Origin: Candidatus Lambdaproteobacteria bacterium RIFOXYD2_FULL_56_26
GTDB taxonomy: Bacteria > SAR324 > XYD2-FULL-50-16
Length of the DNA stretch: 64,000 nucleotides
Reading direction: 5' to 3'
Assembly: GCA_001783715.1 (NCBI GenBank)
Contig: MFNF01000001.1
Coordinates: forward strand, 434,001 to 498,000
The notes below the pieces were generated by a model. The model made no database searches and had not been told where the DNA came from. It saw only the letters and a program-made list of their open reading frames with translations. Every line of letters begins with the position of its first letter. The stretch's first letter is position 1. Positions 1 to 64,000 of the stretch are shown here, one piece after another. The position numbers and the translations under genes are program-made.

Positions 1-2
1 TG

Positions 3-422
3 TTGCAGCGAAAAGTGCGGCAACTGACCAACCCGAGGGACAAGCGCAAGGCCGCCCGGTACTCCCATCCGGGCATCATCGCTCGGGTGTACGGCAAGGG
101 TTGCGACTGTCCAGGCGAGGTGATCAACCTCAGCGGCGGTTCGGTGTTGTGTGAGTTGCGCTGCAAGGGGCTGTTGTCGTTGTTGATGCAGGCTACCAGC
201 CTGGACCTCCAGTTCCCTGCCGACCTGAAGGTCGAAAAGTTGTCCAAGTTGCCCTGTCGGCTTTCCCGACTTTGGGTGCTGGAATGGAACGACGAAGGAC
301 ACCCAACGGTCCTTCGGGTTGCTTGGTCCTTCCAAAACCTGGAAGGGGCCCAAGCAAGGCACTTGGACCAAGCGTTGGGACAGATAGATTCGGTTTACCA
401 GCCTAATGGTTTTTTAGGATAA
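3..422 (+). CDS. PilZ-like domain protein, possibly 5'-truncated
   Basis: This 139-residue soluble protein has an early basic stretch with arginines (about residues 12-19) and an N-L-S-G-G-S sequence near residue 43. That resembles the RxxxR ... (D/N)xSxxG signature of PilZ c-di-GMP-binding domains, but the last glycine is a serine, so binding is uncertain. The first usable codon is TTG at the window edge, so the true start may lie upstream. Only 25 bases separate it from asd, which suggests co-transcription. The PilZ assignment rests on pattern alone. Confidence 0.45.
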   Translation: MQRKVRQLTNPRDKRKAARYSHPGIIARVYGKGCDCPGEVINLSGGSVLCELRCKGLLSLLMQATSLDLQFPADLKVEKLSKLPCRLSRLWVLEWNDEGHPTVLRVAWSFQNLEGAQARHLDQALGQIDSVYQPNGFLG

Positions 423-447
423 AACCCTCAACCTCACAACCAAGACG

Positions 448-1467
448 ATGAAAGTTGCAATTGCCGGTGCCACTGGCGCAGTAGGAACCGATTTGATCGA
501 CCTTTTGGAACGGCTGCATTTCCCGGTCACCTCCCTCAAACTCCTGGCCTCCGAACGTTCGGTTGGCAAAAAACTGAGGTTCAAGGGAAAGGAGATCGCC
601 GTTGAAGAGTTGACCCACAACAGCTTTGAAGGGATCGACTTGGCTTTTTTTTCCGCCGGTGCTTCTCGGTCCAAGGAATTTGGCCCCGCTGCGGTTAAAG
701 CCGGGGCGGTGGTGATCGACAACAGTTCCGCCTTTCGGATGGATGAGGGGATTCCCTTGGTGGTCCCCGAGGTGAACGGGGAACATGCTTTTATGCACAA
801 AGGGCTGATTGCCAACCCCAACTGCACCACGATCCAGATGGTGGTGGCGCTCAACCCGCTGCACCGCAAAAGCCCGATCAAAAGGATCGTGGTTTCCACC
901 TACCAAGCGGTTTCGGGCACCGGTGCCATGGCCTTGGAAGAATTAAAAACCCAAGTCAAAGACTGGGCGGCGGGCAACGAGATGAAACATTCGATCTACC
1001 CCTACCCCATCGCCTTCAACGTGATCCCTCACGTGGATGTCTTCTTGGAGAACGGTTACACCAAAGAAGAGATGAAGATGGTCTTTGAGACTCGCAAGAT
1101 CATGAGTGCCCCGGACATCCAGGTTTCCGCAACCTGCGTCCGGGTGCCGGTCTTCCGGGCCCATTCGGAAGCGATCAACATCGAAACCGAATCCAAGATC
1201 ACCGCTGCCGAGGCCACCGAGCTCCTCAAAAAGGCTCCTGGGGTCAAGGTGATGGACGAGCGGGCTCCCGGTGGGTACCCCGTGCCCGCCGAGATTGCCG
1301 GGCGTTTTGAGACCTATGTAGGCCGGATCAGGGAAGACATCTCGGTGAAAAACGGACTGAGCCTTTGGGTGGTTGCCGACCAACTGTACAAAGGGGCGGC
1401 CTTGAACGCAGTGCAAATTGCTGAGCTGTTGCTCACCCGGCCCAAAAACCAAGGCGGGCTGGCCTAA
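448..1467 (+). CDS. asd: aspartate-semialdehyde dehydrogenase
   Basis: Asd makes aspartate-4-semialdehyde from aspartyl phosphate with NADPH, the branch point toward lysine/diaminopimelate, threonine and methionine. The 339-residue length is typical of the family. The N-terminal Rossmann motif GATGAVG is at residues 7-13. The catalytic cysteine is C126 in NPNCTT, and a downstream GGYPVPAEI segment and a conserved C-terminal half are present. The ATG start gives a full N-terminal nucleotide-binding strand. The ribosome-binding site upstream is weak (ACCAAG), consistent with translation following the preceding gene. A strong terminator follows. Confidence 0.95.
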   Translation: MKVAIAGATGAVGTDLIDLLERLHFPVTSLKLLASERSVGKKLRFKGKEIAVEELTHNSFEGIDLAFFSAGASRSKEFGPAAVKAGAVVIDNSSAFRMDEGIPLVVPEVNGEHAFMHKGLIANPNCTTIQMVVALNPLHRKSPIKRIVVSTYQAVSGTGAMALEELKTQVKDWAAGNEMKHSIYPYPIAFNVIPHVDVFLENGYTKEEMKMVFETRKIMSAPDIQVSATCVRVPVFRAHSEAINIETESKITAAEATELLKKAPGVKVMDERAPGGYPVPAEIAGRFETYVGRIREDISVKNGLSLWVVADQLYKGAALNAVQIAELLLTRPKNQGGLA

Positions 1468-1530
1468 GCACCGGGAGACCTCCTGGGGTCGGCATTTTTT
1501 GCCTATCCTTAAGGGGAACCCAGAGTCCAA

Positions 1531-1577
1531 AAAAAAAAGCCCCAGACTGTCACGGATACAGCCTGGGGCTTTTTTTT
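1531..1577. terminator. bidirectional intrinsic terminator between asd and cysK
   Basis: The stem AGCCCCAG (1538-1545) pairs with CTGGGGCT (1563-1570), extended by CTGT/ACAG inside the loop. It is flanked by an A-run on the left and a T-run on the right, so it works as an intrinsic terminator in both directions. It sits between the convergent ends of asd (1467) and cysK (1612). Confidence 0.9.
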
Positions 1578-1611
1578 GCCTACAGATTTTTGGCTTCAAA
1601 AGCGAGACCCT

Positions 1612-2538
1612 TTACCCTTCAAACAACGGGGTAGAAAGGTACCGTTCCCCAGTGTCGGGCAACACCACTACGATCCGCTTGCCCGCCGCTTCCGGCCGTT
1701 TGGCCAACTCCAGGGCGGCATAAATCGCCGCACCTGAGGAAATCCCGGCCAGAATCCCTTCCTTGGAAGCCAAAAGCCGACTGGTCTTGGCGGCATCGTC
1801 GTCGGAAACCTGGATCACTTCATCGATCACCTTGGTGTCCAGCACCTGGGGCACGAATCCAGCCCCGATCCCTTGGATCTTGTGCAGCCCCGGAGCGCCT
1901 CCAGAAAGAACCGGGGAGCTTTTGGGCTCCACGGCAATGATCTTGATCTGGGGAAGTTTTTCCTTCAACCAAGAACCCACTCCGGTCACCGTTCCACCGG
2001 TACCCACCCCAGCGACAAAATAATCCACCTGACCTTCGGTATCCTCAAAGATCTCAACGGCGGTAGTGGCTCGATGGGTAGCGGGATTGGCGGGGTTGTT
2101 GAACTGCTGGGGCATGTAATAACCGGACCCTTGGGCCACGATTTCATTGGCTTTGTCGATCGCCCCTCTCATGCCCTTGGAACCGTCGGTGAGGACCAAC
2201 TCGGCCCCCAAGGCGCTCAAGAGCTTTCTCCGCTCAAGGCTCATGGTTTCGGGCATGGTCAGGATCAATCGGTATCCTTTGGCAGCGGCAACCCAGGCCA
2301 AGGCGACCCCGGTGTTACCGCTGGTAGGCTCTACGATAGTGGTGTTGGGTTTGAGTTTGCCCTCCCGTTCAGCAGCTTCGATCATGGCCAGACCAATGCG
2401 GTCTTTGACGCTGCCACCGGGGTTAAACATCTCCATCTTTCCCAGCAAGGTGGCCTTGGAACCTTCGTTGATTCGACTCAACTGGACCAAGGGAGTGCGA
2501 CCTATGCACTCGCTCAAGCTTTGGTAGATTTTTCCCAT
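1612..2538 (-). CDS. cysK: cysteine synthase A (O-acetylserine sulfhydrylase)
   Basis: CysK is a PLP enzyme that makes cysteine from O-acetylserine and sulfide. Its 308 residues match the CysK/CysM family. The PLP lysine is K45 in NPGGSVKDR. The substrate loop TSGNTG and the phosphate-binding GTGGT loop are both present. The N-terminal GRTPLVQL segment is typical of CysK. The start is ATG after a purine-rich GCAGGGAAAACC leader. The 149-base gap upstream (2539-2687) is unusually AT-rich for this window and probably holds the promoter. A TTGACA-like hexamer lies at 2603-2608 on this strand, but no well-spaced -10 box could be assigned. Confidence 0.94.
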
Positions 2539-2687
2539 GGTTTTCCCTGCAAGGAATTAAATAAGCTAGTTTACAGGGAACTTTGGCTAAAATGGTCTTG
2601 GTTGTCAAACAAAACTATTCATTAAAATATTCAACTAATCCAGAATGCATAAGCCTCTGCGGTTTGGGTAGGGTAGCTTACCGAACC

Positions 2688-3176
2688 CTAAACCGCTCTT
2701 TTTTGAGGTTCTAGGGCCGAATCGTTCAAACCGTTGTCTTCTCTGGATTCGATGGACTGCAACAGAGGTTCCCGGGTGGTGTAGTCCGAATCCACCAACA
2801 CAAACTGGTGGCCCAACTTGGTCCCCGGATTGATCACCAACGGACCTTGCAGATTCACGGTCACATCTTTGATTTCCTTTGCCATCGTAACGATGCAATA
2901 GACCAGGAGGTTTTCGGTTTCCGTGGCCTTGATCAGCTTCAAGTCGTTTAAGGTGACGTTGAAGTGGTAGTCCGGCCTGACCACCAAAGGGTCCAAGACC
3001 ACAAAGGCCAGGGTCGGCAGATCCAAGGATTGCAACATCATGAAGGGATGCGACTTCTCCTCTTCGATCAGGGTAAACCTCGTACATTCGGGAAAGCCCA
3101 ACGGTCCTTCGGGGAAAATCAAGATATTTTCGTTCTCGACTTCAATCGCCCCGAACCGGGTGGTTTCAAATTTCAT
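2688..3176 (-). CDS. fliW: flagellar assembly factor FliW
   Basis: FliW is a cytoplasmic protein that binds CsrA (and flagellin in species studied) and relieves CsrA repression of flagellar mRNAs. The 162-residue sequence has the family's opening pattern, ending with ILIFPEGPLGFPE, plus VNPLVV/INPGT-like segments (here VINPGTKLG). It lies directly after csrA, the conserved neighbour order in FliW-containing bacteria. GAGGCG precedes the ATG. A hairpin overlaps the stop codon (2659-2696), but its T-run points the other way. Confidence 0.93.
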   Translation of the reverse strand: MKFETTRFGAIEVENENILIFPEGPLGFPECTRFTLIEEEKSHPFMMLQSLDLPTLAFVVLDPLVVRPDYHFNVTLNDLKLIKATETENLLVYCIVTMAKEIKDVTVNLQGPLVINPGTKLGHQFVLVDSDYTTREPLLQSIESREDNGLNDSALEPQKRAV

Positions 3177-3258
3177 GTTACGCCTCGTATGGATGTTGCC
3201 CCCAGGTTTCCCTCGGGGTGGGTTGGACCAAAAAAGTCCGAATATTGGGTCTGCCCTT

Positions 3259-3495
3259 TCATTCCTTTTTCTTTTTCCAGATATCGGAAATACTTTTTAA
3301 GCTCAGGGGACTTTGTTGCGCCGCCAGCTTGTTTTCCTCTTGGATACGCTGGTAGATCTCCTCTCGGTGGATCGAGTACTTTTTAGGGGCCTGGATACCC
3401 AAGCGAACCTGTTTGCCCTTGATCTCCAAGACTTGGATCTTGATGTCGTCACCAATGGTGATCGACTCTCCCAGCTTCCTGGTCAGGATTAACAT
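3259..3495 (-). CDS. csrA: carbon storage regulator / translational repressor CsrA
   Basis: CsrA is a small dimeric RNA-binding protein that recognises GGA motifs in mRNA leaders. The 78 residues begin [18 protein letters not shown], the canonical first strands. The conserved RLGI and HREEIY segments follow, including the R in the RNA-binding surface. A lysine-ending tail of roughly 15 residues extends beyond the shortest family members; in species where it has been studied, FliW contacts the CsrA C-terminal region. GGAGGG lies 4 bases before the ATG. It lies between flgL and fliW, so it is probably expressed with the late flagellar operon. Confidence 0.96.
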
Positions 3496-3552
3496 ACGCC
3501 CTCCATGGCGGTCGGTTGTTCTAGGCCCAAAGGCCCAGCCCAGCTACTAAAG

Positions 3553-5262
3553 TTATTTCAAAAACTGGACCAAAGTCGGCTGAATCAGTCTGGCTGAAGC
3601 ATCCAACGCACTTTTGTGTTTCAACTCGGCCTTATTCAGGTCGATCGAGCCTTTGGCCAAGTCCATGTCTTGGATCTTGGACATTTCGGCTCCCTTGGAA
3701 TCGATGTTTTGGGACAACCGGTCTTCACTGGATTCCAGTTCCAACACCCTAGAACCGATTTCTGCCCGTTTCTTCAGGACTTGGTTGATGCCGTTGTCGA
3801 TCTCCTGGACGCTTTTGATCACCGTTTGCTGGTCATCCTCTTCCAAGGCCGACATCAGGCGGTTGAGCACCTCGAAGGTGTCCACCGTTTCCGGGTCCTC
3901 CGGGTCCTTCATCAACAGCTCGGTTGCGGTGGTGTTCAAAGCAACTTTGATACCATTGTCGATGGGGACCTCTTTGATTACGTCGTTACCGTGGTATTCC
4001 ACAAACTCGTTGCCGGTAAAACGGAACTCCAGGCCCTCCATAAAGTAGGGCTTTCCTGGGGCTTCAAACTGCAACCGAATCTGGTCCGAAGGTTTTCCTT
4101 CCGGGTTAAAAATTTCAATCTGCTTGTTCAGGCTCTGTTTGGGGCTCCAGGTCTTGCCGTCATCGTCGGAAACCACGTACAACGCTGTCCCGTAGGTCCC
4201 GCCCTGAACGACTTTGACGATGTAATTCTCTTTGGAATAACCCCTAAACAAAGGCTCAAACTCGTCAAAAGGAATGGCCGCTTCCCCAGGGGCCGGTTGG
4301 GCCTCCCCCGAAGCGCCTTCAACCCCCAGGGCCGGACCTTTCTCCTGGCCCAAGAAATGGAACCCCATGCCTTTGGCCAATCCGGTGGTGTCGCTGAGTA
4401 TCTTGAAGTCATGGTCGTAGGCCGGGTCCAGGTACAGGTGGTTGTCCACCCCCATCTGGGCAAAAAGGTCCGCCTTGTAGCCCGAGGGACTGGAAGGGTC
4501 TTCCTGGTAGTTTCCCTTGGCGATAAAGGCATCATTGATTTTCTTGACCACCTCTTGCACCGTCTCTTCGCCGGTCAGCTCTACCGATACGGTTTTAGGC
4601 TTAGGGGTCTCTCCTTCAACCGGTTCCGGCTCGGGAACGGGAATGGGGTTGCCTTCTGCGTCCAGCTCCGGCTTGGGCTCGACCAGGAGCTCCAGTTTCC
4701 CCGGCGTGATCCCCGGCACCACCTTGTTGATCGGGTGGGTCTGGTCCAAGGGGATGATGGATCGTTCACTTTTGACCCTCAGTCCATCAAACTTGATCTC
4801 CGCTTCCTTGAGCTTGGAGTTGAGTTTGAGGGGTTCGGTCAGGGTTTTGGTGCCTGAAAAGAGGAAAAGTTTGCCTTCTTTTTTGTTGACCAGTTTGACC
4901 AAGTCCTGGGTCATCATCTCGATTTCCTTGGACAACGCCATCCGCTCTTCCTTGGTCACCCCGCCGTTGGCCCCTTTGAGGGTCATTTCTTTGATCTTGA
5001 GGACCATGTCGGAGATCTGGCTGACTGCCGATTCGGTGGCGTTGAGCCAGACCTTGTCGGAGCCGATGTTCTTCTCCAGGCTTTTGGAACGATCAATGGA
5101 GGTATGGAAGTCCTGCACCAAAGCCGCCCCGACCGGGTCATCGCTGGGTTTGTTCAGCTTCTTCCCATTGGCCATGCCCACCATCAGGTTCTGGAGCTCT
5201 TCCGCATTGGTGCTCAAGCTCTTTTGAACCGCATTGTTTTTGGTTTGGTCGGTGACTCGCAT
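3553..5262 (-). CDS. flgL: flagellar hook-associated protein 3 (hook-filament junction), enlarged
   Basis: FlgL forms the junction between hook and filament with FlgK. The N-terminal flagellin-like helix is clear: GKKLNKPSDDPVGA at residues 33-46. The C-terminal helical region (about 480-569) closes the D0/D1 domain. At 569 residues it is much longer than the roughly 300-residue enterobacterial protein. The extra length lies between about residues 150 and 470 and includes a proline/glutamate-rich stretch at 195-224. This would form an additional surface domain. Five bases separate it from flgK, and AGGGACC precedes the ATG. Confidence 0.9.
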   Translation of the reverse strand: MRVTDQTKNNAVQKSLSTNAEELQNLMVGMANGKKLNKPSDDPVGAALVQDFHTSIDRSKSLEKNIGSDKVWLNATESAVSQISDMVLKIKEMTLKGANGGVTKEERMALSKEIEMMTQDLVKLVNKKEGKLFLFSGTKTLTEPLKLNSKLKEAEIKFDGLRVKSERSIIPLDQTHPINKVVPGITPGKLELLVEPKPELDAEGNPIPVPEPEPVEGETPKPKTVSVELTGEETVQEVVKKINDAFIAKGNYQEDPSSPSGYKADLFAQMGVDNHLYLDPAYDHDFKILSDTTGLAKGMGFHFLGQEKGPALGVEGASGEAQPAPGEAAIPFDEFEPLFRGYSKENYIVKVVQGGTYGTALYVVSDDDGKTWSPKQSLNKQIEIFNPEGKPSDQIRLQFEAPGKPYFMEGLEFRFTGNEFVEYHGNDVIKEVPIDNGIKVALNTTATELLMKDPEDPETVDTFEVLNRLMSALEEDDQQTVIKSVQEIDNGINQVLKKRAEIGSRVLELESSEDRLSQNIDSKGAEMSKIQDMDLAKGSIDLNKAELKHKSALDASARLIQPTLVQFLK

Positions 5263-5267
5263 GGTCC

Positions 5268-6995
5268 CTACATCTGGATCAAGGTGTTGGTCATCTGGTC
5301 AACGGTGGTCATGTACTTGGCGCTGGACTCGTAGGCCCTTTGGTACTTGATCATGTTAGCCATTTCTTCATCCAGGTTGACCGAGGAGACCGAATCCCGG
5401 AGCGCCTCGTACTGGCTGAGCATTTCATCGTGGTTGGCCAGCCCCTTTTGGCTGTCTTGGACCTTGAGGCCGATGTCGGTGATCTGGCTGTTGTAAAACT
5501 CGTCGAAGCTCAAGTCGCCGGTTTCGCCCAAGACCCCACCCATCTGGAGTTCGGTCATCTTGGTAGCCAAGCGGTTGTCCCCGGCGACCATGTCGTAACC
5601 GGCGGCAATCTTCATCTCGTTGTCCACCAGCTCCTGGTTGACCCGGATGTCCCCGGCCCCGTTGAGGGATTGAAAGAAGGTGTTGAAGCCCAAAACCGCC
5701 AAGGTATTGCTGTTGTCCCCGGAGTAGTGGAACTTTCTGCCCAGGTCGGATTTAAAGGACAGGGAGCCGTCGGCGTTGAGCTTGGCCACAAAAGGGGTTT
5801 GGGCCTTCAAGGTTTCCTTGCCCTCCGAGTCCACCTCGTAAGCCCCGGCGGCCCGGTTGATCTTTTCCACCAAGCTTTGGGCAGTGTCCTTGCCGGCCTC
5901 GACATCCACATGGACCAACATGTCCGGGTTGCCGTCCTTGTCTTCCACCTTGATCTCAAAATATCCGTTCTGCAAAAAGGGCAGCGGCTGGCCTTGGGCT
6001 TCGGGGTTGAGGCTGTAGGCGGAGGTGTCCTGGTAGCGGAGGGCTTCGATCCCGGTGCCTCCGGCATGGATGGAGTTGACCCGAAAGGCCAGTTCCTTGG
6101 CCAAAAGATTGATGTTGTCCTGGTACCCTTTGATGTTGGTGTCCCGTTGGGTGATCAATTCTTTGATCGAACCGCCCCCTACGATTTCGGTGATGTCGGA
6201 CTCCACCCCGGTCGGCCCCTTGAGACCAAAGCGCACGTTGCCCTGCAAGGCGGCATTGGTCAGGGCGGTGACCTCGTAGTTGTCCCGGCCATGGACCAGG
6301 GTTTGGCCGTTGGCGATTTGCACCTCCATCGTGCCCCGGTCATTCTCGAAGTACCGCACTTCCACCAGATTCGAGAGGTCCTGCAACAGCTTTTCCCGCC
6401 GGTCCCGGGCGTCATTGGCCGGGCGGCCCTGCTTTTCGAGCTGTTCCACCTGTTTGTTCAATTCGGCGATCTGCCGGGTGGTCTGGTTGACCTCCAAAAT
6501 CTTGGCTTTGACCCTGCCGTTGAGGTTGCCTTGTAACTCTTCGAGCCTGGCGTTAAAGACGTTAAACCGTTCGGCCAGGGCGGTAGATTTTGCCAAGACC
6601 TCTTTGCGCATGGTCACAGATTCAGGCTGGTGGGCCAGATCGTTCCAGCTGTTCCAAAACTCATCCATCGCCCCACGGAGGCGATTGCCGTCCACATCGG
6701 TGAAGATAATCTCCGCTTCCCCCAGGACCTGTTCCTTGGTGGTCCAGCTGCCGACTTCGGTTTGCTCGCCGACCACTTTTTCTTTGGTAAAGCCGTCGGT
6801 GTTCCGGCGGATCCCCTGGATGTCCACCCCGTTGCCCTTGCCGCCGTTGTAGGGCTGGGCGCTGGTTTGGATGACATCTTGCCGGGAGAAGCCTTCGGTA
6901 TCGACGTTGGCAATGTTGTGCCCGGTTGTCTGCTGGCCCAACTGGGCTGCGGACAAGGACTTTTTGCCGACTTCAAAGGCACCAAAGAGTGACAT
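5268..6995 (-). CDS. flgK: flagellar hook-associated protein 1
   Basis: FlgK is the first hook-filament junction protein, secreted through the flagellar export gate. The 575 residues start with the rod/hook/HAP helix, including GHNIANVDTEGFSRQDV around residues 25-41. They end with a helix containing the EEMANMIKYQRAYESSAKY motif shared by axial proteins. The length is normal. The ATG has no free Shine-Dalgarno; the only AAGG upstream lies inside the base of a long hairpin (7005-7073), described separately. It is likely chaperoned by FlgN, encoded just upstream. Confidence 0.94.
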   Translation of the reverse strand: MSLFGAFEVGKKSLSAAQLGQQTTGHNIANVDTEGFSRQDVIQTSAQPYNGGKGNGVDIQGIRRNTDGFTKEKVVGEQTEVGSWTTKEQVLGEAEIIFTDVDGNRLRGAMDEFWNSWNDLAHQPESVTMRKEVLAKSTALAERFNVFNARLEELQGNLNGRVKAKILEVNQTTRQIAELNKQVEQLEKQGRPANDARDRREKLLQDLSNLVEVRYFENDRGTMEVQIANGQTLVHGRDNYEVTALTNAALQGNVRFGLKGPTGVESDITEIVGGGSIKELITQRDTNIKGYQDNINLLAKELAFRVNSIHAGGTGIEALRYQDTSAYSLNPEAQGQPLPFLQNGYFEIKVEDKDGNPDMLVHVDVEAGKDTAQSLVEKINRAAGAYEVDSEGKETLKAQTPFVAKLNADGSLSFKSDLGRKFHYSGDNSNTLAVLGFNTFFQSLNGAGDIRVNQELVDNEMKIAAGYDMVAGDNRLATKMTELQMGGVLGETGDLSFDEFYNSQITDIGLKVQDSQKGLANHDEMLSQYEALRDSVSSVNLDEEMANMIKYQRAYESSAKYMTTVDQMTNTLIQM

Positions 6996-7004
6996 GACGA
7001 AAAA

Positions 7005-7073
7005 ACCTTAAGAGTTTAATGCTCTAGATCCTGGGTCCGGTCCAGAAAAACCGGGCCTTCAGACTCTTAAGGT
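7005..7073 (-). promoter_or_regulatory. leader hairpin sequestering the flgK ribosome-binding site (attenuator-like)
   Basis: On the transcribed strand ACCTTAAGAGT pairs perfectly with ACTCTTAAGGT (11 bp). The loop contains a second stem (CCGGT/ACCGG). The downstream arm contains AAGG, the only Shine-Dalgarno candidate for flgK, and is followed at once by six T residues before the ATG at 6995. The structure could block ribosome binding, stop transcription early, or both. The loop carries three GGA triplets (TGGACC, CGGACC, AGGATC), the core recognised by CsrA, which is encoded downstream. Function is inferred. Confidence 0.5.
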
Positions 7074-7129
7074 CTTAGTATGCAAAAAGTCGGCACTTTT
7101 GGGGGGATACGGAAAAAAGAACGGGAAAT

Positions 7130-7621
7130 TTAAACCGAACGGGTCAAAAAGACGGAACCCTTTGGTTTTTGGATCATCCCGAATTGAGAATAGGTAGATT
7201 GGCGTTTGAACCCACGGTGCAAAGCCTTGTGCACTTCGTCAAAACAATTGGCCCTCGCCTGTCCGACCCTGGCATTGTGCTGGGCCAACTCGGTCAAAGG
7301 TTCAACCAGGCTGAGCAACTCCGCCTTGAGGGCACGAAGCTCCAAGCCGATCTCCGGCGGCGCAGAATGGGCCACCGCTTCCAGATTGGAGCCGGGCTCC
7401 AACCCTTTTTCCTTGAGGTAGGCGGTCACCATCTTGAGGCGGCCTTCTTCCAAGGTGGCAATGGTTTGGGTGATCCTGTCCCGTTGGTTGACTAGGTCCT
7501 CCAGGTCGTAAAGACTGGACCTGGGGGTCAACTGAGACTCCATTTCCAAGACGGAGTGCAACATCTGGTGCCACTCCAACTGGGATTTAAGGTTCTCTAT
7601 AAGACTGGTCAGGATCGACAT
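7130..7621 (-). CDS. flgN: flagellar export chaperone FlgN
   Basis: FlgN is a small, all-helical cytoplasmic chaperone that carries FlgK and FlgL to the export apparatus. The 163 residues are rich in Leu, Glu and Arg and fit two or three long helices. They contain the family-like LVNQRDRITQTIATLEEGR segment at about residues 48-66 and a polar C-terminal tail. Sequence conservation in FlgN is low, so the call rests equally on position between flgM and flgK. It starts 3 bases after flgM. Confidence 0.85.
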   Translation of the reverse strand: MSILTSLIENLKSQLEWHQMLHSVLEMESQLTPRSSLYDLEDLVNQRDRITQTIATLEEGRLKMVTAYLKEKGLEPGSNLEAVAHSAPPEIGLELRALKAELLSLVEPLTELAQHNARVGQARANCFDEVHKALHRGFKRQSTYSQFGMIQKPKGSVFLTRSV

Positions 7622-7624
7622 GGT

Positions 7625-7933
7625 TTAGGTCTTTTTGCGAATGTCTTCAATTGCCGAATCCTTGAGCAGGTTTGCGGCCAATTTCTTGGCATCCACCTTG
7701 TACTCGCCCTTTTTGATCCGGTCCTTCAAGGCCTTGACCCGTTCCATGTCCAGGTCCGGGGTGTTCTCGATCTTGGCCCTGACTTTGTTTAAGGTCAGAT
7801 CGGAAGTGACCGTCTTGGTGGAAACTGCGGATTCTGCTGTTTTCCCAGCCTTGTGGGCCGTATCCTTCTGCCCCGCCCCTTGGACGTTACGGTCCGTGGA
7901 GGTTGGTTTTGGGTATTGACCGTTGATTTTCAT
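7625..7933 (-). CDS. flgM: anti-sigma-28 factor FlgM
   Basis: FlgM binds and inhibits the flagellar sigma factor FliA until it is exported through the completed hook. The 102-residue protein has a disordered, Lys/Thr/Ser-rich N-terminus. Its C-terminal sigma-binding half contains MERVKALKDRIKKGEYKVD and KKLAANLL, the standard family pattern. AAAAGG lies before the ATG. A sigma-28-like promoter lies about 45-70 bases upstream, which would give the usual feedback loop. Confidence 0.92.
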   Translation of the reverse strand: MKINGQYPKPTSTDRNVQGAGQKDTAHKAGKTAESAVSTKTVTSDLTLNKVRAKIENTPDLDMERVKALKDRIKKGEYKVDAKKLAANLLKDSAIEDIRKKT

Positions 7934-7977
7934 GCTGCCTTTTCGGTTGAGGTCTTCTGGGTACGAACTTACTTCTA

Positions 7978-8005
7978 AGATCGGTTCCCTTGGCTAAAAA
8001 CTTTA
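7978..8005 (-). promoter_or_regulatory. candidate sigma-28 (FliA) promoter before flgM
   Basis: On the minus strand the sequence reads TAAA, 16 bases, then ACCGATCT. The FliA consensus is TAAA, 15 bases, GCCGATAA, so the -35 is perfect, the CCGAT core of the -10 is present, and the spacer is one base long. The predicted start would leave a leader of about 35 bases before flgM. The site lies in a 153-base gap between flgJ and flgM. Confidence 0.4.
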
Positions 8006-8086
8006 ACAAGAATCTTTCTCCCCGTCATTGGATTTTAATTGGAGAGGAGGTCCATGTTTTCTCTTCGGTCTAAAAAGGCAAAAGCT

Positions 8087-8443
8087 TTAACTTTTTTTGG
8101 TGTTTTCAAAGATCCAGTCTGAAAGGCCTAAGGAACGAGTCTGGGTGATCAACTTGGAATAGTTTTCGTCCAACATGTCCCGAAAGATCTCTTCCCCATG
8201 TCCACCGCTCAGGAAATCGCTTTTAAAGGTGTTGTCCCGCATGGTCTCCAGCATCTTTTTGGTGAAGATCTCTTCAAATCCGTCACAAGCAACCTTCAGC
8301 TCCCGGTTGAACTGAGCCTTTTGGGCCTCGGTCTTGGCTGCATCCTTGGTTTTGGCCAGTTGCTCAAACCCCTTGGCCGAAGAGGGGGCGGCAGGGCGGC
8401 GGAGTCTGGTGGCGGCGATTTCGGAATTGATGTCGTAAAACAT
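8087..8443 (-). CDS. flgJ: flagellar rod-assembly chaperone domain protein (FlgJ N-terminal type)
   Basis: The 118 residues correspond to the rod-binding domain of FlgJ, which caps and assembles the rod in the periplasm. The EEIFTKKMLETMRDNTF and FRDMLDENYSKLITQTRSLGLSDWI segments are characteristic. The C-terminal peptidoglycan hydrolase domain of enterobacterial FlgJ is absent, as in many other bacteria, so a separate muramidase must open the wall. GAAGGT precedes the ATG, and it follows flgI by 11 bases. Confidence 0.88.
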   Translation of the reverse strand: MFYDINSEIAATRLRRPAAPSSAKGFEQLAKTKDAAKTEAQKAQFNRELKVACDGFEEIFTKKMLETMRDNTFKSDFLSGGHGEEIFRDMLDENYSKLITQTRSLGLSDWIFENTKKS

Positions 8444-8454
8444 GGCTACCTTCG

Positions 8455-9582
8455 TTACTTGATGATCAGCTCGGCCTGCAAGGCCCCAGCGGATTTGATG
8501 GTTTTGAGCACCTCAATCAGGTCTCCGTTGCTGATCCCGATCTTGTTGAGGCCGTCCACCACTTCTTTGATGTCCACCCCGCCCTTGAAGAGGATCACGT
8601 TGCCTTCTTCTTCCGGCTCGGGGGTGCCGTCTCCGGCGGGTTTTTTGGTTTTCGGGTCGATCACCGGTTCCTTCTCGCCGATCCTGATGTTCAGGTTCCC
8701 GTAGGAAATGGCGATGGGCAGGATCCGAACGTGGGTCCCCATGACGATGGTGCCGGTCCGTTCATCCAAGACAACCTTGGCGATTGCGTCCGGTTCAATG
8801 TCCATGTTTTCGACCCGGCTCATCAATTCTACCGTCTGGCCCAGGTAACTCGAAGGGACGGAGATTTCCACCGTTCCGGCATCGGAGGCACGGGCAGAAC
8901 CATCGCCCAGGTTGCGGTTGATCACCTTGGCGAGCCGAAAGGCGGTGGTAAAGTCCGGCTCCTTGAGGTTCAAAAAGAGACGGGTCCGAGTGTTCAGCTC
9001 CAGGTTGATTTCCCGTTCCACCAGGGCTCCGCCGACCACCCGTCCGACCGTTGGGACGATGTTTCGTTTGGCATCAAACTTAAATTCCTGGGCACCGATC
9101 ATGTTCCGGGCATCGGGAAGCTCTACCCCCATCGGGATGTCCACCACCGGCCCTTGGGCTACCGCAAAGACCTCTCGGTCCGGGGCCCGCAGGGGGGTCA
9201 TGATCAGAATCCCGCCCCGCAAGGAGGCTGCATCCCCCAAGGCGCTGACGGTGACATCCAACTTTTGCCCTTGTTTGGCAAAGGGGGGCAAGGTCGAGGT
9301 GACCATCACCGCCGCCAGACTGCGGCCCTTGATTTCGTTGAGGTTCATCGAGATACCCATCCGCTCCAAGGCGTTGCGCAGGGGTTTTTTGCTCATCAAA
9401 CTTTCGGCGGAATCCCCGGTCCCGTTGAGACCGATGACGATGGAAAACCCGATCAACTGGTTGTCCCTCATCCCTCGAATCCCGGCCAAGTCTTTGATGC
9501 GAACCGCAAAGGCCGGTTCGGCCCCCAAAACCATCAGGGTCAAAAACAGGACGGTCAATCCCTTGAGGCGGCCTAGGTTCAT
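8455..9582 (-). CDS. flgI: flagellar P-ring protein FlgI
   Basis: FlgI forms the periplasmic P ring around the rod. The chosen ATG (9582) gives 375 residues, with a signal peptide of about 26 residues ending in PAFAVRIKDLA. An in-frame upstream ATG would place 16 polar residues before the signal peptide and is rejected. AGAGAG lies upstream of the chosen start. The conserved opening IKDLAGIRGMRDNQLIGF and the closing GISNGDLIEVLKTIKSAGALQAELIIK-type end are present. A glutamate/proline insertion near residue 305 (GTPEPEEEG) is a local oddity. Confidence 0.95.
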   Translation of the reverse strand: MNLGRLKGLTVLFLTLMVLGAEPAFAVRIKDLAGIRGMRDNQLIGFSIVIGLNGTGDSAESLMSKKPLRNALERMGISMNLNEIKGRSLAAVMVTSTLPPFAKQGQKLDVTVSALGDAASLRGGILIMTPLRAPDREVFAVAQGPVVDIPMGVELPDARNMIGAQEFKFDAKRNIVPTVGRVVGGALVEREINLELNTRTRLFLNLKEPDFTTAFRLAKVINRNLGDGSARASDAGTVEISVPSSYLGQTVELMSRVENMDIEPDAIAKVVLDERTGTIVMGTHVRILPIAISYGNLNIRIGEKEPVIDPKTKKPAGDGTPEPEEEGNVILFKGGVDIKEVVDGLNKIGISNGDLIEVLKTIKSAGALQAELIIK

Positions 9583-9688
9583 GGAATTCTCTCTTGAAGC
9601 TTTTTGGGGTGCCTGCTGGGGTCCACACACCGCTGTGGTTCCTTTGCAGCTCTTGTTTTAAGGTTTTTGCTCCGGCTTCACCCTGAAG

Positions 9689-9703
9689 GCAAAGCCTTTG
9701 CCA
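9689..9703 (-). promoter_or_regulatory. candidate sigma-54 promoter before flgI
   Basis: The minus strand reads TGGCAAAGGCTTTGC. The sigma-54 consensus is TGGCAC, 5 bases, TTGC; only the sixth position differs and the spacing is exact. Transcription would start about 95 bases before flgI, downstream of the flgH terminator, so flgI would head its own unit. The same bases form a 7-bp inverted repeat (GGCAAAG/CTTTGCC), so a structural role cannot be excluded. Confidence 0.55.
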
Positions 9704-9762
9704 TAGAAGTGATTATGCACAGGCCATACCTTTTGGCCCGGTAAATCAAGGGGGGCGGGGGT

Positions 9763-9790
9763 AAAAAAAAAAGGCCCCGGGACGGGGCCT
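9763..9790 (-). terminator. intrinsic terminator after flgH
   Basis: On the minus strand AGGCCCCG pairs with CGGGGCCT around a three-base loop and is followed by ten T residues. It lies 32 bases after the flgH stop codon. It would end the flgFGAH transcript and separate it from flgI onward, which has its own promoter candidate. Confidence 0.88.
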
Positions 9791-9821
9791 CTCTCTGCCT
9801 TTCCTTCAAACCGGCTTCAGT

Positions 9822-10622
9822 TTACTTTTTGGTCCCAACCGGCTGGGTCCGGTTGGCAGGGGTAGGAGTGGCAATGTGGCTCAACCGGTCCAACATACCT
9901 GCAGGCTGTTTACCCACCAAGGGAGAAAGCGCAGCTAGGTTCAGCTTCCGGGCCAAGACCTGCCGTTTGATCTGCACCTCGGATCGAGCGAGCTTCAAGG
10001 ACTCCACTTCGTTTTTGTCCGTTACATCTTCAGGCCGAATGATCCCTTGGATGCGGGTCAAATAACGTACCGAGTTTTGCTGCCGGTAGTCGATCTTTTC
10101 GCCCACCACCACCATGTTGCCGTTGGGCAGCACCTGGGTGACCCGGGCGCTGATCTGTTTGAGGCTGGTCAAGACTTCGTTCTGTTCCTCTTCCACCTTG
10201 GCCTCCCCGGAAACGGCGCTGGCCACGTCCAGGACTTGGTTGACCTTGGCGGCCGCACCTTCAAGACCGGGTGCCGCCAATGCGGCAGCGGTGACCGGTT
10301 CGGGCTTTTTCTCCGGTTTGGAGACGATGATGATCTCCTGCAAGCCGGTGATGGTCAAAACGTCGTTGCGAAACCTTGCCCGGTGGTCCCGCAGCAGGTT
10401 GCCCCAACTGGATTCGTCTCGCCACAACGAACCTTCGTAACGGTTCTGCTCGGCGGGCAGTTCCCCCCGGGAGCGGAAGCTGTGCTCCCGGTTGTCGCTG
10501 TAGTCCACTTCCGGCCTGGGTGGCGGCGGAGGCGGTGCGGTCGGGGTCGGCAGAGGCATCCGGTTTTGGGAACAGGAGGCCGCCATCAAGGTCAACAAAC
10601 ACAAGGCAATCAGGTTTCTCAT
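9822..10622 (-). CDS. flgH: flagellar L-ring lipoprotein FlgH
   Basis: FlgH is the outer-membrane lipoprotein that forms the L ring. Residues 1-16 form a lipoprotein signal peptide with lipobox MAAS-C and lipidated C17. A proline run follows (25-36). The core segments GSLWRDESSWGNLLRD and a terminal NSVRYLTRIQGIIRPEDV resemble the family's conserved SLW and G.VRP.DI motifs. The 266 residues are slightly longer than the 230-residue norm. GGAGGAG precedes the ATG. Confidence 0.94.
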   Translation of the reverse strand: MRNLIALCLLTLMAASCSQNRMPLPTPTAPPPPPPRPEVDYSDNREHSFRSRGELPAEQNRYEGSLWRDESSWGNLLRDHRARFRNDVLTITGLQEIIIVSKPEKKPEPVTAAALAAPGLEGAAAKVNQVLDVASAVSGEAKVEEEQNEVLTSLKQISARVTQVLPNGNMVVVGEKIDYRQQNSVRYLTRIQGIIRPEDVTDKNEVESLKLARSEVQIKRQVLARKLNLAALSPLVGKQPAGMLDRLSHIATPTPANRTQPVGTKK

Positions 10623-10634
10623 GGGGCTCTCCTC

Positions 10635-11639
10635 CTACAACGCCACTTCCACTTGCTTGGCGTCAATCACCACAGCATAGACGGTTTTTTTGTTGCCCAA
10701 GATCTGCACGGGGATTACATCCCCCTTTTTCCCGTCCCTCATGGCAATGGCCATGTTGGAGAGATAAACTCCGGCGCTTTGGAACACCAATCGCACCGGT
10801 TGCCCCTTTTCGAGGATCACCGGCTCTTCCACCAGATGGGTGCGGATCGACTCGTTTTTGCCGATGTCTCGCCGGGCCTGTTGGCCGACCACCAGTCCAG
10901 GGTTGTCGGTAAAGTCTGCCGCTTCATTGGAGATATCCTTGGGCACCTTGGCCAAGTCCTCTTCACTGATCGTGGCCCCTTTGGCAATCACGTCCTTGGC
11001 GACCACCACGTCTTCGACCACCGAAACCTTGGCCCGAACCACCAGTTTTTTGTACAACTTTCGGTCCACCTCCAGGTTGACCGCCCAAGACCCGAACCCA
11101 CCCACCTTTTGGGGGGTGCCAATCCGCTTGATCACATAGGTGGCTTCCCCTTTGGGGATGTATTGGTCCTTGAGGTGGGTTTGGATCTCGACCTGCACGT
11201 CCTTGTATTCGGAGAAATTCTTTTTGATTTCCTCAACGATCACTTGGGAAAGCTGGTCCTTTTCGATCAGAATGCTCGCCCGGCTGACCAAAGGTTCCTT
11301 GGGCAGGATCAGCTTGTACTGGTCCGGGTGCACCAACCCACGCATCTTAGCGTCGATCTGGCCTTTGGAAAGTTTTTGGGAGTTGCCGGGCAGGGGGCTT
11401 TTGCCGATTTCGATTTTGGAAAGCCTGGTGGTCAAATCAATATCGAATCCGTCCAACTCGGCGATGTCCCCCAATTGGTAGGTATCCCCATAAACCACCG
11501 CTTCGGGCATCACCCGAATCTCGACCTTGTTGAGCAATTCGCCGTCCGGCTCCGCTTGGACCGCTGGACCAAAGCCCAGCCCCAAGCCCAAGACCGCCAC
11601 CAGCAACCCCCACATCGGCTGGAACAAAGTTGGTTTCAT
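10635..11639 (-). CDS. flgA: flagellar basal body P-ring formation chaperone FlgA
   Basis: FlgA is a periplasmic chaperone for FlgI assembly. A signal peptide covers about residues 1-29, ending PAVQA. The C-terminal part has the SAF-domain pattern, including VVAKDVIAKGATISEEDL and GQQARRDIGKNESI, and ends with VYAVVIDAKQVEVAL. At 334 residues it is longer than the E. coli protein (219) because of an extra N-terminal region, as in many deltaproteobacteria-like groups. AGGAATTAG precedes the ATG. It lies between flgG and flgH. Confidence 0.9.
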   Translation of the reverse strand: MKPTLFQPMWGLLVAVLGLGLGFGPAVQAEPDGELLNKVEIRVMPEAVVYGDTYQLGDIAELDGFDIDLTTRLSKIEIGKSPLPGNSQKLSKGQIDAKMRGLVHPDQYKLILPKEPLVSRASILIEKDQLSQVIVEEIKKNFSEYKDVQVEIQTHLKDQYIPKGEATYVIKRIGTPQKVGGFGSWAVNLEVDRKLYKKLVVRAKVSVVEDVVVAKDVIAKGATISEEDLAKVPKDISNEAADFTDNPGLVVGQQARRDIGKNESIRTHLVEEPVILEKGQPVRLVFQSAGVYLSNMAIAMRDGKKGDVIPVQILGNKKTVYAVVIDAKQVEVAL

Positions 11640-11652
11640 CTAATTCCTAAGG

Positions 11653-12441
11653 TTAACGTACAATGTTCACTGCGGTTTGCAGCATGTTGTCCGAAGTCTG
11701 GATCGATTTGCTGTTCACCTCGTAGGCCCGTTGGGCCACGATCATGTTGACCATTTCGTCCACCACACTGACGTTGGATTTCTCCAAAAACCCTTGGCTG
11801 ATCAGACCGATTCCGTCTTGCCCCGGATCGGCGGTGACTGCGGTGCCCGAGGCGGCGGTGGCCATAAAAAGGTTTTTGCCGATCGGGTTTAACCCGGCGG
11901 GGTTGATGAACTTGGCCAGTTGGACGTTGCCGATCCGGGTTGGGGTCGGGTCGTCGCCCACCAAAATTTGCACCACTCCGTCTTGGGAGATAATCAATTT
12001 GGTGGCTTCGGGGGGGATCACAATTTCAGGCTCCATCGGGTAACCGTCAGGGTTGACCACCCTGCCGTTGGCATCCCGCTGCCAAGCGCCGTCCCTGGAG
12101 TAGGAGATCGAGCCGTTGGGCCGCAAGACTTGGAAAAAGCCATCCCCATCGATGGAGATGTCCAGGTCGTGGCCGGTGTGGGTCAAGTTGCCTTGGGTGA
12201 AGACCTTTTGGGAGCCGATCAACTTTACCCCGTGTCCTTTGTGCAGACCGGTGGGGCTAATCGTGTTGCTGCTGGTGGCGGAACCGGCCACAATTTCGTT
12301 GGAGTAAAGCAGGTCCTGGAAGTTGTTGCGGCTTTGTTTGAAGCCGTTGGTGTTGACGTTCGCCAAGTTGTTGGCAATCGTATCAATCTGGGACTGCTGG
12401 GCGCTCATGCCGGTCGCCGAGGTATAAAGGGAGGTCATCAT
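11653..12441 (-). CDS. flgG: flagellar distal rod protein FlgG
   Basis: FlgG forms the distal rod that crosses the P and L rings. The 262 residues carry the axial N-terminal motif IDTIANNLANVNTNGFKQSR (about 19-38). The C-terminal motif VVDEMVNMIVAQRAYEVNSK is followed by a helix ending TAVNIVR. Length and features match FlgG rather than FlgE. The first of two adjacent ATG codons is preferred because AGGAG lies 10 bases upstream. It is 29 bases downstream of flgF. Confidence 0.95.
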   Translation of the reverse strand: MMTSLYTSATGMSAQQSQIDTIANNLANVNTNGFKQSRNNFQDLLYSNEIVAGSATSSNTISPTGLHKGHGVKLIGSQKVFTQGNLTHTGHDLDISIDGDGFFQVLRPNGSISYSRDGAWQRDANGRVVNPDGYPMEPEIVIPPEATKLIISQDGVVQILVGDDPTPTRIGNVQLAKFINPAGLNPIGKNLFMATAASGTAVTADPGQDGIGLISQGFLEKSNVSVVDEMVNMIVAQRAYEVNSKSIQTSDNMLQTAVNIVR

Positions 12442-12470
12442 TGTAGGTCAACTCCTAAGGAAATTCTAAA

Positions 12471-13241
12471 TTAAACCCGGGCGATATTGATCACCTGACC
12501 GGACAAATCATCGTTGCTGCGCAAGGCCCTTTGGGCGGCTTCATAACTGCGGTTGAGGTTGATCATTTCAACCATCTCTTCCACCGTCTCCACGTTGGAA
12601 CCTTCATAAACCCCCTGCTGGACCACTGCTCCATCGAAGGAGTTGGGCACCTGGGCATCCGAACCGGGCAGCCAGTAGCTGTTGCCCAACTTGGTCAACC
12701 GGTCAGGCTGCTCAAACTTAACCACTTGCAGGGTGTCCACTTTTTTGTTGTCCACCAGCACGTTCCCTTCGGACCCGACCGCAAAGTTGGCCCCGTTGAT
12801 CTTGATGGGCCCGTTTTGCCCCAAAACCTTGTCCCCGCTGTTGGTGATCAGGAAGTTGTCCTTGTCCTTCATGAACCGACCGTTTCTGGTATAAACCAAC
12901 CCCTTGTCACTTTGGACCACAAAAAAGCCCTCTCCTTGCAAGGAAAGGTCAAAGGGGTTGTCCGAAGGGGTCATTTTGCCGGTGGTCATCCGGGGGGAAA
13001 CATGGTCGGGAGCGACAAAGGAAACGTTGCCCCGGCTGAGCGGGGAGATGTAGTTTTCATGGACAAACTGTTCCTGGTCCGACTCCAGGTCCTGGGTCGA
13101 ATATTCGTTGAACAGCTCCTTAAAAAGGACCGTGTCCTTTTTGTATCCAGGGGTCTGGGCGTTGGCCAAGTTGTTGGAAACCGCCTCCATCTGACGTTGT
13201 TGCCCCTTGAGGGCGGAGGTAAGGGCGTATATGGAATCCAT
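12471..13241 (-). CDS. flgF: flagellar proximal rod protein FlgF
   Basis: FlgF is the proximal rod protein secreted by the flagellar export gate. The 256 residues have the axial N-terminal motif MEAVSNNLANAQTPGYKKD (18-36) and the C-terminal motif VEEMVEMINLNRSYEAAQ. A middle FFVVQSDKGLVYTRNGRF segment is typical of FlgF/FlgG. It is the first gene of the flgFGAH unit and lies 46 bases downstream of a strong sigma-54 promoter match. Confidence 0.93.
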   Translation of the reverse strand: MDSIYALTSALKGQQRQMEAVSNNLANAQTPGYKKDTVLFKELFNEYSTQDLESDQEQFVHENYISPLSRGNVSFVAPDHVSPRMTTGKMTPSDNPFDLSLQGEGFFVVQSDKGLVYTRNGRFMKDKDNFLITNSGDKVLGQNGPIKINGANFAVGSEGNVLVDNKKVDTLQVVKFEQPDRLTKLGNSYWLPGSDAQVPNSFDGAVVQQGVYEGSNVETVEEMVEMINLNRSYEAAQRALRSNDDLSGQVINIARV

Positions 13242-13286
13242 GGTTCAACCTACAGTGGGAGTGGCTCTTTACTAACCTAGAGAAAT

Positions 13287-13301
13287 GCATCCCTTGTGCC
13301 A
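13287..13301 (-). promoter_or_regulatory. sigma-54 promoter before flgF
   Basis: The minus strand reads TGGCACAAGGGATGC: a perfect -24 element (TGGCAC), exact 5-base spacing, and ATGC at -12 instead of TTGC. The expected start lies about 35 bases before the flgF ATG. Its position at the head of the rod operon matches the sigma-54 class of flagellar genes in polar flagellates and deltaproteobacteria-like groups. The rest of the 243-base gap (13242-13484) shows no other clear feature. Confidence 0.75.
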
Positions 13302-13484
13302 GTTCCCAACAAAGACGGGCCAAGGCTCCGTGCCCCAGACCCACCGGGGCCTGGGTCAAGGCAAGGAACCGGATTTTGGCTTTTTGGGGGGTATGGCTTG
13401 CCAAGGAAGGCGAGAGCCAAAAAGAACTTTTGGTTGGGTTGAGAGAGCGACTGCCCACGAGGAGGGCGAGCTTGGGCCTAACTG

Positions 13485-15281
13485 TCAGGGCGATGCGGGG
13501 GCGGGGAGGAACTGGCTGAGTGCCAGTTTGAGTGCATCAAATTGGATCGGTTTGGGCAGATAGCCGTCCATGCCTGATTGGAAACACCGGTCCTTGTCGG
13601 TTTGGTGGGCCAGCGCGGTGACCGCCACCACGCTCAAGCCCTTGGGCAGGTTGCCTTCGGACTGGAGCGCCCGGATCCTCCGGGTGGCTTCAAATCCGTC
13701 CATCACCGGCATCACACAGTCCATCAAAACCAAATCATAAGCGGCATTTTGGAGCAGCTCCAGGGCCTGGAGCCCGTTTCCGGCGAAGTCGGCTTGGCAG
13801 GCGTTCATCTCCAACATCCGGCCAATCACCATTTGGTTGAGTTCGTCGTCTTCCACCACCAAAATCTTTCGGACCGCCGGAGTTCCTTTGCGGGCCTGTT
13901 TTTTCCTGGTCTCGGACTTGGGGCGGATAGAGGGTTCTTTGGCCACAGTCGGCACCTGCGAGAGCGCCACCCTTGGTTCTGCTTGGGCGGGCAGCTCTTG
14001 GTCCACCTGCTCCGGTCCTTTTGTGGACAAGGGCAGAGAAACCACAAACTTGGTCCCTAGGCCCGGTTCGGATTCTACCCGAATCTGCCCTTCCATGGTT
14101 TCCACCAAGGCCTTGACGATGCTCAAGCCCAGCCCCAGACCGCTGTAGCGCCGAGAGGTAGTCACCCCAATCTGGGTGAAGCTGGTAAACAGCAGCTCCT
14201 GGTCTTTGGGGGCAATCCCGATCCCCGTATCGGTGACCGCCAGACTGACCCACCAGACCCCCTCCTCCCTGAGTTTTCCTTGAGCCGAAAGGGTGACCGA
14301 GCCCTTGTCGGTAAACTTGACCGCATTGCTCAAAAGGTTGGAGAGAATCTTGCCCAGCCTCAGCCCGTCTCCCCACAAGATTGGGGGCAAGGAAGGGTCG
14401 ATCTCCACCGAAAGTTGGAGCCGCTTTTGCTCCAACAACGCCTCAAACAAATCCGCTTCGGTTTGGCACAACTCCCTCAGGTGGATCTCCCGCACCGGAC
14501 GGTTCAGCCCTTTGCCGCTCAGGTGGCTAAAGTCGAGAATCTCTTGGATAACCGTCAGCAGCGCTTGGCAGGAGGTCTGTACCGTTTGGGAGAGATGTTT
14601 TTCCTCCTCGTTTTTGGAGGAAAGCAACATCAACTGCGCCGCCCCCAGGATCCCGTTGAGCGGGGTTCTCAGTTCGTGGCTGGCGACGGTCAGAAAATTC
14701 GACCTAGCCGCCGCCGCTTCCTCGGCAGCCCGCTGGGCCTGCTCCGCCTTCTTTTGGGACAAGGCCCGGAGCAACTCGTTTTTGAGCAACAGACTGGCAT
14801 GTTGGAAAAAAGCCGGCAGGTGGGGATAAAGCCCATCCGCCTCCAGGTGCAGGTTTTCCATCCGAATGACCCCCAAGGCCTCCCCTTCAACCTTGAGAGG
14901 GAAAACCCAAGTCCAACTTTTGCCGAACTCCGGGGTCTGCATCTTGGTTTCCTCAAACCCTCCTTGGAGGATCTCCGGGGTTCCACTGACAAAAACCCTG
15001 GCCGAGACCGGATCGGGAATCTCCCTGTGTTCGGTCCGGCTGCCAAAAACGTCCACCTGCCGCACCACCCCTTGGGACAGGTAATAGGCAATGATGTTGG
15101 TCCCGCCCACCACGTCCAGGATGGCACCCAACAGATTTTGCACCATGTTCTCCACCCCTTGGGTCGAGACGAGGCGCTCCATCATCTGCACCACCAATTG
15201 CAGGGAGGATTTCTCGGCGGCCAGCCGTTGCAACCGGGCCTGGGGGTCCAGGGCCTCGGAAAGGGGATTTGGGGGTTTCAT
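13485..15281 (-). CDS. hybrid sensor histidine kinase (GAF-like, HisKA, HATPase, REC)
   Basis: This soluble 598-residue hybrid kinase has no membrane segment. A GAF-like sensor region spans about residues 20-170. HisKA follows with phospho-acceptor H202 in ASHELRTPLNG. The ATPase motifs are NLLSNAVKF, DTGIG and GLGLGLS. A C-terminal receiver has acidic residues near 478-479, phospho-acceptor D521 in LMDCVMPVMDG and K577. The ATG at 15281 overlaps the stop of the DUF1638 gene by 4 bases. A longer in-frame upstream extension reads through that gene and is rejected. Its place as last gene of the corrinoid operon suggests it senses something linked to that system (inference). No output gene is adjacent. 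Confidence 0.88.
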   Translation of the reverse strand: MKPPNPLSEALDPQARLQRLAAEKSSLQLVVQMMERLVSTQGVENMVQNLLGAILDVVGGTNIIAYYLSQGVVRQVDVFGSRTEHREIPDPVSARVFVSGTPEILQGGFEETKMQTPEFGKSWTWVFPLKVEGEALGVIRMENLHLEADGLYPHLPAFFQHASLLLKNELLRALSQKKAEQAQRAAEEAAAARSNFLTVASHELRTPLNGILGAAQLMLLSSKNEEEKHLSQTVQTSCQALLTVIQEILDFSHLSGKGLNRPVREIHLRELCQTEADLFEALLEQKRLQLSVEIDPSLPPILWGDGLRLGKILSNLLSNAVKFTDKGSVTLSAQGKLREEGVWWVSLAVTDTGIGIAPKDQELLFTSFTQIGVTTSRRYSGLGLGLSIVKALVETMEGQIRVESEPGLGTKFVVSLPLSTKGPEQVDQELPAQAEPRVALSQVPTVAKEPSIRPKSETRKKQARKGTPAVRKILVVEDDELNQMVIGRMLEMNACQADFAGNGLQALELLQNAAYDLVLMDCVMPVMDGFEATRRIRALQSEGNLPKGLSVVAVTALAHQTDKDRCFQSGMDGYLPKPIQFDALKLALSQFLPAPASP

Positions 15282-15886
15282 GGGACCCTCTCCCCCAGCC
15301 GGACCCAGCCGGACAGCAGGGCGGCTTCCAGGTGATCCAGGCCCACCGCCTCCCATTCCAGCGGCAATCCTGCTTGGGCGGCAGCCTTTTGGGCAAAGGC
15401 GGTAAAGTCCCCGGAGCAAGGGGTGGTCAAGGCCAGCATCCTTGTGCATTCGGCCCGAAAGATCTCTTGGACCCATTCGGGGTTGGTCCCCAGGGTTTTG
15501 GCGATGATCCGGTCCCAGTCCTGGGCCCAGGATTCCAGTAGGAAATAGGTGCCCTTGGCCAGTTCCTCCTCATACCTCGCTTCTCCCAACAACATGGAAA
15601 GACAGTTCTGGCCGTTGAAGCGGATCGCCTGGGCTTCGGACAAAAGCCGGTCCATTTGGGGGTGGCAGGCCCCATAACAAACCAGCCGTTTCTGGTCCTT
15701 CCGGCTCGCCAAGGCTTCGGTCAACTCGGATTTTAAGGCCCCAAAGTCCACATGCAGGGCGGGGGTCAAAAAATCCGTCTCCAAGGCCAGCCGGTTCTTG
15801 TGGATCAAAAAGCGCAGTTCCTTTTCCAACACCCCACAGCCAACCAAGACCGGAACCCGGTGGGGGTTAGAACCTTCCGTATTCAT
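15278..15886 (-). CDS. DUF1638 family protein
   Basis: The 202-residue cytoplasmic protein matches the DUF1638 pattern: an opening VGCGVLEKELRFLI, then LVCYGACHPQMDRLL, then KGTYFLLESWAQDWDRII. Cysteines in the first two blocks and later (about residues 17, 65, 69, 95, 147 and 157) could bind metal or a corrinoid intermediate. The biochemical role of the family is not settled. Members are often encoded beside corrinoid methyltransferases, as here. Its start overlaps the end of the UroD-like gene by 20 bases and its stop overlaps the kinase start, so the genes are translationally coupled. Confidence 0.8.
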   Translation of the reverse strand: MNTEGSNPHRVPVLVGCGVLEKELRFLIHKNRLALETDFLTPALHVDFGALKSELTEALASRKDQKRLVCYGACHPQMDRLLSEAQAIRFNGQNCLSMLLGEARYEEELAKGTYFLLESWAQDWDRIIAKTLGTNPEWVQEIFRAECTRMLALTTPCSGDFTAFAQKAAAQAGLPLEWEAVGLDHLEAALLSGWVRLGERVP

Positions 15887-16895
15887 AGGCCGCCTCCAAC
15901 ATCGTGAGGATGTTCTCCTGGGGGATGTACAGAGGCATCACCCCCGTGCCAAACAAAAACCTGGGGCTCCTTCTGCCAATCTCCATCATCCGTTTGACCT
16001 CGGAGCGAATCTCCTCTTTGGACCAATCAATCAGGGGGATGTCGTTGATCACCCCGCAGCTCAACCTTTGGGGGCCTACCAGTTCCAACCCTTGGGCCAG
16101 ATCGTCAAAGGGGCTCAGGTAATAGGTCCCGATCCCCAACTCCTTGATCACCGAAGGAATCGCTCCATTGAGCCTTGCCATCCCGCAATAATAAACCACC
16201 CCGGCCATCCCGCCGGGCTCCAGGTCCCGTTTCATCCAGACCATGGATTCCTGGTGGAAAAAGTTCTCCGGGATCACGTCCATGGAGCCGTAAGGGTTGG
16301 AATAAAGCAGGATGTCCGCCCCAAGGCTACGGAAAGCGGCGATTTCCTTGCGGAAAAAGTCGGAGGTTTTTTCCAGCAACAGGTTTTTGAGTTCCGGCGG
16401 CCCCCAGAACAACAGCTCCATCCATTTTTCCATGCCCATCAATAATACCGGCAAGGTCATCGAGCCGGTCAGATAGGCGCAAATGGGGTAGCGTCCCCCC
16501 AGTTCCTGCTTGAGGATCTTCAGGCACTTTGCCTGTTCCTCAAAGGCTGGGTGGGCAGTGATGTCATCGGGGATCACCAGCTTTTCAATGTCTCCGAACT
16601 CCTTGACAACAAAGTCCTTGACGTTGGGCGGTCCGTCTTTGGCAAACAGGATCTCCTTGCAGCCCATCAGCTCCGCTTCCTTGCCGACGTAAAACAGGCT
16701 CCATACGTTGTCGTAGCCGTACCTGGCCCGCATCTTGATCTGGGCTTCCGCCACCAGATCCCCCCGTTGGTAGTATTCCTCCAGGGAAACCCCCAGCTCC
16801 AAGGCCCCTTGGTCAAAGAGATTGCAAAACACAGGGACCCGGTCGGATTTTTTGCCGTTGACCGCTGCCAGGAGCCTTTCCATTCCGGTGATCAT
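15867..16895 (-). CDS. uroporphyrinogen-decarboxylase-fold methyltransferase (MtaA/CmuA-like), divergent
   Basis: The 342 residues match the UroD-superfamily methyltransferases that move methyl groups between corrinoid proteins and an acceptor thiol or tetrahydrofolate. The opening ERLLAAVNGKKSDRVPV and the closing IPQENILTMLEAAYEYG are typical. MtaA-type enzymes bind zinc with an H-x-C motif and a late cysteine. Here the first reads Y235-Y-C237, and no cysteine lies in residues 312-329 where the last ligand is expected. Zinc-thiol chemistry is therefore doubtful, and the acceptor may differ. Its ATG overlaps the end of the B12-binding gene by 4 bases. Confidence 0.82.
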   Translation of the reverse strand: MITGMERLLAAVNGKKSDRVPVFCNLFDQGALELGVSLEEYYQRGDLVAEAQIKMRARYGYDNVWSLFYVGKEAELMGCKEILFAKDGPPNVKDFVVKEFGDIEKLVIPDDITAHPAFEEQAKCLKILKQELGGRYPICAYLTGSMTLPVLLMGMEKWMELLFWGPPELKNLLLEKTSDFFRKEIAAFRSLGADILLYSNPYGSMDVIPENFFHQESMVWMKRDLEPGGMAGVVYYCGMARLNGAIPSVIKELGIGTYYLSPFDDLAQGLELVGPQRLSCGVINDIPLIDWSKEEIRSEVKRMMEIGRRSPRFLFGTGVMPLYIPQENILTMLEAAYEYGRF

Positions 16896-17578
16896 AGCAC
16901 CTCCCCTTGCAAAAAGCGGGTAATCACTCGCCCGGCGCTGATCCCATCATCGGCCCAGGCATCGGCCCGGACTACCTTGTACAATTCCGGGTCAAAGCGG
17001 AAGGGGGCACCTCCTACCACCAACTTGATCCGATCCTCCACCCCCCGTTGGGCCAAAAGCTCCCGTACCGCCAAGGCTCCCTGTTCGCCCCGGGCGGTGT
17101 GGACCATCATTGCCGAAATGGCGATTACACCGGCACCCCTCGCCTGGGCCTCATCAACAAACTTCTCCGGGGAAACGTTGACCCCCAGGTCGGTCACCTC
17201 GACCATCAAGGACTTGAGGCAACCGATCACGATCCTTTTGCCCAGGGTGTGCAGGTCGCCAAAAGCGGTACCGATCACCACCCGGCCCAGGACTGCAGGT
17301 TTTTGGGAGAACTTGGAAAGCAGCAGGTCAGTAACTTGGGAGGCAATCTGGGCGGTCATGAAATGTTGGGCCAAGCTGGCGTTAAAGTCCTCGCTGACCG
17401 CCTTGATCATCCGGTCCATGGAGGGGATCACGGCGGAAAAAACCAACTCCTCGGCGCTGATCCCTTGGTCCAAGGCCTGCTGAACTACCGCAAAGGCTCG
17501 GTTCCGGTCGGTATCAAAGACCGCTTGGTAAAACGCCTCGGTCACTCCAACGATTTCAGGACTGCCGTTTGTCGCCAT
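16892..17578 (-). CDS. corrinoid-binding methyl-carrier protein (MtbC/MttC type)
   Basis: This is a B12-binding methyl carrier of 228 residues. A helical cap domain (about 10-90) includes SAEELVFSAVIPSMDRM. A Rossmann-like domain carries the D108-x-H110-x-x-G113 motif, where the histidine is the lower cobalt ligand. VVGGAPF near the C-terminus matches the family's GG loop. The ATG at 17578 follows AAGAGGGAAA. A longer in-frame start would reach into the promoter and is rejected. It heads the operon with the UroD-like, DUF1638 and kinase genes, and a divergent gene encodes the matching activator. Confidence 0.9.
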   Translation of the reverse strand: MATNGSPEIVGVTEAFYQAVFDTDRNRAFAVVQQALDQGISAEELVFSAVIPSMDRMIKAVSEDFNASLAQHFMTAQIASQVTDLLLSKFSQKPAVLGRVVIGTAFGDLHTLGKRIVIGCLKSLMVEVTDLGVNVSPEKFVDEAQARGAGVIAISAMMVHTARGEQGALAVRELLAQRGVEDRIKLVVGGAPFRFDPELYKVVRADAWADDGISAGRVITRFLQGEVL

Positions 17579-17599
17579 TTTCCCTCTTCCATGGCCCTG

Positions 17600-17680
17600 T
17601 GGCGGAACGATTTGTTGTCCGCCAACAGTTTGCTCTTCCCCACCGTGCCCATTATCACTCTTTTTACGGTCCAATTGCAA
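17600..17680 (-). promoter_or_regulatory. promoter and inverted repeat of the corrinoid operon
   Basis: On the minus strand TTGCAA (17675-17680), 18 bases and GATAAT (17651-17656) form a sigma-70-like promoter. Downstream, TGGCGGA and TCCGCCA (17600-17606 and 17618-17624) form a 7-bp inverted repeat with an 11-base spacer. It would lie at about +20 to +44 and end 22 bases before the first ATG. It could be an operator or a leader hairpin. The region also separates the operon from the divergent activator gene. Confidence 0.45.
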
Positions 17681-17775
17681 TACAAAAGCCCGAATCAAAC
17701 CGACTCTCCATTCAAAGGTTGCAACGGTCCCACGGTTCCCCTAGAATGAGGCAGAACCTTATTTCCCAAAGACCG

Positions 17776-19365
17776 ATGGACCGTCTTTTGCTCAGCGGAC
17801 CCCAGGGTTCATTGACCCTAGATTATACTCCCGGCCCAACCCTGGCGGAGTTGCTGGGGTCCGGCACCGGGGCGATACCGGGGTCCTGTTCGGCTCAAGG
17901 GCTTTGTGGGCTTTGCCGGGTACAGGTTCACCATGCACAAGTGGACCTTGCCCCGGCCGACAAGGCCGAAGCTGCCACCTTGGGGGAAAAAAGACTGGCC
18001 CAAGGTTGGCGGCTCGCCTGTCGGTTTCGTCCCCAGGGGCAAGTGGAGCTGTGGCTGCCCCGGCAAGAGACGGGGCAGGTTTGGCGGCAGACCTCCCCTT
18101 GGCTCCCCCACTTCCCCGCTCCGCTCCGGGCATTGGCTCCCGCCGAACCTAGACTGGGACTGGCCATTGACCTGGGGACCACCCACCTCAGTTTAGGGTT
18201 GGTGGACCGCAAAACCGGGACCCTGTTGCAGGCCCTTTGGGGCCAAAACCCCCAAAAAACCGCCGGAAAGGACCTGCTCTCCAGACTCAGCCAAGCCAAG
18301 GATTCCGAGGCCCGAGTCTGGTTGCAACAATCCGTAGGCCATGCCTTGGCCCAGGGGCTGGGGGAGCTTTTGGGCTTGGCCAAAGCGGCGGCCCCGGAGG
18401 TGGGCCGAGTCTCGCTGGTGGGCAACCGGGCCATGTTGGCGCTCTTTTTGGGTTTGGAGCCGGATTCCTTGCTCGACCCCAACCGCTGGGAGGACTCGGC
18501 CCAGAGCCTGGAAGGGGCCGGTTTGTCTTGGCCGCAGGCCTGGGGACTGGCACCGGGAACCGGCTTAGACCTGCTGCCGCCCCTGGGCGGATTTGTCGGC
18601 TCGGACCTCTTGGCCGGAATCTTTGCCGCCGACGTTGCCTCTTTGGGCGAACCTGCCTTGGTGATCGACTTTGGCACCAACATCGAAATCGCCCTTTGGG
18701 ACGGAAAACAAGGCTGGGCTACATCGGTGGCCGGGGGACCGGCGTTTGAAGGGTCGGGGTTGCGCTTTGGGATCGGGGCCATTGCCGGGGCGATCGACCA
18801 ACTTTCCTGGAACCCAGGCCCGGAGCCCCAGGCCCGCTGGGTCGAGCCCGGCCCCCCTTGGGGGCTTTGCGGGCCGGGGTTTGTGGACCTCTTTTACCAC
18901 CTCCGGCAGTCCGGGCAGGCTGATGCCCTGGGCCGCTTTGCTCCCCAACTGGAGGGGAAATTTTGTTTTACGGTGGCTGGGGAGGATTTTTGGGTAGGCC
19001 CCAAGGACCTGGACCGGTTTGCCCAAGCCAAGGCGGCGGTAGGTGCCGGGATTCTGCTGTTGCTGCGCCGGGCGGGGATCGGGCTCCAAGAGGTCAAGAA
19101 GCTGCACCTCGCCGGGGCCTTCGGCCAAGGGCTCAACTTGGTTTCGGCCCAAGCCTTGGGACTCTTGCCCAACCTCCCGGCACAGCGGTTCTTGCGGATG
19201 GGCAACGCAGCTTTGGCCGGAGCGGTTTTGGCGCTGGTTCACCCCCAAAGCGGGGAAAAATTGACCGACCTCAAGTCACGGTTCCAAACCTTGAATCTGG
19301 CCAACCAACCGGAGTTTGAGGAATTGTTTTTCTCCCAACTCCTGCTTGAGCCCCTGGCCCCCTGA
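17776..19365 (+). CDS. 2Fe-2S / ASKHA corrinoid reductive activator (RACo/DUF4445-like)
   Basis: This protein should use ATP to re-reduce inactive Co(II) corrinoid proteins to the Co(I) state. The N-terminal plant-type 2Fe-2S domain has C38, C44, C47 and C82 (CX5CX2C...C). The C-terminal DUF4445 ASKHA region follows, with phosphate loops AIDLGTTHLSLGLVD and LVIDFGTNIEIALWD and the conserved LAGAFGQGL near the end. The 529-residue length fits shorter members of the family. ATG 17776 is chosen because the ferredoxin strand begins there; ATG 17746 in the same frame is possible. It is divergent from the corrinoid carrier operon. Confidence 0.88.
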   Translation: MDRLLLSGPQGSLTLDYTPGPTLAELLGSGTGAIPGSCSAQGLCGLCRVQVHHAQVDLAPADKAEAATLGEKRLAQGWRLACRFRPQGQVELWLPRQETGQVWRQTSPWLPHFPAPLRALAPAEPRLGLAIDLGTTHLSLGLVDRKTGTLLQALWGQNPQKTAGKDLLSRLSQAKDSEARVWLQQSVGHALAQGLGELLGLAKAAAPEVGRVSLVGNRAMLALFLGLEPDSLLDPNRWEDSAQSLEGAGLSWPQAWGLAPGTGLDLLPPLGGFVGSDLLAGIFAADVASLGEPALVIDFGTNIEIALWDGKQGWATSVAGGPAFEGSGLRFGIGAIAGAIDQLSWNPGPEPQARWVEPGPPWGLCGPGFVDLFYHLRQSGQADALGRFAPQLEGKFCFTVAGEDFWVGPKDLDRFAQAKAAVGAGILLLLRRAGIGLQEVKKLHLAGAFGQGLNLVSAQALGLLPNLPAQRFLRMGNAALAGAVLALVHPQSGEKLTDLKSRFQTLNLANQPEFEELFFSQLLLEPLAP

Positions 19366-19372
19366 GGGCGGT

Positions 19373-22300
19373 CTAGGCCGGCTCGGTCTTCAAAGCCTGT
19401 TTTTGGAAGAACTGCCCCCACATCTGCAGGGTGTCCACCAGGGTTTGGGGCATCAAAGGTTTGGTTAGGTAGCCGTCAAACCCCTGGGCCGCATAAGACA
19501 GCAGGTCCTCGGTGGCGGCATTGGCGGTGAGCGCCAGGATCTTGGGCCGGTGGTTGCCCATTTGGTCCCAAATCTGGTGGGTCGCCATGATCCCGTCCAT
19601 CCTGGGCATCTGGATGTCCATCAAAACCAGCTGGAATGCCCCTTCCACCACCTTTTGGACCGCTTCTTCCCCGTCGGTGGCCGTGGTAGCCACGTAGCCC
19701 ATCCGCTCCAACATCTTGGAGGTCAGCCGGAGGTTCAAAGGGTTGTCGTCGGCCACCAGAATCTCCATGGGGTACAGCTTGGCCAACTCGGGGTAGGCGG
19801 CCTTTTTTCCGCCCAGGTTTTCTTCCAGCTTCCCGCTCAACGCCCGCTCCAAAGTCCCATAGAGGAAGGAGCGTCTCATCGGCCAAGGCAAGGACCAGGG
19901 GTCCTTTTTGGCTTCCTTCTCCCCCTTGAGGTAAAGCACCGGACCGGGGGCCGCCTGCTTTAGCTCCGCCAAAAAAGGCTTGAGCGACAGGTCGGTCAGC
20001 CTGCGGTCCACCAGGATCAAATCCACCGATTCTTTGAGCAGTTGGGGACTCCAAAACCTCGAATTGACCACTGTGACCTTGAGACCCCATTGTTCCAGTG
20101 GGTCAAGCAGTACCTTGGTCTTGTTCAGATCGTCACTGACCCAAAGCAGCCGTTTGGACAAAAAGGCCGGGTCGTTGGCCTTTTCAAAGTTCTTGAGTTC
20201 CCGCTTGAAGGGCTTGAGCGGCAAGGTAAAGGAAAAGTTTGAACCCACCTTGGGCTCACTTTCCATCCAAATCCTCCCGCCCATCAGCAGCACCAGCTTT
20301 TTGCAGATCGCCAGCCCCAGGCCCGTCCCGCCGTACTTGCGGCTCAAGGAACCGTCCACCTGTTTGAAGGCCTCAAACAGGTTGTCCTGGTACTCTTGGG
20401 GGATCCCGATCCCGGTGTCCCGGACCTGGAATTCCAAGGAGGTTTTGGCGGCATCCAAACGGCAAACCAACTGCACCGAGCCTTGTTCGGTAAATTTGAT
20501 GGCATTGCCTACCAGATTGATCAAAACCTGATTGAGCCTCGTTTCATCGGCCAAGACCGACCAGGGAACCTCGCTGTCCATCTGGCAGGCCAAGTCCAAT
20601 CCCTTGACCTCCGCCTGGACGTTGAGGATCTCGATCACCGTTTCCATCAGGTTCAAGGGGTCCACCCGACCCTCGTGGATCTCCATCCGGCCCGCTTCGA
20701 TCTTGGAGTAATCCAAAATGCCGTTGAGGATGTTCAGGAGATTTTCGCCGCTGGTGGTGATCGCCTCAATGTATTCCTGCTGGTCCTCATCCAGGTGGGT
20801 GTCCCGAAGCAGATTGCTCATCCCCAGCACGGAGTTGAGCGGGGTTCTGATCTCGTGGCTCATGGTGGCCAGAAATTCGGCCTTGGCCTTGACCGCCGAT
20901 CTGGCTTCCTCGTTGGCCCTACGGAGCTGGGTCTCGATCCGTTTGATGCCGGTGATGTCCACCACAAAGGTAATGGCCCGCCGTTCCTTCTCGGGCCCCG
21001 AAAAAATGGCGGTCTTGGACAGCAGAACCTGTTTGGTTCCCTTCAGGTTCAAGGCCCATTCCCTGGGTTGCAGTTCTTCTTGGGTCCCGGTGTCGTTGCC
21101 GAACACCACCAAATCCTTGGGAAAAAAGTCGGTGACCGGCTTGTCCACCAGGCTGTCCGACTCGATCTTAAAAAATGCGGCCAAGGCGGGGTTGGCATAT
21201 TCGATTTGCCCTTGTGGATCGGAGACCAAAATCCCCACCGGGGTATGGTCCACAAAGGCCTTGAACCTCTGTTCGGAAGCAAACAGTGCCTGTTCGGCCC
21301 CTTTGCGTTCCCCCAATTCCTGTTGGATCCGCCGGTAGATCTGCTCCATCTCATCGGTGCTTTGGTTGACCTGGGTCTCCAGCCAGCGGTTGGCATGAAC
21401 CAAATTCCGTTCGGCCTGGCTTTTTTTCCAAAAATAATAACCCAAGTAAAAGGTTGCCAGTCCCAGCACAAAACAACCAAAAAGACTTAAACTCAACGCC
21501 CAGGCCCGGTGGTTGTTTTCCTCGGGCCCCCAAAACAACGCTTGGGCCTGGAGCTGGTTCCTTTCCAGCCCCAGTTCCTTGAGCGCATGGCGGTTGTAAA
21601 TCCAGGTAAGCAGACTCTTTTGCTGGACTGTCCCTCCGCCCTTGGTCTCCAAGAGAGGCACCGCCTGGGCGGCCAGATTTTTTCCCAAGTAGAAGCTCGA
21701 CACCACCGGCCCACCCAAGGCACCCCAGGGGATCTGGTAGGCAAACAAAGGCAGGATCGGCACCGGACGCTCCAAGGCAGGCAACTGTTGGGCCTGTTCC
21801 AAGGCTTCGGAATAGCCCAACAGCACCAAGGAATCCTGGGGCAACTGGTTCAGCTCCCGGCCCAAACGCTCAAAGTCCAGCCCCTCCAGGAACAAAAAGG
21901 TGAGGTTTCTAAAGTGGGCTACCGGCTCGGTCAAAAGTGGCTTCAACAAAGCCCCGGGACCGGAGGGGTCGTTGACCACATAAACCTCCTGGGTTTGGGG
22001 GAAGAGCTGTAGCGCCGCCTTCAGCTGGAGTTCTAGGTCCGGGGTCGAGACCATCCCGCCGATCCGTTCCTCCCCGGTCAAAGCCGCCGGAGAAAGTGGG
22101 GTCTTGAGGCCCACCAAAAGCGGGGTGCCCTGCACAAAGGCAGCCCCGTCGCCGGTCGCCCATTCGAGGGTGGCCGGGTCGGTGACTAGGATCAGGTCCG
22201 GTCGATTGTTTTTGTAGCTTTGCCCGAGCAAAGCGGCCAGAGTGGGGCCGCTGGTGGGGTCGGTCCATTCGGCGGCCTCAAAGGAGCGCCAACTCAAGGG

Positions 22301-22471
22301 AAGGAAAAGTCCGGCCTCGTTCGCCCCTTTTTTGAACCCCTGCTCCAGCCCATGGTTCCAGGGGTGGGAAACCGGTTCTCCAGTCAAGGCCAAAACACCG
22401 CCGGCCCAAACCGGAGAAGCTCCGGTCAGCAACAACAGCAGAGAAATCCAAAGTGTGGGAACTAGTCTCAT
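19373..22471 (-). CDS. membrane hybrid histidine kinase with periplasmic ABC-binding-protein-like sensor
   Basis: This is a 1032-residue sensor kinase. A signal peptide (1-23, ending VWA) leads into a periplasmic domain of about 300 residues that resembles ABC-transporter substrate-binding (ABC_sub_bind) folds. One membrane helix spans about 324-347, followed by a coiled coil and a PAS domain (about 400-512). HisKA has H539 in ATMSHEIRTPLN. The ATPase motifs NLVGNAIKF, DTGIG and GTGLGL follow. A degenerate receiver-like region (LLWVSDDLNKTK ... LILVDRRLTD) precedes a canonical C-terminal receiver (LMDIQMPRMDG). The ligand is unknown. It ends 7 bases from the convergent activator gene. Confidence 0.88.
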   Translation of the reverse strand: MRLVPTLWISLLLLLTGASPVWAGGVLALTGEPVSHPWNHGLEQGFKKGANEAGLFLPLSWRSFEAAEWTDPTSGPTLAALLGQSYKNNRPDLILVTDPATLEWATGDGAAFVQGTPLLVGLKTPLSPAALTGEERIGGMVSTPDLELQLKAALQLFPQTQEVYVVNDPSGPGALLKPLLTEPVAHFRNLTFLFLEGLDFERLGRELNQLPQDSLVLLGYSEALEQAQQLPALERPVPILPLFAYQIPWGALGGPVVSSFYLGKNLAAQAVPLLETKGGGTVQQKSLLTWIYNRHALKELGLERNQLQAQALFWGPEENNHRAWALSLSLFGCFVLGLATFYLGYYFWKKSQAERNLVHANRWLETQVNQSTDEMEQIYRRIQQELGERKGAEQALFASEQRFKAFVDHTPVGILVSDPQGQIEYANPALAAFFKIESDSLVDKPVTDFFPKDLVVFGNDTGTQEELQPREWALNLKGTKQVLLSKTAIFSGPEKERRAITFVVDITGIKRIETQLRRANEEARSAVKAKAEFLATMSHEIRTPLNSVLGMSNLLRDTHLDEDQQEYIEAITTSGENLLNILNGILDYSKIEAGRMEIHEGRVDPLNLMETVIEILNVQAEVKGLDLACQMDSEVPWSVLADETRLNQVLINLVGNAIKFTEQGSVQLVCRLDAAKTSLEFQVRDTGIGIPQEYQDNLFEAFKQVDGSLSRKYGGTGLGLAICKKLVLLMGGRIWMESEPKVGSNFSFTLPLKPFKRELKNFEKANDPAFLSKRLLWVSDDLNKTKVLLDPLEQWGLKVTVVNSRFWSPQLLKESVDLILVDRRLTDLSLKPFLAELKQAAPGPVLYLKGEKEAKKDPWSLPWPMRRSFLYGTLERALSGKLEENLGGKKAAYPELAKLYPMEILVADDNPLNLRLTSKMLERMGYVATTATDGEEAVQKVVEGAFQLVLMDIQMPRMDGIMATHQIWDQMGNHRPKILALTANAATEDLLSYAAQGFDGYLTKPLMPQTLVDTLQMWGQFFQKQALKTEPA

Positions 22472-22625
22472 GGCCTTTCTAGGGAAATATTCCTAGGTCT
22501 CTTTCCAAGAAGGTACAAGATGTCTCGGTAAAATTCCAGGAAAAAATTGCTCCAAAAGCCCTGCCTACTTGCCATTACGCCAACGAAAGCCTATATTTTG
22601 GTAAATTTTTTACCAAGGAGAAAGA

Positions 22626-23399
22626 ATGGTCTTATTGGATCAAGTGATTGTAGTGACCGGCGGGGCCGGTTTGATCGGCAAAGAAATCGTCCGGCGCATC
22701 TCCGCCGCCGGTGCCATCTCGATCATCGCCGACATGGACCCGGACCGTTCCCAAGCGACCATGGAGTCGTTGGTCCAGGAGAACCCCAATGCCCGCATTG
22801 AGGCCCTCAAGCTGGACATCACCTCCAAGGAATCCCTGCAAAATCTGATCTCCACCCTGCACCAGCGGTTTGGCCGGATCGATGCTCTGGTCAACAACGC
22901 CTACCCTCGGAACAAGGCCTACGGAAGGCCCTTTTTCGAGGTGGAGTACGCCGACCTCTGTGAGAACCTGAGCCTGCACCTGGGCGGATACTTCCTGGCC
23001 AGCCAGCAGTTTGCCGGCTATTTTAAGACCCAAGGGCGGGGCAATATCCTCAACGTTTCTAGTATCTACGGGGTGGTGGCACCGAAGTTCGAGGTGTACA
23101 AAGGCACCTCCATGGGTATGCCGGTCGAATATGCCTTGATCAAATCGGGGCTGTTGCAGCTGACCAAATATTTGGCCAAGTCTTTTAAAGGGCTCAACAT
23201 TCGGGTCAACGCCATCAGCCCCGGCGGGATCTTGGACAAACAGCCTGAACCCTTTTTGAGCCAGTACAAAGACCTGTGCCTCAACAAGGGGATGCTGGAC
23301 CCTTCGGACTTGGCGGGAACCTTTGTGTTCCTGCTTTCCGATGCCTCCCGGTACATCAACGGCCAAAACCTGATTGTGGACGATGGCTTTACCCTTTGA
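22626..23399 (+). CDS. short-chain dehydrogenase/reductase, flagellin-modification FlmA/PtmA-like
   Basis: This is a 257-residue classical SDR. The NAD(P) motif TGGAGLIG is at residues 11-18, NNA at 89-91, and the catalytic YxxxK is YALIK. The ending, with GMLDPSDLAGTFVFLLSD and YINGQNLIVDDGFTL, resembles oxidoreductases annotated as flagellin modification protein A (PtmA/FlmA), which act on nonulosonate-type sugars. No other glycosylation gene is adjacent, so the substrate is uncertain. AAGGAGAAAGA precedes the ATG. Its 3' end overlaps the convergent GMC gene by 11 bases. Confidence 0.8.
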   Translation: MVLLDQVIVVTGGAGLIGKEIVRRISAAGAISIIADMDPDRSQATMESLVQENPNARIEALKLDITSKESLQNLISTLHQRFGRIDALVNNAYPRNKAYGRPFFEVEYADLCENLSLHLGGYFLASQQFAGYFKTQGRGNILNVSSIYGVVAPKFEVYKGTSMGMPVEYALIKSGLLQLTKYLAKSFKGLNIRVNAISPGGILDKQPEPFLSQYKDLCLNKGMLDPSDLAGTFVFLLSDASRYINGQNLIVDDGFTL

Positions 23400-24939
23400 G
23401 TTTGGCCAACAACCGTTCACTCAACAGGGCGCTGAGCCCAAACAAGGTCAGTTGCGGGTTGACCCCCAGGCTGGTGGGCAGGATTGAGCCGTCGAAGACA
23501 TAAAGGTTGTCCAACTGGTGGTGCTTGCCGTTGCCGTCCACTACGCCTTGGGCAGGGTCTTTGGACATCCCCGCCCCGCCCATCACATGGGCGCTGGCCA
23601 GTTTGGTCTTGAATATCTCCCGGTCCAGCCCCGGCAACGCCGCCTTGAGGGCCTGGAGCCCCCGGTAAACCCCCGCCTGCTCGTGGAGCGGCAAGACCGC
23701 CTCGGCCCCAGCGGCAAACTGGATCTCCGCCATCACTTCATAAGCCTTCCAAAAGGAAGACCAAAGCTGCGGGGTAATGGGGTAGTCCAAGACCGGCTGC
23801 AGCGCCGAATCCAAAACCACCCGTCCCCCCGGTGCCGCATCCGACATCCCGTCGTGGTGCAAAGCCAAGAGCACTTGGATCTGGTCAAACCGCTTCATCA
23901 AAGCCCGGTGTCCCTGCCCAAGACCCGGCAGGCTGCTGGCCGTCAATACCGGGTGGACCGGCGGTACCTCCAGCTTAAACCCGATCGGCCGGTTGGCCAG
24001 AAACTGGTCGGAATAACGGGTTTGCGGTGCCCCTTCAAAGGCCCGGATCGGCTCCTTAAACAACCCTCCGCTGATGTTGACCGGATGCAAAAAGGTCCGT
24101 TTGCCCAAGGTTCTGTACGGGTCGGGCAGGTTGGAGCGCATTTGCAGGCCCGGCCCGTTGATCGCCCCGGCGGCCAGGATGAAGGTCTTGGCCTCCACCT
24201 CAATGGCCTCTCCGGCGAGGCCCGGATTTTTGGGGTGGATGCAGGTCACCCCGGTCAGGCGGTCCCCCTGGAGGGTAAATTCCTGCGCCCTGGCGTTGTA
24301 AAGCAACCCCCCTCCGGCGGCGGCAAAGTCGGCCAGGAAGGCCTGTCGGGCATCCTTTTTGGCCCCCACCGGGCAGCCTAACCCGCAATACCCAAGGTTC
24401 AGACAGGGGCCAACATTGCGTTTGATCTTGCCCCAATGGTAACCGAGCTTGGTACAGCCGACTTCCAGGACCTGGTTGTTCCGGTTCGGTGTGGTTTCCC
24501 ATTCCCTCACTTCCAGCCTCTGTTCCATCTGTTCCAAAACAGGGGTGAGCCCTTCCAGGGAAACCCCAAACTCTTTGGCCCAATGGTCCAGCACCGATTG
24601 GGGAGGCCGAAAGCAGGTGGCCCAGTTGACCGTGCTGGAGCCGCCCAGCACCCGGCCTTGGAGAATTTTGATGCCCTTGTCTTGGGTCCTGCGGGCCGCC
24701 GAGTCCTGGTAAAACTGGGGATAGGCTTGGGACTCCAACATTTTGAGGTCCTGGGTCCGGTAGTAGGGTCCTTCTTCCACCAACAGCACCCGCAGCCCCG
24801 CCCGGGCCAACCGCTCCGCCGCTACCATACCGCCGGGACCCGAGCCGATCACGACCACATCGGCGTTGAGCTTCATTCCCCGAGCTAGGTCCCCCGCATC
24901 GATGGGTTTTTTGAGTTCTTCGACACCAATGGTAATCAT
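23389..24939 (-). CDS. GMC-family FAD-dependent alcohol oxidoreductase
   Basis: This 516-residue protein has an N-terminal FAD motif GSGPGG (32-37) and the GMC C-terminal block around HVMGGAGM and SILPTSLGVNPQLT, which holds the active-site His/Asn pair. A cysteine cluster at C179, C185 and C189 (CLNLGYCGLGCPVGAKK) marks the long-chain-alcohol/gluconate-dehydrogenase-like subgroup. The likely reaction is oxidation of an alcohol to the aldehyde. The ATG at 24939 overlaps the stop of the small Tat-type subunit by 4 bases. A longer start would read through that gene and is rejected. Confidence 0.87.
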   Translation of the reverse strand: MITIGVEELKKPIDAGDLARGMKLNADVVVIGSGPGGMVAAERLARAGLRVLLVEEGPYYRTQDLKMLESQAYPQFYQDSAARRTQDKGIKILQGRVLGGSSTVNWATCFRPPQSVLDHWAKEFGVSLEGLTPVLEQMEQRLEVREWETTPNRNNQVLEVGCTKLGYHWGKIKRNVGPCLNLGYCGLGCPVGAKKDARQAFLADFAAAGGGLLYNARAQEFTLQGDRLTGVTCIHPKNPGLAGEAIEVEAKTFILAAGAINGPGLQMRSNLPDPYRTLGKRTFLHPVNISGGLFKEPIRAFEGAPQTRYSDQFLANRPIGFKLEVPPVHPVLTASSLPGLGQGHRALMKRFDQIQVLLALHHDGMSDAAPGGRVVLDSALQPVLDYPITPQLWSSFWKAYEVMAEIQFAAGAEAVLPLHEQAGVYRGLQALKAALPGLDREIFKTKLASAHVMGGAGMSKDPAQGVVDGNGKHHQLDNLYVFDGSILPTSLGVNPQLTLFGLSALLSERLLAKLKG

Positions 24940-25421
24940 CCTTGTACCTTCAAGACCGGTGGCCCAGGGTACCCGATGGCCTCCCAGGAGCTGGGGTTGG
25001 CGTAATAGGTGGAAAGAATCAGCTCCTGGAGGCCCACATAAGCGACCCGCAGGGTGTTGAACCGGCTGTTTGACCAACCTTGGATCATCTCCAAGACCAC
25101 TTCCTTGGGGGTCTGCTGCCAACCGCCCCAGCCGCCGCCCAGCAGCGCCTTGGTGGGCGGGAAGTCCAACAGGTAGCCCAGCTCTACCAGCTCCTTTTGG
25201 GACTGGCTGCTCAGGCCACTGATCGCCTGTTCGAGGTCGAGCAAAAAAAGTTTCCGGTCAAAGGGGTCCACCCCTGCCAAAAAGGCTTCGGACAAGGCGC
25301 TCCAGCAGGTCGCCGGGGCCGCCTTGGCAAGGGCGAACGAGCCAAAGCCCAACATCATCGTGCCCAAAAACCCGGTTTTAAGCCAAAACCGCCGTTCCCG
25401 GTTTATTTGCCGATCATCCAT
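24936..25421 (-). CDS. twin-arginine-signal small subunit associated with the GMC dehydrogenase
   Basis: The 161-residue protein starts with RERRFWLKTGFLGTMMLGFG (residues 9-28), a twin-arginine-type signal with a hydrophobic core. The remainder (about 40-150) resembles gluconate 2-dehydrogenase subunit 3-like proteins, which help export or attach the catalytic flavoprotein. The chosen ATG (25421) overlaps the aldehyde dehydrogenase stop by 19 bases; an upstream TTG/ATG extension gives an implausible N-terminus. Its coupling to the GMC gene by an ATGA overlap supports a shared complex. Confidence 0.75.
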   Translation of the reverse strand: MDDRQINRERRFWLKTGFLGTMMLGFGSFALAKAAPATCWSALSEAFLAGVDPFDRKLFLLDLEQAISGLSSQSQKELVELGYLLDFPPTKALLGGGWGGWQQTPKEVVLEMIQGWSNSRFNTLRVAYVGLQELILSTYYANPSSWEAIGYPGPPVLKVQG

Positions 25422-26818
25422 CGCAACATCCAATGGGTTCGTTGGTTGTAAGGGGGCCGGACCAGTGCGCCTGCATCCAGCCAAGATTGACGGTACACCC
25501 CCTTGGGGTTGGAAAAGGTAACAAAGCCTTCGGGGCCGTGGTAACGCCCCATGCCGCTAGGCCCCACCCCCCCGAAGGGGAGGTCATCTTGGGCTACCTG
25601 CAACAGACATTGGTTGACCGCCACCCCGCCCGAGTGGGTGCCCTTGAGTGTCGCCTCCAGCTCCGTTTTTTTTGGGCCAAACAGGTAAAGCGCCAAGGGC
25701 CTCGGCCCGGCATTGACCCACTCCAGGGCCTCCCCAAAATTTTGGTAGGTCAGTACCGGCAACAGGGGGCCAAAAATCTCCTCTTGCATCACCCCAGAAT
25801 CCCAAGGCGGGTTGAGCAACACCACCGGAGCGATCCGGCGCTTTGGGGGCAAAAACACCGGCCCCGGCAAGAGTTTCACCTCTTTGGCCCCGGCGGCTAG
25901 GGCTTCTTGGTGGAGCCGTTCCAACCGTTGGTAGTGTTTGAGGTTGACCAAGGAACTGTAGTCCCGGTCCGGCTCCAAGGAGCCCACCTGGGTTTGTGCC
26001 GCTTGGGCCAAGGCGGCCAAAAAGGGCTCCAATTGTTTTTGGGGCAGCAGCACGTAATCGGGGGCAATGCAGGTCTGCCCGGCGTTGAGCGCCTTGGCGG
26101 CCAGAATCTTGACCGCCGCTTTGGCCGGGTCAGCCGAAGGGGCCAGAATGGCCGGGCTTTTGCCGCCCAACTCCAAGGTAAGGGGGGTCAAATGGGGGGC
26201 CGCAGCAGCCATCACCGCCCGTCCCACCGCCGTTGAACCAGTAAAAAGCAGGTGATCCCAAGGCATCGCCGAAAAGGCCGCCCCTACCTCCGGGCCGCCC
26301 AACACCGGAGCCACTTCGGTGGGATCAAACCGCTCGCCCAGCAGCTTGGCGAACAGGGCGGAAAAAAGCGGGGTCCCTTCTGGCAGTTTGACCATCGCCC
26401 GGTTCCCCGCCGCCAGGGCCGCAGTCAGAGGGCCTACGCTCAGGTACAAGGGATAGTTCCAAGGGGCAATCACCCCAACCACCCCTTTGGGCTGGTAAAA
26501 AATCTCGGCCTTGGAAGGGAAAAACCACCGGGACACCGCCCTAGGCACCGGAGCCATCCAGGCTTTAAGGTTTTTTTTGCTGTACTTGATCCCTTCAAGG
26601 CTCACAAAGGTTTCGGCCAGCTTGGTCTCCACCTTGCAGCGGTAGGAGAAGTCCGCCGACAGAGCCTCTTCGATTTGCCCCTGGTGGCCCAAGACCAGTG
26701 CGCCCAAGCGGTCCAGTCGGTCCAGCCTGACTTTGGCGCTCGGGTAGGGTTCTTGGGCAAAGGCGGACCTTTGGTCCTTAAACAGCGAAACCCAAGGTTG
26801 CATAAGGTCGGAAGCCAC
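25403..26818 (-). CDS. aldehyde dehydrogenase, coniferyl-aldehyde-dehydrogenase-like
   Basis: This NAD(P)-dependent aldehyde dehydrogenase of 471 residues belongs to the class-3/CalB-like branch. N121 (PWNYP), general-base E216 (LELGGKSP) and nucleophile C250 (NAGQTC) are present, with correct 34-residue spacing. A conserved PFGGVGPSGMGRYHG motif follows near the C-terminus. It is first in a three-gene unit with the Tat-type subunit and GMC dehydrogenase, so the operon could oxidise an alcohol to an acid in two steps. The natural substrate is unknown. Confidence 0.9.
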   Translation of the reverse strand: MASDLMQPWVSLFKDQRSAFAQEPYPSAKVRLDRLDRLGALVLGHQGQIEEALSADFSYRCKVETKLAETFVSLEGIKYSKKNLKAWMAPVPRAVSRWFFPSKAEIFYQPKGVVGVIAPWNYPLYLSVGPLTAALAAGNRAMVKLPEGTPLFSALFAKLLGERFDPTEVAPVLGGPEVGAAFSAMPWDHLLFTGSTAVGRAVMAAAAPHLTPLTLELGGKSPAILAPSADPAKAAVKILAAKALNAGQTCIAPDYVLLPQKQLEPFLAALAQAAQTQVGSLEPDRDYSSLVNLKHYQRLERLHQEALAAGAKEVKLLPGPVFLPPKRRIAPVVLLNPPWDSGVMQEEIFGPLLPVLTYQNFGEALEWVNAGPRPLALYLFGPKKTELEATLKGTHSGGVAVNQCLLQVAQDDLPFGGVGPSGMGRYHGPEGFVTFSNPKGVYRQSWLDAGALVRPPYNQRTHWMLRWMIGK

Positions 26819-26900
26819 AAAACCACCGGTGCGGGTTGGGGCCCCAAAACGGGCCTTCCCTTCTTTTTACCGCCCAACCGACCAACTTGTCACCAGAACT

Positions 26901-26917
26901 TTCGAGGCCGCCTCGAA
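26901..26917 (-). terminator. possible terminator or 3'-stabilising hairpin after the ferredoxin gene
   Basis: TTCGAGG pairs with CCTCGAA around CCG directly after the ferredoxin stop codon. No clear T-run follows on the minus strand, so termination is uncertain. It may instead protect the 3' end of the btu/cbiB/ferredoxin transcript. Confidence 0.3.
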
Positions 26918-26918
26918 G

Positions 26919-27119
26919 CTATTCCTTCCAGTGAATACATTCCCCAGGGCAGGTGTCGATGGAGTCTTGGATCGCATCTTCTTCGGCACCGGTGGGGTTG
27001 TGGACCTCCGCCAGATCATCGGGGTCCATCACAAAAACCTCGGGCAGTTCGTCAACACAAAGGTGGCAACTGGTGCAGGCATCCTTGTCCACATAGGCAA
27101 TTTTTTTTGGTTCGCTCAT
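26919..27119 (-). CDS. small 4Fe-4S ferredoxin
   Basis: The 66-residue electron carrier has ligands C15, C18, C21 and C57 (CTSCHLC ... CP), the single-cluster pattern of Desulfovibrio-type ferredoxins; C61 is extra. The acidic surface fits a soluble ferredoxin. The ATG at 27119 is preferred over upstream in-frame starts because the ferredoxin strand IAYVDKDAC begins soon after it. It lies 67 bases after cbiB on the same strand and could donate electrons for corrinoid reduction, but that link is inferred from position only. Confidence 0.88.
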   Translation of the reverse strand: MSEPKKIAYVDKDACTSCHLCVDELPEVFVMDPDDLAEVHNPTGAEEDAIQDSIDTCPGECIHWKE

Positions 27120-27186
27120 TGGGGTCTCCAAATAGGTTTTTGTTCTGATTGTACCAAGAAGCAACGGAGCGGCATTGTCAATGGAA

Positions 27187-28125
27187 TTACCAAATAGGAC
27201 CGATTTGGTACGAATAAAGCCACAGCCCCAAAACACAGAAGCCCCAAACCCACAAGCACATCACCGTCAGGTGCAAAATCGCCCAGGGTTTCAGCTCGCT
27301 GGGGTGGTCCGGGTCGCCCAGGTAGGGGTGGTCTTCCAAGGCCCCGTAGCGGAACATCGGCCCCAAAAGCCGGACCCCTAGGGCTCCGGCGGCGGCACCT
27401 TCGGGCCAGCCGGAATTGGGGCTGGGGAGTTTGTGGTGTTCCTTGAGCCCCACAAAAAAGGCCCCGCTGGGGGAAGCGCCGGGGAAAAAACAGGCAGCCA
27501 AGACCAACAAGGCCCAGGTCAACCGGGCGGGGAGCCAGTTGAGCAGGTCGTCCGTCTTGGCTGCGGCAAAACCGAACCGCAGGTATTTCTGGTTTTTGTG
27601 GCCGATCATCGAATCCAGAGTGCTGACCCATTTAAAGACCAAAAGCCCCGGCAGACCCAAGAGCACCGCCCAGAACAGGGGGGCCACGAAGCCGTCGCAG
27701 AGGTTTTCCGCCAGACTTTCCACCGTCGCTCGGGCCACCGCTCCGGGGGTCATGTTTTCGGTGTCCCGGCCTACCAGACGGGAAACCGCCGCCCTGGCAG
27801 CTTCCAGGTCGCTTCCGGACAAGGCCCTTTTGACCGCCCAACCGTGGCGCAGCAGGTCCCCCAGGCCCAGCAGGCTGTAACAAAAAAACAGCTCTACCGC
27901 CCCGAACCAAACCCCGCTCCCCTGTTCCAATCCCCAGCCCAGCGCCGCCAAAGGCACCGCTCCGGCCAGCAACAACAGCCCTCCGCCCCAGCGGCCCCAA
28001 GGCAACGCCCAAGCCTCGGTCCGGGTTACCACTTGACCCATCAGCCTAACCGGATGCAGCGGGTAAGGGGGGTCACCAAGCCCCAGGTCCAGAACCAAAG
28101 CGGCCAACAAAATCCAAGGTTCCAT
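27187..28125 (-). CDS. cbiB: adenosylcobinamide-phosphate synthase (CbiB)
   Basis: CbiB is an inner-membrane enzyme that attaches aminopropanol (or its phosphate) to adenosylcobyric acid. The 312 residues contain the family opening LDLGLGDPPYPLHPVRLMG, then RDTENM, ATVESLAENLCDGFVAPLFW, WVSTLDSMIGHKN and KTDDLLNWLPARLT. Several hydrophobic segments support a membrane location. The ATG at 28125 shares one base with the stop of btuD (TGATG). It is called cbiB rather than cobD to avoid confusion with the aminotransferase-like decarboxylase at 36555. Confidence 0.94.
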   Translation of the reverse strand: MEPWILLAALVLDLGLGDPPYPLHPVRLMGQVVTRTEAWALPWGRWGGGLLLLAGAVPLAALGWGLEQGSGVWFGAVELFFCYSLLGLGDLLRHGWAVKRALSGSDLEAARAAVSRLVGRDTENMTPGAVARATVESLAENLCDGFVAPLFWAVLLGLPGLLVFKWVSTLDSMIGHKNQKYLRFGFAAAKTDDLLNWLPARLTWALLVLAACFFPGASPSGAFFVGLKEHHKLPSPNSGWPEGAAAGALGVRLLGPMFRYGALEDHPYLGDPDHPSELKPWAILHLTVMCLWVWGFCVLGLWLYSYQIGPIW

Positions 28126-29090
28126 CAGTGCTTCCTCAAATGGCGGACCAAGTCCCCCAAGGCCAAAAACTCGCCGTTTCCCGGCGGACCGGTCAAGACC
28201 CAGGGGCCGTCTGGCACCTTGGTCAGTTTGGTTTGACTGTAGGGCAAGGCGGCCCATCCGGCTCGGGCCAGGGCCCTCTTGGCCCAAACCGCCTCCAAGC
28301 CCTGTGCCTCCAAGACCAAGCCCTTGTTCAAAAGGTGAACCGCCGTGAAGCCTCCAGTCAAGGGATCAAAGCCGGAAAGGCCAAAGGCCCGACCCAAGTC
28401 GCCGGACAGTACCAAGTCTTCGGGGGCCCCTTGGACCAAACTGCCTTGGGCATCCATCAGCCAAAGCCGGTCGGCCAAACGGAGTGCCAGATCCAGTTCA
28501 TGGGTACTGAGCAAAATCGATTTGCCCTCCTGGGCCGCCAATTGGTGCAACAGATTTAAGATGCTCAACCGGTGGGGCAAGTCCAAAAAGGCGGTAGGCT
28601 CGTCCAGGACCAAGGTCGGGGTGTCCTGGGCCAAGGCCCGGGCGATCATCACCCGTTGCAGTTGGCCGTCGGAGAGTTGCCCCAAAAAGCGGTTGGAAAG
28701 GTCCTTGATCTGGGCCAGCTCCAAGGCCCGTTCGATCTTCTCCTGGTCGATCGGCCCCAAGCGGCCAAAGGGGCCGGTGTGAGGTTGCCTTCCTAAGGCC
28801 ACCAGTTCCAGGACCGGGAACAACGGGGCCAAGGGCTTGCCGGTCAGCACCAGGGAAAGTTGTTTGGCTCGCTCCAAGCTGGAGAGCCCCGCCAAAGGTT
28901 CACCTCCCCAAAAAACCTCCCCGTCCAGGGCTGGCATCAGGCCCACCAGGGTTTTGAGCAAGGTGGTTTTCCCCACCCCGTTGGGGCCCAAAAAACAGAC
29001 CAGTTCTTGGGCATAAAGTTTGGGGTCCAGCTTGGAGGCCAGCGGCACCCCTTTGTGGCCAATCGACAGGTCCCGGCCCTCCAGCCTCAC
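28125..29090 (-). CDS. btuD: cobalamin/iron-siderophore-type ABC transporter ATPase with C-terminal extension
   Basis: This is the cytoplasmic ATPase of the B12 importer. Walker A GPNGVGKTT is at 35-43, followed by the signature LSDGQLQRV, Walker B LVLDEPTAFLD and a switch histidine in STHELDLAL. The GTG start at 29090 overlaps the btuC stop (GTGA); no ATG fits the known N-terminus. At 321 residues it is about 65 longer than BtuD or FecE. The extra C-terminal part (after about residue 245) has no motif I recognise. Confidence 0.88.
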   Translation of the reverse strand: MRLEGRDLSIGHKGVPLASKLDPKLYAQELVCFLGPNGVGKTTLLKTLVGLMPALDGEVFWGGEPLAGLSSLERAKQLSLVLTGKPLAPLFPVLELVALGRQPHTGPFGRLGPIDQEKIERALELAQIKDLSNRFLGQLSDGQLQRVMIARALAQDTPTLVLDEPTAFLDLPHRLSILNLLHQLAAQEGKSILLSTHELDLALRLADRLWLMDAQGSLVQGAPEDLVLSGDLGRAFGLSGFDPLTGGFTAVHLLNKGLVLEAQGLEAVWAKRALARAGWAALPYSQTKLTKVPDGPWVLTGPPGNGEFLALGDLVRHLRKH

Positions 29091-30085
29091 TTGGACCTCC
29101 CCAAAACCACCCAAAAGACCACCGGCGCACCGACCAAGCTGAGCACCGCATTGATCGGCAGGCTCAAGGAGCTGCCCGGTACCCCGGCTACCAACTCGGA
29201 GAACATCCCCAGATCCGCCCCCACCAGCAAACAAGCGGGGATCAGGACCTTGTGGTCGGCGGTTTTAAACAAGAACCGGGCGAGGTGCGGCACGGCGATG
29301 CCCAAAAAGGCGATGGGTCCACAAAAGGCGGTCACCCCACCGGCCAGAAGGCTTGCCGAGAGTAGCAACTTGCGGCGCAGGCCCTTGACCTCCACCCCCA
29401 TGCTGGCGGCGTACCCCTCGCCCATCAACAAGGCGTTGAGCGGCTTGGCCAAAAAAACCGCTAGCCCCAGGCCGGGCAACAGCAGACTGACCATCACCCA
29501 AAGCTGTTCCATCGAAAGCCCCCGGAAGCTGCCGAAGGTCCAGAGCAGGTAGGATTGGATCTGGTCGGGCTCGGAGAAATAAATCAAGATGCTCACCAGC
29601 CCCCCGGCCATGGCCCCAAAGATCAGGCCCAGGATCAGCAGGGTGGTTGGGTCGCCGACCTTTTCGGAGAAACCCATCACCACCAGGAGCATCAAAAAGG
29701 CCCCCAAGGTGGCCGCCCCGGCCAAGCCGTAACTTCCCGCCAGCCCCGACACCACCGTCCCGCCCGAAGCGAGCACCAGCAAGGCTACCCCCAGGCTCGC
29801 CCCGGCGCTGATGCCCAAAACGTCAGGTCCGGCCAAGGGGTTGGAAAACAAGGTCTGCATCAACAGCCCGGCCAAGGCCAAGGAAGCACCGGCCAAGGCC
29901 GCCACCGCCAGCTTGGGCAATCGCAATTCCAAGAGGATTTTGCGCACCACCTGGTCCGCCCCTTGGGAGTCTCCGATCACCCCAAACAGGCTGTCCAGCG
30001 GCAAGGATACCGAGCCCCAGAGCAAAAGCCCCAGACCCAACAGCACCCCCAACAGCCCCAGGGCGGAAAACAGTCCGGCTCTCAT
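29087..30085 (-). CDS. btuC: cobalamin ABC transporter permease
   Basis: This FecCD/BtuC-family inner-membrane permease of 332 residues should have about ten helices. Typical blocks are RLPKLAVAALAGASLALAGLLMQTLFSNPLAGPDVLGISAGAS, seen here in shorter form across about 55-98, and GPIAFLGIAVPHLAR late in the protein. The ATG at 30085 overlaps the btuF stop by 4 bases. An upstream in-frame extension runs through btuF and is rejected. It pairs with the ATPase downstream and binding protein upstream. Confidence 0.92.
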   Translation of the reverse strand: MRAGLFSALGLLGVLLGLGLLLWGSVSLPLDSLFGVIGDSQGADQVVRKILLELRLPKLAVAALAGASLALAGLLMQTLFSNPLAGPDVLGISAGASLGVALLVLASGGTVVSGLAGSYGLAGAATLGAFLMLLVVMGFSEKVGDPTTLLILGLIFGAMAGGLVSILIYFSEPDQIQSYLLWTFGSFRGLSMEQLWVMVSLLLPGLGLAVFLAKPLNALLMGEGYAASMGVEVKGLRRKLLLSASLLAGGVTAFCGPIAFLGIAVPHLARFLFKTADHKVLIPACLLVGADLGMFSELVAGVPGSSLSLPINAVLSLVGAPVVFWVVLGRSK

Positions 30086-31200
30086 TGCAGCCTCTTGTAC
30101 CAAAGGGTCTGGTAGCCGGGCAAGAGTTCGGGATGGAACAGGGAGATCAGGTCTTTTAAGACCCGGTTGGGGTAAACGCTGCCGGTCTCCCAATAGTCGT
30201 TGCCCCCCTTGGGGTTCAGTTTTTTGGTGTAACTGTACACCTGCCCGGTTCGGACCGCCAAAAACCCCTGGAAAGCGGGCTGGCTTTCGATTGGTTTGAG
30301 GTTGGTCCAGTTGCCGGGGTTCAGCCAAAAGGGGACTTCGGAAGCCTGGGCCAAGAGGGCCTCAAAATCCAGGTGCAGGCTGCCCCGCTGTGGGTCCTCT
30401 GCCCAGAGGTACCGAGCTCCGGCATCCTTGAGCAGTTGGGATTGGTAAGTGCGCCCGCCCGGCACGTACCAGATTCCCTTGAATTCGCTGCCCACAAAGA
30501 CCTGGGGCCGGGTTGGAGTTTGGTTGGCCTTGGCCGCCCAGGCCAGATAGTCCCCGGAGACTTGGTCCATGTGGGCCACTGCCTTTTCCTCCAGTCCAAA
30601 AAAGGCGGCCACCATCAGGATCCACTCGGCCCGACCCAACGGCGATTCTTCCATGTACCCGGCAGTCAGGACCAACTGAACCCCCAAGCGGCCCAAGGCC
30701 TCCTTGGGCCGGGCGGATTTGTCGCTCAGGGCAAACCCCAAGACCAAGTCGGGCTTGAGCATCACCAAATGTTCCAGCTCCCCTTCCAGTTCGTAGTGTA
30801 CCTCCTCCAGCTTCCCAGCCTCAATCCGAGCCCGGACCTCGGGACTGTTTACATAGGCAAAGTCGGTGGTCGCCACCAATCGGTCCTCCAGCCCCAAAAT
30901 CACCAGGATCGGCAGGTCGGTGGTCGAAAGAGCCACCAGCCGCTGGGGGTTGGGGGCAAAGGTCGGGGTTGTGGAGTAGGCCGCAGGTTTGGGGCAACCG
31001 GGGCTTAAGATCAGGTAGGAAAAAACCTCCTCGGAGTCCTGCCAAGGGGTTTTGACCCGGACCAACTTGTACCCCGGTCCGGCTTCAAAGGCAAAGCCCT
31101 GGGCCCACCGGGGCTGGGTAACCTTGGGGGTCGGGCAAACCTCGGCCCCCAGCCCCAGGCCGCCCCAAAAGAGCAGCCCCAGGACCAGAGGAATTCTCAA
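30082..31200 (-). CDS. btuF: periplasmic cobalamin-binding protein BtuF-like, TTG start
   Basis: This is a periplasmic binding protein of the helical-backbone type. With a TTG start at 31200, overlapping the upstream stop as TTGA, the protein has 372 residues and a signal peptide ending GLGLGAEV. No ATG occurs in frame near the signal peptide. Conserved features are RLVALSTTDLPILVILGLEDRLVATT, LVMLKPDLVLGF, and WLNPGNW toward the C-terminus. It lies between a DUF71 gene and btuC. The cobalamin ligand is inferred from the riboswitch-led operon. Confidence 0.86.
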   Translation of the reverse strand: MRIPLVLGLLFWGGLGLGAEVCPTPKVTQPRWAQGFAFEAGPGYKLVRVKTPWQDSEEVFSYLILSPGCPKPAAYSTTPTFAPNPQRLVALSTTDLPILVILGLEDRLVATTDFAYVNSPEVRARIEAGKLEEVHYELEGELEHLVMLKPDLVLGFALSDKSARPKEALGRLGVQLVLTAGYMEESPLGRAEWILMVAAFFGLEEKAVAHMDQVSGDYLAWAAKANQTPTRPQVFVGSEFKGIWYVPGGRTYQSQLLKDAGARYLWAEDPQRGSLHLDFEALLAQASEVPFWLNPGNWTNLKPIESQPAFQGFLAVRTGQVYSYTKKLNPKGGNDYWETGSVYPNRVLKDLISLFHPELLPGYQTLWYKRLQ

Positions 31201-31880
31201 GAAAGTTTGAGGTCCAAAAACCAATAGCCCTCTTTCAAAACCTTTTCCCCCGGCGAAACCACCAGGGACTGGGCGAACAAGGGGCCGTCGGTCACCAGAC
31301 TGTGGTATTCCCCTTCTTCGCCGCAAGGGTCCACCCCCAGTGCAGCCAATTCCCGCACCAATTGGGAGTCCAAGACCCGACCCAAAAAATCGGCAGACAG
31401 ACGCTCGGCCTGGACTGCCACCAACACCGCTTTGAACCCGGCGGCAATAAATTCTTCCGTCAAGGCCACCCGGTTTTGTTGGTACAAGGGAAGATAACAG
31501 GTCAGCCCCGCTTGGGCGCAAACCTTTTCTTCCCAGACCCGGTGGTCTTCCAGGTCTATGTCCCCAAACACCATGTCCTTGATCCCCAAATAAGCAAGCT
31601 CGCCCAGCGCTTCGGTAAACCGAGCCTCATAGTCCGCCCAAGTGGCGGACTTGAAGACCATCGGCAGGCCCAGGGCTTGGGCCTGGGCCTGCAAAAGGCT
31701 TTTGTGCAGCCCGTGGGAACGGCTCCTTTGCCCCCCCTCGGTCAGAACATTGACCAGGACCTTGGGGCTAGCTCCGGCCTGAACGGACCGCCAGAGCGCC
31801 AAGGTTGAGTCTTTGCCTCCCGAAAAGGAAACCCCAAAACCGGTGCCTACAGGAGGCGTTCCCAGGACCGCCGGTTTCAA
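31197..31880 (-). CDS. DUF71/Dph6-like ATP-pyrophosphatase, B12-salvage subfamily, TTG start
   Basis: The 227-residue PP-loop protein has the SGGKDS motif (about residues 19-24) and the family GDIDLEDHRVWEE and CGEEGEYHSLVTDGPLF segments of COG2102. In archaea and eukaryotes this family amidates diphthine; bacterial members beside B12 genes have been predicted to act in cobinamide or B12 salvage. The TTG start (31880) overlaps the btuB stop as TTGA, with GAAGG upstream. An ATG further upstream would overlap btuB by 58 bases. Here it sits between btuB and btuF, which fits the salvage role. Confidence 0.82.
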   Translation of the reverse strand: MKPAVLGTPPVGTGFGVSFSGGKDSTLALWRSVQAGASPKVLVNVLTEGGQRSRSHGLHKSLLQAQAQALGLPMVFKSATWADYEARFTEALGELAYLGIKDMVFGDIDLEDHRVWEEKVCAQAGLTCYLPLYQQNRVALTEEFIAAGFKAVLVAVQAERLSADFLGRVLDSQLVRELAALGVDPCGEEGEYHSLVTDGPLFAQSLVVSPGEKVLKEGYWFLDLKLS

Positions 31881-33835
31881 AACTTCGCCTTCAACCCCAC
31901 CAGATAACTCCGGCCCGGGGTAGCGTAGGACCAAGCCTCCTCGTAGTAGGTGTCGGTCAGGTTGTCGATCCGGCCATAAGCTTCCAAGGTGGCGGTCAGC
32001 TTACAATTGACCGCCAAGTTGGCCAGATTGTAGGCATCCAGGTAGGCCACGGCATTACCGTCTTTATCTTGGGCCGAAGGGATGTCGGTCCTTTTGCCGA
32101 CATATTGGGCTTCCAGGTACAGGCCTAACCCCTCGCCGGCCTGCCAATCCCCCGAACCCTTGTAGCTCTGCTCGGGCCTGCGGACCAAGGGGTCGCCGTT
32201 GGGGTCTTTGGTTTTGGTCAGGTTAGCCAGGGCTTTGAGGGTCAAGTCAGCCCGAGGCTTTCCGGTCAGTTCCACCTCGGTCCCCGAGGTTGTGGTCTTG
32301 CCGGTCTGGTTGGCGTAAGCCCCAGCGTAGGTAGTGGTGTTGTAAACATATTCGATTCGGTCGGTGAAATCCATTTGAAATTGGGTCACAGACAAGGACC
32401 AATCGCCCAACTGTTTTTCTGCCCCCAGGTCCCAACCGGTGCTGCTTTCGGGCTTGAGGTCCTGGTTGCCGATGGTTTGGGTGGAACCAAACACCGTGTA
32501 GGTGCCAAAGAGTTCATACAAGGAAGGAGAGCGGAATCCGGTTCCTTGGCTGGCCTTGAGCTTGAGCCCCAGGTCGGCAAACTTCCAGGCAGGGGCCACC
32601 CGGTAGGTGGATTTGGACCCAAAGCGGTCGTGGTTGTCGTTGCGGACCCCCAGGATCAACTCCAAGGCCTCGTCAAAGCCAAAGACTTGGTCTTGCAGCC
32701 ACAGGCTTTGGGTGCTCGCCTTCTTGTCCACATCCAAGGTGCCCACTCCGGCAGAGTAGCTGTTTTGTTGCAGCGCTTCACTGGACTGGGCGAGCCCCAA
32801 GGTCAGCTCTTGGGTCCCCAATTCCAGCCCGCCTTGCCAGGAAAACTCTTGGGAGGTACCGGCAAAATCGTTGGTTTTGCTGTTGGTTTCATCGTAAAGC
32901 TGGTGGCTGGTTTGGTTGGATTTAACCCCCAACAAGGAGTCCAGGTCCCCCAAGCGGTTTTTGACCGTCAGCCCGGCCAAGGTCTCCCGGTTTCCTTGGT
33001 GCTGCTTTTTGTCCCCATTGGGCTGGGGGAGCGGCGGGTAACCGGCGAATTGGTCGCCGATGTAGCCGGAACCGGTGCCGTCAAGCTTTACGTCCGAAAC
33101 CACGTCCCTAACGTTCAGCCGCACTTCGCTGGCCTCACCCAGCTGGTAGCCCAGGCTCAAGGAAAGGGTGCGGTTGGTCCAACCGTCTTTTTCGCTGGTG
33201 TTGCCGTCCTGGGGGATTTTGGAGTTGCGGTTGTCGGCGGTAGAAAAGCCGTCGGTTTTCAGACTGGAAACCGCCGCCGAATAGTCCAGCCGGTCTTCCT
33301 TGCCTGCGGTTCCCGCAAAGACCCGGGTGGTGCCGTAAGAACCGGCTTCGGCCCCGGCGTAGGATTCAGGTTTTTTCCCTTTTTTGGTGATGATGTTGAC
33401 CACCCCGCTGGCGGCATTGGAGCCGTACAGCACCGACTGGGGGCCTTTGATCACCTCGATTCGTTCGATGTTTTCCAAGGTCAGGTCCGCCAAGTTGGCC
33501 CCCCGGTTAGAGTGGGTCGGGTCGTTGACCATGATCCCGTCCACCAGGACCAGGGTATTTTTGGCATCCGCCCCTCGCAGGTAGATGGAGGTTTGCCCGC
33601 CCGGACCGCCGTTCGACGAGATTTCCACCCCAGGGATCATCTTGAGCACTTCTTCCACCTGCACCTGAGAGGTGGCGGTCAATTCCTTGTTGTTCAACAC
33701 CGAGCTGGAAACCCCGCCGGTGCGCCCCGAGTGAGTACGGGTGGCGGTGATGACAATTTCCTTTTCATCGTCTTGGGCAAACAGAGGTCCTGCGGCCAAT
33801 AAAATCAGGCTTGCGGACAAGATCAGCTTTTTCAT
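31877..33835 (-). CDS. btuB: TonB-dependent outer-membrane cobalamin receptor BtuB
   Basis: This is a 652-residue outer-membrane receptor. The signal peptide is 1-20 (ending LFA), and the TonB box EIVITATRT follows at about 26-34. The plug domain contains IPGVEISSNGGPG, IYLRGADAKNTLVLVDGI, IERIEVIKGPQSVLYGSNA and GVVNIITKKG. The barrel ends in phenylalanine (LVGLKAKF), required for assembly. A cobalamin riboswitch upstream and B12 transport genes downstream identify the ligand. Expression should fall when cobalamin is plentiful. Confidence 0.94.
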   Translation of the reverse strand: MKKLILSASLILLAAGPLFAQDDEKEIVITATRTHSGRTGGVSSSVLNNKELTATSQVQVEEVLKMIPGVEISSNGGPGGQTSIYLRGADAKNTLVLVDGIMVNDPTHSNRGANLADLTLENIERIEVIKGPQSVLYGSNAASGVVNIITKKGKKPESYAGAEAGSYGTTRVFAGTAGKEDRLDYSAAVSSLKTDGFSTADNRNSKIPQDGNTSEKDGWTNRTLSLSLGYQLGEASEVRLNVRDVVSDVKLDGTGSGYIGDQFAGYPPLPQPNGDKKQHQGNRETLAGLTVKNRLGDLDSLLGVKSNQTSHQLYDETNSKTNDFAGTSQEFSWQGGLELGTQELTLGLAQSSEALQQNSYSAGVGTLDVDKKASTQSLWLQDQVFGFDEALELILGVRNDNHDRFGSKSTYRVAPAWKFADLGLKLKASQGTGFRSPSLYELFGTYTVFGSTQTIGNQDLKPESSTGWDLGAEKQLGDWSLSVTQFQMDFTDRIEYVYNTTTYAGAYANQTGKTTTSGTEVELTGKPRADLTLKALANLTKTKDPNGDPLVRRPEQSYKGSGDWQAGEGLGLYLEAQYVGKRTDIPSAQDKDGNAVAYLDAYNLANLAVNCKLTATLEAYGRIDNLTDTYYEEAWSYATPGRSYLVGLKAKF

Positions 33836-33904
33836 GGTTCTTTTTGGAGCAATATTCCAGCCCCCAAGGGCAGGCGAAAACTCGCCAGGGACCCAAGGGC
33901 CTTA

Positions 33905-34075
33905 GAATACGCCAGAATGCGAAGGGGGGATCGGTCGAAAAACCAAGACACCAACAATCGCCATCCTGTGCGCGAGGATTCTACGATTCTGGAGTTCCTG
34001 ACTTAGTAGCGAAGCTACATCACAGTTGCGCGCCAGCGAGGGATTTTCACCCTGCTTCCTCCTAGAGGCCTTATT
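33905..34075 (-). promoter_or_regulatory. cobalamin riboswitch upstream of btuB
   Basis: On the minus strand the aptamer contains GGTGAAAATCCC, the block CGCTGGCGCGCAACTGTG, and the B12-box-like AAGTCAGGAAC, in the right order. A distal part with CACAGGAT and GCATTCTGGCGT follows. The 18-base block, the GTCAGGAAC of the B12 box and the 12-base GCATTCTGGCGT are shared with the second riboswitch before cobT. There is no T-run between aptamer and btuB, so control may act on translation rather than termination. Boundaries are approximate. Confidence 0.9.
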
Positions 34076-34085
34076 CATGCCCAGC

Positions 34086-34111
34086 CCCCAAGGTTGCTGT
34101 CAACCTTGGGG
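34086..34111 (-). terminator. strong hairpin after cobT, possible terminator
   Basis: CCCCAAGGTTG and CAACCTTGGGG form a perfect 11-bp stem with a 4-base loop 17 bases after the cobT stop codon. No T-run follows on the minus strand, so it may end the cobT message in a factor-assisted way or insulate it from the btuB riboswitch beginning just downstream. Confidence 0.4.
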
Positions 34112-34128
34112 CGAAATATTTTCCTACC

Positions 34129-35205
34129 TCAATGTTTTAAAAGTGCTTCTACCTTCCTGCTGACCGAAGCACCCGAGAAGGTGGCCATTTGGTTGTGACA
34201 GGCCACCGCCCCTTCGATCAACCCAAAGGCCAAGGCAGCTCCGGTCCCCTCCCCCAGGCGCAGGTCCAGGTTGACCAAGGGTCTTACACCCAAGGCTTGG
34301 GCAAAGGCTTGGTGCCCGGTTTCGGCGCTCAGGTGGCTGAAGATCAGGTAATCCTTGACCTCCGGCTTGAGGGCAATCGCCGCCAACGCTCCGGCAGAGC
34401 TGATAAAACCGTCCACCACCACCGCAATCTTGAGTGCCGCCGCCCCCAAGACCAAACCGGTGATCCCGGCAATTTCCAGCCCCCCCAGGGCGGCCAGGGT
34501 TTCTAGTGGGTTGTCCAAGGCCTGTTGGTGCAAGTCCAAGGCTCGGGCCACCACTTGGGTTTTGTGCTTGAGCCCTTGGTCGTTGACCCCGGTGCCCCGG
34601 CCCACCACCGCTTCGGGCCGCAACTTCAAGTAGGCGCAGATCAACGCCGCCGCCGAGGTGCTGTTGCCAATGCCCATTTCCCCGGTGCCCAATAGATGGA
34701 CCCCTTCTTGGTGAGAGGTTTGGGCCAGTTCGATACCCACCCAAATCGCCGCCTGCACTTGTTCCAAGGTCATGGCCGGGCCTTGGGCGAGGTTGGCGGT
34801 CCCTTTGGCCACCTTTTTTTGCACCAACTTGGGGTGGGGGGCAAGCTCGGCATCCACCCCCAGATCCACCACCCAGAGTTCCGCCTGGGCGGCCTGGGCC
34901 AGTTGGTTGATCGCCGCCCCTCCGGCGAGCATGTTTCCCACCATCTGGGGGGTCACTTCCTTAGGATAGGCCGAAACCCCTTCCTCCACCACCCCGTGGT
35001 CCCCGGCGAAACAGTAAATTCGTTTTTTTTGTGACTGCAACAAAAGGCTGTTTTGCACCCGTCCCAGCCAGACCGCTACCTCCTCAAGCCTACCCAAGGC
35101 TCCCTGGGGTTTGGTGAGGTCGTTTTGGTGGGCCAACAGGGCGGGAGTCAGTTCCGAGCCCAGGGGTTCGATTCGGGCCAGCCAGTCTTTTAACTTTTGG
35201 TTCAT
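34129..35205 (-). CDS. cobT: nicotinate-nucleotide-dimethylbenzimidazole phosphoribosyltransferase
   Basis: CobT makes alpha-ribazole phosphate, the lower-ligand precursor of cobalamin. The 358 residues match the family: LTKPQGALGRLEEVAVWLG, FAGDHGVVEEGVSAYP, then MLAGGAAINQLA, GEMGIGNSTSAAAL and GRGTGVNDQGLKHK. The catalytic glutamate near the C-terminus is in LRLGEGTGAALAF. A cobalamin riboswitch precedes it. Its Shine-Dalgarno is weak (CCCAAG), which fits translational control by the leader. Confidence 0.95.
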   Translation of the reverse strand: MNQKLKDWLARIEPLGSELTPALLAHQNDLTKPQGALGRLEEVAVWLGRVQNSLLLQSQKKRIYCFAGDHGVVEEGVSAYPKEVTPQMVGNMLAGGAAINQLAQAAQAELWVVDLGVDAELAPHPKLVQKKVAKGTANLAQGPAMTLEQVQAAIWVGIELAQTSHQEGVHLLGTGEMGIGNSTSAAALICAYLKLRPEAVVGRGTGVNDQGLKHKTQVVARALDLHQQALDNPLETLAALGGLEIAGITGLVLGAAALKIAVVVDGFISSAGALAAIALKPEVKDYLIFSHLSAETGHQAFAQALGVRPLVNLDLRLGEGTGAALAFGLIEGAVACHNQMATFSGASVSRKVEALLKH

Positions 35206-35274
35206 CTTGGGTTTTGGGTTGTGCCAACAGGCGGTTTAGTAAGCCCCAAGCTCTTGGAGCCGGGAGCCTTTTGG

Positions 35275-35462
35275 GGTAACGCCAGAATGCCGGAGGAAGG
35301 GAAATCCAAGCCAAACGAGGCTCAAAGGGCCAGCCAGAGACGATCCTGTGTGCGAGGAAACTGAAAATTAGAACCGCCGTTCCTGACTGATCCTCGGGTG
35401 AGGAAACACAGTTGCGCGCCAGCGGAGGAATTGCACCTTCCTTCCGGCGGTTCCTGATTGGA
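35275..35462 (-). promoter_or_regulatory. cobalamin riboswitch upstream of cobT
   Basis: The minus strand shows P1 arms GAACCGCC and GGCGGTTC, an AGGTGCAATTCC block, CGCTGGCGCGCAACTGTG and the B12-box-like GTCAGGAACG. The distal CACAGGAT and GCATTCTGGCGT elements follow, as in the btuB riboswitch. It lies between cobU and cobT, so cobT can be regulated separately from cobS-cobU. About 70 bases separate it from the cobT start. Boundaries are approximate. Confidence 0.9.
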
Positions 35463-35504
35463 ATGATCCAAAAGAGGGCTTGGTGTCAACCGCCAGAAAG
35501 CGGA

Positions 35505-36035
35505 CTACCCAGGCAACCGGCCCTTGAGCGCCAAGGGCAGGCCTGAGACCATCAAGACCGCCAGTTCGGCCCGAGCGGCCACCGCTTGGTTCACCCAGCC
35601 CGACAGATCCCGGAAAAACCGGGCCAGGGGGTTTTCGGGAACGATCCCCAACCCCAGTTCGTTGGACACCAAAATCACCGGGCAGGGGGGGGACTCCAAA
35701 AGCCGCAATAGCGCCGTCACTTCCGGGTATTCGGGTTGTTCGCCGTTGTAGTAGAGCAAATTGTTGAGCCACAAGGTCAGGCAGTCCACCAGCACCACCC
35801 CGGTCCCCGAGGGAAGCCGGGAAAACACCCCGGCCAAATCGGTTTGTTCCTCCAAGGTCACAAACCGGCCCAACCTTTCCTCTTGGTGCTTGGCCACCCG
35901 CAGTTCCATTTCCTTGTCCATCACCGAAGCGGTGGCCACAAAAACCGGATTTTGGGCTTCTGAAGCCAGTTCCAGGGCGTAGCGGCTTTTGCCGCTCCTG
36001 GCTCCTCCTGTGACCAGAGTGACCTTGCCTAACAT
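35505..36035 (-). CDS. cobU: adenosylcobinamide kinase / adenosylcobinamide-phosphate guanylyltransferase
   Basis: CobU phosphorylates adenosylcobinamide and then transfers GMP, making AdoCbi-GDP for CobS. The 176 residues have the P-loop GGARSGKS (10-17), VATASVMDKEME with RVAKHQEERL, and DCLTLWLNNLL, all typical. VSNELGLGIVPENPLARFFRDLSGWVNQ matches the C-terminal family block across its length. The ATG overlaps the end of the adenosyltransferase gene by 7 bases. Confidence 0.95.
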   Translation of the reverse strand: MLGKVTLVTGGARSGKSRYALELASEAQNPVFVATASVMDKEMELRVAKHQEERLGRFVTLEEQTDLAGVFSRLPSGTGVVLVDCLTLWLNNLLYYNGEQPEYPEVTALLRLLESPPCPVILVSNELGLGIVPENPLARFFRDLSGWVNQAVAARAELAVLMVSGLPLALKGRLPG

Positions 36036-36568
36036 TCGATCCCCATCCGGGCGATCACCCCTTGGTCAAAATAATGTTTGATCATCTTCATCTCGGTCAC
36101 CAGATCCGCCCGTTCCACCAGAAGCGGGTGGGCTCCCCGTCCGGTGATCAAAAGCTCCACCTCAGGCCGTTTGGCCTCTACCACCTCCAGCAGAGCCTCG
36201 ATAGAAAAGAGTTTGAGCCCTACCGCCACATTGGCTTCGTCTAAGATCACCAGCTTGTACAAGCCGCTGCTGACCGCCTCTTTGGCCTCTTTGAGCCCCA
36301 AGGCCGCCCGCTCCAAGTCTTGGGGGCTGGGGTCGTTCCAGATGAACTGGTCGCTGCCCAATTGTTTTAAGGTGATCAGGTCCGAAAACCGGGCAAAGGA
36401 CTGTAACTCCACATAGTTCATGCCCTTGGCAAACTGGCCGATAAACACCTTAAACCCCGCTCCCGCCGCCCGCAAGGCCAGCCCAAACCCGGCGGTCGTC
36501 TTCCCTTTACCGTCGCCGGTATAAACCTGGACGTACCCTTTTTCCCACACTTCTTTAGGCAAACTCAT
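36029..36568 (-). CDS. cobA: cob(I)alamin adenosyltransferase, CobA/CobO type
   Basis: This enzyme transfers adenosyl from ATP to Co(I) corrinoids. The P-loop GDGKGKTT lies at about 19-26. Typical later blocks are RAAGAGFKVFIGQFAKG, LDEANVAV and LLITGRGAHPLLVERADLVTEM. The 179-residue length is usual. The ATG at 36568 gives the standard short N-terminus and overlaps the cobD stop by 14 bases; an upstream extension has no family match. Confidence 0.93.
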   Translation of the reverse strand: MSLPKEVWEKGYVQVYTGDGKGKTTAGFGLALRAAGAGFKVFIGQFAKGMNYVELQSFARFSDLITLKQLGSDQFIWNDPSPQDLERAALGLKEAKEAVSSGLYKLVILDEANVAVGLKLFSIEALLEVVEAKRPEVELLITGRGAHPLLVERADLVTEMKMIKHYFDQGVIARMGIEC

Positions 36569-37619
36569 ACAAAAACTCCAGTAAGGCTTGGTTTTCTGCC
36601 GGTCTTTTGATGGCAAAACGAAAGTAGGGGCCCTCAAGCCCCACAAAGTTTCTACAGTCCCGCAAGGCCAAACCTCGGCGCAACGCAGATTCCAAAAAGG
36701 GTCCCAGTTCTTTTTCCAAGGCCAACCGGGCCAAAAAGAAGTTAGAACTTGTAGGGACCAAGGTCAATCCGGGGTGGTCCTTGAGCGCCAAGAACATCCT
36801 GCTCCGCTCTTGGTCTAAGAGGGTTTGGACCAAGGGCAGGTAATCCTGGGCCTGGGGCAGCAGTTGTGCCGCCGCCAGGGCCAGCCCGTTGATCCTCCAG
36901 GGAGGCAGTCGGGCGGCAATCTTTTGGATCCCCTCCTTGGGGCCGACCAGCGCCCCCAACCTCAATCCAGCCAAGGCAAACTCCTTGGTCAGGCTGTGCA
37001 GCACCCACAGGTTTGGCCGCTCCGCCTCCAGCAGACTCAGCCCCTTGGGGTCGTCACTGAGCCCCAAAAAGGCTTGGTCCACCAGAAACTTTACCTTTGG
37101 ATTTCGGTCCACCATCCCCAAGAGTTGCTGGGCCGGGATCACCTGTCCGGTCGGGTTGTGGGGGCTGCCGAAAACGACCGCCTCTTGGCCCCCCAGGGCC
37201 GCTTCCAGACCGGCAAGGGAAAAGTTGTTTTTAGGGTCCAGGTAAAAAGGGGTCACCTGCACCTTAGCCAGTTCCAAAGCCGCTTGGTAATCAAAAAAAC
37301 CGGGCAGGGGCAACAGCACTCGGGTCAGGCCCAGGGCTTGGGGCCAAAGATAAATCCCTTCGATGGACCCGTTGAGCGGCAAGACCCGTTGCGGGTCCAG
37401 ACCAAACCGGGTGTGGTAGTACTGGACCAAAGGGGCACCGGTTTTTTCCGGGTAAGGCTGGGCCAAGGAGAGCCACGAACCCCACGCCTGGGCCAGCACC
37501 GGCGGCACCCCCAGGGGGCTCAGGTTGAGGCTGAAGTCAAGGATATCCGAAGGGTCCAGGCCCAGGGCCAGCACCCGTTGCGCCCACTCCCCGCCGTGTT
37601 GGTGCAAGGTCGGAATCAA
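36555..37619 (-). CDS. cobD: L-threonine-O-3-phosphate decarboxylase (CobD/CobC, aminotransferase fold)
   Basis: This PLP enzyme makes aminopropanol phosphate, the linker used by CbiB. The 354 residues open with HGGEWAQR and DFSLNLSPLGVPP, the CobD signature. PNPTG-like SPHNPTGQ (152-159) and the PLP lysine K212 in SLTKEFALAGLRLG follow. The ATG overlaps the cobQ stop by 4 bases. It is a distant relative of histidinol-phosphate aminotransferase, but the N-terminal motif and neighbours favour CobD. Confidence 0.92.
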   Translation of the reverse strand: MIPTLHQHGGEWAQRVLALGLDPSDILDFSLNLSPLGVPPVLAQAWGSWLSLAQPYPEKTGAPLVQYYHTRFGLDPQRVLPLNGSIEGIYLWPQALGLTRVLLPLPGFFDYQAALELAKVQVTPFYLDPKNNFSLAGLEAALGGQEAVVFGSPHNPTGQVIPAQQLLGMVDRNPKVKFLVDQAFLGLSDDPKGLSLLEAERPNLWVLHSLTKEFALAGLRLGALVGPKEGIQKIAARLPPWRINGLALAAAQLLPQAQDYLPLVQTLLDQERSRMFLALKDHPGLTLVPTSSNFFLARLALEKELGPFLESALRRGLALRDCRNFVGLEGPYFRFAIKRPAENQALLEFLYEFA

Positions 37620-39052
37620 TCGCCCTCAAGGATTTCGATGATCCGCACCATGTCCAAGTGGGGCTCCAAGGCTTTGGCCAAGTGATCAATAGGGTCCGCT
37701 CCGGGGTTGGGGGACCAGTGAAAGCCGATGGACTCTTGCAGGAACAAGGACAAAAACCTCGGGTGGTCAAACAGCCCGTGTAGGTAGGTCCCCCAAATCT
37801 GCCCATCCCGCCAGCCTTCGGGGCCGTCTTCGGTGGAAAGCCAAGGCCGTTGGCGCTCCAGGAAGAGGCTTTGGCCTTGGTGGATTTCATAGCCCTCTAC
37901 CTCCACCCCGGCGACCGTAGCCTTCCTGCGTTTGAGGGTCTTGGGTTTTTCAAACCTGGTGAGGATGGGGACCAGCCCCAGGCCGTACCCTTCTTCCTGT
38001 TCCGACTCAATGGCTTGGGGGTCCAAGATGTCTTGGCCCAACATCTGGAACCCGCCGCACACCCCCAAGAGCACCCCCCCTTGGCCGTGGTAGGCTAGAA
38101 TTTTTTCGTCCCAACCCAGCTCCCTGGCCCAGGCAAGGTCCGCCAAGACCGACTTGCTGCCTGGAAGGATCACCATGCTGTAAGGACTCAAGTCCCGGGG
38201 GTAACGAAGAAAGTGCAGCTTGAGCCCGGCGACGCGGCCCAAAGGCTCAAAGTCGGTAAAGTTGGAAATTCTAGGAAACTGAAGTACCGCTATGCTGGGG
38301 CCGGAGGGCGGCATGGGGGGGTCCAAGGATTCCAGCGCCACTGCGTCTTCCGCAGGCAGGTGCAGGTGCGGGACATAAGGCAACAGACCCAAGACCGGAA
38401 GTCCGGTGCGCTCTTCGATCCACCGGACCCCATCGGCAAACAGCTCCCGGTCTCCACGGAACCGGTTGATCAAAATTCCCTTGATCCTGCTTCGATCCTC
38501 AACGCTCAACACCTCCAGGCTGCCAACGATCTGGGCAAACACCCCGCCTCGGTCGATATCCGCCAAAAGCAAAACCGGAATCCCCTTGGCCTGGGCCAGC
38601 CCCAGGTTGATGAAGTCCTTGTCCCGCAGGTTCACTTCCGCCAAGGATCCGGCCCCTTCAACGATCACCCGGCCAAACCGGGATTTTAGGTCGTCAAAGG
38701 CGGCAAAGGCCAATTCCCGGAGTTCCTGGTTCCGGGCAAAAAACCGGTTGCCCTTGAGCTGCCCGGCTGCTTGGCCCAGGATCACCAGCTGGCTGTGGTG
38801 GTCCGACTCAGGTTTAACCAAAATCGGGTTCATCGCCACTTCCGGTTCCAGCCCCGCCGCCCTGGCCTGGGTGTACTGGGCCCGGCCAATCTCCCCGCCT
38901 TCAAAGGTGACGGCGCTGTTGTTGGACATGTTTTGGGCCTTAAAAGGGGCCGCCAAAATCCCCCGGTGCCGCAGCAGGCGGAGCAAGGCGGTGCAAACCA
39001 GACTTTTGCCAACCTCCGAACCGGTCCCCAAGATCGCCAAGGTTCCGCTCAC
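37616..39052 (-). CDS. cobQ: cobyric acid synthase (GTG start)
   Basis: CobQ/CbiP amidates four side chains of adenosylcobyrinic acid diamide using glutamine. The N-terminal synthetase region starts GTGSEVGKS, then FKAQNMSNNSAVT and VEGAGSLAEVNL. The C-terminal glutaminase domain has nucleophile cysteine in GVCGGFQMLG and histidine in GTYLHGLFDHPRF. A GTG start at 39052 overlaps the cobS stop (GTGA) and gives the normal 478 residues. The longer in-frame extension toward 39652 is out-of-frame reading of cobS. Confidence 0.94.
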   Translation of the reverse strand: MSGTLAILGTGSEVGKSLVCTALLRLLRHRGILAAPFKAQNMSNNSAVTFEGGEIGRAQYTQARAAGLEPEVAMNPILVKPESDHHSQLVILGQAAGQLKGNRFFARNQELRELAFAAFDDLKSRFGRVIVEGAGSLAEVNLRDKDFINLGLAQAKGIPVLLLADIDRGGVFAQIVGSLEVLSVEDRSRIKGILINRFRGDRELFADGVRWIEERTGLPVLGLLPYVPHLHLPAEDAVALESLDPPMPPSGPSIAVLQFPRISNFTDFEPLGRVAGLKLHFLRYPRDLSPYSMVILPGSKSVLADLAWARELGWDEKILAYHGQGGVLLGVCGGFQMLGQDILDPQAIESEQEEGYGLGLVPILTRFEKPKTLKRRKATVAGVEVEGYEIHQGQSLFLERQRPWLSTEDGPEGWRDGQIWGTYLHGLFDHPRFLSLFLQESIGFHWSPNPGADPIDHLAKALEPHLDMVRIIEILEGD

Positions 39053-39813
39053 CACAGTCTCCAGACAAAATAAGTGGGGGGATACAAGATCCCCAAGCCC
39101 AACAACACCAATTCGTTGAGCAGGTTGGAAGCGCCAATCAAATCCCCGGTGATGCCTCCCAGCCGTTTGGACTGGGTGAGGCCAAAGCCGTGGGTGGTCA
39201 AAAAGCCCAGGCCATAGGCAGCAAAGGCCATGGGGCCAAACAGGGGGTAGGTCAGGGCCAGCCCAAGGAGTACCGCCGAAAGTCGCTGTCCCTTCCCGGC
39301 CCCTTCGATAAACGGCCCGGCCATGCCTTCCTGGCGGGCATAAGGGTAAAAACAAATCAGCTCGACCTGCAAGGACCGGGTGATCACCAACACCCCGGCC
39401 AGCCACCAGAGGCCACGGGTCGTAACCAGTTGGGCCGCCAACTCGACCCAGGCCAAAGCGACAAACACCAAGGCCAAGGCCCCAAAGGCCCCGGTGTGCG
39501 GGTCTTTGAGGATCGCCAAGGCCTTCTCCCGGTTGGTTCCGGCCCCCAGGGAGTCCGCCCAGTCGGCTAGGCCGTCCCAGTGGAGCCCACGGGTCAAAAT
39601 CACCAGGGCCAAAGCCAGAAACACCGCCTCCCCTCGCACCCAAGGATGCCAAGGGAGCGCCTCAAAAACCAAGCCCAAGACCACCAAGATCCCGCCCAAC
39701 AGGGCCCCGACCAGCGGAAAAGCGTACAAGGCCAAAGGAAAGCGCTCGGTGTCCTTTCCGGGAACCGGAAACAAGGTCAAGGTCCGAATGGCGGTGATCA
39801 AGGCTCGAAACAT
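39049..39813 (-). CDS. cobS: adenosylcobinamide-GDP ribazoletransferase (cobalamin synthase)
   Basis: CobS is the inner-membrane enzyme that joins AdoCbi-GDP to alpha-ribazole. The 254 residues contain the signature GLHWDGLADWADSLGAG followed by KDPHTGAFG. RLGGITGDLIGASNLLNELVLL near the end is equally typical. GGGGAG precedes the ATG at 39813. It is first in the cobS-cobQ-cobD-cobA-cobU group, which lacks its own visible riboswitch in the 142-base upstream gap shared with a divergent small gene. Confidence 0.93.
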   Translation of the reverse strand: MFRALITAIRTLTLFPVPGKDTERFPLALYAFPLVGALLGGILVVLGLVFEALPWHPWVRGEAVFLALALVILTRGLHWDGLADWADSLGAGTNREKALAILKDPHTGAFGALALVFVALAWVELAAQLVTTRGLWWLAGVLVITRSLQVELICFYPYARQEGMAGPFIEGAGKGQRLSAVLLGLALTYPLFGPMAFAAYGLGFLTTHGFGLTQSKRLGGITGDLIGASNLLNELVLLGLGILYPPTYFVWRLW

Positions 39814-39955
39814 CGCTCCCCAAGGGTTCACTTTTAAAGGGTCCCTTGACCGGTACCCCAAAACCACCTCCCCTGGCAAGCTGAGCAGTCATCTTTGACA
39901 AACCGGGCTCCAAGGGTTAGCTTGGGGCTCTTTTAACCTCACATCGAAGGCTAAG

Positions 39956-40114
39956 ATGCAGTTGATCCTCCTTGACCTGATTTTCCTGGGAGCCCTGATG
40001 TTGGTCGCCTACAAAACCATCAACACTTGGCGTGTCCTCTTCCCCAAGGGTTTTGACGTGTGGCTGGCTGAACGAAAGGCAGAGCGGGAATCCCAGTCCT
40101 CCAACCAGGAATAG
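39956..40114 (+). CDS. small single-pass membrane protein
   Basis: This short gene encodes 52 residues starting MQLILLDLIFLGALMLVAYK, one membrane helix, then a basic/acidic tail ending SSNQE. GAAGG lies before the ATG. It ends 3 bases before the PAP2 phosphatase TTG start, and its last codons supply the AGGA used by that gene, so the two are coupled. I do not recognise a family. Confidence 0.6.
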   Translation: MQLILLDLIFLGALMLVAYKTINTWRVLFPKGFDVWLAERKAERESQSSNQE

Positions 40115-40117
40115 TTC

Positions 40118-41230
40118 TTGGGCCGCATCAAGCCCTTTTGGCCGCTCTTGGCCCTCTTGGCCCTTTGGATCGGTTTAAGCCTCCTGGCAGAGCGGTTGGA
40201 CCTTGATCTTTTGGTCATCCAAAACTACTTCTACCAGCCGGACCAGGGCTTTTTTTTGGAAGACTGGCCCCCCTTCGCCTGGGCTTTTGAGTATGGCACC
40301 CTGCCCGGACTGCTGTTAACCTTGGTGGCTCTGGGGGCTTGGGTCCTGAGCCTGCTTTCCCCGGCCTGGGGCCGGTTTCGTCGGCAATGGATCGTGGTTG
40401 CCCTGACCGCCATTGTCGGGGGAGGGGTCCTGGTCAACGGCCTGCTCAAGGACTATTGGGGTAGGCCTAGGCCCAGAGAAGTCACCCAGTTCGGTGGCCG
40501 CTGGGAATACCGTCCCGCCTTGAGCCCCGGTCTTGCCGGTCGGGGGCACAGCTTTCCTTGTGGCCACTGTACCTCCGGTTTTTTGGTGGTTTCCTTAGGG
40601 GTGTTCATCCCCACCGCACCTGTGCTGGGCTCCCTGGCCGCCGGAGCGGGGCTGGCTTATGGTATCTTTGTCTCCTTGGCCCGGATGGCCCAAGGAGGGC
40701 ATTTCCCGGTCGATGCCTTTTGGGCGCTGGGGGTAGTGCTGTTCACCTGTCTCTTCTTTTACCGTATCTCCGAACCCTGGGGCGCTTCCAACCGCCCCTC
40801 CAGCCTCAGTCAGCGGCAAAAGGCCGGATTGGTGCTGGGGATCGTGGTATTTTGCCTTTTGGTAGTAACGGCGTTTATGACCCGTAGGCCTTACTTTAAA
40901 ACCTACTTTGAACAGTTCAGCTTCCCTCCCGAAACCCAGGAGCTGTTGCTGGAGATCAGTGAAGAGCCCCAAAGCCTCAAGATCCTTTACGGACCGGTGG
41001 ATAAGGTCCAGTTGGAGGTGAACGTCCAAGGATTCGGCTGGACCCAGGCCACCCACAAGACCCACTATTGGGGGGGATTTGAGGGCACCACCGAAACCTT
41101 GAAGGTTCGGCTGGAGCCCATCGGTTCCTTTTCGGAACTGAGCCACCAGATCACCTTGACCCTGCCTTTGGCCTACAAAAACAAACTTACGGTCCAAACC
41201 AAATTCCAACTGGCCCCCCCGTTCAACTGA
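40118..41230 (+). CDS. PAP2-family membrane phosphatase with C-terminal domain
   Basis: This is a membrane lipid or pyrophosphate phosphatase of the PAP2 superfamily. The three signature motifs are KDYWGRPRP (111-119), FPCGH (146-150, PSGH in most members) and R189-x5-H195-x3-D199. About six membrane helices are expected. After a helix at about 235-252 comes a further 115-residue segment with beta-strand character and no recognised motif, probably periplasmic. TTG is the start (40118), supported by AGGA upstream. Possible substrates are undecaprenyl pyrophosphate or lipid A phosphates. Confidence 0.82.
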   Translation: MGRIKPFWPLLALLALWIGLSLLAERLDLDLLVIQNYFYQPDQGFFLEDWPPFAWAFEYGTLPGLLLTLVALGAWVLSLLSPAWGRFRRQWIVVALTAIVGGGVLVNGLLKDYWGRPRPREVTQFGGRWEYRPALSPGLAGRGHSFPCGHCTSGFLVVSLGVFIPTAPVLGSLAAGAGLAYGIFVSLARMAQGGHFPVDAFWALGVVLFTCLFFYRISEPWGASNRPSSLSQRQKAGLVLGIVVFCLLVVTAFMTRRPYFKTYFEQFSFPPETQELLLEISEEPQSLKILYGPVDKVQLEVNVQGFGWTQATHKTHYWGGFEGTTETLKVRLEPIGSFSELSHQITLTLPLAYKNKLTVQTKFQLAPPFN

Positions 41231-41239
41231 GCCGCCCCC

Positions 41240-42124
41240 ATGAAACAGCTTTTTCAAATCTTGGGGGTCCATTCGGTCCGGGAACTGGTCAAGTACAAGT
41301 CTTTTTTCCTGTTGGTCTTTTTGTTGTTTTTGGTGGACCGGCTAATCAAAACCTATGCCCCCGATTCCAAGCCACCGGGCCTTTTAGAAGCCAAGGCCAT
41401 GGGACTTTCGGTCGGCCCTTGGGTCTTTGAACAGCTACCGGGGCTGTTGTGGACCTGGGCGTTGGATGGAAAGGTCCTGTTGCTGCTGGGGGTGTTGTTC
41501 CTGCTCAAACAGGCGGTTTCCATTTGGCCTTCCTCGGACATGCGCCGGATGCACCGAGACGAGCGGCAGGGGTTTGGTCTTTGGGGTTCCTTAAAAAGCC
41601 TGCGGTGGGACCAAGTGGCTTGGGACTTTATCGCCGCCTTGAGCCTGACCGCTCTGACCCTGGTTTGGGCCACCTTGGCCTTTCTTGTGGCCCAAGCGCT
41701 GTGGGCGCAATGGTCCGAATTTTGGGTGTTGGTCCTTTTTGTCGGTCTGTTGGGGCTGGTAGCGCCGGTCGTCTTGGGGGGGCTTAGTTTTTCCTCCAAG
41801 CTGGCGGTGCTACACCAAGGAAGCTTTGGGGACAAACTGGGACTGTTTTTCCTGCTGTTTACTTCCTGGCCTTTGTTCTGGCGGGCTTGGCTGTTTTTTT
41901 CCTTTCGGACGGTACTGGAGGGGATTTTTGTGGGGTTGGTGCCTGCCTCGGCGCTGCTGTGGATCGACTCCTTCTGGCTACGGCTTTTGATTGCCGGGGC
42001 TTCGGCTACCCCGGTCTATTCGTTCGTCAAGATGGCCAGCTTCAAGTTCTTTTTGTACCTGTACAAGGACTTTGGGCCGGTCCGCCAAGAATACCAAGCC
42101 TACTATCGAGAACTGGGGCTTTAG
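41240..42124 (+). CDS. multi-pass membrane protein of unknown function
   Basis: The 294 residues have about six hydrophobic helices, including ones near 20-35, 80-90, 130-155, 160-185 and 205-250. A basic cytoplasmic loop DMRRMHRDERQGFG lies near 100-113. I recognise no family. It follows the PAP2 gene by 9 bases on the same strand, suggesting a linked role at the membrane. It meets the convergent Hpt gene with a 4-base overlap of stop codons. Confidence 0.65.
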   Translation: MKQLFQILGVHSVRELVKYKSFFLLVFLLFLVDRLIKTYAPDSKPPGLLEAKAMGLSVGPWVFEQLPGLLWTWALDGKVLLLLGVLFLLKQAVSIWPSSDMRRMHRDERQGFGLWGSLKSLRWDQVAWDFIAALSLTALTLVWATLAFLVAQALWAQWSEFWVLVLFVGLLGLVAPVVLGGLSFSSKLAVLHQGSFGDKLGLFFLLFTSWPLFWRAWLFFSFRTVLEGIFVGLVPASALLWIDSFWLRLLIAGASATPVYSFVKMASFKFFLYLYKDFGPVRQEYQAYYRELGL

Positions 42125-42498
42125 CCGGATTGACGTAGTTTGAACTCTACCAAAGCCGCAACCGATTCCTCTCGCAATTTGGGAAACTGGGCAAGCAGGC
42201 CTTTGACCAGAGCCCAGTCCTGCTCCACCGCCGCCCGCTCCACCGCCTTGAGCTGTTTCCCGAAGATTTCCAGGCCCAGGTTGAGGCAAAGCCCCTTGAG
42301 GTCGTGGGCCTTGGAGGCAATGGCCGGACTGTTTTTGGACCCCAGCAGCCCCACCAAGTCCTGGTGTACTTCCAAGGCGGTTTGGCCAAAAAACTGGATG
42401 TACTCCTCAAAAAAGTCCTCCCCCAGTTCGTATCTGGCCCAGGTCACCTCTTCGTTCAACAGTTGTGGTTCCACCAGATTCCTCACCATAAAGTCCAT
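42121..42498 (-). CDS. Hpt-domain phosphotransfer protein
   Basis: This small, helical protein has the histidine phosphotransfer signature AHDLKGLCLNLGL, with the phospho-accepting histidine in H-x-L-K-G. The rest of the four-helix bundle, including KQLKAVERAAVEQ, follows. It has no kinase or receiver domain, so it would relay phosphate between hybrid kinases and a response regulator. The start is uncertain: ATG 42498, ATG 42489 or TTG 42525 are all possible. Two hybrid kinases without Hpt domains lie elsewhere in this window. Confidence 0.75.
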   Translation of the reverse strand: MDFMVRNLVEPQLLNEEVTWARYELGEDFFEEYIQFFGQTALEVHQDLVGLLGSKNSPAIASKAHDLKGLCLNLGLEIFGKQLKAVERAAVEQDWALVKGLLAQFPKLREESVAALVEFKLRQSG

Positions 42499-42536
42499 CC
42501 ACTGGTGCAAAAACAAAAGGACCAAGCCAAAACCAC

Positions 42537-43034
42537 TCAGGCTTCGTCGGTCGGCTCAAAGGGCAGGTTGATCGGCAGGACTTGGTTGCCTTGCCTGAAT
42601 TTGGCTTCATGGTCTTGGGTGCAAAACCTCTGACCCTTGGGTGCAGACTCACCACAGTAAAGGCAAAGATTGAGCGAACTTCTTCGCAAAACTTCTTTTT
42701 TCACCTTGGGGTTGACCGGCCTAAAGTCGGACTCGAAGGGGTCTGCCGGTGCCAGTGGCGGATTGAGGGTTTCTTCGGCCACCTTTTTGAGCCGCTGGGC
42801 CGAAGAAAGGTCCAAGGTTGCATTTTGCAAAACCCAATCGTCAAACCTCGCCTCAAACCGTTCCAGCCGCTCGCCAAACAGTTCCAGGTGGGCTTCCATC
42901 CGTTCCTGCCCGTCGATCAGCGTCTGGGTGGCCAAATACCACATAAAAAACCGGCGGAACAAAAAAAAGACCAGCCCAAAGAACACCAAAAACAGCGCCA
43001 AGACATCGCCAAACTGGACTAAAAACTGCATCAT
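42537..43034 (-). CDS. membrane-anchored protein with C-terminal zinc-ribbon-like motif
   Basis: The 165 residues begin with one membrane helix (about 5-33). A coiled-coil-like region (40-85) follows, then a C-terminal CLYCGESAPKGQRFCTQDHE segment that could bind one zinc ion through three Cys and a His. The family is not one I can name. It lies 11-40 bases upstream of the Hpt gene on the same strand, so co-expression is likely. Confidence 0.65.
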   Translation of the reverse strand: MMQFLVQFGDVLALFLVFFGLVFFLFRRFFMWYLATQTLIDGQERMEAHLELFGERLERFEARFDDWVLQNATLDLSSAQRLKKVAEETLNPPLAPADPFESDFRPVNPKVKKEVLRRSSLNLCLYCGESAPKGQRFCTQDHEAKFRQGNQVLPINLPFEPTDEA

Positions 43035-43099
43035 AAAAACTCCCTTTGGTTTGGGACATCTTAACCCCCTTCGGATTCCATTGCAAGTTGAGGAAAGAC

Positions 43100-43573
43100 A
43101 TGGCTAAGAATTTAGCTTTGGATCTGGAGGGAACCTTGTGGGTCTCTTTGGGCACAACCCTCTACCCTAGGCCGGGGCTGTACGGGTTTTTGGAGTTTGT
43201 TTACCGGAGTTTCGACCAAGTGGGGGTTTATACCCTGCTCAGCGAGGTCCGGGCCAAGGGTGCGGTCCAAGTTTTGGTGGACCAAGGGTTTGCTCCCCCG
43301 GTGTTTTTAGAGCGTTTTTTATACATCTGCGGTCCGGGCGGGGTCAAAGACCTGAACTATTTCCCAGACACCTGTCTGGAAGAGACCTGGATCCTTGACG
43401 ACAGCCCCCAGGTGATCCCCCTGACCCAACGGGACCGGTGGGTCCAAATCGCCAGCTTTGAGCCTAAGGAGCGCTGCCAAAGCGCCTTCGGCTCCATCGA
43501 TCCCCAGCCGTTGGACCAAGAGCTGGCTCGGGTCCAAAAACGGCTGGCACAAATTTGTGGCCTTGCCGATTGA
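43100..43573 (+). CDS. HAD-like protein
   Basis: The 157-residue protein starts MAKNLALDLEGTLW, where D8-L-E-G-T resembles HAD motif I (DxDGT) but with glutamate at the second acid. WILDDSPQVI resembles the late DD motif that binds magnesium. The region between is too short for a large cap domain, as in the NIF/FCP phosphatase group. GAGGAAAG directly precedes the ATG at 43100; an upstream in-frame start lacks a ribosome site. Activity and substrate are unknown. Confidence 0.6.
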   Translation: MAKNLALDLEGTLWVSLGTTLYPRPGLYGFLEFVYRSFDQVGVYTLLSEVRAKGAVQVLVDQGFAPPVFLERFLYICGPGGVKDLNYFPDTCLEETWILDDSPQVIPLTQRDRWVQIASFEPKERCQSAFGSIDPQPLDQELARVQKRLAQICGLAD

Positions 43574-43633
43574 AGTTTTTTGGACTTTTGGCTAGGCTGA
43601 CAGAAAAAAATTGTACCTTAAACAAGGCCAAGC

Positions 43634-45382
43634 ATGCTGGATGCCTTCCGCAAAAAAGGACCAACCCACCAAGAACGAGCCATCGAGACCCTGGCCAGAG
43701 GCATGGAAATGCTGCAAGGCCGGATGTTCAAGCAGGCGATGATTCAGTTCCAGGCGGCTATGGAGCTGGACAAGCCGGTGATTGTGGAGAAAATTTCCCA
43801 GTCCTTCCAGGAAGCCTACGGCAAACGGGACTTTGAAGCCGGGCTGGCCTTGGGGTTGATCCTGATCCGGGACCGAGAGAACGACTTTGAACTGGCCAAC
43901 GCCATCGGCAACTGCGCCCGGCGGCAAAAAAACTACAAACAAGCCAACAACCTTTACCAACACGCCCTCAAGATCAACCGGGGGTATAAAAAGGCCTTTT
44001 ACAACCTCGCCGCCAGCATGGGCAAGGTGGAGAAGTACGACGACGAAGTCCGCTTTGCCATCGAGCGGTTTGCCAACATGGCCGACTACATCCTGCCGGA
44101 CTACCATTTTGACCCCAAGCTGATCGACAAGATCGAAGCCCGGCTGACCTCGGACCACCGGAGCAAGGTGGCCCAGCAGATCCAAAACTTCAAGATCGAG
44201 CTGGCCCGAGCGGAGGGCCAGGACGACTACATGGAAACCCGCCGGATCCGCATGGATCTGGAAAAACTGGCCCTAACCGCCAAAGAACCGATCCAGCCCG
44301 CTCAGGTCAAGGAGGCCTTGGTCAAACGGATCGGAGAAGCCGAACAGGCACCCGAACCCAGCCTCAAACAGATCGGCGGGGAGCGGATGAACCTGGTGAT
44401 CTATTCTTTGATCAACAAGGACGGAGCTGCGGCACTCGCCCAGATCAAGCACCTCAACCAAATCGGCATCAAGCCCGAATTCATGGAGATGTGCGCCGGG
44501 ATCGCCTTGGACCTGACCGGGCAGCCGGAAAAGGCGGTGGACCTGTTCAACCGGCTCTTGGCCGACGAACCAAACAACCGGTTTTTGAATGCCAACCTGG
44601 GCATTTTGTACCGTAGGCAAGGCAACGTCCTGCTTTCAACCAAGTACTTGGCCATTGCCGCCGCCCTGCTGGAGCGCTCCGATGGGCTTTACCGGTTAAG
44701 CGACCTGATCGAAATCGCCGACCAGTCCTTTGAGCAGGGGAACAAGGAAAAGGCCCAGATGCTGTACCAGCTGGTCTGCGAAGAGGTGGACAAGGTGGAA
44801 CCTCTGATGAAGCTGGGGGAGATCTATCTGGCCAAGGACATGCTCGAAGAGGCCACCGGAGTCTTCAACAAGATCAAGGAAAAGGACCCGGACAACAAGC
44901 TGGTTGCTGAACGGCTCAAGGAGATCCACGATTCCTACTTTGAAAAGGCGGAATCCTTTTTCCGGGACAACAAATACAAGGCCGCCGCTGGGGTCTTTGA
45001 GCGAGCCTTGTCGGTGATGCGCCTGCCCGAAACGATCCGCAAGACCGCCTCGGTTTACCAAGTGATGCGCAAGCCCCTGCGCTACGAGGCCCTGATGGCC
45101 GAATTTGAGGAGCTGAAAGCGATTGAGCAGGCGCTTTTGGAGGAAAAGGAGCGGCAGTCCAACATCCTGCTGGGCAAGGCCTATCTCAAGAAAAAACACT
45201 GGTCCAAGGCGATCGAGCATTTTGAAAATGCCTTCCGCATGAAGCTGGACAAGGACGTGTTTGTTTATCTGGCGACCATCTACAAGCAGCTGCGCAAAAA
45301 CGAAGAGATGCGGGACCTGCTCAACCGTTGGAACCGGATGGTGGAACATGAGGATAAAAAGCGCCGGTTCGGCGAAGGCTGA
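43634..45382 (+). CDS. tetratricopeptide-repeat protein
   Basis: The 582-residue soluble protein is built mainly of TPR-like helical hairpins. Examples lie near residues 15-50, 85-130, 255-310, 375-410 and 500-535, with recurrent A-G-Y/F-A-P spacing. There is no signal peptide or membrane helix. TPR arrays hold protein partners; no enzyme domain is visible. It is 60 bases downstream of the HAD-like gene. Its 3' end overlaps the convergent comEC-like gene by 62 bases. Confidence 0.8.
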   Translation: MLDAFRKKGPTHQERAIETLARGMEMLQGRMFKQAMIQFQAAMELDKPVIVEKISQSFQEAYGKRDFEAGLALGLILIRDRENDFELANAIGNCARRQKNYKQANNLYQHALKINRGYKKAFYNLAASMGKVEKYDDEVRFAIERFANMADYILPDYHFDPKLIDKIEARLTSDHRSKVAQQIQNFKIELARAEGQDDYMETRRIRMDLEKLALTAKEPIQPAQVKEALVKRIGEAEQAPEPSLKQIGGERMNLVIYSLINKDGAAALAQIKHLNQIGIKPEFMEMCAGIALDLTGQPEKAVDLFNRLLADEPNNRFLNANLGILYRRQGNVLLSTKYLAIAAALLERSDGLYRLSDLIEIADQSFEQGNKEKAQMLYQLVCEEVDKVEPLMKLGEIYLAKDMLEEATGVFNKIKEKDPDNKLVAERLKEIHDSYFEKAESFFRDNKYKAAAGVFERALSVMRLPETIRKTASVYQVMRKPLRYEALMAEFEELKAIEQALLEEKERQSNILLGKAYLKKKHWSKAIEHFENAFRMKLDKDVFVYLATIYKQLRKNEEMRDLLNRWNRMVEHEDKKRRFGEG

Positions 45383-46871
45383 GCTTCCATCTCGCCGCCC
45401 AGAGCAGCAGTAGGGTCAAGGCTGCGAGCACCGCCAGCCTGGGGGCCCAACCCCAGTCCAGACCCAGACGGAACAAAAAGGGCCGGTTGAGCCAATCGGT
45501 AAACTCCAGCAGCTCCGACCAAGCCAAAGACACCAGATTGGAAAGCCCAAAGACCCACCCCTCCCCGATGCACCCGCCCCAAGAAAAGCCCAACAGCCCC
45601 ACCAGCAAGGTCAACAGGTACACCGGCATCACCACCCAACTGACAAAACCTATGTGCAACAGGTTGGCGACCGGCGAAAACAACGAATGAACCGCCACGA
45701 TCCGGTCCACCACCACCAGTCCAAACACAAACAGCCAGCAGCTGAGCAAAAGACTGGAGAGGCAGAGCACCCCAAACGCCTTAGCCCAGCCGAGCCTCCG
45801 GGTAGGGTTGGGTAAAAAGGGCAGTACCAAGAGGATGCCAAAGACCGACAAAAAGGAGAGCTGGAAACTCACCTGTCCCATCGCCCAAGGCTCCAAAAGC
45901 AGGATCCATTGGGCGGTTCCGGCCAGGATCAACCACAAGGGCTGGTGGTGGTACAGATGCTTGATGGAGACCCACCAAAACAACATGATCCAGGCCCGTT
46001 CCGCCGAGACCGGCAGGTCAATCATCCACAAAAATCCCAGCAACAGCCCCAAGGTCAACCCGTCCAACCAAGGCAACATCCGCCCCTTTTCCACCGGTGC
46101 CCAGGGGAAGGAAAGCAGCAGCCGAAGCCCCAGGTTGATCCACAGGAACAGGATTCCGGTGTGCATCCCGCTGATCGCCAACAGGTGGGCAATGCCCAGT
46201 TCCTTGAACCGCCGTTTGTCCTCCCGACTGAGTTCGCTCCGGTCGGCGGTGGCCAGGGCCTTAAAAAAGGGCAGGGCGGTCGGGGTCAGATAGTACCGGC
46301 CTTTGGCTTGGAGATAAAGCAGCAGCGGCCCTCGGGCGGATTTTTTTGCCAATTGCGAGAGGTTTCTGAGCTTCAAGTCCGGGGCTGCCGCAAACAGCGG
46401 GGTTGGCCCCAAAGCCTCTTGGAAACTCAGCCCTTCCAGCTGTAGCCGGTCTCCCGATTGGAACCAAAGCTTTGGTTTTTTGGGCGCTCCAAAGTCAACC
46501 CTGACCCCGGCCAACTCAATCCGCACAGGACCACAAAAGGCCGAAACCCGGATCAGGTCGAGCTGGCCCGGGTCGGAGGGGTGTTTGCTGTACCCTTCCA
46601 AGGTCCAACGGTTCTGGACGCAGGCCTGGGGGGTTAAACCGGTCCCCATGAGCCAACGCCCGTTGCTCGCCCCCAGCAACAACAGCGCCGCCAAGCCAAA
46701 AAACCGCCAAGACCGTAGAAAAAGCGCCAGACCGCTCAAGGCCAACTGTCCGGCCAAGGCCCAAGCCCACCAGCTGGGGCCGCCAAGCAGGTAGGCCCCT
46801 TGGCAGGCGAACATCAACACCAGAAAAACCAAGGGGTTTTGGACCTCTCTCCCCAGCGCCGGGCGGTTCAT
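45321..46871 (-). CDS. comEC: ComEC/Rec2-family competence membrane protein, lacking the C-terminal metallo-beta-lactamase domain
   Basis: ComEC forms the inner-membrane channel for DNA uptake. The 516 residues hold the competence-domain signature GIAHLLAISGMHTGIL and later PVSAERAWIMLFW. About ten hydrophobic helices and an N-terminal OB-like soluble segment (70-190) are present. Full-length ComEC usually has 700-800 residues with a metallo-beta-lactamase-like nuclease domain; this one stops after the channel region. No competence pilus genes lie nearby. It starts 1 base after the holA stop. Confidence 0.85.
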   Translation of the reverse strand: MNRPALGREVQNPLVFLVLMFACQGAYLLGGPSWWAWALAGQLALSGLALFLRSWRFFGLAALLLLGASNGRWLMGTGLTPQACVQNRWTLEGYSKHPSDPGQLDLIRVSAFCGPVRIELAGVRVDFGAPKKPKLWFQSGDRLQLEGLSFQEALGPTPLFAAAPDLKLRNLSQLAKKSARGPLLLYLQAKGRYYLTPTALPFFKALATADRSELSREDKRRFKELGIAHLLAISGMHTGILFLWINLGLRLLLSFPWAPVEKGRMLPWLDGLTLGLLLGFLWMIDLPVSAERAWIMLFWWVSIKHLYHHQPLWLILAGTAQWILLLEPWAMGQVSFQLSFLSVFGILLVLPFLPNPTRRLGWAKAFGVLCLSSLLLSCWLFVFGLVVVDRIVAVHSLFSPVANLLHIGFVSWVVMPVYLLTLLVGLLGFSWGGCIGEGWVFGLSNLVSLAWSELLEFTDWLNRPFLFRLGLDWGWAPRLAVLAALTLLLLWAARWKLSLRRTGAFYPHVPPSGSNG

Positions 46872-46872
46872 C

Positions 46873-48261
46873 TCAAGGGGTCCAATGGGCCAGGAGCGGC
46901 TGGGCGGGGGCCAATCGGCCCCGGCAGACCAAAAAAGCCAGATCGGCCAACAACCGTTTGGCTTCCTTCCCGGCGTACTTGACCCACAGGTCCCGTTCGG
47001 AAAGTTCGATCATCAGGTTTTCCAATTCCAGGACCGAAAACCGCCCGGCCTGGGGGATCAGGTCCTTGAGCTGCCAAGGTTTGTACCCCAGCCGCTCCCC
47101 AATCGCCCGTTCGGACAGCCCCGCTTCCATCAACAGACGCACCTTGAGGAGTTTACGGAATTGGTAGGTGATCAACCCCAAGAGCGGCACCGCCTCGTCG
47201 CTGGATTCCTCAAGCAGCGATTCCATCGCCTCCAGGGCATTTTTGAGGTCCCGGTCGGCCAGGAAATTGCCGACCAAAAAAACCGAAAACTTTTTGGAAT
47301 GCCCGGCATTGTGGCTCAGGTCTGCCGCAGTGGGCTGGGCCTCGGGTCCCAGGCGGACCGCCAGCTTTTCCAGTTCTTGGTCCAAGGCGGCAAAATCGGC
47401 ACCGGTGATCTCGATCAACCGGTCAGCGGTCGCCTCGGTAAAGACCAGCCTTTTCTCCCGGGCCCGTCCAATGACCCAGTTGAGGGGCCGAAAGTCATCA
47501 TAAGCAACGGTCAACTTCTGGATTTTCCCCTTGGCCTGGATCACCTTGAGTAGTTCCTTGGGTAGTTCCTCTTCCTTCTTGAGGTTGGCACAGAGCAGAA
47601 AACTCACCCCCTCGGGCGGGTCGGCCAAAAAGTCGCACAACGCCCGCAAAAATCCGTGGGGAGAGCCTTCTTCGGGGGCCAAGGGTACGGTGGGGGGCTC
47701 AAAGGTCACCTTGGTCTTGAGCTTTTTTTCCAGGAACAATGGCACCGGCATCGACTCGGCCCCCTGGCCTTGTTGCAGCCAAATCAGCTTGTCCGCCCAA
47801 GGACGGGCGATTTCCAGATAGACCCGGCCATCCTCCAAGGGAGCGAGGTTGGCCAGCAGTTGCTTGGCGGTGCTGTGGTTGTGCCCCTGGGGCCTTTGGG
47901 TCAAGGAATCGGCATCAAACCAAGCGTTTTGCCCCTCCCAGGGCAGTTTGAACAAATGGACCGCCGCCAGCTCCTTTTCGATTTTCTCCAAAGGAGACTT
48001 CTTTTTCGGCAGTTTTTCGAGGTGCTTGACCAAAATCAACTTGTCGGACTGGAAGAAGGAGACCGTCTCCACGGCGTTCCTGAACTCTTGCAGTCTGGTC
48101 TTGGCGGTCTGTTGGTCGGCTTTGAGGAAATCGGAGCAGTCAAAGGCAAAAAGCCGGTCTTCCGCCGGTTTTCCCGCCAAAAAAGTGCGCACCGCCAACT
48201 TGACCTTCTCTTCGATTTCAAGGTCCTGGTTGCCGAAAAAGAGGATCATGGGACTGTTCAT
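46873..48261 (-). CDS. holA: DNA polymerase III subunit delta, enlarged
   Basis: HolA opens the sliding clamp within the clamp-loader complex. The 462 residues show the HolA layout: an N-terminal FFGNQDLEIEE region and FFQSDKLILVKHLEKLP. The C-terminal collar has MESLLEESSDEAVPLLGLITYQFRKLLKVRLL and ERLGYKPWQLKDLIPQAGRFSVLELENLMIEL, each in its expected place. E. coli HolA has 343 residues; the excess is an insertion at about residues 105-230. The gene is divergent from cyaY. Confidence 0.87.
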   Translation of the reverse strand: MNSPMILFFGNQDLEIEEKVKLAVRTFLAGKPAEDRLFAFDCSDFLKADQQTAKTRLQEFRNAVETVSFFQSDKLILVKHLEKLPKKKSPLEKIEKELAAVHLFKLPWEGQNAWFDADSLTQRPQGHNHSTAKQLLANLAPLEDGRVYLEIARPWADKLIWLQQGQGAESMPVPLFLEKKLKTKVTFEPPTVPLAPEEGSPHGFLRALCDFLADPPEGVSFLLCANLKKEEELPKELLKVIQAKGKIQKLTVAYDDFRPLNWVIGRAREKRLVFTEATADRLIEITGADFAALDQELEKLAVRLGPEAQPTAADLSHNAGHSKKFSVFLVGNFLADRDLKNALEAMESLLEESSDEAVPLLGLITYQFRKLLKVRLLMEAGLSERAIGERLGYKPWQLKDLIPQAGRFSVLELENLMIELSERDLWVKYAGKEAKRLLADLAFLVCRGRLAPAQPLLAHWTP

Positions 48262-48374
48262 TCGGTTCCGCTTTTGGATAGACAGCCAAGCGGCATTGTT
48301 TTACCCTGGCCCAGGGAGGTTAACCCAGGTCCTCCCCCTTGGCCAAGCCGAAAAAAAACCAAAGGAGAGTCCTA

Positions 48375-48695
48375 GTGGAGACCACCCAATTCTACCCGAT
48401 GACCGAGGCGATTTACGACCAAATCTGGCAGGGTTTTGAAGACATCGACCCCGATTTGGCCGAAGCCGACCGGTCCGCCGACAATTTGCGGATCACCTTT
48501 GCCAACAAAACGGTGTTTGTGATCAACCGCCAAGGGGCCACCTCCCAAATCTGGCTGGCCACCAAACGTTCCGGCTACCACTTCAACTACGACGAAGCCA
48601 AGGCCCAATGGGTTTGCGACAAAACCGGCACCGAATTCTTTGAACTCCTAGGCAGAGAGATCACCAAAGAAATCAACCAACCCTTCTCCTTCTAA
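48375..48695 (+). CDS. cyaY: frataxin-like iron donor protein CyaY (GTG start)
   Basis: CyaY binds iron and regulates iron-sulfur cluster assembly by IscS. The 106-residue length equals that of E. coli CyaY. The core VFVINRQGATSQIWLATK and SGYHFNY...W.CDKTG.EFFELL is clear, and acidic residues cluster in helix 1 (EDIDPDLAEADRSAD). GTG at 48375 is the start, since AAAGGAGA lies 6 bases before it. An upstream TTG in frame would place this ribosome site inside the gene. Confidence 0.93.
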   Translation: METTQFYPMTEAIYDQIWQGFEDIDPDLAEADRSADNLRITFANKTVFVINRQGATSQIWLATKRSGYHFNYDEAKAQWVCDKTGTEFFELLGREITKEINQPFSF

Positions 48696-48701
48696 GGAAA
48701 A

Positions 48702-50567
48702 ATGGCCTTGGGGAAAAAGGGAGAAAACCGTTTTGGGGCGATTGGAGATTCACTGTTCGAGTCTCGGTTCGACCCCAAACAAAAGGGCCAGTTCGCCGCC
48801 AAACTGGCCGAAGCGGATGCCAAGGACCAGCCCAAGACCTACCCCATTCCGGTCCGCTTTTTCACCCAGCTGGACCCCAAGGCCCAAAACGCTTTGCACA
48901 AGGTCACCCAAACCTGTTTTTCGGTCGCCGAAAAAGCCGGGATCAGCCTCAAGCACCTGAGCCCGGAGGTGGAATTTTATGGCCCCTACGAGTGGGAACA
49001 CAAAACCGGGGAATCCGCTTTTTCCATGGAGCTGCCTGCCGCCAAGTTGGACCGGTCCGGGAAAACTCCTTTGATCCAATTGATTCTGCCCGACCAAATC
49101 AAGAACAGCGAAGCGGTGATCAAGGCCGTGCGGCTCTTGGCTTCCAAACTCTTTGGGCACCTGTACTTTGAGGAAAACGTCGCCGGAAGGCCGCCCTTTT
49201 CGCTGATGCAAGAGGAGCTATCCGAATTGTCCTTCGACTTTCGGGAAAAACTGCTTTATGTGCGGTTCTTGGACCCGCCCTCCCCGGCCCTCCAGCAAAG
49301 CTTCGACAAGGAAGCTTTGGCCCAGGGGATTCGGGGGCCCAAAGCCCGAGAAATGGGCAAACGGGAATGGTTCAAGGCCTTGCTGGAATCCCCGGAGACT
49401 AGGCCCAACCAGGCGCACCTGATCGAAGACCTCTTTGCCCAATCGCTCAAGGAACTCAAAGCCAACCCGGACCCCTACCTGGAAGCCCTGGTCAGCAAGA
49501 TCGACCAACATCTGCCCAAGGGAGGATTGATCCTGCCTCACGAAAAAAAGCACTTTGAGTTCTTCAAAAAAGCCAAACAATGGAACCTCTTCCATGCCCT
49601 GGAAGACCGGCTGCAACTGGTGGTTGGCTTTTGGGGCGAGGTGACCGAATGTTTTGTTTGGCTCGACCAAGTGGCGGCCCAGGAGGAAACCTTTGACCCG
49701 GAGCTGGCTCGGGCTTGGCGCAAGACCTTAAAAGAACGGAGCGCCCAACTGCGCAAACGGGGGCTGGTCAAACTTTTTTTAATGGAAGGGGCACAGCTCA
49801 ACGAGCGGCAACAGGGGGACAAAAACCGGTTCCCCCTGTGGGTCTGGAAGCAAGGCCTGCTTGACCACCTGCCTGCCGGTTCCGACCCGGCCAAGTGGAT
49901 CAAACGGTACCAAGACCAATATGGCCACAGCCTCTATGCCAAGCTCTTCGAGCTGTCCTTTCGGCTGGTCGAGGCGATCGAGGGGATGGAGGCCCAGGGG
50001 CCAGGCAGGCCGCTCAAGGAGGCCTCCAGGCTCAAGGCGTTGCGCACCAGTGTCTCCCTGCTCTCCGAAGGGCTTGAAGACCTGCTCAACACCACCAGGA
50101 TTGCCTTCTCCTTGGCCTCCGTGGCCAAGCCCAAGAAGCACCACAAAAAAGAGATCCTCAAAAACTATGCGGAAGGCTGGGCCTACTTCGTGTCCTTCGC
50201 CTTGATCCACCAATTTTACTGGACCCAACCCCAAGGGGACGAAAAGGCGCTACAGTTTTTGAACCTGATCGGCGACTACACCCAAGCCAAGGTGGAACAG
50301 GAACCGAGCTACCAAATCGCCGGGCTGCTGCTGGAGGTTTACAAGAAAAAAGGCTTCACCTTGACCCCGGTGGTAGAGCTGTTGACCAAGGACAGCAAGA
50401 TGTTGGATTTTTTTGCGATCCACCAAACCGAGCTGTTGGCCAAAAAGAACGAACAGCCTGGGGAGATCATCCAAAACTTTGGGGGCTTGGTGGAAAAATG
50501 GCAGGCGGACCGGTTCAAAAATGCCATCAATCGGGCCCAACCGGACGGGTTTGAGGTCCGGGGGTAA
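48702..50567 (+). CDS. large soluble protein of unknown function
   Basis: The 621 residues contain no signal peptide, membrane helix or enzyme motif that I recognise. The composition is Lys/Glu/Leu-rich and mostly helical, with a beta-rich part near 85-135. The start ATG is 6 bases after cyaY, so the two are likely co-transcribed. A small hairpin with a weak T-run follows the stop. Confidence 0.65.
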   Translation: MALGKKGENRFGAIGDSLFESRFDPKQKGQFAAKLAEADAKDQPKTYPIPVRFFTQLDPKAQNALHKVTQTCFSVAEKAGISLKHLSPEVEFYGPYEWEHKTGESAFSMELPAAKLDRSGKTPLIQLILPDQIKNSEAVIKAVRLLASKLFGHLYFEENVAGRPPFSLMQEELSELSFDFREKLLYVRFLDPPSPALQQSFDKEALAQGIRGPKAREMGKREWFKALLESPETRPNQAHLIEDLFAQSLKELKANPDPYLEALVSKIDQHLPKGGLILPHEKKHFEFFKKAKQWNLFHALEDRLQLVVGFWGEVTECFVWLDQVAAQEETFDPELARAWRKTLKERSAQLRKRGLVKLFLMEGAQLNERQQGDKNRFPLWVWKQGLLDHLPAGSDPAKWIKRYQDQYGHSLYAKLFELSFRLVEAIEGMEAQGPGRPLKEASRLKALRTSVSLLSEGLEDLLNTTRIAFSLASVAKPKKHHKKEILKNYAEGWAYFVSFALIHQFYWTQPQGDEKALQFLNLIGDYTQAKVEQEPSYQIAGLLLEVYKKKGFTLTPVVELLTKDSKMLDFFAIHQTELLAKKNEQPGEIIQNFGGLVEKWQADRFKNAINRAQPDGFEVRG

Positions 50568-50586
50568 TCGGTGTTGTTCCAAGTTT

Positions 50587-50608
50587 CGGTCCCCTGGGAC
50601 CGGGTTTT
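50587..50608 (+). terminator. weak intrinsic terminator candidate after the 621-residue gene
   Basis: CGGTCCC and GGGACCG form a short perfect stem 19 bases after the stop codon, followed by GGTTTTGC. The T-run is only four bases, so efficiency may be low. Confidence 0.4.
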
Positions 50609-50730
50609 GCGGACCCTTCTTTCCCCTCCGGCCATTGGCTTTGGAAGCGGGTCGATTGTATTTGGAGCCCAGGGGGTCAAACCCTTTGGTTTCCTGGTTT
50701 TGTCTTTCTTTCGGCTGGGGGGCTGAATCA

Positions 50731-50750
50731 CTGGGTGCCTGTGCACCCAG
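50731..50750 (+). promoter_or_regulatory. leader inverted repeat before the UDP-sugar dehydrogenase homologue
   Basis: CTGGGTGC and GCACCCAG form a perfect 8-bp inverted repeat around CTGT, 34 bases before the next ATG. It may be an operator or a leader hairpin. The 217-base gap (50568-50784) also holds the preceding terminator candidate and nothing else I can identify. Confidence 0.35.
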
Positions 50751-50784
50751 GGCCGTTCCCGCCTTTATTTCCAGGAGCAATTGA

Positions 50785-52071
50785 ATGGCCTTTGAACCAC
50801 AACTTTCGGTAATCGGCTTGGGCTACGGCGGGCTTCCCATCGCCATGGCCTTCTCCAAGAAATGGCCCCTCAAGGGCTTTGACCTTGACCGCAACCGAAT
50901 CAACCAACTGCAAGAGGGGTTTGACCGGACCGGACAATACGAGTCCGACCAGCTCCTGGGGGCCCGGATTCATTTTACTGCGGAAGCCAAGCAGTTGCGG
51001 GACTGCAACTTTCATTTGGTAGCCGTGCCCACCCCGCTCAACGAGGAAGACCAACCGGACCTGAGCCCCCTGGTCTCCGCCTGCAAAACCATCGGCACCT
51101 TTTTGAGCCGCGGGGACATCGTGGTTTTTCTGGCCACTGTCGCTCCCGGCACTACCGAGGACCTCTGCCTTTACACCTTGGAGCAAGCTTCGGGATTGAT
51201 CGGCGGGGTGGACTTCAAGCTCGCCTACAGCCCCAACCGGATCGATCCGGGCAACCGGGAACAAAGCCTGCTCCACACTCCCAGGCTGGTTGCCGCCGAA
51301 GATGAGGCGACCTTGGCCACGGTGCTCAAGGTCTTTCGTTCGGTCGTCCAGGCGGAGGTCACCCCGGTGGGCAGCATTCTGGTAGCCGAAGCGGCCAAGG
51401 TGTTGGAGGTCACCCAAGAAGACCTCAACCACGCCTTGATGAACGAAATGGCCATTATCCTCGACAAGATGGACATCAGCGGCCACGAAGTGATCCAAGC
51501 AGCCGCCACCAACCCCTCCTTTCGCTCCTACGTTCCGGGCCTGACCGGGGGCCGGTACAATGCCGCCGCCCCTTATTACCTGAGCCAAAAGGCCTTGACC
51601 TTGGGGTACACCCCACAGGTGATCCTGGCCGGTCGGCGGGTCAACGACCACATGTCCAACTTTATCGCCGCCAAGGTGGTCAAGGAGTTGGTCCGGGCCA
51701 ACCAGCCCGTCTTGGGGGCCAAGGTGACCCTGATGGGGCTGACCTTGGCGGCCGATTCTTCGGACATCCGGCACACCAAGCTCAAAAACCTGATCCGGGA
51801 ATTGCAGGAATTCGGCATGGATCTCCAGTTCCACGACCCCCATGCCGACCCCCATGCGGTCAAGGAAGCCCTGGGGATGCTGCCCCGTAAGTTTGAAGAC
51901 TTGGCCTTGGCCAACGCTCTGGTGGTCTTGGTGCCCCACCAGGAATACCGGGAATTTGGCCTGGAAGAATGGTTGGGCCTGATGGAGCCCCAAGGGGTGG
52001 TGCTCGACTTGGCCGGGTTTATCGACCCCAAGCCGCTGATCTCCAGAGGCCACCGGTGCTGGAACCTGTAG
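50785..52071 (+). CDS. UDP-sugar (UDP-GlcNAc/ManNAc type) dehydrogenase homologue lacking the catalytic cysteine
   Basis: The 428 residues align with UDP-sugar 6-dehydrogenases: NAD motif GLGYGGLP (11-18), VPTPLNE (81-87), ATVAPGTTE and YSPNRIDPGN. The active-site block is altered. The usual GGHC before the xxxDPYYL segment reads GGRY (255-258) before NAAAPYYL, so Tyr replaces the nucleophile Cys and Arg the His. The usual FKENxxDxRxS lysine loop reads LAADSSDIRHT (320-330). Normal two-step oxidation is therefore unlikely. It may bind UDP-sugar without oxidising it to the acid, or catalyse a different reaction. It precedes a glycosyltransferase gene by 73 bases. Confidence 0.8.
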   Translation: MAFEPQLSVIGLGYGGLPIAMAFSKKWPLKGFDLDRNRINQLQEGFDRTGQYESDQLLGARIHFTAEAKQLRDCNFHLVAVPTPLNEEDQPDLSPLVSACKTIGTFLSRGDIVVFLATVAPGTTEDLCLYTLEQASGLIGGVDFKLAYSPNRIDPGNREQSLLHTPRLVAAEDEATLATVLKVFRSVVQAEVTPVGSILVAEAAKVLEVTQEDLNHALMNEMAIILDKMDISGHEVIQAAATNPSFRSYVPGLTGGRYNAAAPYYLSQKALTLGYTPQVILAGRRVNDHMSNFIAAKVVKELVRANQPVLGAKVTLMGLTLAADSSDIRHTKLKNLIRELQEFGMDLQFHDPHADPHAVKEALGMLPRKFEDLALANALVVLVPHQEYREFGLEEWLGLMEPQGVVLDLAGFIDPKPLISRGHRCWNL

Positions 52072-52144
52072 CTTTTCGCTTAACTTTTTAGGCTCTTTGG
52101 CCTACCATTAGCCCCCACACCCATAAGGGGCCTTCAGGGAACCG

Positions 52145-54481
52145 ATGAACGCTGAAAACCGTTTTTTACTGCAAAGCCCCGTCTATCTGGACTGTCGGCA
52201 TTTTGACGGTAGTGGGATCGGTACCTACATCGGCAACCTGCTCCGGTACTACGACAAGATCGCCGCCGGGTACCCGATAGAGATCCTCGCTCGGGAAGAG
52301 CACATCGCCGGGATCAAGTCTTTTGCCCATTTTAACATCCGGGCTTACAACGACCCGATCTATTCGATCCGAGAACAGTTCCGCTGGCTGTCCAAGATCG
52401 AACCCTTCGGGCTGCTGCACGTTCCCCACTACAACGCCCCCCTGGTCTATCCGGGCCAGCTGATCACCACGGTCCACGATGTTTGCCACGTGGCGATGCG
52501 GCAGTTTTTCCCCGGATTCCTCAAACGGGTTTACTCCAGGGACTTCCTGCGGCTGGTGTTGCACAAGGCTAATTTTGTGATCACCGTCAGCCAGTTTTCC
52601 AAGTCCGAGATCATCAAGTACTTCGGCATCCCGGAAGAAAAGATTCGGGTGATCTACAACGGGGTGGACCCGATCTTCAGACCGGTGCCCGAAGCGGAAG
52701 CCCAGATGGTTTTGCGCCGCCACGGGCTGCCCAGCGAATTTTTGTTGTTCATCGGCAACGTCAAGCCCCACAAGAACATCAGCGGACTGGTCCAGGCCTA
52801 CCAAATTGCCTTGGAGCAATACCCGGACCTGCCTCCTCTGGTGATCCTGGGGCAGTACAAAAACCTTTTGACCGGCATCCCCGGCTTGAGCGAGCTGGTG
52901 GGCAACCCCAAGCTCCGGGAAAAGATCATCTTCACCGGCTACCTGCCGACCGACGACCTACCGGCCATATATTCCCAGGCGCTGATCTTCCTGTTTCCGT
53001 CTTTCTACGAAGGTTTTGGTCTGCCGACCTTGGAAGCCATGGCCTGCGGGACCCCGGTCATCACCTCCAACTGCGCCTCCATCCCCGAAGTGGTGGGAGA
53101 TTCGGCCTTGCTGGTGGACCCCTACAACCCCGAAGGGATCGCCGACTCGATTCTCTCCTTGGCCGGAGACAGTGGCAAACAAAGGGAGCTGCGGCTCAAG
53201 GGCTTGGAGCACGTCAAGGCTTTCAGCTGGGAGAAATCCGCCCGTGAGCACCTGGGCATCTATGCCCTCGCACAATCGGAAGCCAGGATCCGCCGGCGGC
53301 CCGCTCCCAAGCCGGTGTTGGAGAAAAAATCCAACATCTTGTTCCTAGACCAATATGGGGACAGGGTCGGGGGCGGGCAGGTGATCCTTTTGGACATCAT
53401 GGAAAAGTTCCGGTCCACCGGCAAATGGGACATCCACATCTCGGTGCCCAACGAAGGCAGCTTCACCAAAAAGTTGGAAGAGGCGGGGTTTGAATACTGG
53501 TGCGTGCCCACCTGGCAACCTTCCCCCCAAAAGGGCCTGCTGGCTGAGTTGAGCCGCTACCTGTTCAGCTCCGTCAAAAGTACCTACCTGCTCAGCAAAA
53601 AGATCAAGCACTACCACATCGATGCGATTTACTGCAACGGAGGCCGGACCTTTCTTTCGGGCAGCCTGCTTTCCTTGTTGTTCCCGCTCAAGGTGTTTTG
53701 GCACCTTCACCTGATCCTGGACCGACAACAAAAACGGGTGGTGACCTTCTTTGGCCGGTTGCCCAGCGTACGAGCCATTCTGGCGGTGTCCAACACCTTG
53801 GAACAGCAGTACAGGAACGACTCGATCTACCCAAAGATTTTTACCATCGCCAACTGGGTCTCCCCGCACCTTTTCCAAGTGCGGCGGACCTTTAGAGGCT
53901 CGGGCTTCGATAGCCCCCTGCGGGTTGGCGTGGTGGGGTTGATCTGCAAGGCCAAGGGGCAGTGGAGCATCTTAAAGGCGCTGGACAGCTGGCCTAATCC
54001 CTTGCCCATCCACCTTTTGATCTTCGGCGAGCCTTTGCTCAGCGAACCGGAAGCCTGGGAGGAATTCCAAGGGCAGATCAAAACCTTGACCGCCAAGGGC
54101 TGGGACGTAGGTTACGCCGGGTTTGAGAACGACACTTTGAAGATCTATGACAACCTGGATGTTTTGGTGATCCCCAGTATTGTGCCCGAAGCCTTTGGTT
54201 TGACCGCCATTGAGGCGATGGCCAGGGAAGTGGTGGTGCTCTCCAACCGGTCCGGGGCCTTGGTGGAGATCATCCAGCACGAGAAAAACGGTTTTCTCTA
54301 CAACTCCGGCAACCCTTCCGAATTGCCCAGCCTGTTGCAGAAGCTTTTGGAAGGCCAATACAACATCAAGCGGATCCGCCAAGCAGGGCTGGAAACCGTC
54401 CAGCTCAACTACCACCCGGAAGTCCAGCTGGAAAAACTCCACGAGCTGGTTTCCCATGAGGTGGAAGCGCTCTCTCCCTAG
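52145..54481 (+). CDS. tandem double GT4-type glycosyltransferase
   Basis: The 778 residues hold two GT-B glycosyltransferases in one chain. The first (about 1-375) has FIGNVKPHKN and the nucleotide-sugar block FPSFYEGFGLPTLEAMACGTPVI. The second (about 395-770) has GGGQVILLDIMEKF, WHLHLILDRQ, GVVGLICKAKGQW and IPSIVPEAFGLTAIEAMA, with typical E-x7-E spacing. There is no signal peptide, so it acts at the cytoplasmic membrane face. AGGGA precedes the ATG. With the upstream dehydrogenase homologue it suggests a surface polysaccharide. The 3' end overlaps thiN by 4 bases. Confidence 0.88.
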   Translation: MNAENRFLLQSPVYLDCRHFDGSGIGTYIGNLLRYYDKIAAGYPIEILAREEHIAGIKSFAHFNIRAYNDPIYSIREQFRWLSKIEPFGLLHVPHYNAPLVYPGQLITTVHDVCHVAMRQFFPGFLKRVYSRDFLRLVLHKANFVITVSQFSKSEIIKYFGIPEEKIRVIYNGVDPIFRPVPEAEAQMVLRRHGLPSEFLLFIGNVKPHKNISGLVQAYQIALEQYPDLPPLVILGQYKNLLTGIPGLSELVGNPKLREKIIFTGYLPTDDLPAIYSQALIFLFPSFYEGFGLPTLEAMACGTPVITSNCASIPEVVGDSALLVDPYNPEGIADSILSLAGDSGKQRELRLKGLEHVKAFSWEKSAREHLGIYALAQSEARIRRRPAPKPVLEKKSNILFLDQYGDRVGGGQVILLDIMEKFRSTGKWDIHISVPNEGSFTKKLEEAGFEYWCVPTWQPSPQKGLLAELSRYLFSSVKSTYLLSKKIKHYHIDAIYCNGGRTFLSGSLLSLLFPLKVFWHLHLILDRQQKRVVTFFGRLPSVRAILAVSNTLEQQYRNDSIYPKIFTIANWVSPHLFQVRRTFRGSGFDSPLRVGVVGLICKAKGQWSILKALDSWPNPLPIHLLIFGEPLLSEPEAWEEFQGQIKTLTAKGWDVGYAGFENDTLKIYDNLDVLVIPSIVPEAFGLTAIEAMAREVVVLSNRSGALVEIIQHEKNGFLYNSGNPSELPSLLQKLLEGQYNIKRIRQAGLETVQLNYHPEVQLEKLHELVSHEVEALSP

Positions 54482-55107
54482 TCCCCAGGTCCGGGCAAGG
54501 CCACAAAAATCAACAAGTGGCCCTGTTCATAACTCCAAGACACCTCTTTTCCGGTCGCTTGGTTGCTCAAGCTCAACAGGCCCTGGGGCTCCAGGGTTTC
54601 GCCGGTCAGCGGCCAAGCAAGCCCGGTGACCTTGAGTCCGGTCACCGGCCCGCTCAGGGGCAGCCAGGAAATCCGTTGACCCGGACGGGTTTGGAGCCAG
54701 CCTTGCCGGGGGGCCAAAAAGACCTCTTCCCGGTCTTGCCTAAAACTCAAAGAGAGCGAAGGGAAACGGAGGGGTAACATCAGGTTGTACAGGGTCATGT
54801 CCATCCTGAGCCCAAAGGCACCCAAGACCACCACCGCCTTGGCCCCTTGGGCCAAGGCCCAGGCCAAAGCCTTGTCGGCATCACAGCTGTCTTGGGAGGG
54901 AACCGCTATCCGGGGGACTTGGGGCAATAGGCTAGAGTCTTGGCTGTCCAGGTCGCCGATCACGCCATCGGGGGTGAGGCCCATGCCCGCCAACCAAGAG
55001 AGAGCCCCGTCCGCAGCGAGCCGAAAGGTGGCCGCAGGCCAGAGTTCCAGGACCGTCTCTGGGTGCGGGGGCTGGCCATTGAGGCAGACCAAGCCGTAGC
55101 CTTCCAT
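54478..55107 (-). CDS. thiN: thiamine diphosphokinase
   Basis: This enzyme transfers pyrophosphate from ATP to thiamine. The 209 residues have the family motifs AADGA (32-36), GDLDS (51-55) and a DADKALAWALAQGAK block. GAFGLRMDMTLYN stands where most members have GxxGxRxDHxLxN. It starts immediately after the DUF445 gene and converges with the glycosyltransferase gene. Confidence 0.88.
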   Translation of the reverse strand: MEGYGLVCLNGQPPHPETVLELWPAATFRLAADGALSWLAGMGLTPDGVIGDLDSQDSSLLPQVPRIAVPSQDSCDADKALAWALAQGAKAVVVLGAFGLRMDMTLYNLMLPLRFPSLSLSFRQDREEVFLAPRQGWLQTRPGQRISWLPLSGPVTGLKVTGLAWPLTGETLEPQGLLSLSNQATGKEVSWSYEQGHLLIFVALPGPGD

Positions 55108-55716
55108 TTACAGCAAGGTGATCCCGACCTGAAACAGGCCAATCAAAAACCCCAACACCCCGCCGACCCATTCGATCATCTTGAATTCATTTTTCATGAT
55201 CGAAAACAACATCTCTTCCAGTTGCTCCACCTCAAAGGCTTCGATCTTTTCTCGGATCACTTCCTTGACCTGGATCAGGTCTTCCAGAGCTTCCGAAGCT
55301 CCTTCCATCAAGTGGGGCAGGAAGGTTTCAAACTCGGCCATCATTTTTTCCCGGAAGCTTTCGATAAGGGCGGCAGGCACCAAGGCCAGCATCGGGTGCA
55401 GGCCCACCAGCCGTTCCTTCAAAAACAGGTCCAGGTGTTTTTCCAGGATTGGGGTCAGTCTGCCGATAAAGGCCGGGGAGGTCAGCTTCTGGTGGATGTC
55501 ATCGTGGGAAAACAACCGTTCCTCAATGATCCCGCCCAGCCGAACCGCCAACTCCTTCTGCCGTCGGTGGAAGACCCCTTGGAAGGTGATCCCCAGGACC
55601 ACCACCGGTTTTTTGGGGTGAAAGAGCATCTTGATGGCCACCCAGTTGGTGGCCCAGCCGATCAAAGCTGCCACCAGGGGGATCAGGATCAATTTAATTA
55701 GTTCAACGGATTCCAT
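55108..55716 (-). CDS. DUF445-family membrane protein
   Basis: The 202 residues begin with a membrane helix containing the DUF445 signature ALIGWATNWVAIKMLFHP (16-33). A long helical cytoplasmic part and a second C-terminal helix (about 180-200) follow, giving a hairpin topology. The function of the family is not established. It lies between alr and thiN on the same strand, with 12 bases to alr and none to thiN. Confidence 0.82.
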   Translation of the reverse strand: MESVELIKLILIPLVAALIGWATNWVAIKMLFHPKKPVVVLGITFQGVFHRRQKELAVRLGGIIEERLFSHDDIHQKLTSPAFIGRLTPILEKHLDLFLKERLVGLHPMLALVPAALIESFREKMMAEFETFLPHLMEGASEALEDLIQVKEVIREKIEAFEVEQLEEMLFSIMKNEFKMIEWVGGVLGFLIGLFQVGITLL

Positions 55717-55728
55717 GGAATTTCCTGT

Positions 55729-56835
55729 TCAGTTTCGGTAAACCCGGGGCACCCGTTTGGAGATTGCGCAACAAACCTCGTAGTTGATGGTGCCCATGTG
55801 TGCGGCCAATTCTCCGGCCAGAATCTCTTCGGCCCCTTGCCTGCCAATCAGGACCACTTCATCTTCCAAGACTACTCCAGGAATGTCTGTTACGTCCACC
55901 AAGGTCATGTCCATGCAGACCCGGCCCAGGACCGGAGCCCTTTGGCCCTTGACCAGAACTTGTGCCTTGCCTGAAAGCAACCGGGAATATCCATCCCCGT
56001 ACCCCACCCCCACACAGGCAACCAAGGTCCGGCGTTGGGTCACAAAGGTGCCACCGTAGCTCAAGGGAGAGCCGGGCTCAAACCACTGCAACTGGACCAC
56101 TGGAGCCTTGAAGGCCAAGACCTGTTTCAACTGGGGGGGCCGCAGCAGTTTAGAGGAGGGCATCTGGCCATACATGCCGATCCCGATCCGAAAAAGGTTG
56201 CCTCGGTCCTGGTCAAACTCGGTGGTACCGGCGCTGTTGGCGATGTGCAGCCACCGGGGCATAAAATGGGCATCCACCCCTTCTTGGGCGGCCCAGAAGC
56301 GGCGCAGCTGGGTCAAGGTCGGTTCCGGTTGCCCGTCATCGGCACAGGCCAAATGGCTGTCCAGCCCGTCCACCACCAACCACTCCCACCGTTGGGCCAA
56401 AAATGTCTGCAACTGCTCGGCGTTGAGCCCCAAACGGCCCATCCCGGTGTCCAGCTTCAAATGGACCTTTTGGGGCTGGCCCAATTTAGCACAATAATGC
56501 TCCAGCGCCCAAGCGGATTCGAGGTTGTGGATTGTCGGGGTGATCTGGTAGGGGGCAAAGTAGGGCAAAGCCTCGGTGGGCCAAGCACCCAGAATCAACA
56601 GGGGCATCCGAATCCCCTTTTCCCGCAGTTCGACCGCCTCTTCAACCAAGGCCACCCCGGCCCAGGCCACCCCTTCGGACTCCGCCACCTGGGCGATTTC
56701 CAGGGCCCCGTGGCCGTAGCCGTCCGCCTTGACCACCGCCATCAATTCACCGCCCACAGGCAAGGCCGCCTTATACTGGGCAAGGTTCCACCGTACGGCG
56801 GCCAAGTCGATTTCGACAAAGGTCTTGCGCAACAT
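55729..56835 (-). CDS. alr: alanine racemase
   Basis: Alr interconverts L- and D-alanine for peptidoglycan. The 368 residues have the PLP lysine K36 in VVKADGYGHGA and KLDTGMGRLGL. The second catalytic tyrosine lies in LSYGGTFVTQRRT. The C-terminal beta domain includes GRVCMDMTLVDVT and ends YEVCCAISKRVPRVY, so the protein is complete. It starts 3 bases after folB. Confidence 0.95.
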   Translation of the reverse strand: MLRKTFVEIDLAAVRWNLAQYKAALPVGGELMAVVKADGYGHGALEIAQVAESEGVAWAGVALVEEAVELREKGIRMPLLILGAWPTEALPYFAPYQITPTIHNLESAWALEHYCAKLGQPQKVHLKLDTGMGRLGLNAEQLQTFLAQRWEWLVVDGLDSHLACADDGQPEPTLTQLRRFWAAQEGVDAHFMPRWLHIANSAGTTEFDQDRGNLFRIGIGMYGQMPSSKLLRPPQLKQVLAFKAPVVQLQWFEPGSPLSYGGTFVTQRRTLVACVGVGYGDGYSRLLSGKAQVLVKGQRAPVLGRVCMDMTLVDVTDIPGVVLEDEVVLIGRQGAEEILAGELAAHMGTINYEVCCAISKRVPRVYRN

Positions 56836-56838
56836 CGG

Positions 56839-57198
56839 TCAGTAGGTCTTGGAAAGGACGATCCCAACATGGTCCAGGGGGACCAGGATCGGAGGCCGGG
56901 GCTTGGTAACCCGGAGTTTGGCGGCTTTGAGGCCCGGCAGTGCGCCGAGCCGATTTAAAATCGCCTGCCCCAGGGCTTCAAGCAGCAAAAAGGGGCCGGT
57001 GGCAAAGACCTCTTGGGCCAGCGCCACCACCTGTGCGTAATTGACCACCTGGGCAGGATCGTCGGCACCCAGGTCCAGGGTCTCCACTTCCAGCCAAAAG
57101 TCCAGACCAAATTCTTGGCCCAGCTTGGTCTCTTCGGGCAAGACCCCGTGGTGCCCAAAGAGCTTCAGTCCCAAGACCTCGATCTGGTAGCGTTCCAT
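56839..57198 (-). CDS. folB: dihydroneopterin aldolase
   Basis: FolB cleaves 7,8-dihydroneopterin in folate synthesis. The 119 residues have the family patterns LFGHHGVLPEETKLGQEF and VNYAQVVALAQEV, then LLLEALGQAIL, with catalytic Glu/Tyr/Lys-type residues in place (a lysine in RVTKPRPPI). The length is typical. It is 5 bases downstream of argG, so it is co-transcribed with unrelated biosynthetic genes. Confidence 0.92.
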   Translation of the reverse strand: MERYQIEVLGLKLFGHHGVLPEETKLGQEFGLDFWLEVETLDLGADDPAQVVNYAQVVALAQEVFATGPFLLLEALGQAILNRLGALPGLKAAKLRVTKPRPPILVPLDHVGIVLSKTY

Positions 57199-57203
57199 GG
57201 CGG

Positions 57204-58421
57204 TTACTTGTTGCCCCTCGCTCGCCGATAGATCTTGTAAGGCAAGGCGTTGAGCCGGATGAAGCCGTTGGCATCGGCGATGTTGTAATTGCCCTTGTCC
57301 TTTTCCATGGAAGCGATGTCCGCATCGTAAAGGCTGTGGGGCGACCGGCGGCCGGTGATGGTCACGTTGCCTTTGTAGAGCTCCAGCCGCACTTGGCCGT
57401 TGACCCCCAATTGGCTTTGTTGGATCAGGCTGAGCAAAAGTTCCATTTCCGGGGTGAACCAGTAGCCGGAATAAACCTTGGCGGCAAACCGGGGCATCAG
57501 GCTGTCCTTGAGGTCGATCACGTCACGGGTCAAGGTGATCGATTCAATCGCCCGGTGGGCGGCCATCAGGACCGTTCCGCCCGGAGTTTCGTAAACCCCC
57601 CGGCTTTTCATCCCTACATACCGGGATTCCACCATGTCCACCCGGCCCACGCCGTTGGCCCCGGCGATGTCGTTGAGCTTTGAGAGCATCTTGGCTGGAG
57701 AGAGGGCCTCGCCGTTGAGCTTGACCGGAGCGCCGTCCTCAAAGTCCAGCAGCAGTTCGGTGGCTTGGTTGGGGGCCTCCTGGGGGGAAACCGAAAGCTC
57801 GAACATCTCGGGCAACGGTTTGGTCCAGGGGTCTTCCAACATCCCGGCCTCAAAGCTGATGTGCATCAGGTTTTCATCCGAAGACCAGGGCTGGCTTTTG
57901 GTGGCCTTGACCGGGATCCCGTGGGCTTGGGCGTATTCGATCAATTCCGCCCGGCCGGGGTAGGCCTTGTAAAACTTTTCGATCTTCCAAGGAGCGATGA
58001 TTTTGACTTCCGGCATCAAGGACTGGTAGCCGATCTCAAAACGAACCTGATCATTCCCCTTGCCGGTGGCCCCGTGGGATACGGAGGTAGCGCCGAACTT
58101 CCGGGCACAAGCAATTTGTTTTTCCACGATCAACGGGCGAGCCAAGCTGGTGCCCAGAAGGTAGGTCCCTTCGTACAGGGCGTTCATCTGGATGGAGGGG
58201 AAAACAAACCGAGAGACGAACTCTTCGGCCACGTTCTCTACCACCACTTCTTTGGCACCGGCCTGGAGGCCTTTCTTGCGGATCGCTTCCAAGTCTTCCA
58301 CCTTTTGGCCCAAGTCCAGGCACAAGGCGATGACTTCATAACCTTCTTCAGCCAGCCAGCGAACGATCACAGAGGTATCGAGCCCGCCCGAATAGGCAAG
58401 CACCACTTTTTCTTTGCTCAT
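57204..58421 (-). CDS. argG: argininosuccinate synthase
   Basis: ArgG condenses citrulline and aspartate using ATP. The 405 residues carry the PP-loop AYSGGLDTS (9-17), then GATGKGNDQVRFE, a citrulline/aspartate-binding block and GVYETPGGTVL, all typical of the family. The length matches the usual 400-residue form. It starts 24 bases after fliO, so flagellar and arginine genes may share a transcript. Confidence 0.96.
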   Translation of the reverse strand: MSKEKVVLAYSGGLDTSVIVRWLAEEGYEVIALCLDLGQKVEDLEAIRKKGLQAGAKEVVVENVAEEFVSRFVFPSIQMNALYEGTYLLGTSLARPLIVEKQIACARKFGATSVSHGATGKGNDQVRFEIGYQSLMPEVKIIAPWKIEKFYKAYPGRAELIEYAQAHGIPVKATKSQPWSSDENLMHISFEAGMLEDPWTKPLPEMFELSVSPQEAPNQATELLLDFEDGAPVKLNGEALSPAKMLSKLNDIAGANGVGRVDMVESRYVGMKSRGVYETPGGTVLMAAHRAIESITLTRDVIDLKDSLMPRFAAKVYSGYWFTPEMELLLSLIQQSQLGVNGQVRLELYKGNVTITGRRSPHSLYDADIASMEKDKGNYNIADANGFIRLNALPYKIYRRARGNK

Positions 58422-58445
58422 GGAGTCAACAGGGTAGATTGGGTT

Positions 58446-59408
58446 TTAATCGATGGGCTTGAGCTTTTTGACCTTTTCAAACAACTCGGCCGCAAAATTG
58501 GCTTTTTGTACCGGCGCTTGGGCCGCCTCTTCCTGGGCGATTCGGCTCGCTCGATATTCTTCCCTTAACCGGGCAAAGTCAACCGATTCCTTGGCTCCGC
58601 CGGTCCGGCTGTCCATGAACCGGGAGAATTCACCCTTGTCCACCTGGGCGATCACCCCGATTTGGGTGGGGGTCACCCCGCAGGCAAAGGCCATGTCGTT
58701 AACTTCCAAAACCACCACCTTTTGTTTGGGGCTCAGGTGAAAACTGGAAGCCAGCTTGATCTTGTACTGCCCCCGTTTGGCATTGAGGTTTTTGAGGAAA
58801 AACCGATTGTAGGTCCAAAGGGCGGCGTAGATCAAGGCCAGCACAAAGGTCAGGGCAATAAGAATTTGCAGCAGTTCAAAAGTGCTCATCTGCGGCACTT
58901 CTGCCCCCAGGCTGCTGGGGGCCGGGGTTGGGGCCTTGACGGCCACTTCCTTGGGTGCCGGTTCGGGGCCGCCGATCAGTTCGGGGCTGGGGGCATTTTT
59001 ATAGACCAAAAAGGTCAGCCTCTCGAACTCCGCCTGGTGCCCTACTTTGCTGACCGCATCAAACTTGGGGTCGGCAAACCGAATCTCCAAAAGGATGTTT
59101 TTCCCTTCTTGCCTGAGCCTAACGGCTTCCACAAACTGGTTGTTGATCCTCAAATGCTCTTGGTCCGGCCCAAATTTGGCGTGGGGCAGGGTGGCGGTAA
59201 AAACGCCGGGGTCGAAGTGGTAGCTGATCGACTGGCTATAGTCTTTGAGGAAGGTGAGGTGGACTTCGGTCCGTTCCTCGGTTTGCTTGGATTCGAGTTT
59301 ACGCAGCACCCCTTCGGGGGCCGAATCGGAGCTTTCGTCTTCCGCAGCCCACAAGGCCCCGGTGCAAAAAAGACTCAACAAGAGGCAAAGAAAAACCGTT
59401 GGTTTCAT
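58446..59408 (-). CDS. fliO: flagellar biosynthesis protein FliO with periplasmic N-terminal domain
   Basis: FliO helps assemble the FliP core of the flagellar export gate. A signal peptide (1-21) and a beta-rich periplasmic domain (about 35-140) lead to a proline-rich linker and one membrane helix (179-199). The cytoplasmic FliO region follows, with LASSFHLSPKQKVVVLEV and FACGVTP. Many FliO proteins have only about 100-140 residues; the 320 here reflect the extra periplasmic part. It follows fliN with a 4-base overlap. Confidence 0.82.
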   Translation of the reverse strand: MKPTVFLCLLLSLFCTGALWAAEDESSDSAPEGVLRKLESKQTEERTEVHLTFLKDYSQSISYHFDPGVFTATLPHAKFGPDQEHLRINNQFVEAVRLRQEGKNILLEIRFADPKFDAVSKVGHQAEFERLTFLVYKNAPSPELIGGPEPAPKEVAVKAPTPAPSSLGAEVPQMSTFELLQILIALTFVLALIYAALWTYNRFFLKNLNAKRGQYKIKLASSFHLSPKQKVVVLEVNDMAFACGVTPTQIGVIAQVDKGEFSRFMDSRTGGAKESVDFARLREEYRASRIAQEEAAQAPVQKANFAAELFEKVKKLKPID

Positions 59409-59848
59409 TCTCGCAAACTGGCCAGACGTTTGCTCTGTTCCATGATGTCGGTGATCTTGAGGGCAAACTTTTCGTGTTGGATTACGATTTCCCCCTTGGC
59501 CACCTTCTTGTCGTTGATCAGGATGTCCATGGGCTCGCCAACATCCTTGGTCAACTCCACAATCGCCCCCAGGTCCAGCCGCAGCAGGTCCTTGATCAAC
59601 ATTTTGGTTTTGCCCACCTCGACCCGCAAGGTCAGAGGAATGTCCATCAGGAAGTCCACCCCCACGTCGTCGGAGTCGGAGACTCCTTCCCCGCCTCCGC
59701 CGAAATCGGAGGGGAAATCGGCATGAGGCTCGGCGGTGGCCTCGGACTTGATCATCTCTCGGTTTTGTTGCAGCTCCGCTTCAACGTCCGACCAATCGAT
59801 GTCGTCCGACTCCTCCATGTTGGAGAAATCCAAATCTCCTTCAGCCAT
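59405..59848 (-). CDS. fliN: flagellar motor switch protein FliN
   Basis: FliN forms the lower C ring and binds the export ATPase complex. The C-terminal SpoA domain (about 65-140) has the typical IPLTLRVEVGKTKMLIKDLL, then LGAIVELTKDVGEPMDI and NDKKVAKGEIV. The N-terminal 60 residues are acidic and Asp/Ser-rich, probably flexible. The 147-residue length is usual. The fliM gene that commonly precedes fliN is not adjacent here. Confidence 0.95.
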   Translation of the reverse strand: MAEGDLDFSNMEESDDIDWSDVEAELQQNREMIKSEATAEPHADFPSDFGGGGEGVSDSDDVGVDFLMDIPLTLRVEVGKTKMLIKDLLRLDLGAIVELTKDVGEPMDILINDKKVAKGEIVIQHEKFALKITDIMEQSKRLASLRE

Positions 59849-59861
59849 GATCCCCCCTTTC

Positions 59862-60434
59862 CTAGTTGAGGATAAATTCAGTGATCAGGATCTTTTTGAC
59901 CGGGGTCCGGTCCTTGGTTTCCGTGGTGTCCACAAAATCCTGGGTGAAGAGGCTGTTGACCTTTTTGTACAATTCCCGTTTGACCAATTCGGTCCCCGCT
60001 CGGGTCCTGAGGTCGTCGGTGTTGAGGTTTTGCAAAAAGGAAATCACCATGTCATCGATCATCGGCTCCCGAGCGGCCAAATAAAGCAAGGCCGCCGGGT
60101 CTTCCAAGGCGGCGACCAACTTGATGCTCAAGAAGTGTTTCCCGTCCCGAAGGTTGATGGTGTATTTTTTGGGTGGAGTGAACACCGGGTTGGTCAATTT
60201 GACGGCATCGGCCTGGGAGGAGGCGCTGATCTCTTCTTCCAGTTTCGCCTTGGCCATGTCCATCTCTGCACCTGCGCCCGGATCGCCTGCGGCGGGGGCC
60301 TCTTCCTTCGAGCCGCCCAAAAACATCACCGCCCCAACGGCCAGACCGATCAAAAGCAAGAGCACCACTCCGATGATGATGATCAGCTTCTTCTTTTTCC
60401 CGCCGCCTGACTCCTGTTTTTCTTCGTCTGCCAT
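59862..60434 (-). CDS. fliL: flagellar basal body-associated protein FliL
   Basis: FliL supports stator function at the inner membrane. The 190 residues have a short Lys-rich cytoplasmic N-terminus, one membrane helix (about 17-39), an Ala/Glu/Pro-rich linker and a periplasmic stomatin-like domain. That domain includes YTINLRDGKHFLSIKLVA and ends KKILITEFILN, near the usual VYFTEFVIQ ending. It heads fliL-fliN-fliO and lies 117 bases downstream of a sigma-54-like site. Confidence 0.93.
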   Translation of the reverse strand: MADEEKQESGGGKKKKLIIIIGVVLLLLIGLAVGAVMFLGGSKEEAPAAGDPGAGAEMDMAKAKLEEEISASSQADAVKLTNPVFTPPKKYTINLRDGKHFLSIKLVAALEDPAALLYLAAREPMIDDMVISFLQNLNTDDLRTRAGTELVKRELYKKVNSLFTQDFVDTTETKDRTPVKKILITEFILN

Positions 60435-60550
60435 AACTCTCCCTAGCTGGTTGGGGATAAGGGGTCTTTTTTTCTTTGGTTTTTTGGCATTGTAGCCAAT
60501 TCCCCCTGCCTTGGCAAAGGGACAAAAAAGAGTGCCGTTTTAAGGGTAAT

Positions 60551-60565
60551 GCAAATTGAGTGCTA
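60551..60565 (-). promoter_or_regulatory. candidate sigma-54 promoter before fliL
   Basis: The minus strand reads TAGCACTCAATTTGC. The -12 TTGC and the spacing are perfect; the -24 element has TAGCAC instead of TGGCAC, losing one of the two key G residues. The expected start would leave a leader of about 105 bases before fliL. It lies in the 160-base gap after the patatin-like gene. Confidence 0.42.
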
Positions 60566-60594
60566 AAGGGGCCGGTCCCTTGGCAATCCCGGTT

Positions 60595-61500
60595 CTAACG
60601 GAACCCAAAAAATCGTCCGACCTTCTTTTTGAACAGCGCCTTTTCGATCACTTCCAACGACCGGCGGGCAGCGGAGTACCCCCGCTCCACACAAAGGTCA
60701 AGCTTCGTAAAGTCGGCCCAATGGATGTCCATCAGGTCCACCACGATCTTCACCTCCGCTTGGCTGAGGCACTTGCCCTTGAGGGCCATACGGCTCGCTT
60801 CGGAAGCCCTCAGTTGGATGTCCAGGCCCGAAAGCTCCAAGGTCGAGTCCCCCAGGTTGCTCATGGTCGGCGCTACGTCCACGGCGATCACCAGATCGGC
60901 CCCCATCTTGCGGGCCAGCTCCACCGGCACCGGGACCAGCCAAGAACCGTCCACATACCGTTTGCCGCCGATTTTGACCGGCGGGAAAATCCCCGGAATC
61001 GCCGAAGTGGCCATCACCGCTTCCATCATCGGCCCGGACAAAAATTCCATCGCTTGGCCATTCTTGAGGTCGGTCCCAATCAGGCCCAAGGGGATCTCAC
61101 AGTCCTCAATCCCGATCTTGGGGACTAGGTGGCTCAGGTTGCGTTCAAAGGTTTCCCGAGAGATAAAGGAACTGCGGGTGCTGCTGATGGCCAAAAAAAT
61201 TCCGTTGGTCACCATTTTTTTGAGTTGTTCGTAATAGCCATTGCTCTGAGACTTCCCCGCTTGGATCAGTTCGAGTTTGGTTTGGTTAAAGTCCTGGGAA
61301 TCCAGGAAGGCATTGACGTTTTGGATCACCCGGTCGATTTGGGGGTGGGCAGCGTAAATTGCCCCGATCACTCCACCGATGCTTACCCCGGCGATGATGT
61401 TGATGGGGATCTTGGCTTCGGTTAAGGCTTGGATCACCCCCATGTGAGCCAGCCCCCTAGAGGCCCCGCCTCCCAGAGCCAGAGCCACTTTCAACGTCAT
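60595..61500 (-). CDS. patatin-like phospholipase (RssA/NTE type)
   Basis: This 301-residue lipid acyl hydrolase has a glycine-rich oxyanion motif GGGASRG (10-16). The nucleophile S40 is in GVSIGG, and the dyad aspartate D184 is in YVDGS (DGG/DGA in most relatives). No signal peptide or membrane helix is present, so it is cytosolic or peripherally bound. It starts 8 bases after aspS on the same strand. Substrate unknown. Confidence 0.9.
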   Translation of the reverse strand: MTLKVALALGGGASRGLAHMGVIQALTEAKIPINIIAGVSIGGVIGAIYAAHPQIDRVIQNVNAFLDSQDFNQTKLELIQAGKSQSNGYYEQLKKMVTNGIFLAISSTRSSFISRETFERNLSHLVPKIGIEDCEIPLGLIGTDLKNGQAMEFLSGPMMEAVMATSAIPGIFPPVKIGGKRYVDGSWLVPVPVELARKMGADLVIAVDVAPTMSNLGDSTLELSGLDIQLRASEASRMALKGKCLSQAEVKIVVDLMDIHWADFTKLDLCVERGYSAARRSLEVIEKALFKKKVGRFFGFR

Positions 61501-61508
61501 GGGAAACC

Positions 61509-63302
61509 TCAGCTATTGGAAAGACGAACCGCCAAAGAAAGTTCCTTCAGTTGCGCCAAATCCACCTCACTGGGGGCATCGGTCAAGAGGCAAGAAGCGG
61601 TCTGGGTCTTGGGGAAGGCGATCACGTCCCGGATGGAATCGGTGCCCACCAAAAACATCATGATCCGGTCAAACCCAAAAGCCAATCCGCCGTGAGGAGG
61701 AGCCCCGAATTCCAGGGAGTCCAGCAGAAAGCCGAACTTGGCCCTGGCTTGTTCTTCGGTCAACTTGAGCAACCGAAAGACCCGTTCCTGTACATCGGCC
61801 CGGTGGATACGGATGCTACCGCCGCCCAGTTCCACCCCGTTGAGGACCAGATCGTAGGCCACCGAGCGAATCAAGCTCAGGTCGCCCTGTTCGTGGGCCT
61901 CCAGGTCCGACAGGACCGGCATGGTGAAGGGGTGATGGGTCGAGCTGAAGCTGCCGTCTTCATTGCGTTCAAACAGGGGGAAGTCGGTGACCCAAACAAA
62001 ATGGAAGTCCCCTTCCTTGACCAGCCCCTTGCGCTTGGAAATCTCCTTGCGTAGGTTGCCCAGGGCATCGTTAACGATGTTTTTGCTGTCCGCCCCGAAG
62101 AGCAGAAGGTCTCCTTCCTTGGCTTCGGTAATCCGGTTGATCTCGGCGATTTCTTCTGGGGTAAAAAACTTGGCAATAGGGGACTGCCAACCTTCTGGGG
62201 TCAGTTTGACCCAAGCCATCCCTTTGGCTTTGTAAATCTTGACGAAGTCGGTCAACTCATCCAATTCCTTGCGGGAAAAGGCCGCTCCGCCGGGGACGTT
62301 GATGGCCTTGACCAGCCCACGGGGCTGGTTGGCCGCATCTTGGAACACCTTAAAGCCACAGGTCTTGCAAAGCCCGGTCAGGTCCTTGAGCTCCAACCCA
62401 AACCGCATGTCTGGAGCATCGGAGCCGAACCGCTCCAAGGCTTCCTTGAAGGTGATCCTGGGAATCGGGAAGGGAACCTTGACCCCAATGGTTTCACCAA
62501 ACAGCTGCCGGATCATCCTTGAGGTGACCTCGATCACATCTTCCTGGTCCACAAAACTCATTTCCAAGTCGATCTGGGTGAACTCGGGCTGCCGGTTGCC
62601 CCGCAGGTCTTCGTCCCGGAAACATTTGACGATCTGGAAGTAACGGTCATAGCCCGAGATCATCAGCATCTGTTTGAACAGCTGGGGAGACTGGGGCAGA
62701 GCGTAGAACCTGCCGGGATTGACCCTGGAGGGAACCAGATAGTCCCTCGCCCCTTCGGGGGTGGACTTGGTCAATACTGGGGTTTCCACTTCAAAAAAAT
62801 GTTCCTCCGACAGGAAATTACGCACAATTTGGGCGGCCTTGGAGCGCAGCATCAAGGTCTTTTGCATGGCCGGTCGGCGCAGGTCCAAGGTCCGGTATTT
62901 GAGCCGGTTCTTTTCGGTGATCTCTTCGTCTTCAATCTGGAAGGGCAAAGGGGAGCAACTGTTGAGGATCTTCAGCTCCTTGACGTACACCTCCAAACCG
63001 CCGGTCTGCAGCTTGGGGTTCACCGTCTCGGCACTCCGGGCTCCAACCACCCCTTGGATGGCCAACACAAATTCACTTCTGACCCCCGAGGCCCGCTCGA
63101 AGGCCACCGGCTGGTGTTGTGGCCCCAAGACGATCTGGGCCAAGCCGGAGTAGTCCCGCAGGTCGATAAAAATCACCCCGCCGTGGTCTCTACGGCTGTG
63201 TACCCAGCCCATCAAGGTCACGGTCTTGCCGATCTCTTGGGCGCTGAGTTGGGTCATCAGGTGGGTCCGTTTCCAATCGCCCAGGGTATCAAGTCCGCTC
63301 AT
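61509..63302 (-). CDS. aspS: aspartyl-tRNA synthetase
   Basis: This class II synthetase charges tRNA-Asp. The 597 residues have the OB-fold anticodon domain (TLMGWVHSRRDHGGVIFIDLRD, about 29-50) and motif 2 FRDEDLRGNRQPEFTQID. A bacterial GAD insertion lies at about 310-400, and motif 3 GLAFGFDRIMMFL near the end. It is full length. The start ATG is 17 residues before the first OB strand, as usual. Confidence 0.96.
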   Translation of the reverse strand: MSGLDTLGDWKRTHLMTQLSAQEIGKTVTLMGWVHSRRDHGGVIFIDLRDYSGLAQIVLGPQHQPVAFERASGVRSEFVLAIQGVVGARSAETVNPKLQTGGLEVYVKELKILNSCSPLPFQIEDEEITEKNRLKYRTLDLRRPAMQKTLMLRSKAAQIVRNFLSEEHFFEVETPVLTKSTPEGARDYLVPSRVNPGRFYALPQSPQLFKQMLMISGYDRYFQIVKCFRDEDLRGNRQPEFTQIDLEMSFVDQEDVIEVTSRMIRQLFGETIGVKVPFPIPRITFKEALERFGSDAPDMRFGLELKDLTGLCKTCGFKVFQDAANQPRGLVKAINVPGGAAFSRKELDELTDFVKIYKAKGMAWVKLTPEGWQSPIAKFFTPEEIAEINRITEAKEGDLLLFGADSKNIVNDALGNLRKEISKRKGLVKEGDFHFVWVTDFPLFERNEDGSFSSTHHPFTMPVLSDLEAHEQGDLSLIRSVAYDLVLNGVELGGGSIRIHRADVQERVFRLLKLTEEQARAKFGFLLDSLEFGAPPHGGLAFGFDRIMMFLVGTDSIRDVIAFPKTQTASCLLTDAPSEVDLAQLKELSLAVRLSNS

Positions 63303-63374
63303 GTTTTTTTAAGGGGGGGTTAGGTTTTTTGGGCTATCTTGAAAGGAGCAAGGCATGCCGTCAAGAGGCTTGGC

Positions 63375-63917
63375 CTAAAGGTACCGTTTGATTTGTTCCA
63401 AAAGACCGGGGAAGTCCTTGGCAATGTGCAGCAGGCTCAAGGCCTCTTCCTTTACAAACCCTTGGATTACCAAGAGGTTGATCTGGGCCAGCAGGGGGGC
63501 AAAAAAACCCTCGCCGTTGAGCAGGATCACCGGTTTGCTGTGTTCCTTCAGTTGGGCCAAGGTGACCACCTCGAACAACTCGTCCAAGGTACCGAACCCA
63601 CCGGGCAAGACCACAAACAAATCCGAGTACCGCAGCATGATCGACTTTCGTTCGGACATGCTGTCCACCTCGATCAGGCGGCTGAGATTCTGGTGCCCGA
63701 TCTCCGTCCGGTTGAGGCTTTTGGGAATCACCCCAATCACCTCCCCCTCTTCGGCCAAACAGGAATCGGCCAAAATGCCCATCAAACCGATGGACCCGCC
63801 GCCATACACCAGCCCCTGATGGTTTTGGCCGATCCAACTGCCCAAGCTCAGCGCCCATTCGGAATAGACCGGCTTGACCCCAACCCGAGAGCCGCAAAAG
63901 ACGCAGATTCGCTTCAT
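63375..63917 (-). CDS. LOG-family nucleoside 5'-monophosphate phosphoribohydrolase
   Basis: The 180 residues match the LOG family (TIGR00730), which removes the base from cytokinin or purine nucleotides. ICVFCGSRVG at the N-terminus, LVYGGGSIGLMG, SMSERKS and the catalytic PGGFGTLDELFE motif are all present. The starting ATG lies 3 bases after the rpoD stop. In bacteria the physiological substrate is often unknown. Confidence 0.9.
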   Translation of the reverse strand: MKRICVFCGSRVGVKPVYSEWALSLGSWIGQNHQGLVYGGGSIGLMGILADSCLAEEGEVIGVIPKSLNRTEIGHQNLSRLIEVDSMSERKSIMLRYSDLFVVLPGGFGTLDELFEVVTLAQLKEHSKPVILLNGEGFFAPLLAQINLLVIQGFVKEEALSLLHIAKDFPGLLEQIKRYL

Positions 63918-63920
63918 CGA

Positions 63921-64000
63921 TCACTCATAGAAGCTTTTGAGCATCCGGCTCCGGGTCGGGTGGCGCAGTTTGCGCAGTGCTTTGGCTTCGATCTGACGAA
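63921..64000 (-). CDS. rpoD: RNA polymerase sigma-70 factor RpoD, C-terminal fragment
   Basis: The last 25 codons are visible and read RQIEAKALRKLRHPTRSRML followed by KSFYE, then TGA. This is region 4.2 of the primary sigma factor, whose helix-turn-helix reads the -35 element; the usual end is RQIEAKALRKLRHPSRS followed by a short tail. The rest of the gene lies beyond the window. Confidence 0.85.
   Translation of the reverse strand, partial: RQIEAKALRKLRHPTRSRMLKSFYE

Follow-up and report, generated by a model that had tools for sequence, protein, structure and literature searches.

A recurrent gene module of corrinoid carrier, UroD-fold protein, DUF1638 and signaling output, most likely an undescribed sensor assembled from methyl-transfer enzymes

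UroD-fold methyltransferases paired with small corrinoid carriers are known from the Cdm chloromethane system (CdmB/CdmC, PMC13222342) and from MtaA (4ay7); CdmB works without zinc (PMC13222342). In the mec cassette of anaerobic dichloromethane degraders, a histidine kinase and a receiver protein accompany a corrinoid protein and UroD/CmuA-type methyltransferases, and MecGH are the proposed reactivation proteins in most versions (PMC9768040). Type 1 mlp clusters bring together UroD-fold (MtaA-like) proteins, a corrinoid protein, and a Ram/RACE activator (PMC10418091). In the three-part methionine synthase of Phaeobacter inhibens, DUF1638 adjoins the B12-carrier gene and is tied to a RamA-like activator (PMC5764234; related MtgBCDE, PMC12478193), and RACo/AcsV activators (3zyy) combine 2Fe-2S, Raco_middle and RACo C-terminal ASKHA domains. 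The locus described here resembles each of these systems in the respects named. It lies in a 64,000-nucleotide window (the whole stretch of DNA that was analyzed) of the genome of Candidatus Lambdaproteobacteria bacterium RIFOXYD2_FULL_56_26, which is 97% complete. The module is most likely an undescribed sensor assembled from methyl-transfer enzymes, and not a pathway for breaking down food compounds, because the pairing recurs across many bacterial phyla, frequently with two of its components joined in one protein.

Genes of the locus

Four minus-strand genes follow one another in the order corrinoid carrier (17578-16892), UroD-fold protein (16895-15867), DUF1638 protein (15886-15278) and hybrid histidine kinase (15281-13485). 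The initial annotation had described them as one operon with overlaps of 4-20 bases, which direct reading of the sequence confirmed: the carrier and UroD genes share a 4-base ATGA, as do the DUF1638 and kinase genes, and the UroD and DUF1638 genes overlap by 20 bases. The assigned families were confirmed by Pfam. A RACo-type activator gene (17746-19365, plus strand) is divergent from the carrier operon, and the intergenic region between them (17579-17745) is, from its sequence, a putative shared promoter region. The most likely starts are the ATG at 17578 for the carrier (228 aa) and position 17746 for the activator, and the kinase start was set at the ATG at 15281 (598 aa), replacing the mechanical ORF start at 15476. 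No cognate response regulator was identified adjoining the window operon.

The predicted carrier (PF02310/PF02607) has a B12-binding domain (PF02310, E 7.8e-21) and, as first annotated, a D-x-H-x-x-G motif, which reads G-D-L-H-T-L-G; its PDB relatives are 1y80, 7xcn and 3ezx. Against TIGR02370 (methyltransferase-cognate corrinoid proteins) it scored 92.1 bits, under the curated cut-off of 215.3, and it contains a GGAPFRFD motif typical of the signaling family (motif table).

The UroD/MtaA-fold protein (342 aa) matches PF01208 (1.9e-41), and its AlphaFold model (pLDDT 87.5) has MtaA (4ay7) as top Foldseek match (TM 0.88); its TIGR01463 (MtaA/CmuA) score of 74.4 bits is below the curated cut-off of 235.4. 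We take the zinc ligands of MtaA to be His/Cys/Cys (His-x-Cys ... Cys). Alignment to 4ay7 places Y235, C237 and a Thr at these positions, with two of three ligands lost, and UroD proteins of a related clade with fused sensors differ there again (HxA and DNH), with the pocket signature HxASG...DNHGEIP. Because of both differences, the window protein might be a non-catalytic binding protein; it is probably either a methyltransferase I or a ligand-binding partner of the carrier. In a UroD tree, the window clade (5 members) and the fused clade (33) formed a single clade (support 100/99) separate from 22 others, including HemE. HemE and the window protein are the only UroDs in the genome. A Type 1 mlp gene cluster, which needs at least Mlp2 and Mlp3, was ruled out, only one such UroD being present.

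The DUF1638 protein (202 aa) matches PF07796 at 4.6e-27 (95.3 bits vs. a gathering cut-off of 27) and retains conserved C17, H45, C74 and C95, with Cys at position 45 in fused relatives. This Cys/His set resembles metal ligands. Its AlphaFold model (pLDDT 86.8, pTM 0.82) had no significant Foldseek fold match in the PDB (best E 8.6e-3, TM below 0.5) and therefore gave no fold-based function; a sequence search of the PDB also returned no match. The initial annotation had left the role of DUF1638 open, which is not wholly the case: Phaeobacter genetics tie DUF1638, together with a RamA-like protein, to B12-dependent methionine synthase (PMC5764234), and DUF1638 occurs fused to signaling domains. 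We propose that it may act as a reader of the carrier state.

Pfam resolves HisKA, HATPase_c and Response_reg in the kinase, downstream of a GAF-like N-terminal region, with H202, the N-, G1- and G2-boxes and the REC Asp intact. By hhalign, the GAF-like region (14697-15281, minus strand) is a weak match to a GAF-like segment located after DUF1638 in fused sensors (E 2.8e-4, probability 41%); in locus L219, the N-terminus of a split kinase matches the fused-sensor segment at 2e-22.

The activator (539 aa) has an N-terminal 2Fe-2S domain and an ASKHA ATPase domain, as first annotated, with Fer2, Raco_middle and RACo_C_ter all over cut-off (3.5e-52) and RACo 3zyy as top PDB match (4e-44). It is proposed to keep the carrier in the Co(I) state. 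Its scores are far under the curated cut-offs for AcsV (192.4 of 800 bits) and Ram (83.7 of 500 bits), and its nearest homologues lie in carrier-UroD signaling operons or beside a kinase: with carrier-UroD-DUF1638-kinase and a REC-GGDEF-EAL gene (L202), in the orders carrier-UroD-RACo-kinase-regulator (L168) and carrier-UroD-RACo-GAF-GGDEF (L221), and adjoining a kinase (L199).

Recurrence of the module and its fusions

The gene order seen in the window is shared by each of the four close relatives, of which three are Desulfobacterota genomes and one is a Methylococcaceae MAG, and the split four-gene order recurs in G221, G332, G206, the Methylococcaceae MAG (L202), Riflebacteria (L077) and G684. 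Its repeated appearance in other phyla makes the grouping more than chance. A scan of 84,980 species yielded 36 loci, most of which read carrier-UroD-[DUF1638-output]; by Pfam, their third genes contain DUF1638 in 34/36, HATPase_c in 22 and GGDEF in 6, a set retrieved with a query built on four fusions and thus biased in its fusion rate. DUF1638 is fused to a kinase, diguanylate cyclase or other signaling domain in most relatives outside the window clade. The UroD-anchored samples alone are free of this bias: domain-wide, 5/5 UroDs at E below 1e-100 (including that of the window) adjoin DUF1638 and an output, three matches near 1e-45 to 1e-42 falling outside the family, and in Desulfobacterota six of the seven family matches are linked to DUF1638 and an output. 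Distances among carrier, UroD and DUF1638 correlate over 28 loci (r 0.37-0.66, 0/2000 permutations, a statistic that ignores species relatedness), which supports their probable joint inheritance. As a control, 12 SAR324-class loci have DUF1638 beside an MtgC-type carrier, and a kinase was detected in none.

Non-conservation of the kinase with the module was looked for and not seen: an output is present in 5/5 window-clade members and most of the 36 fused-type loci. The kinase belongs with the module, and its coupling, which had been called unusual, is rather one of the traits that define the family, and the family is widespread. Searches of mostly freely accessible papers on DUF1638/PF07796 and on corrinoid proteins with kinases or GGDEF domains returned no account of this module.

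These comparisons also bear on a redox or oxygen sensor, in which the signal would be the oxygen-sensitive Co(I)/Co(II) state of the corrinoid, set by RACo and read by DUF1638, and UroD would only modulate. The conserved C17, H/C45, C74 and C95 of DUF1638, the lost zinc ligands of UroD and the link of B12 reactivation to DUF1638 and RamA-like proteins (PMC5764234) are all in keeping with it. Almost every locus, however, keeps a UroD with its own pocket signature, which suggests a dedicated ligand, and fused-type operons have no linked RACo; we consider this explanation unlikely. Activation is in any case not uniform, because 9/35 genomes with the fused system showed no RACo, a count to which MAG gaps may contribute.

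Fate of the methyl group and a candidate sensory mechanism

The initial annotation had found no MttB or other substrate-specific methyltransferase in the window. The absence of MttB holds for the whole genome, with no PF06253 protein, but a true gap does not follow: UroD-fold proteins such as CdmB are substrate methyltransferases (PMC13222342), so one is not necessarily missing, and the UroD-fold protein could itself fill this role in the operon. No methyl-corrinoid:folate methyltransferase (methyltransferase II) was found in the genome, where PF00809 is limited to FolP and MetH, and a search of 42 related loci with MetH as query, which has limited sensitivity, found no separate folate methyltransferase. 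On the predicted gene content, the methyl group would be consumed by no known route.

The absence of methyltransferase II argues against a catabolic module, and with no MttB protein either, a catabolic demethylase was ruled out as the leading view. Such an operon would pair UroD as methyltransferase I with a conventional two-component system whose kinase controls expression only. It has precedents in the mec cassette, with its histidine kinase, receiver, corrinoid protein and UroD/CmuA-type methyltransferases (PMC9768040), and in CdmB, a zinc-free UroD-fold methyltransferase I (PMC13222342). The fusion of DUF1638 to kinase or cyclase in most relatives would, however, be needless for a plain transcriptional regulator, GGDEF outputs exert no direct control of transcription, and no methyltransferase II was found in the genome, nor a separate folate methyltransferase in the less sensitive search of the 42 loci; we regard this reading as rather unlikely. 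Very improbable is a methionine synthase reactivation helper that shares its operon with a kinase by chance, despite the Phaeobacter split enzyme needing both DUF1638 and a RamA-like protein (PMC5764234): MetH here carries its own PF02965 activation domain, by which this candidate was ruled out, and conservation of both the UroD and the kinase partner extends over several phyla, with DUF1638 fused to signaling domains. A split methionine synthase with DUF1638 was likewise rejected, given this MetH and no stand-alone pterin-binding module.

We conclude that the locus is probably a sensory module that takes its input from corrinoid methyl-transfer machinery. Counting against this are the weak match of the GAF-like region, the two lost zinc ligands of UroD, the uneven presence of RACo, the bias in the fusion count and the failure to identify a response regulator beside the operon. 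A signaling role is nevertheless a well supported genomic prediction, drawn from the gene set and how it is conserved, from the fusions of DUF1638 to kinase and GGDEF domains, and from the lack of a catabolic methyl acceptor; the direction of methyl transfer, the DUF1638-carrier contact, the identity of the signal, the mechanism and the output target we infer. Methyl-donor sensing built into the operon had been suggested at the outset, and with the conserved kinase link, sensing by methyl transfer is now the leading explanation. In the mechanism we envisage, the UroD-fold protein would bind a ligand, methylated or similar, whose methyl group it would most likely transfer to the carrier's corrinoid in its Co(I) form, and RACo would return oxidized Co(II) carrier to Co(I), spending ATP. 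DUF1638 would dock on the carrier, distinguish its methylated from its Co(I)/Co(II) state, and relay that state to the kinase through its GAF-like region, so starting a phosphorelay. That this amounts to a new sensor class, which would detect a methyl donor through an enzymatic reaction, with UroD methylating the B12 carrier and DUF1638, as a metal-binding domain, turning the cobalt/methyl state of that carrier into an output by kinase or cyclic-di-GMP, is a tentative proposal, somewhat less likely than not.

Comparison with described systems

Usual sensors recognize their ligand by binding. The family suggests that bacteria of many phyla feed B12-dependent methyl transfer into two-component and cyclic-di-GMP signaling. 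If so, DUF1638 would gain a function as reader of corrinoid-protein state, its unexplained role in B12 reactivation would be joined to signaling, and there would be a genetic handle on the methylated compounds that bacteria monitor. The sensor idea is testable now in named strains whose genomes encode the fusion (Geomonas sp. Red32, Desulfobacter vibrioformis DSM 8776, Desulfatitalea alkaliphila M08but and Dethiosulfatarculus sandiegensis SPR).

Each of the described systems differs from the module. The mec cassette has a methyltransferase II, a transporter, a PocR-domain kinase and catabolic expression, and no fusion of its kinase to methyl-transfer parts is reported (PMC9768040). The Phaeobacter and MtgBCDE systems have modules that bind pterin and homocysteine and act in the metabolism of methionine or betaine; their descriptions include neither a UroD-fold partner nor a kinase (PMC5764234; PMC12478193). 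Type 1 mlp clusters have two or three Mlp proteins each and no reported DUF1638 or kinase (PMC10418091). Cdm and MtaA are catabolic or methanogenic, pass the methyl group to methyltransferase II or coenzyme M, and lack a linked sensor (PMC13222342; 4ay7). The window activator, in contrast to RACo/AcsV and far below the AcsV and Ram cut-offs, has its closest homologues in carrier-UroD signaling operons.

The operon and its genomic setting

The four-gene overlapping operon described in the initial annotation is borne out: genes for a corrinoid carrier (17578–16892), a UroD-fold protein (16895–15867), a DUF1638 protein (15886–15278) and a hybrid kinase (15281–13485), all reverse-strand and firmly assigned by Pfam, overlap consecutively by 4, 20 and 4 bases. 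H, N, G1 and G2 boxes and the receiver Asp are all intact in the kinase, which starts at the ATGA-coupled ATG at 15281; the start at 15476 in the ORF list is a mechanical one. The divergent activator (17746–19365, forward strand) contains Fer2, Raco_middle and RACo_C_ter domains, with RACo (3zyy) as nearest PDB entry. Convergent with it lies a second hybrid kinase of 1032 aa (19373–22471, reverse strand; PAS, HisKA, HATPase, receiver), whose long N-terminal region lacks a Pfam match.

Also on the reverse strand, adjoining genes for a GMC-type flavin oxidoreductase, assigned by sequence, and an aldehyde dehydrogenase (23389–26818) are possibly an alcohol oxidation pair. About 8–20 kb from the module, a B12 uptake and late-synthesis cluster (27187–39652, reverse strand) encodes CbiB, an ABC ATPase, a BtuF-like protein, a TonB receptor, CobT, CobU, an aminotransferase class protein and a CobB/CobQ-type amidotransferase, with a cobalamin riboswitch (33974–34107, also reverse strand) upstream of the TonB receptor gene.

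Within the host genome (3.08 Mb, 97% complete), the module's carrier is the one carrier-sized B12-binding protein above the Pfam cut-off; the remaining B12-binding matches are in frames of at least 489 aa, MetH among them. HemE and the module's UroD are the two UroD-family proteins. The absence of MttB noted for the window holds for the whole genome, in which PF06253 is absent and only FolP and MetH, the latter with its own activation domain, are pterin-binding proteins. That the module is a regulated catabolic operon is possible.

Relatives and DUF1638 fusions

When the window UroD was searched against 395 Desulfobacterota genomes, the best matches (59% identity in G221, 48% in G332, 47% in G206) were followed by a drop to 27–29%. 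All three lie in carrier-UroD-DUF1638-kinase order, the G221 carrier being cut by a contig end. The same four genes occur in a Methylococcaceae MAG (locus L202), preceded by RACo and a receiver-GGDEF-EAL gene; this MAG carries both fused DUF1638-GGDEF and split, window-type systems (L065 and L202). A separate UroD-anchored sampling, covering 383 genomes, gave five matches with E values below 1e-100, the window's included, while all others were above 1e-46. The output proved to be conserved with the module, as all five adjoin DUF1638 and an output gene. One of them, in G684, has the split order and a kinase N-terminus similar to the fused GAF-like segment (2e-22). G298 has one orphan UroD of the family.

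A DUF1638 search covering 145 relatives recovered two kinds. The first adjoins an MtgC-like carrier, in 12 SAR324-class loci, with no kinase detected near any of these pairs. The second is the N-terminal region of a longer polypeptide (G015, G027, G006, G111), followed by a GAF-like segment and either HisKA/HATPase/receiver or GAF and GGDEF. In G015 (contig JADGAT010000032), which shares its class with the window genome, and in G006, carrier and UroD genes precede the fused gene.

Scanning 84,980 species with the sensor regions of these four proteins yielded 36 loci in Desulfobacterota, Chloroflexota, Verrucomicrobiota, Acidobacteria, Nitrospirota, Riflebacteria, Pseudomonadota, Actinomycetota, Kiritimatiellota, SAR324 and others. 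The commonest order was carrier-UroD-[DUF1638-GAF-output], and many of the loci have a UroD gene that overlaps the sensor gene; by Pfam, third genes contained DUF1638 (34/36), HATPase_c (22/36) and GGDEF (6/36). A Riflebacteria locus (L077) has the split DUF1638/GAF-kinase order of the window. Several further fused sensors bear a C-terminal Cys-rich PICxxCKKIR domain; in L057, L060, L063 and L089 a Cys-rich PICxxCKKIR...GYWxQIExYI...FSHGxCPxC end, partial in L089, replaces the kinase or cyclase.

The window RACo has its closest homologues in G221 (adjoining a kinase, on a contig fragment), L202, L168 and L221. Both L168 (7537–14740) and L221 (4599–9710) are carrier-UroD-RACo loci without DUF1638, followed by a kinase and NtrC-like regulator and by a GAF-GGDEF protein, respectively. 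This is a second architecture, and corrinoid modules seem to have become joined to signalling on more than one occasion. Of the 35 genomes carrying the fused system, 26 have RACo genes, with none detected inside fused-type operons. Because of these settings, we conclude that the window clade (the window UroD and four close relatives) combines DUF1638 with a signalling-type RACo.

Phylogeny and predicted structures

The five window-type and 33 fused-type UroDs form one clade (100/99 support), and 22 others, HemE included, fall outside it, in a tree with bootstrap short of full convergence, several long-branched outgroups and characterised O-demethylases left out. The window UroD model (pLDDT 87.5) is nearest to methyltransferase 4ay7 (TM 0.88). 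The MtaA zinc-ligand positions are Y235, C237 and T in the window UroD, and HxA and DNH in the fused clade. Catalysis may nevertheless be possible, by analogy with the zinc-independent UroD-fold methyltransferase CdmB (PMC13222342).

The DUF1638 model (pLDDT 86.8) has no significant match in the PDB. In alignments C17, C74 and C95 are near-invariant; at position 45, the window clade and non-signalling DUF1638 have His, and fused sensors have Cys. This Cys/His/Cys/Cys set suggests a candidate metal site, of which we found no description in papers. A redox-sensor function of the module is possible.

A proposed sensory module and its nearest known systems

With the gene-level facts and the DUF1638 fusions established, the best supported reading is that the module is sensory: the UroD/carrier pair would serve as input and DUF1638 as reader. 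Methyl transfer, docking, signal and target are all parts that we infer. Directly downstream, 244 bases beyond the end of the kinase and in its orientation, begin flagellar genes (FlgF/FlgG/FlgA/FlgH/FlgI-like by sequence; 8455–13241, reverse strand). Together with the GGDEF or EAL outputs found repeatedly among relatives, they make control of motility or lifestyle an attractive candidate target.

Our literature search found no paper describing a carrier-UroD-DUF1638-kinase module. Phaeobacter genetics connected B12-dependent methionine synthesis with DUF1638 and a RamA-like protein, and marine betaine work restates the DUF1638 link. The nearest published example of a kinase encoded alongside corrinoid methyltransferases is the mec cassette.
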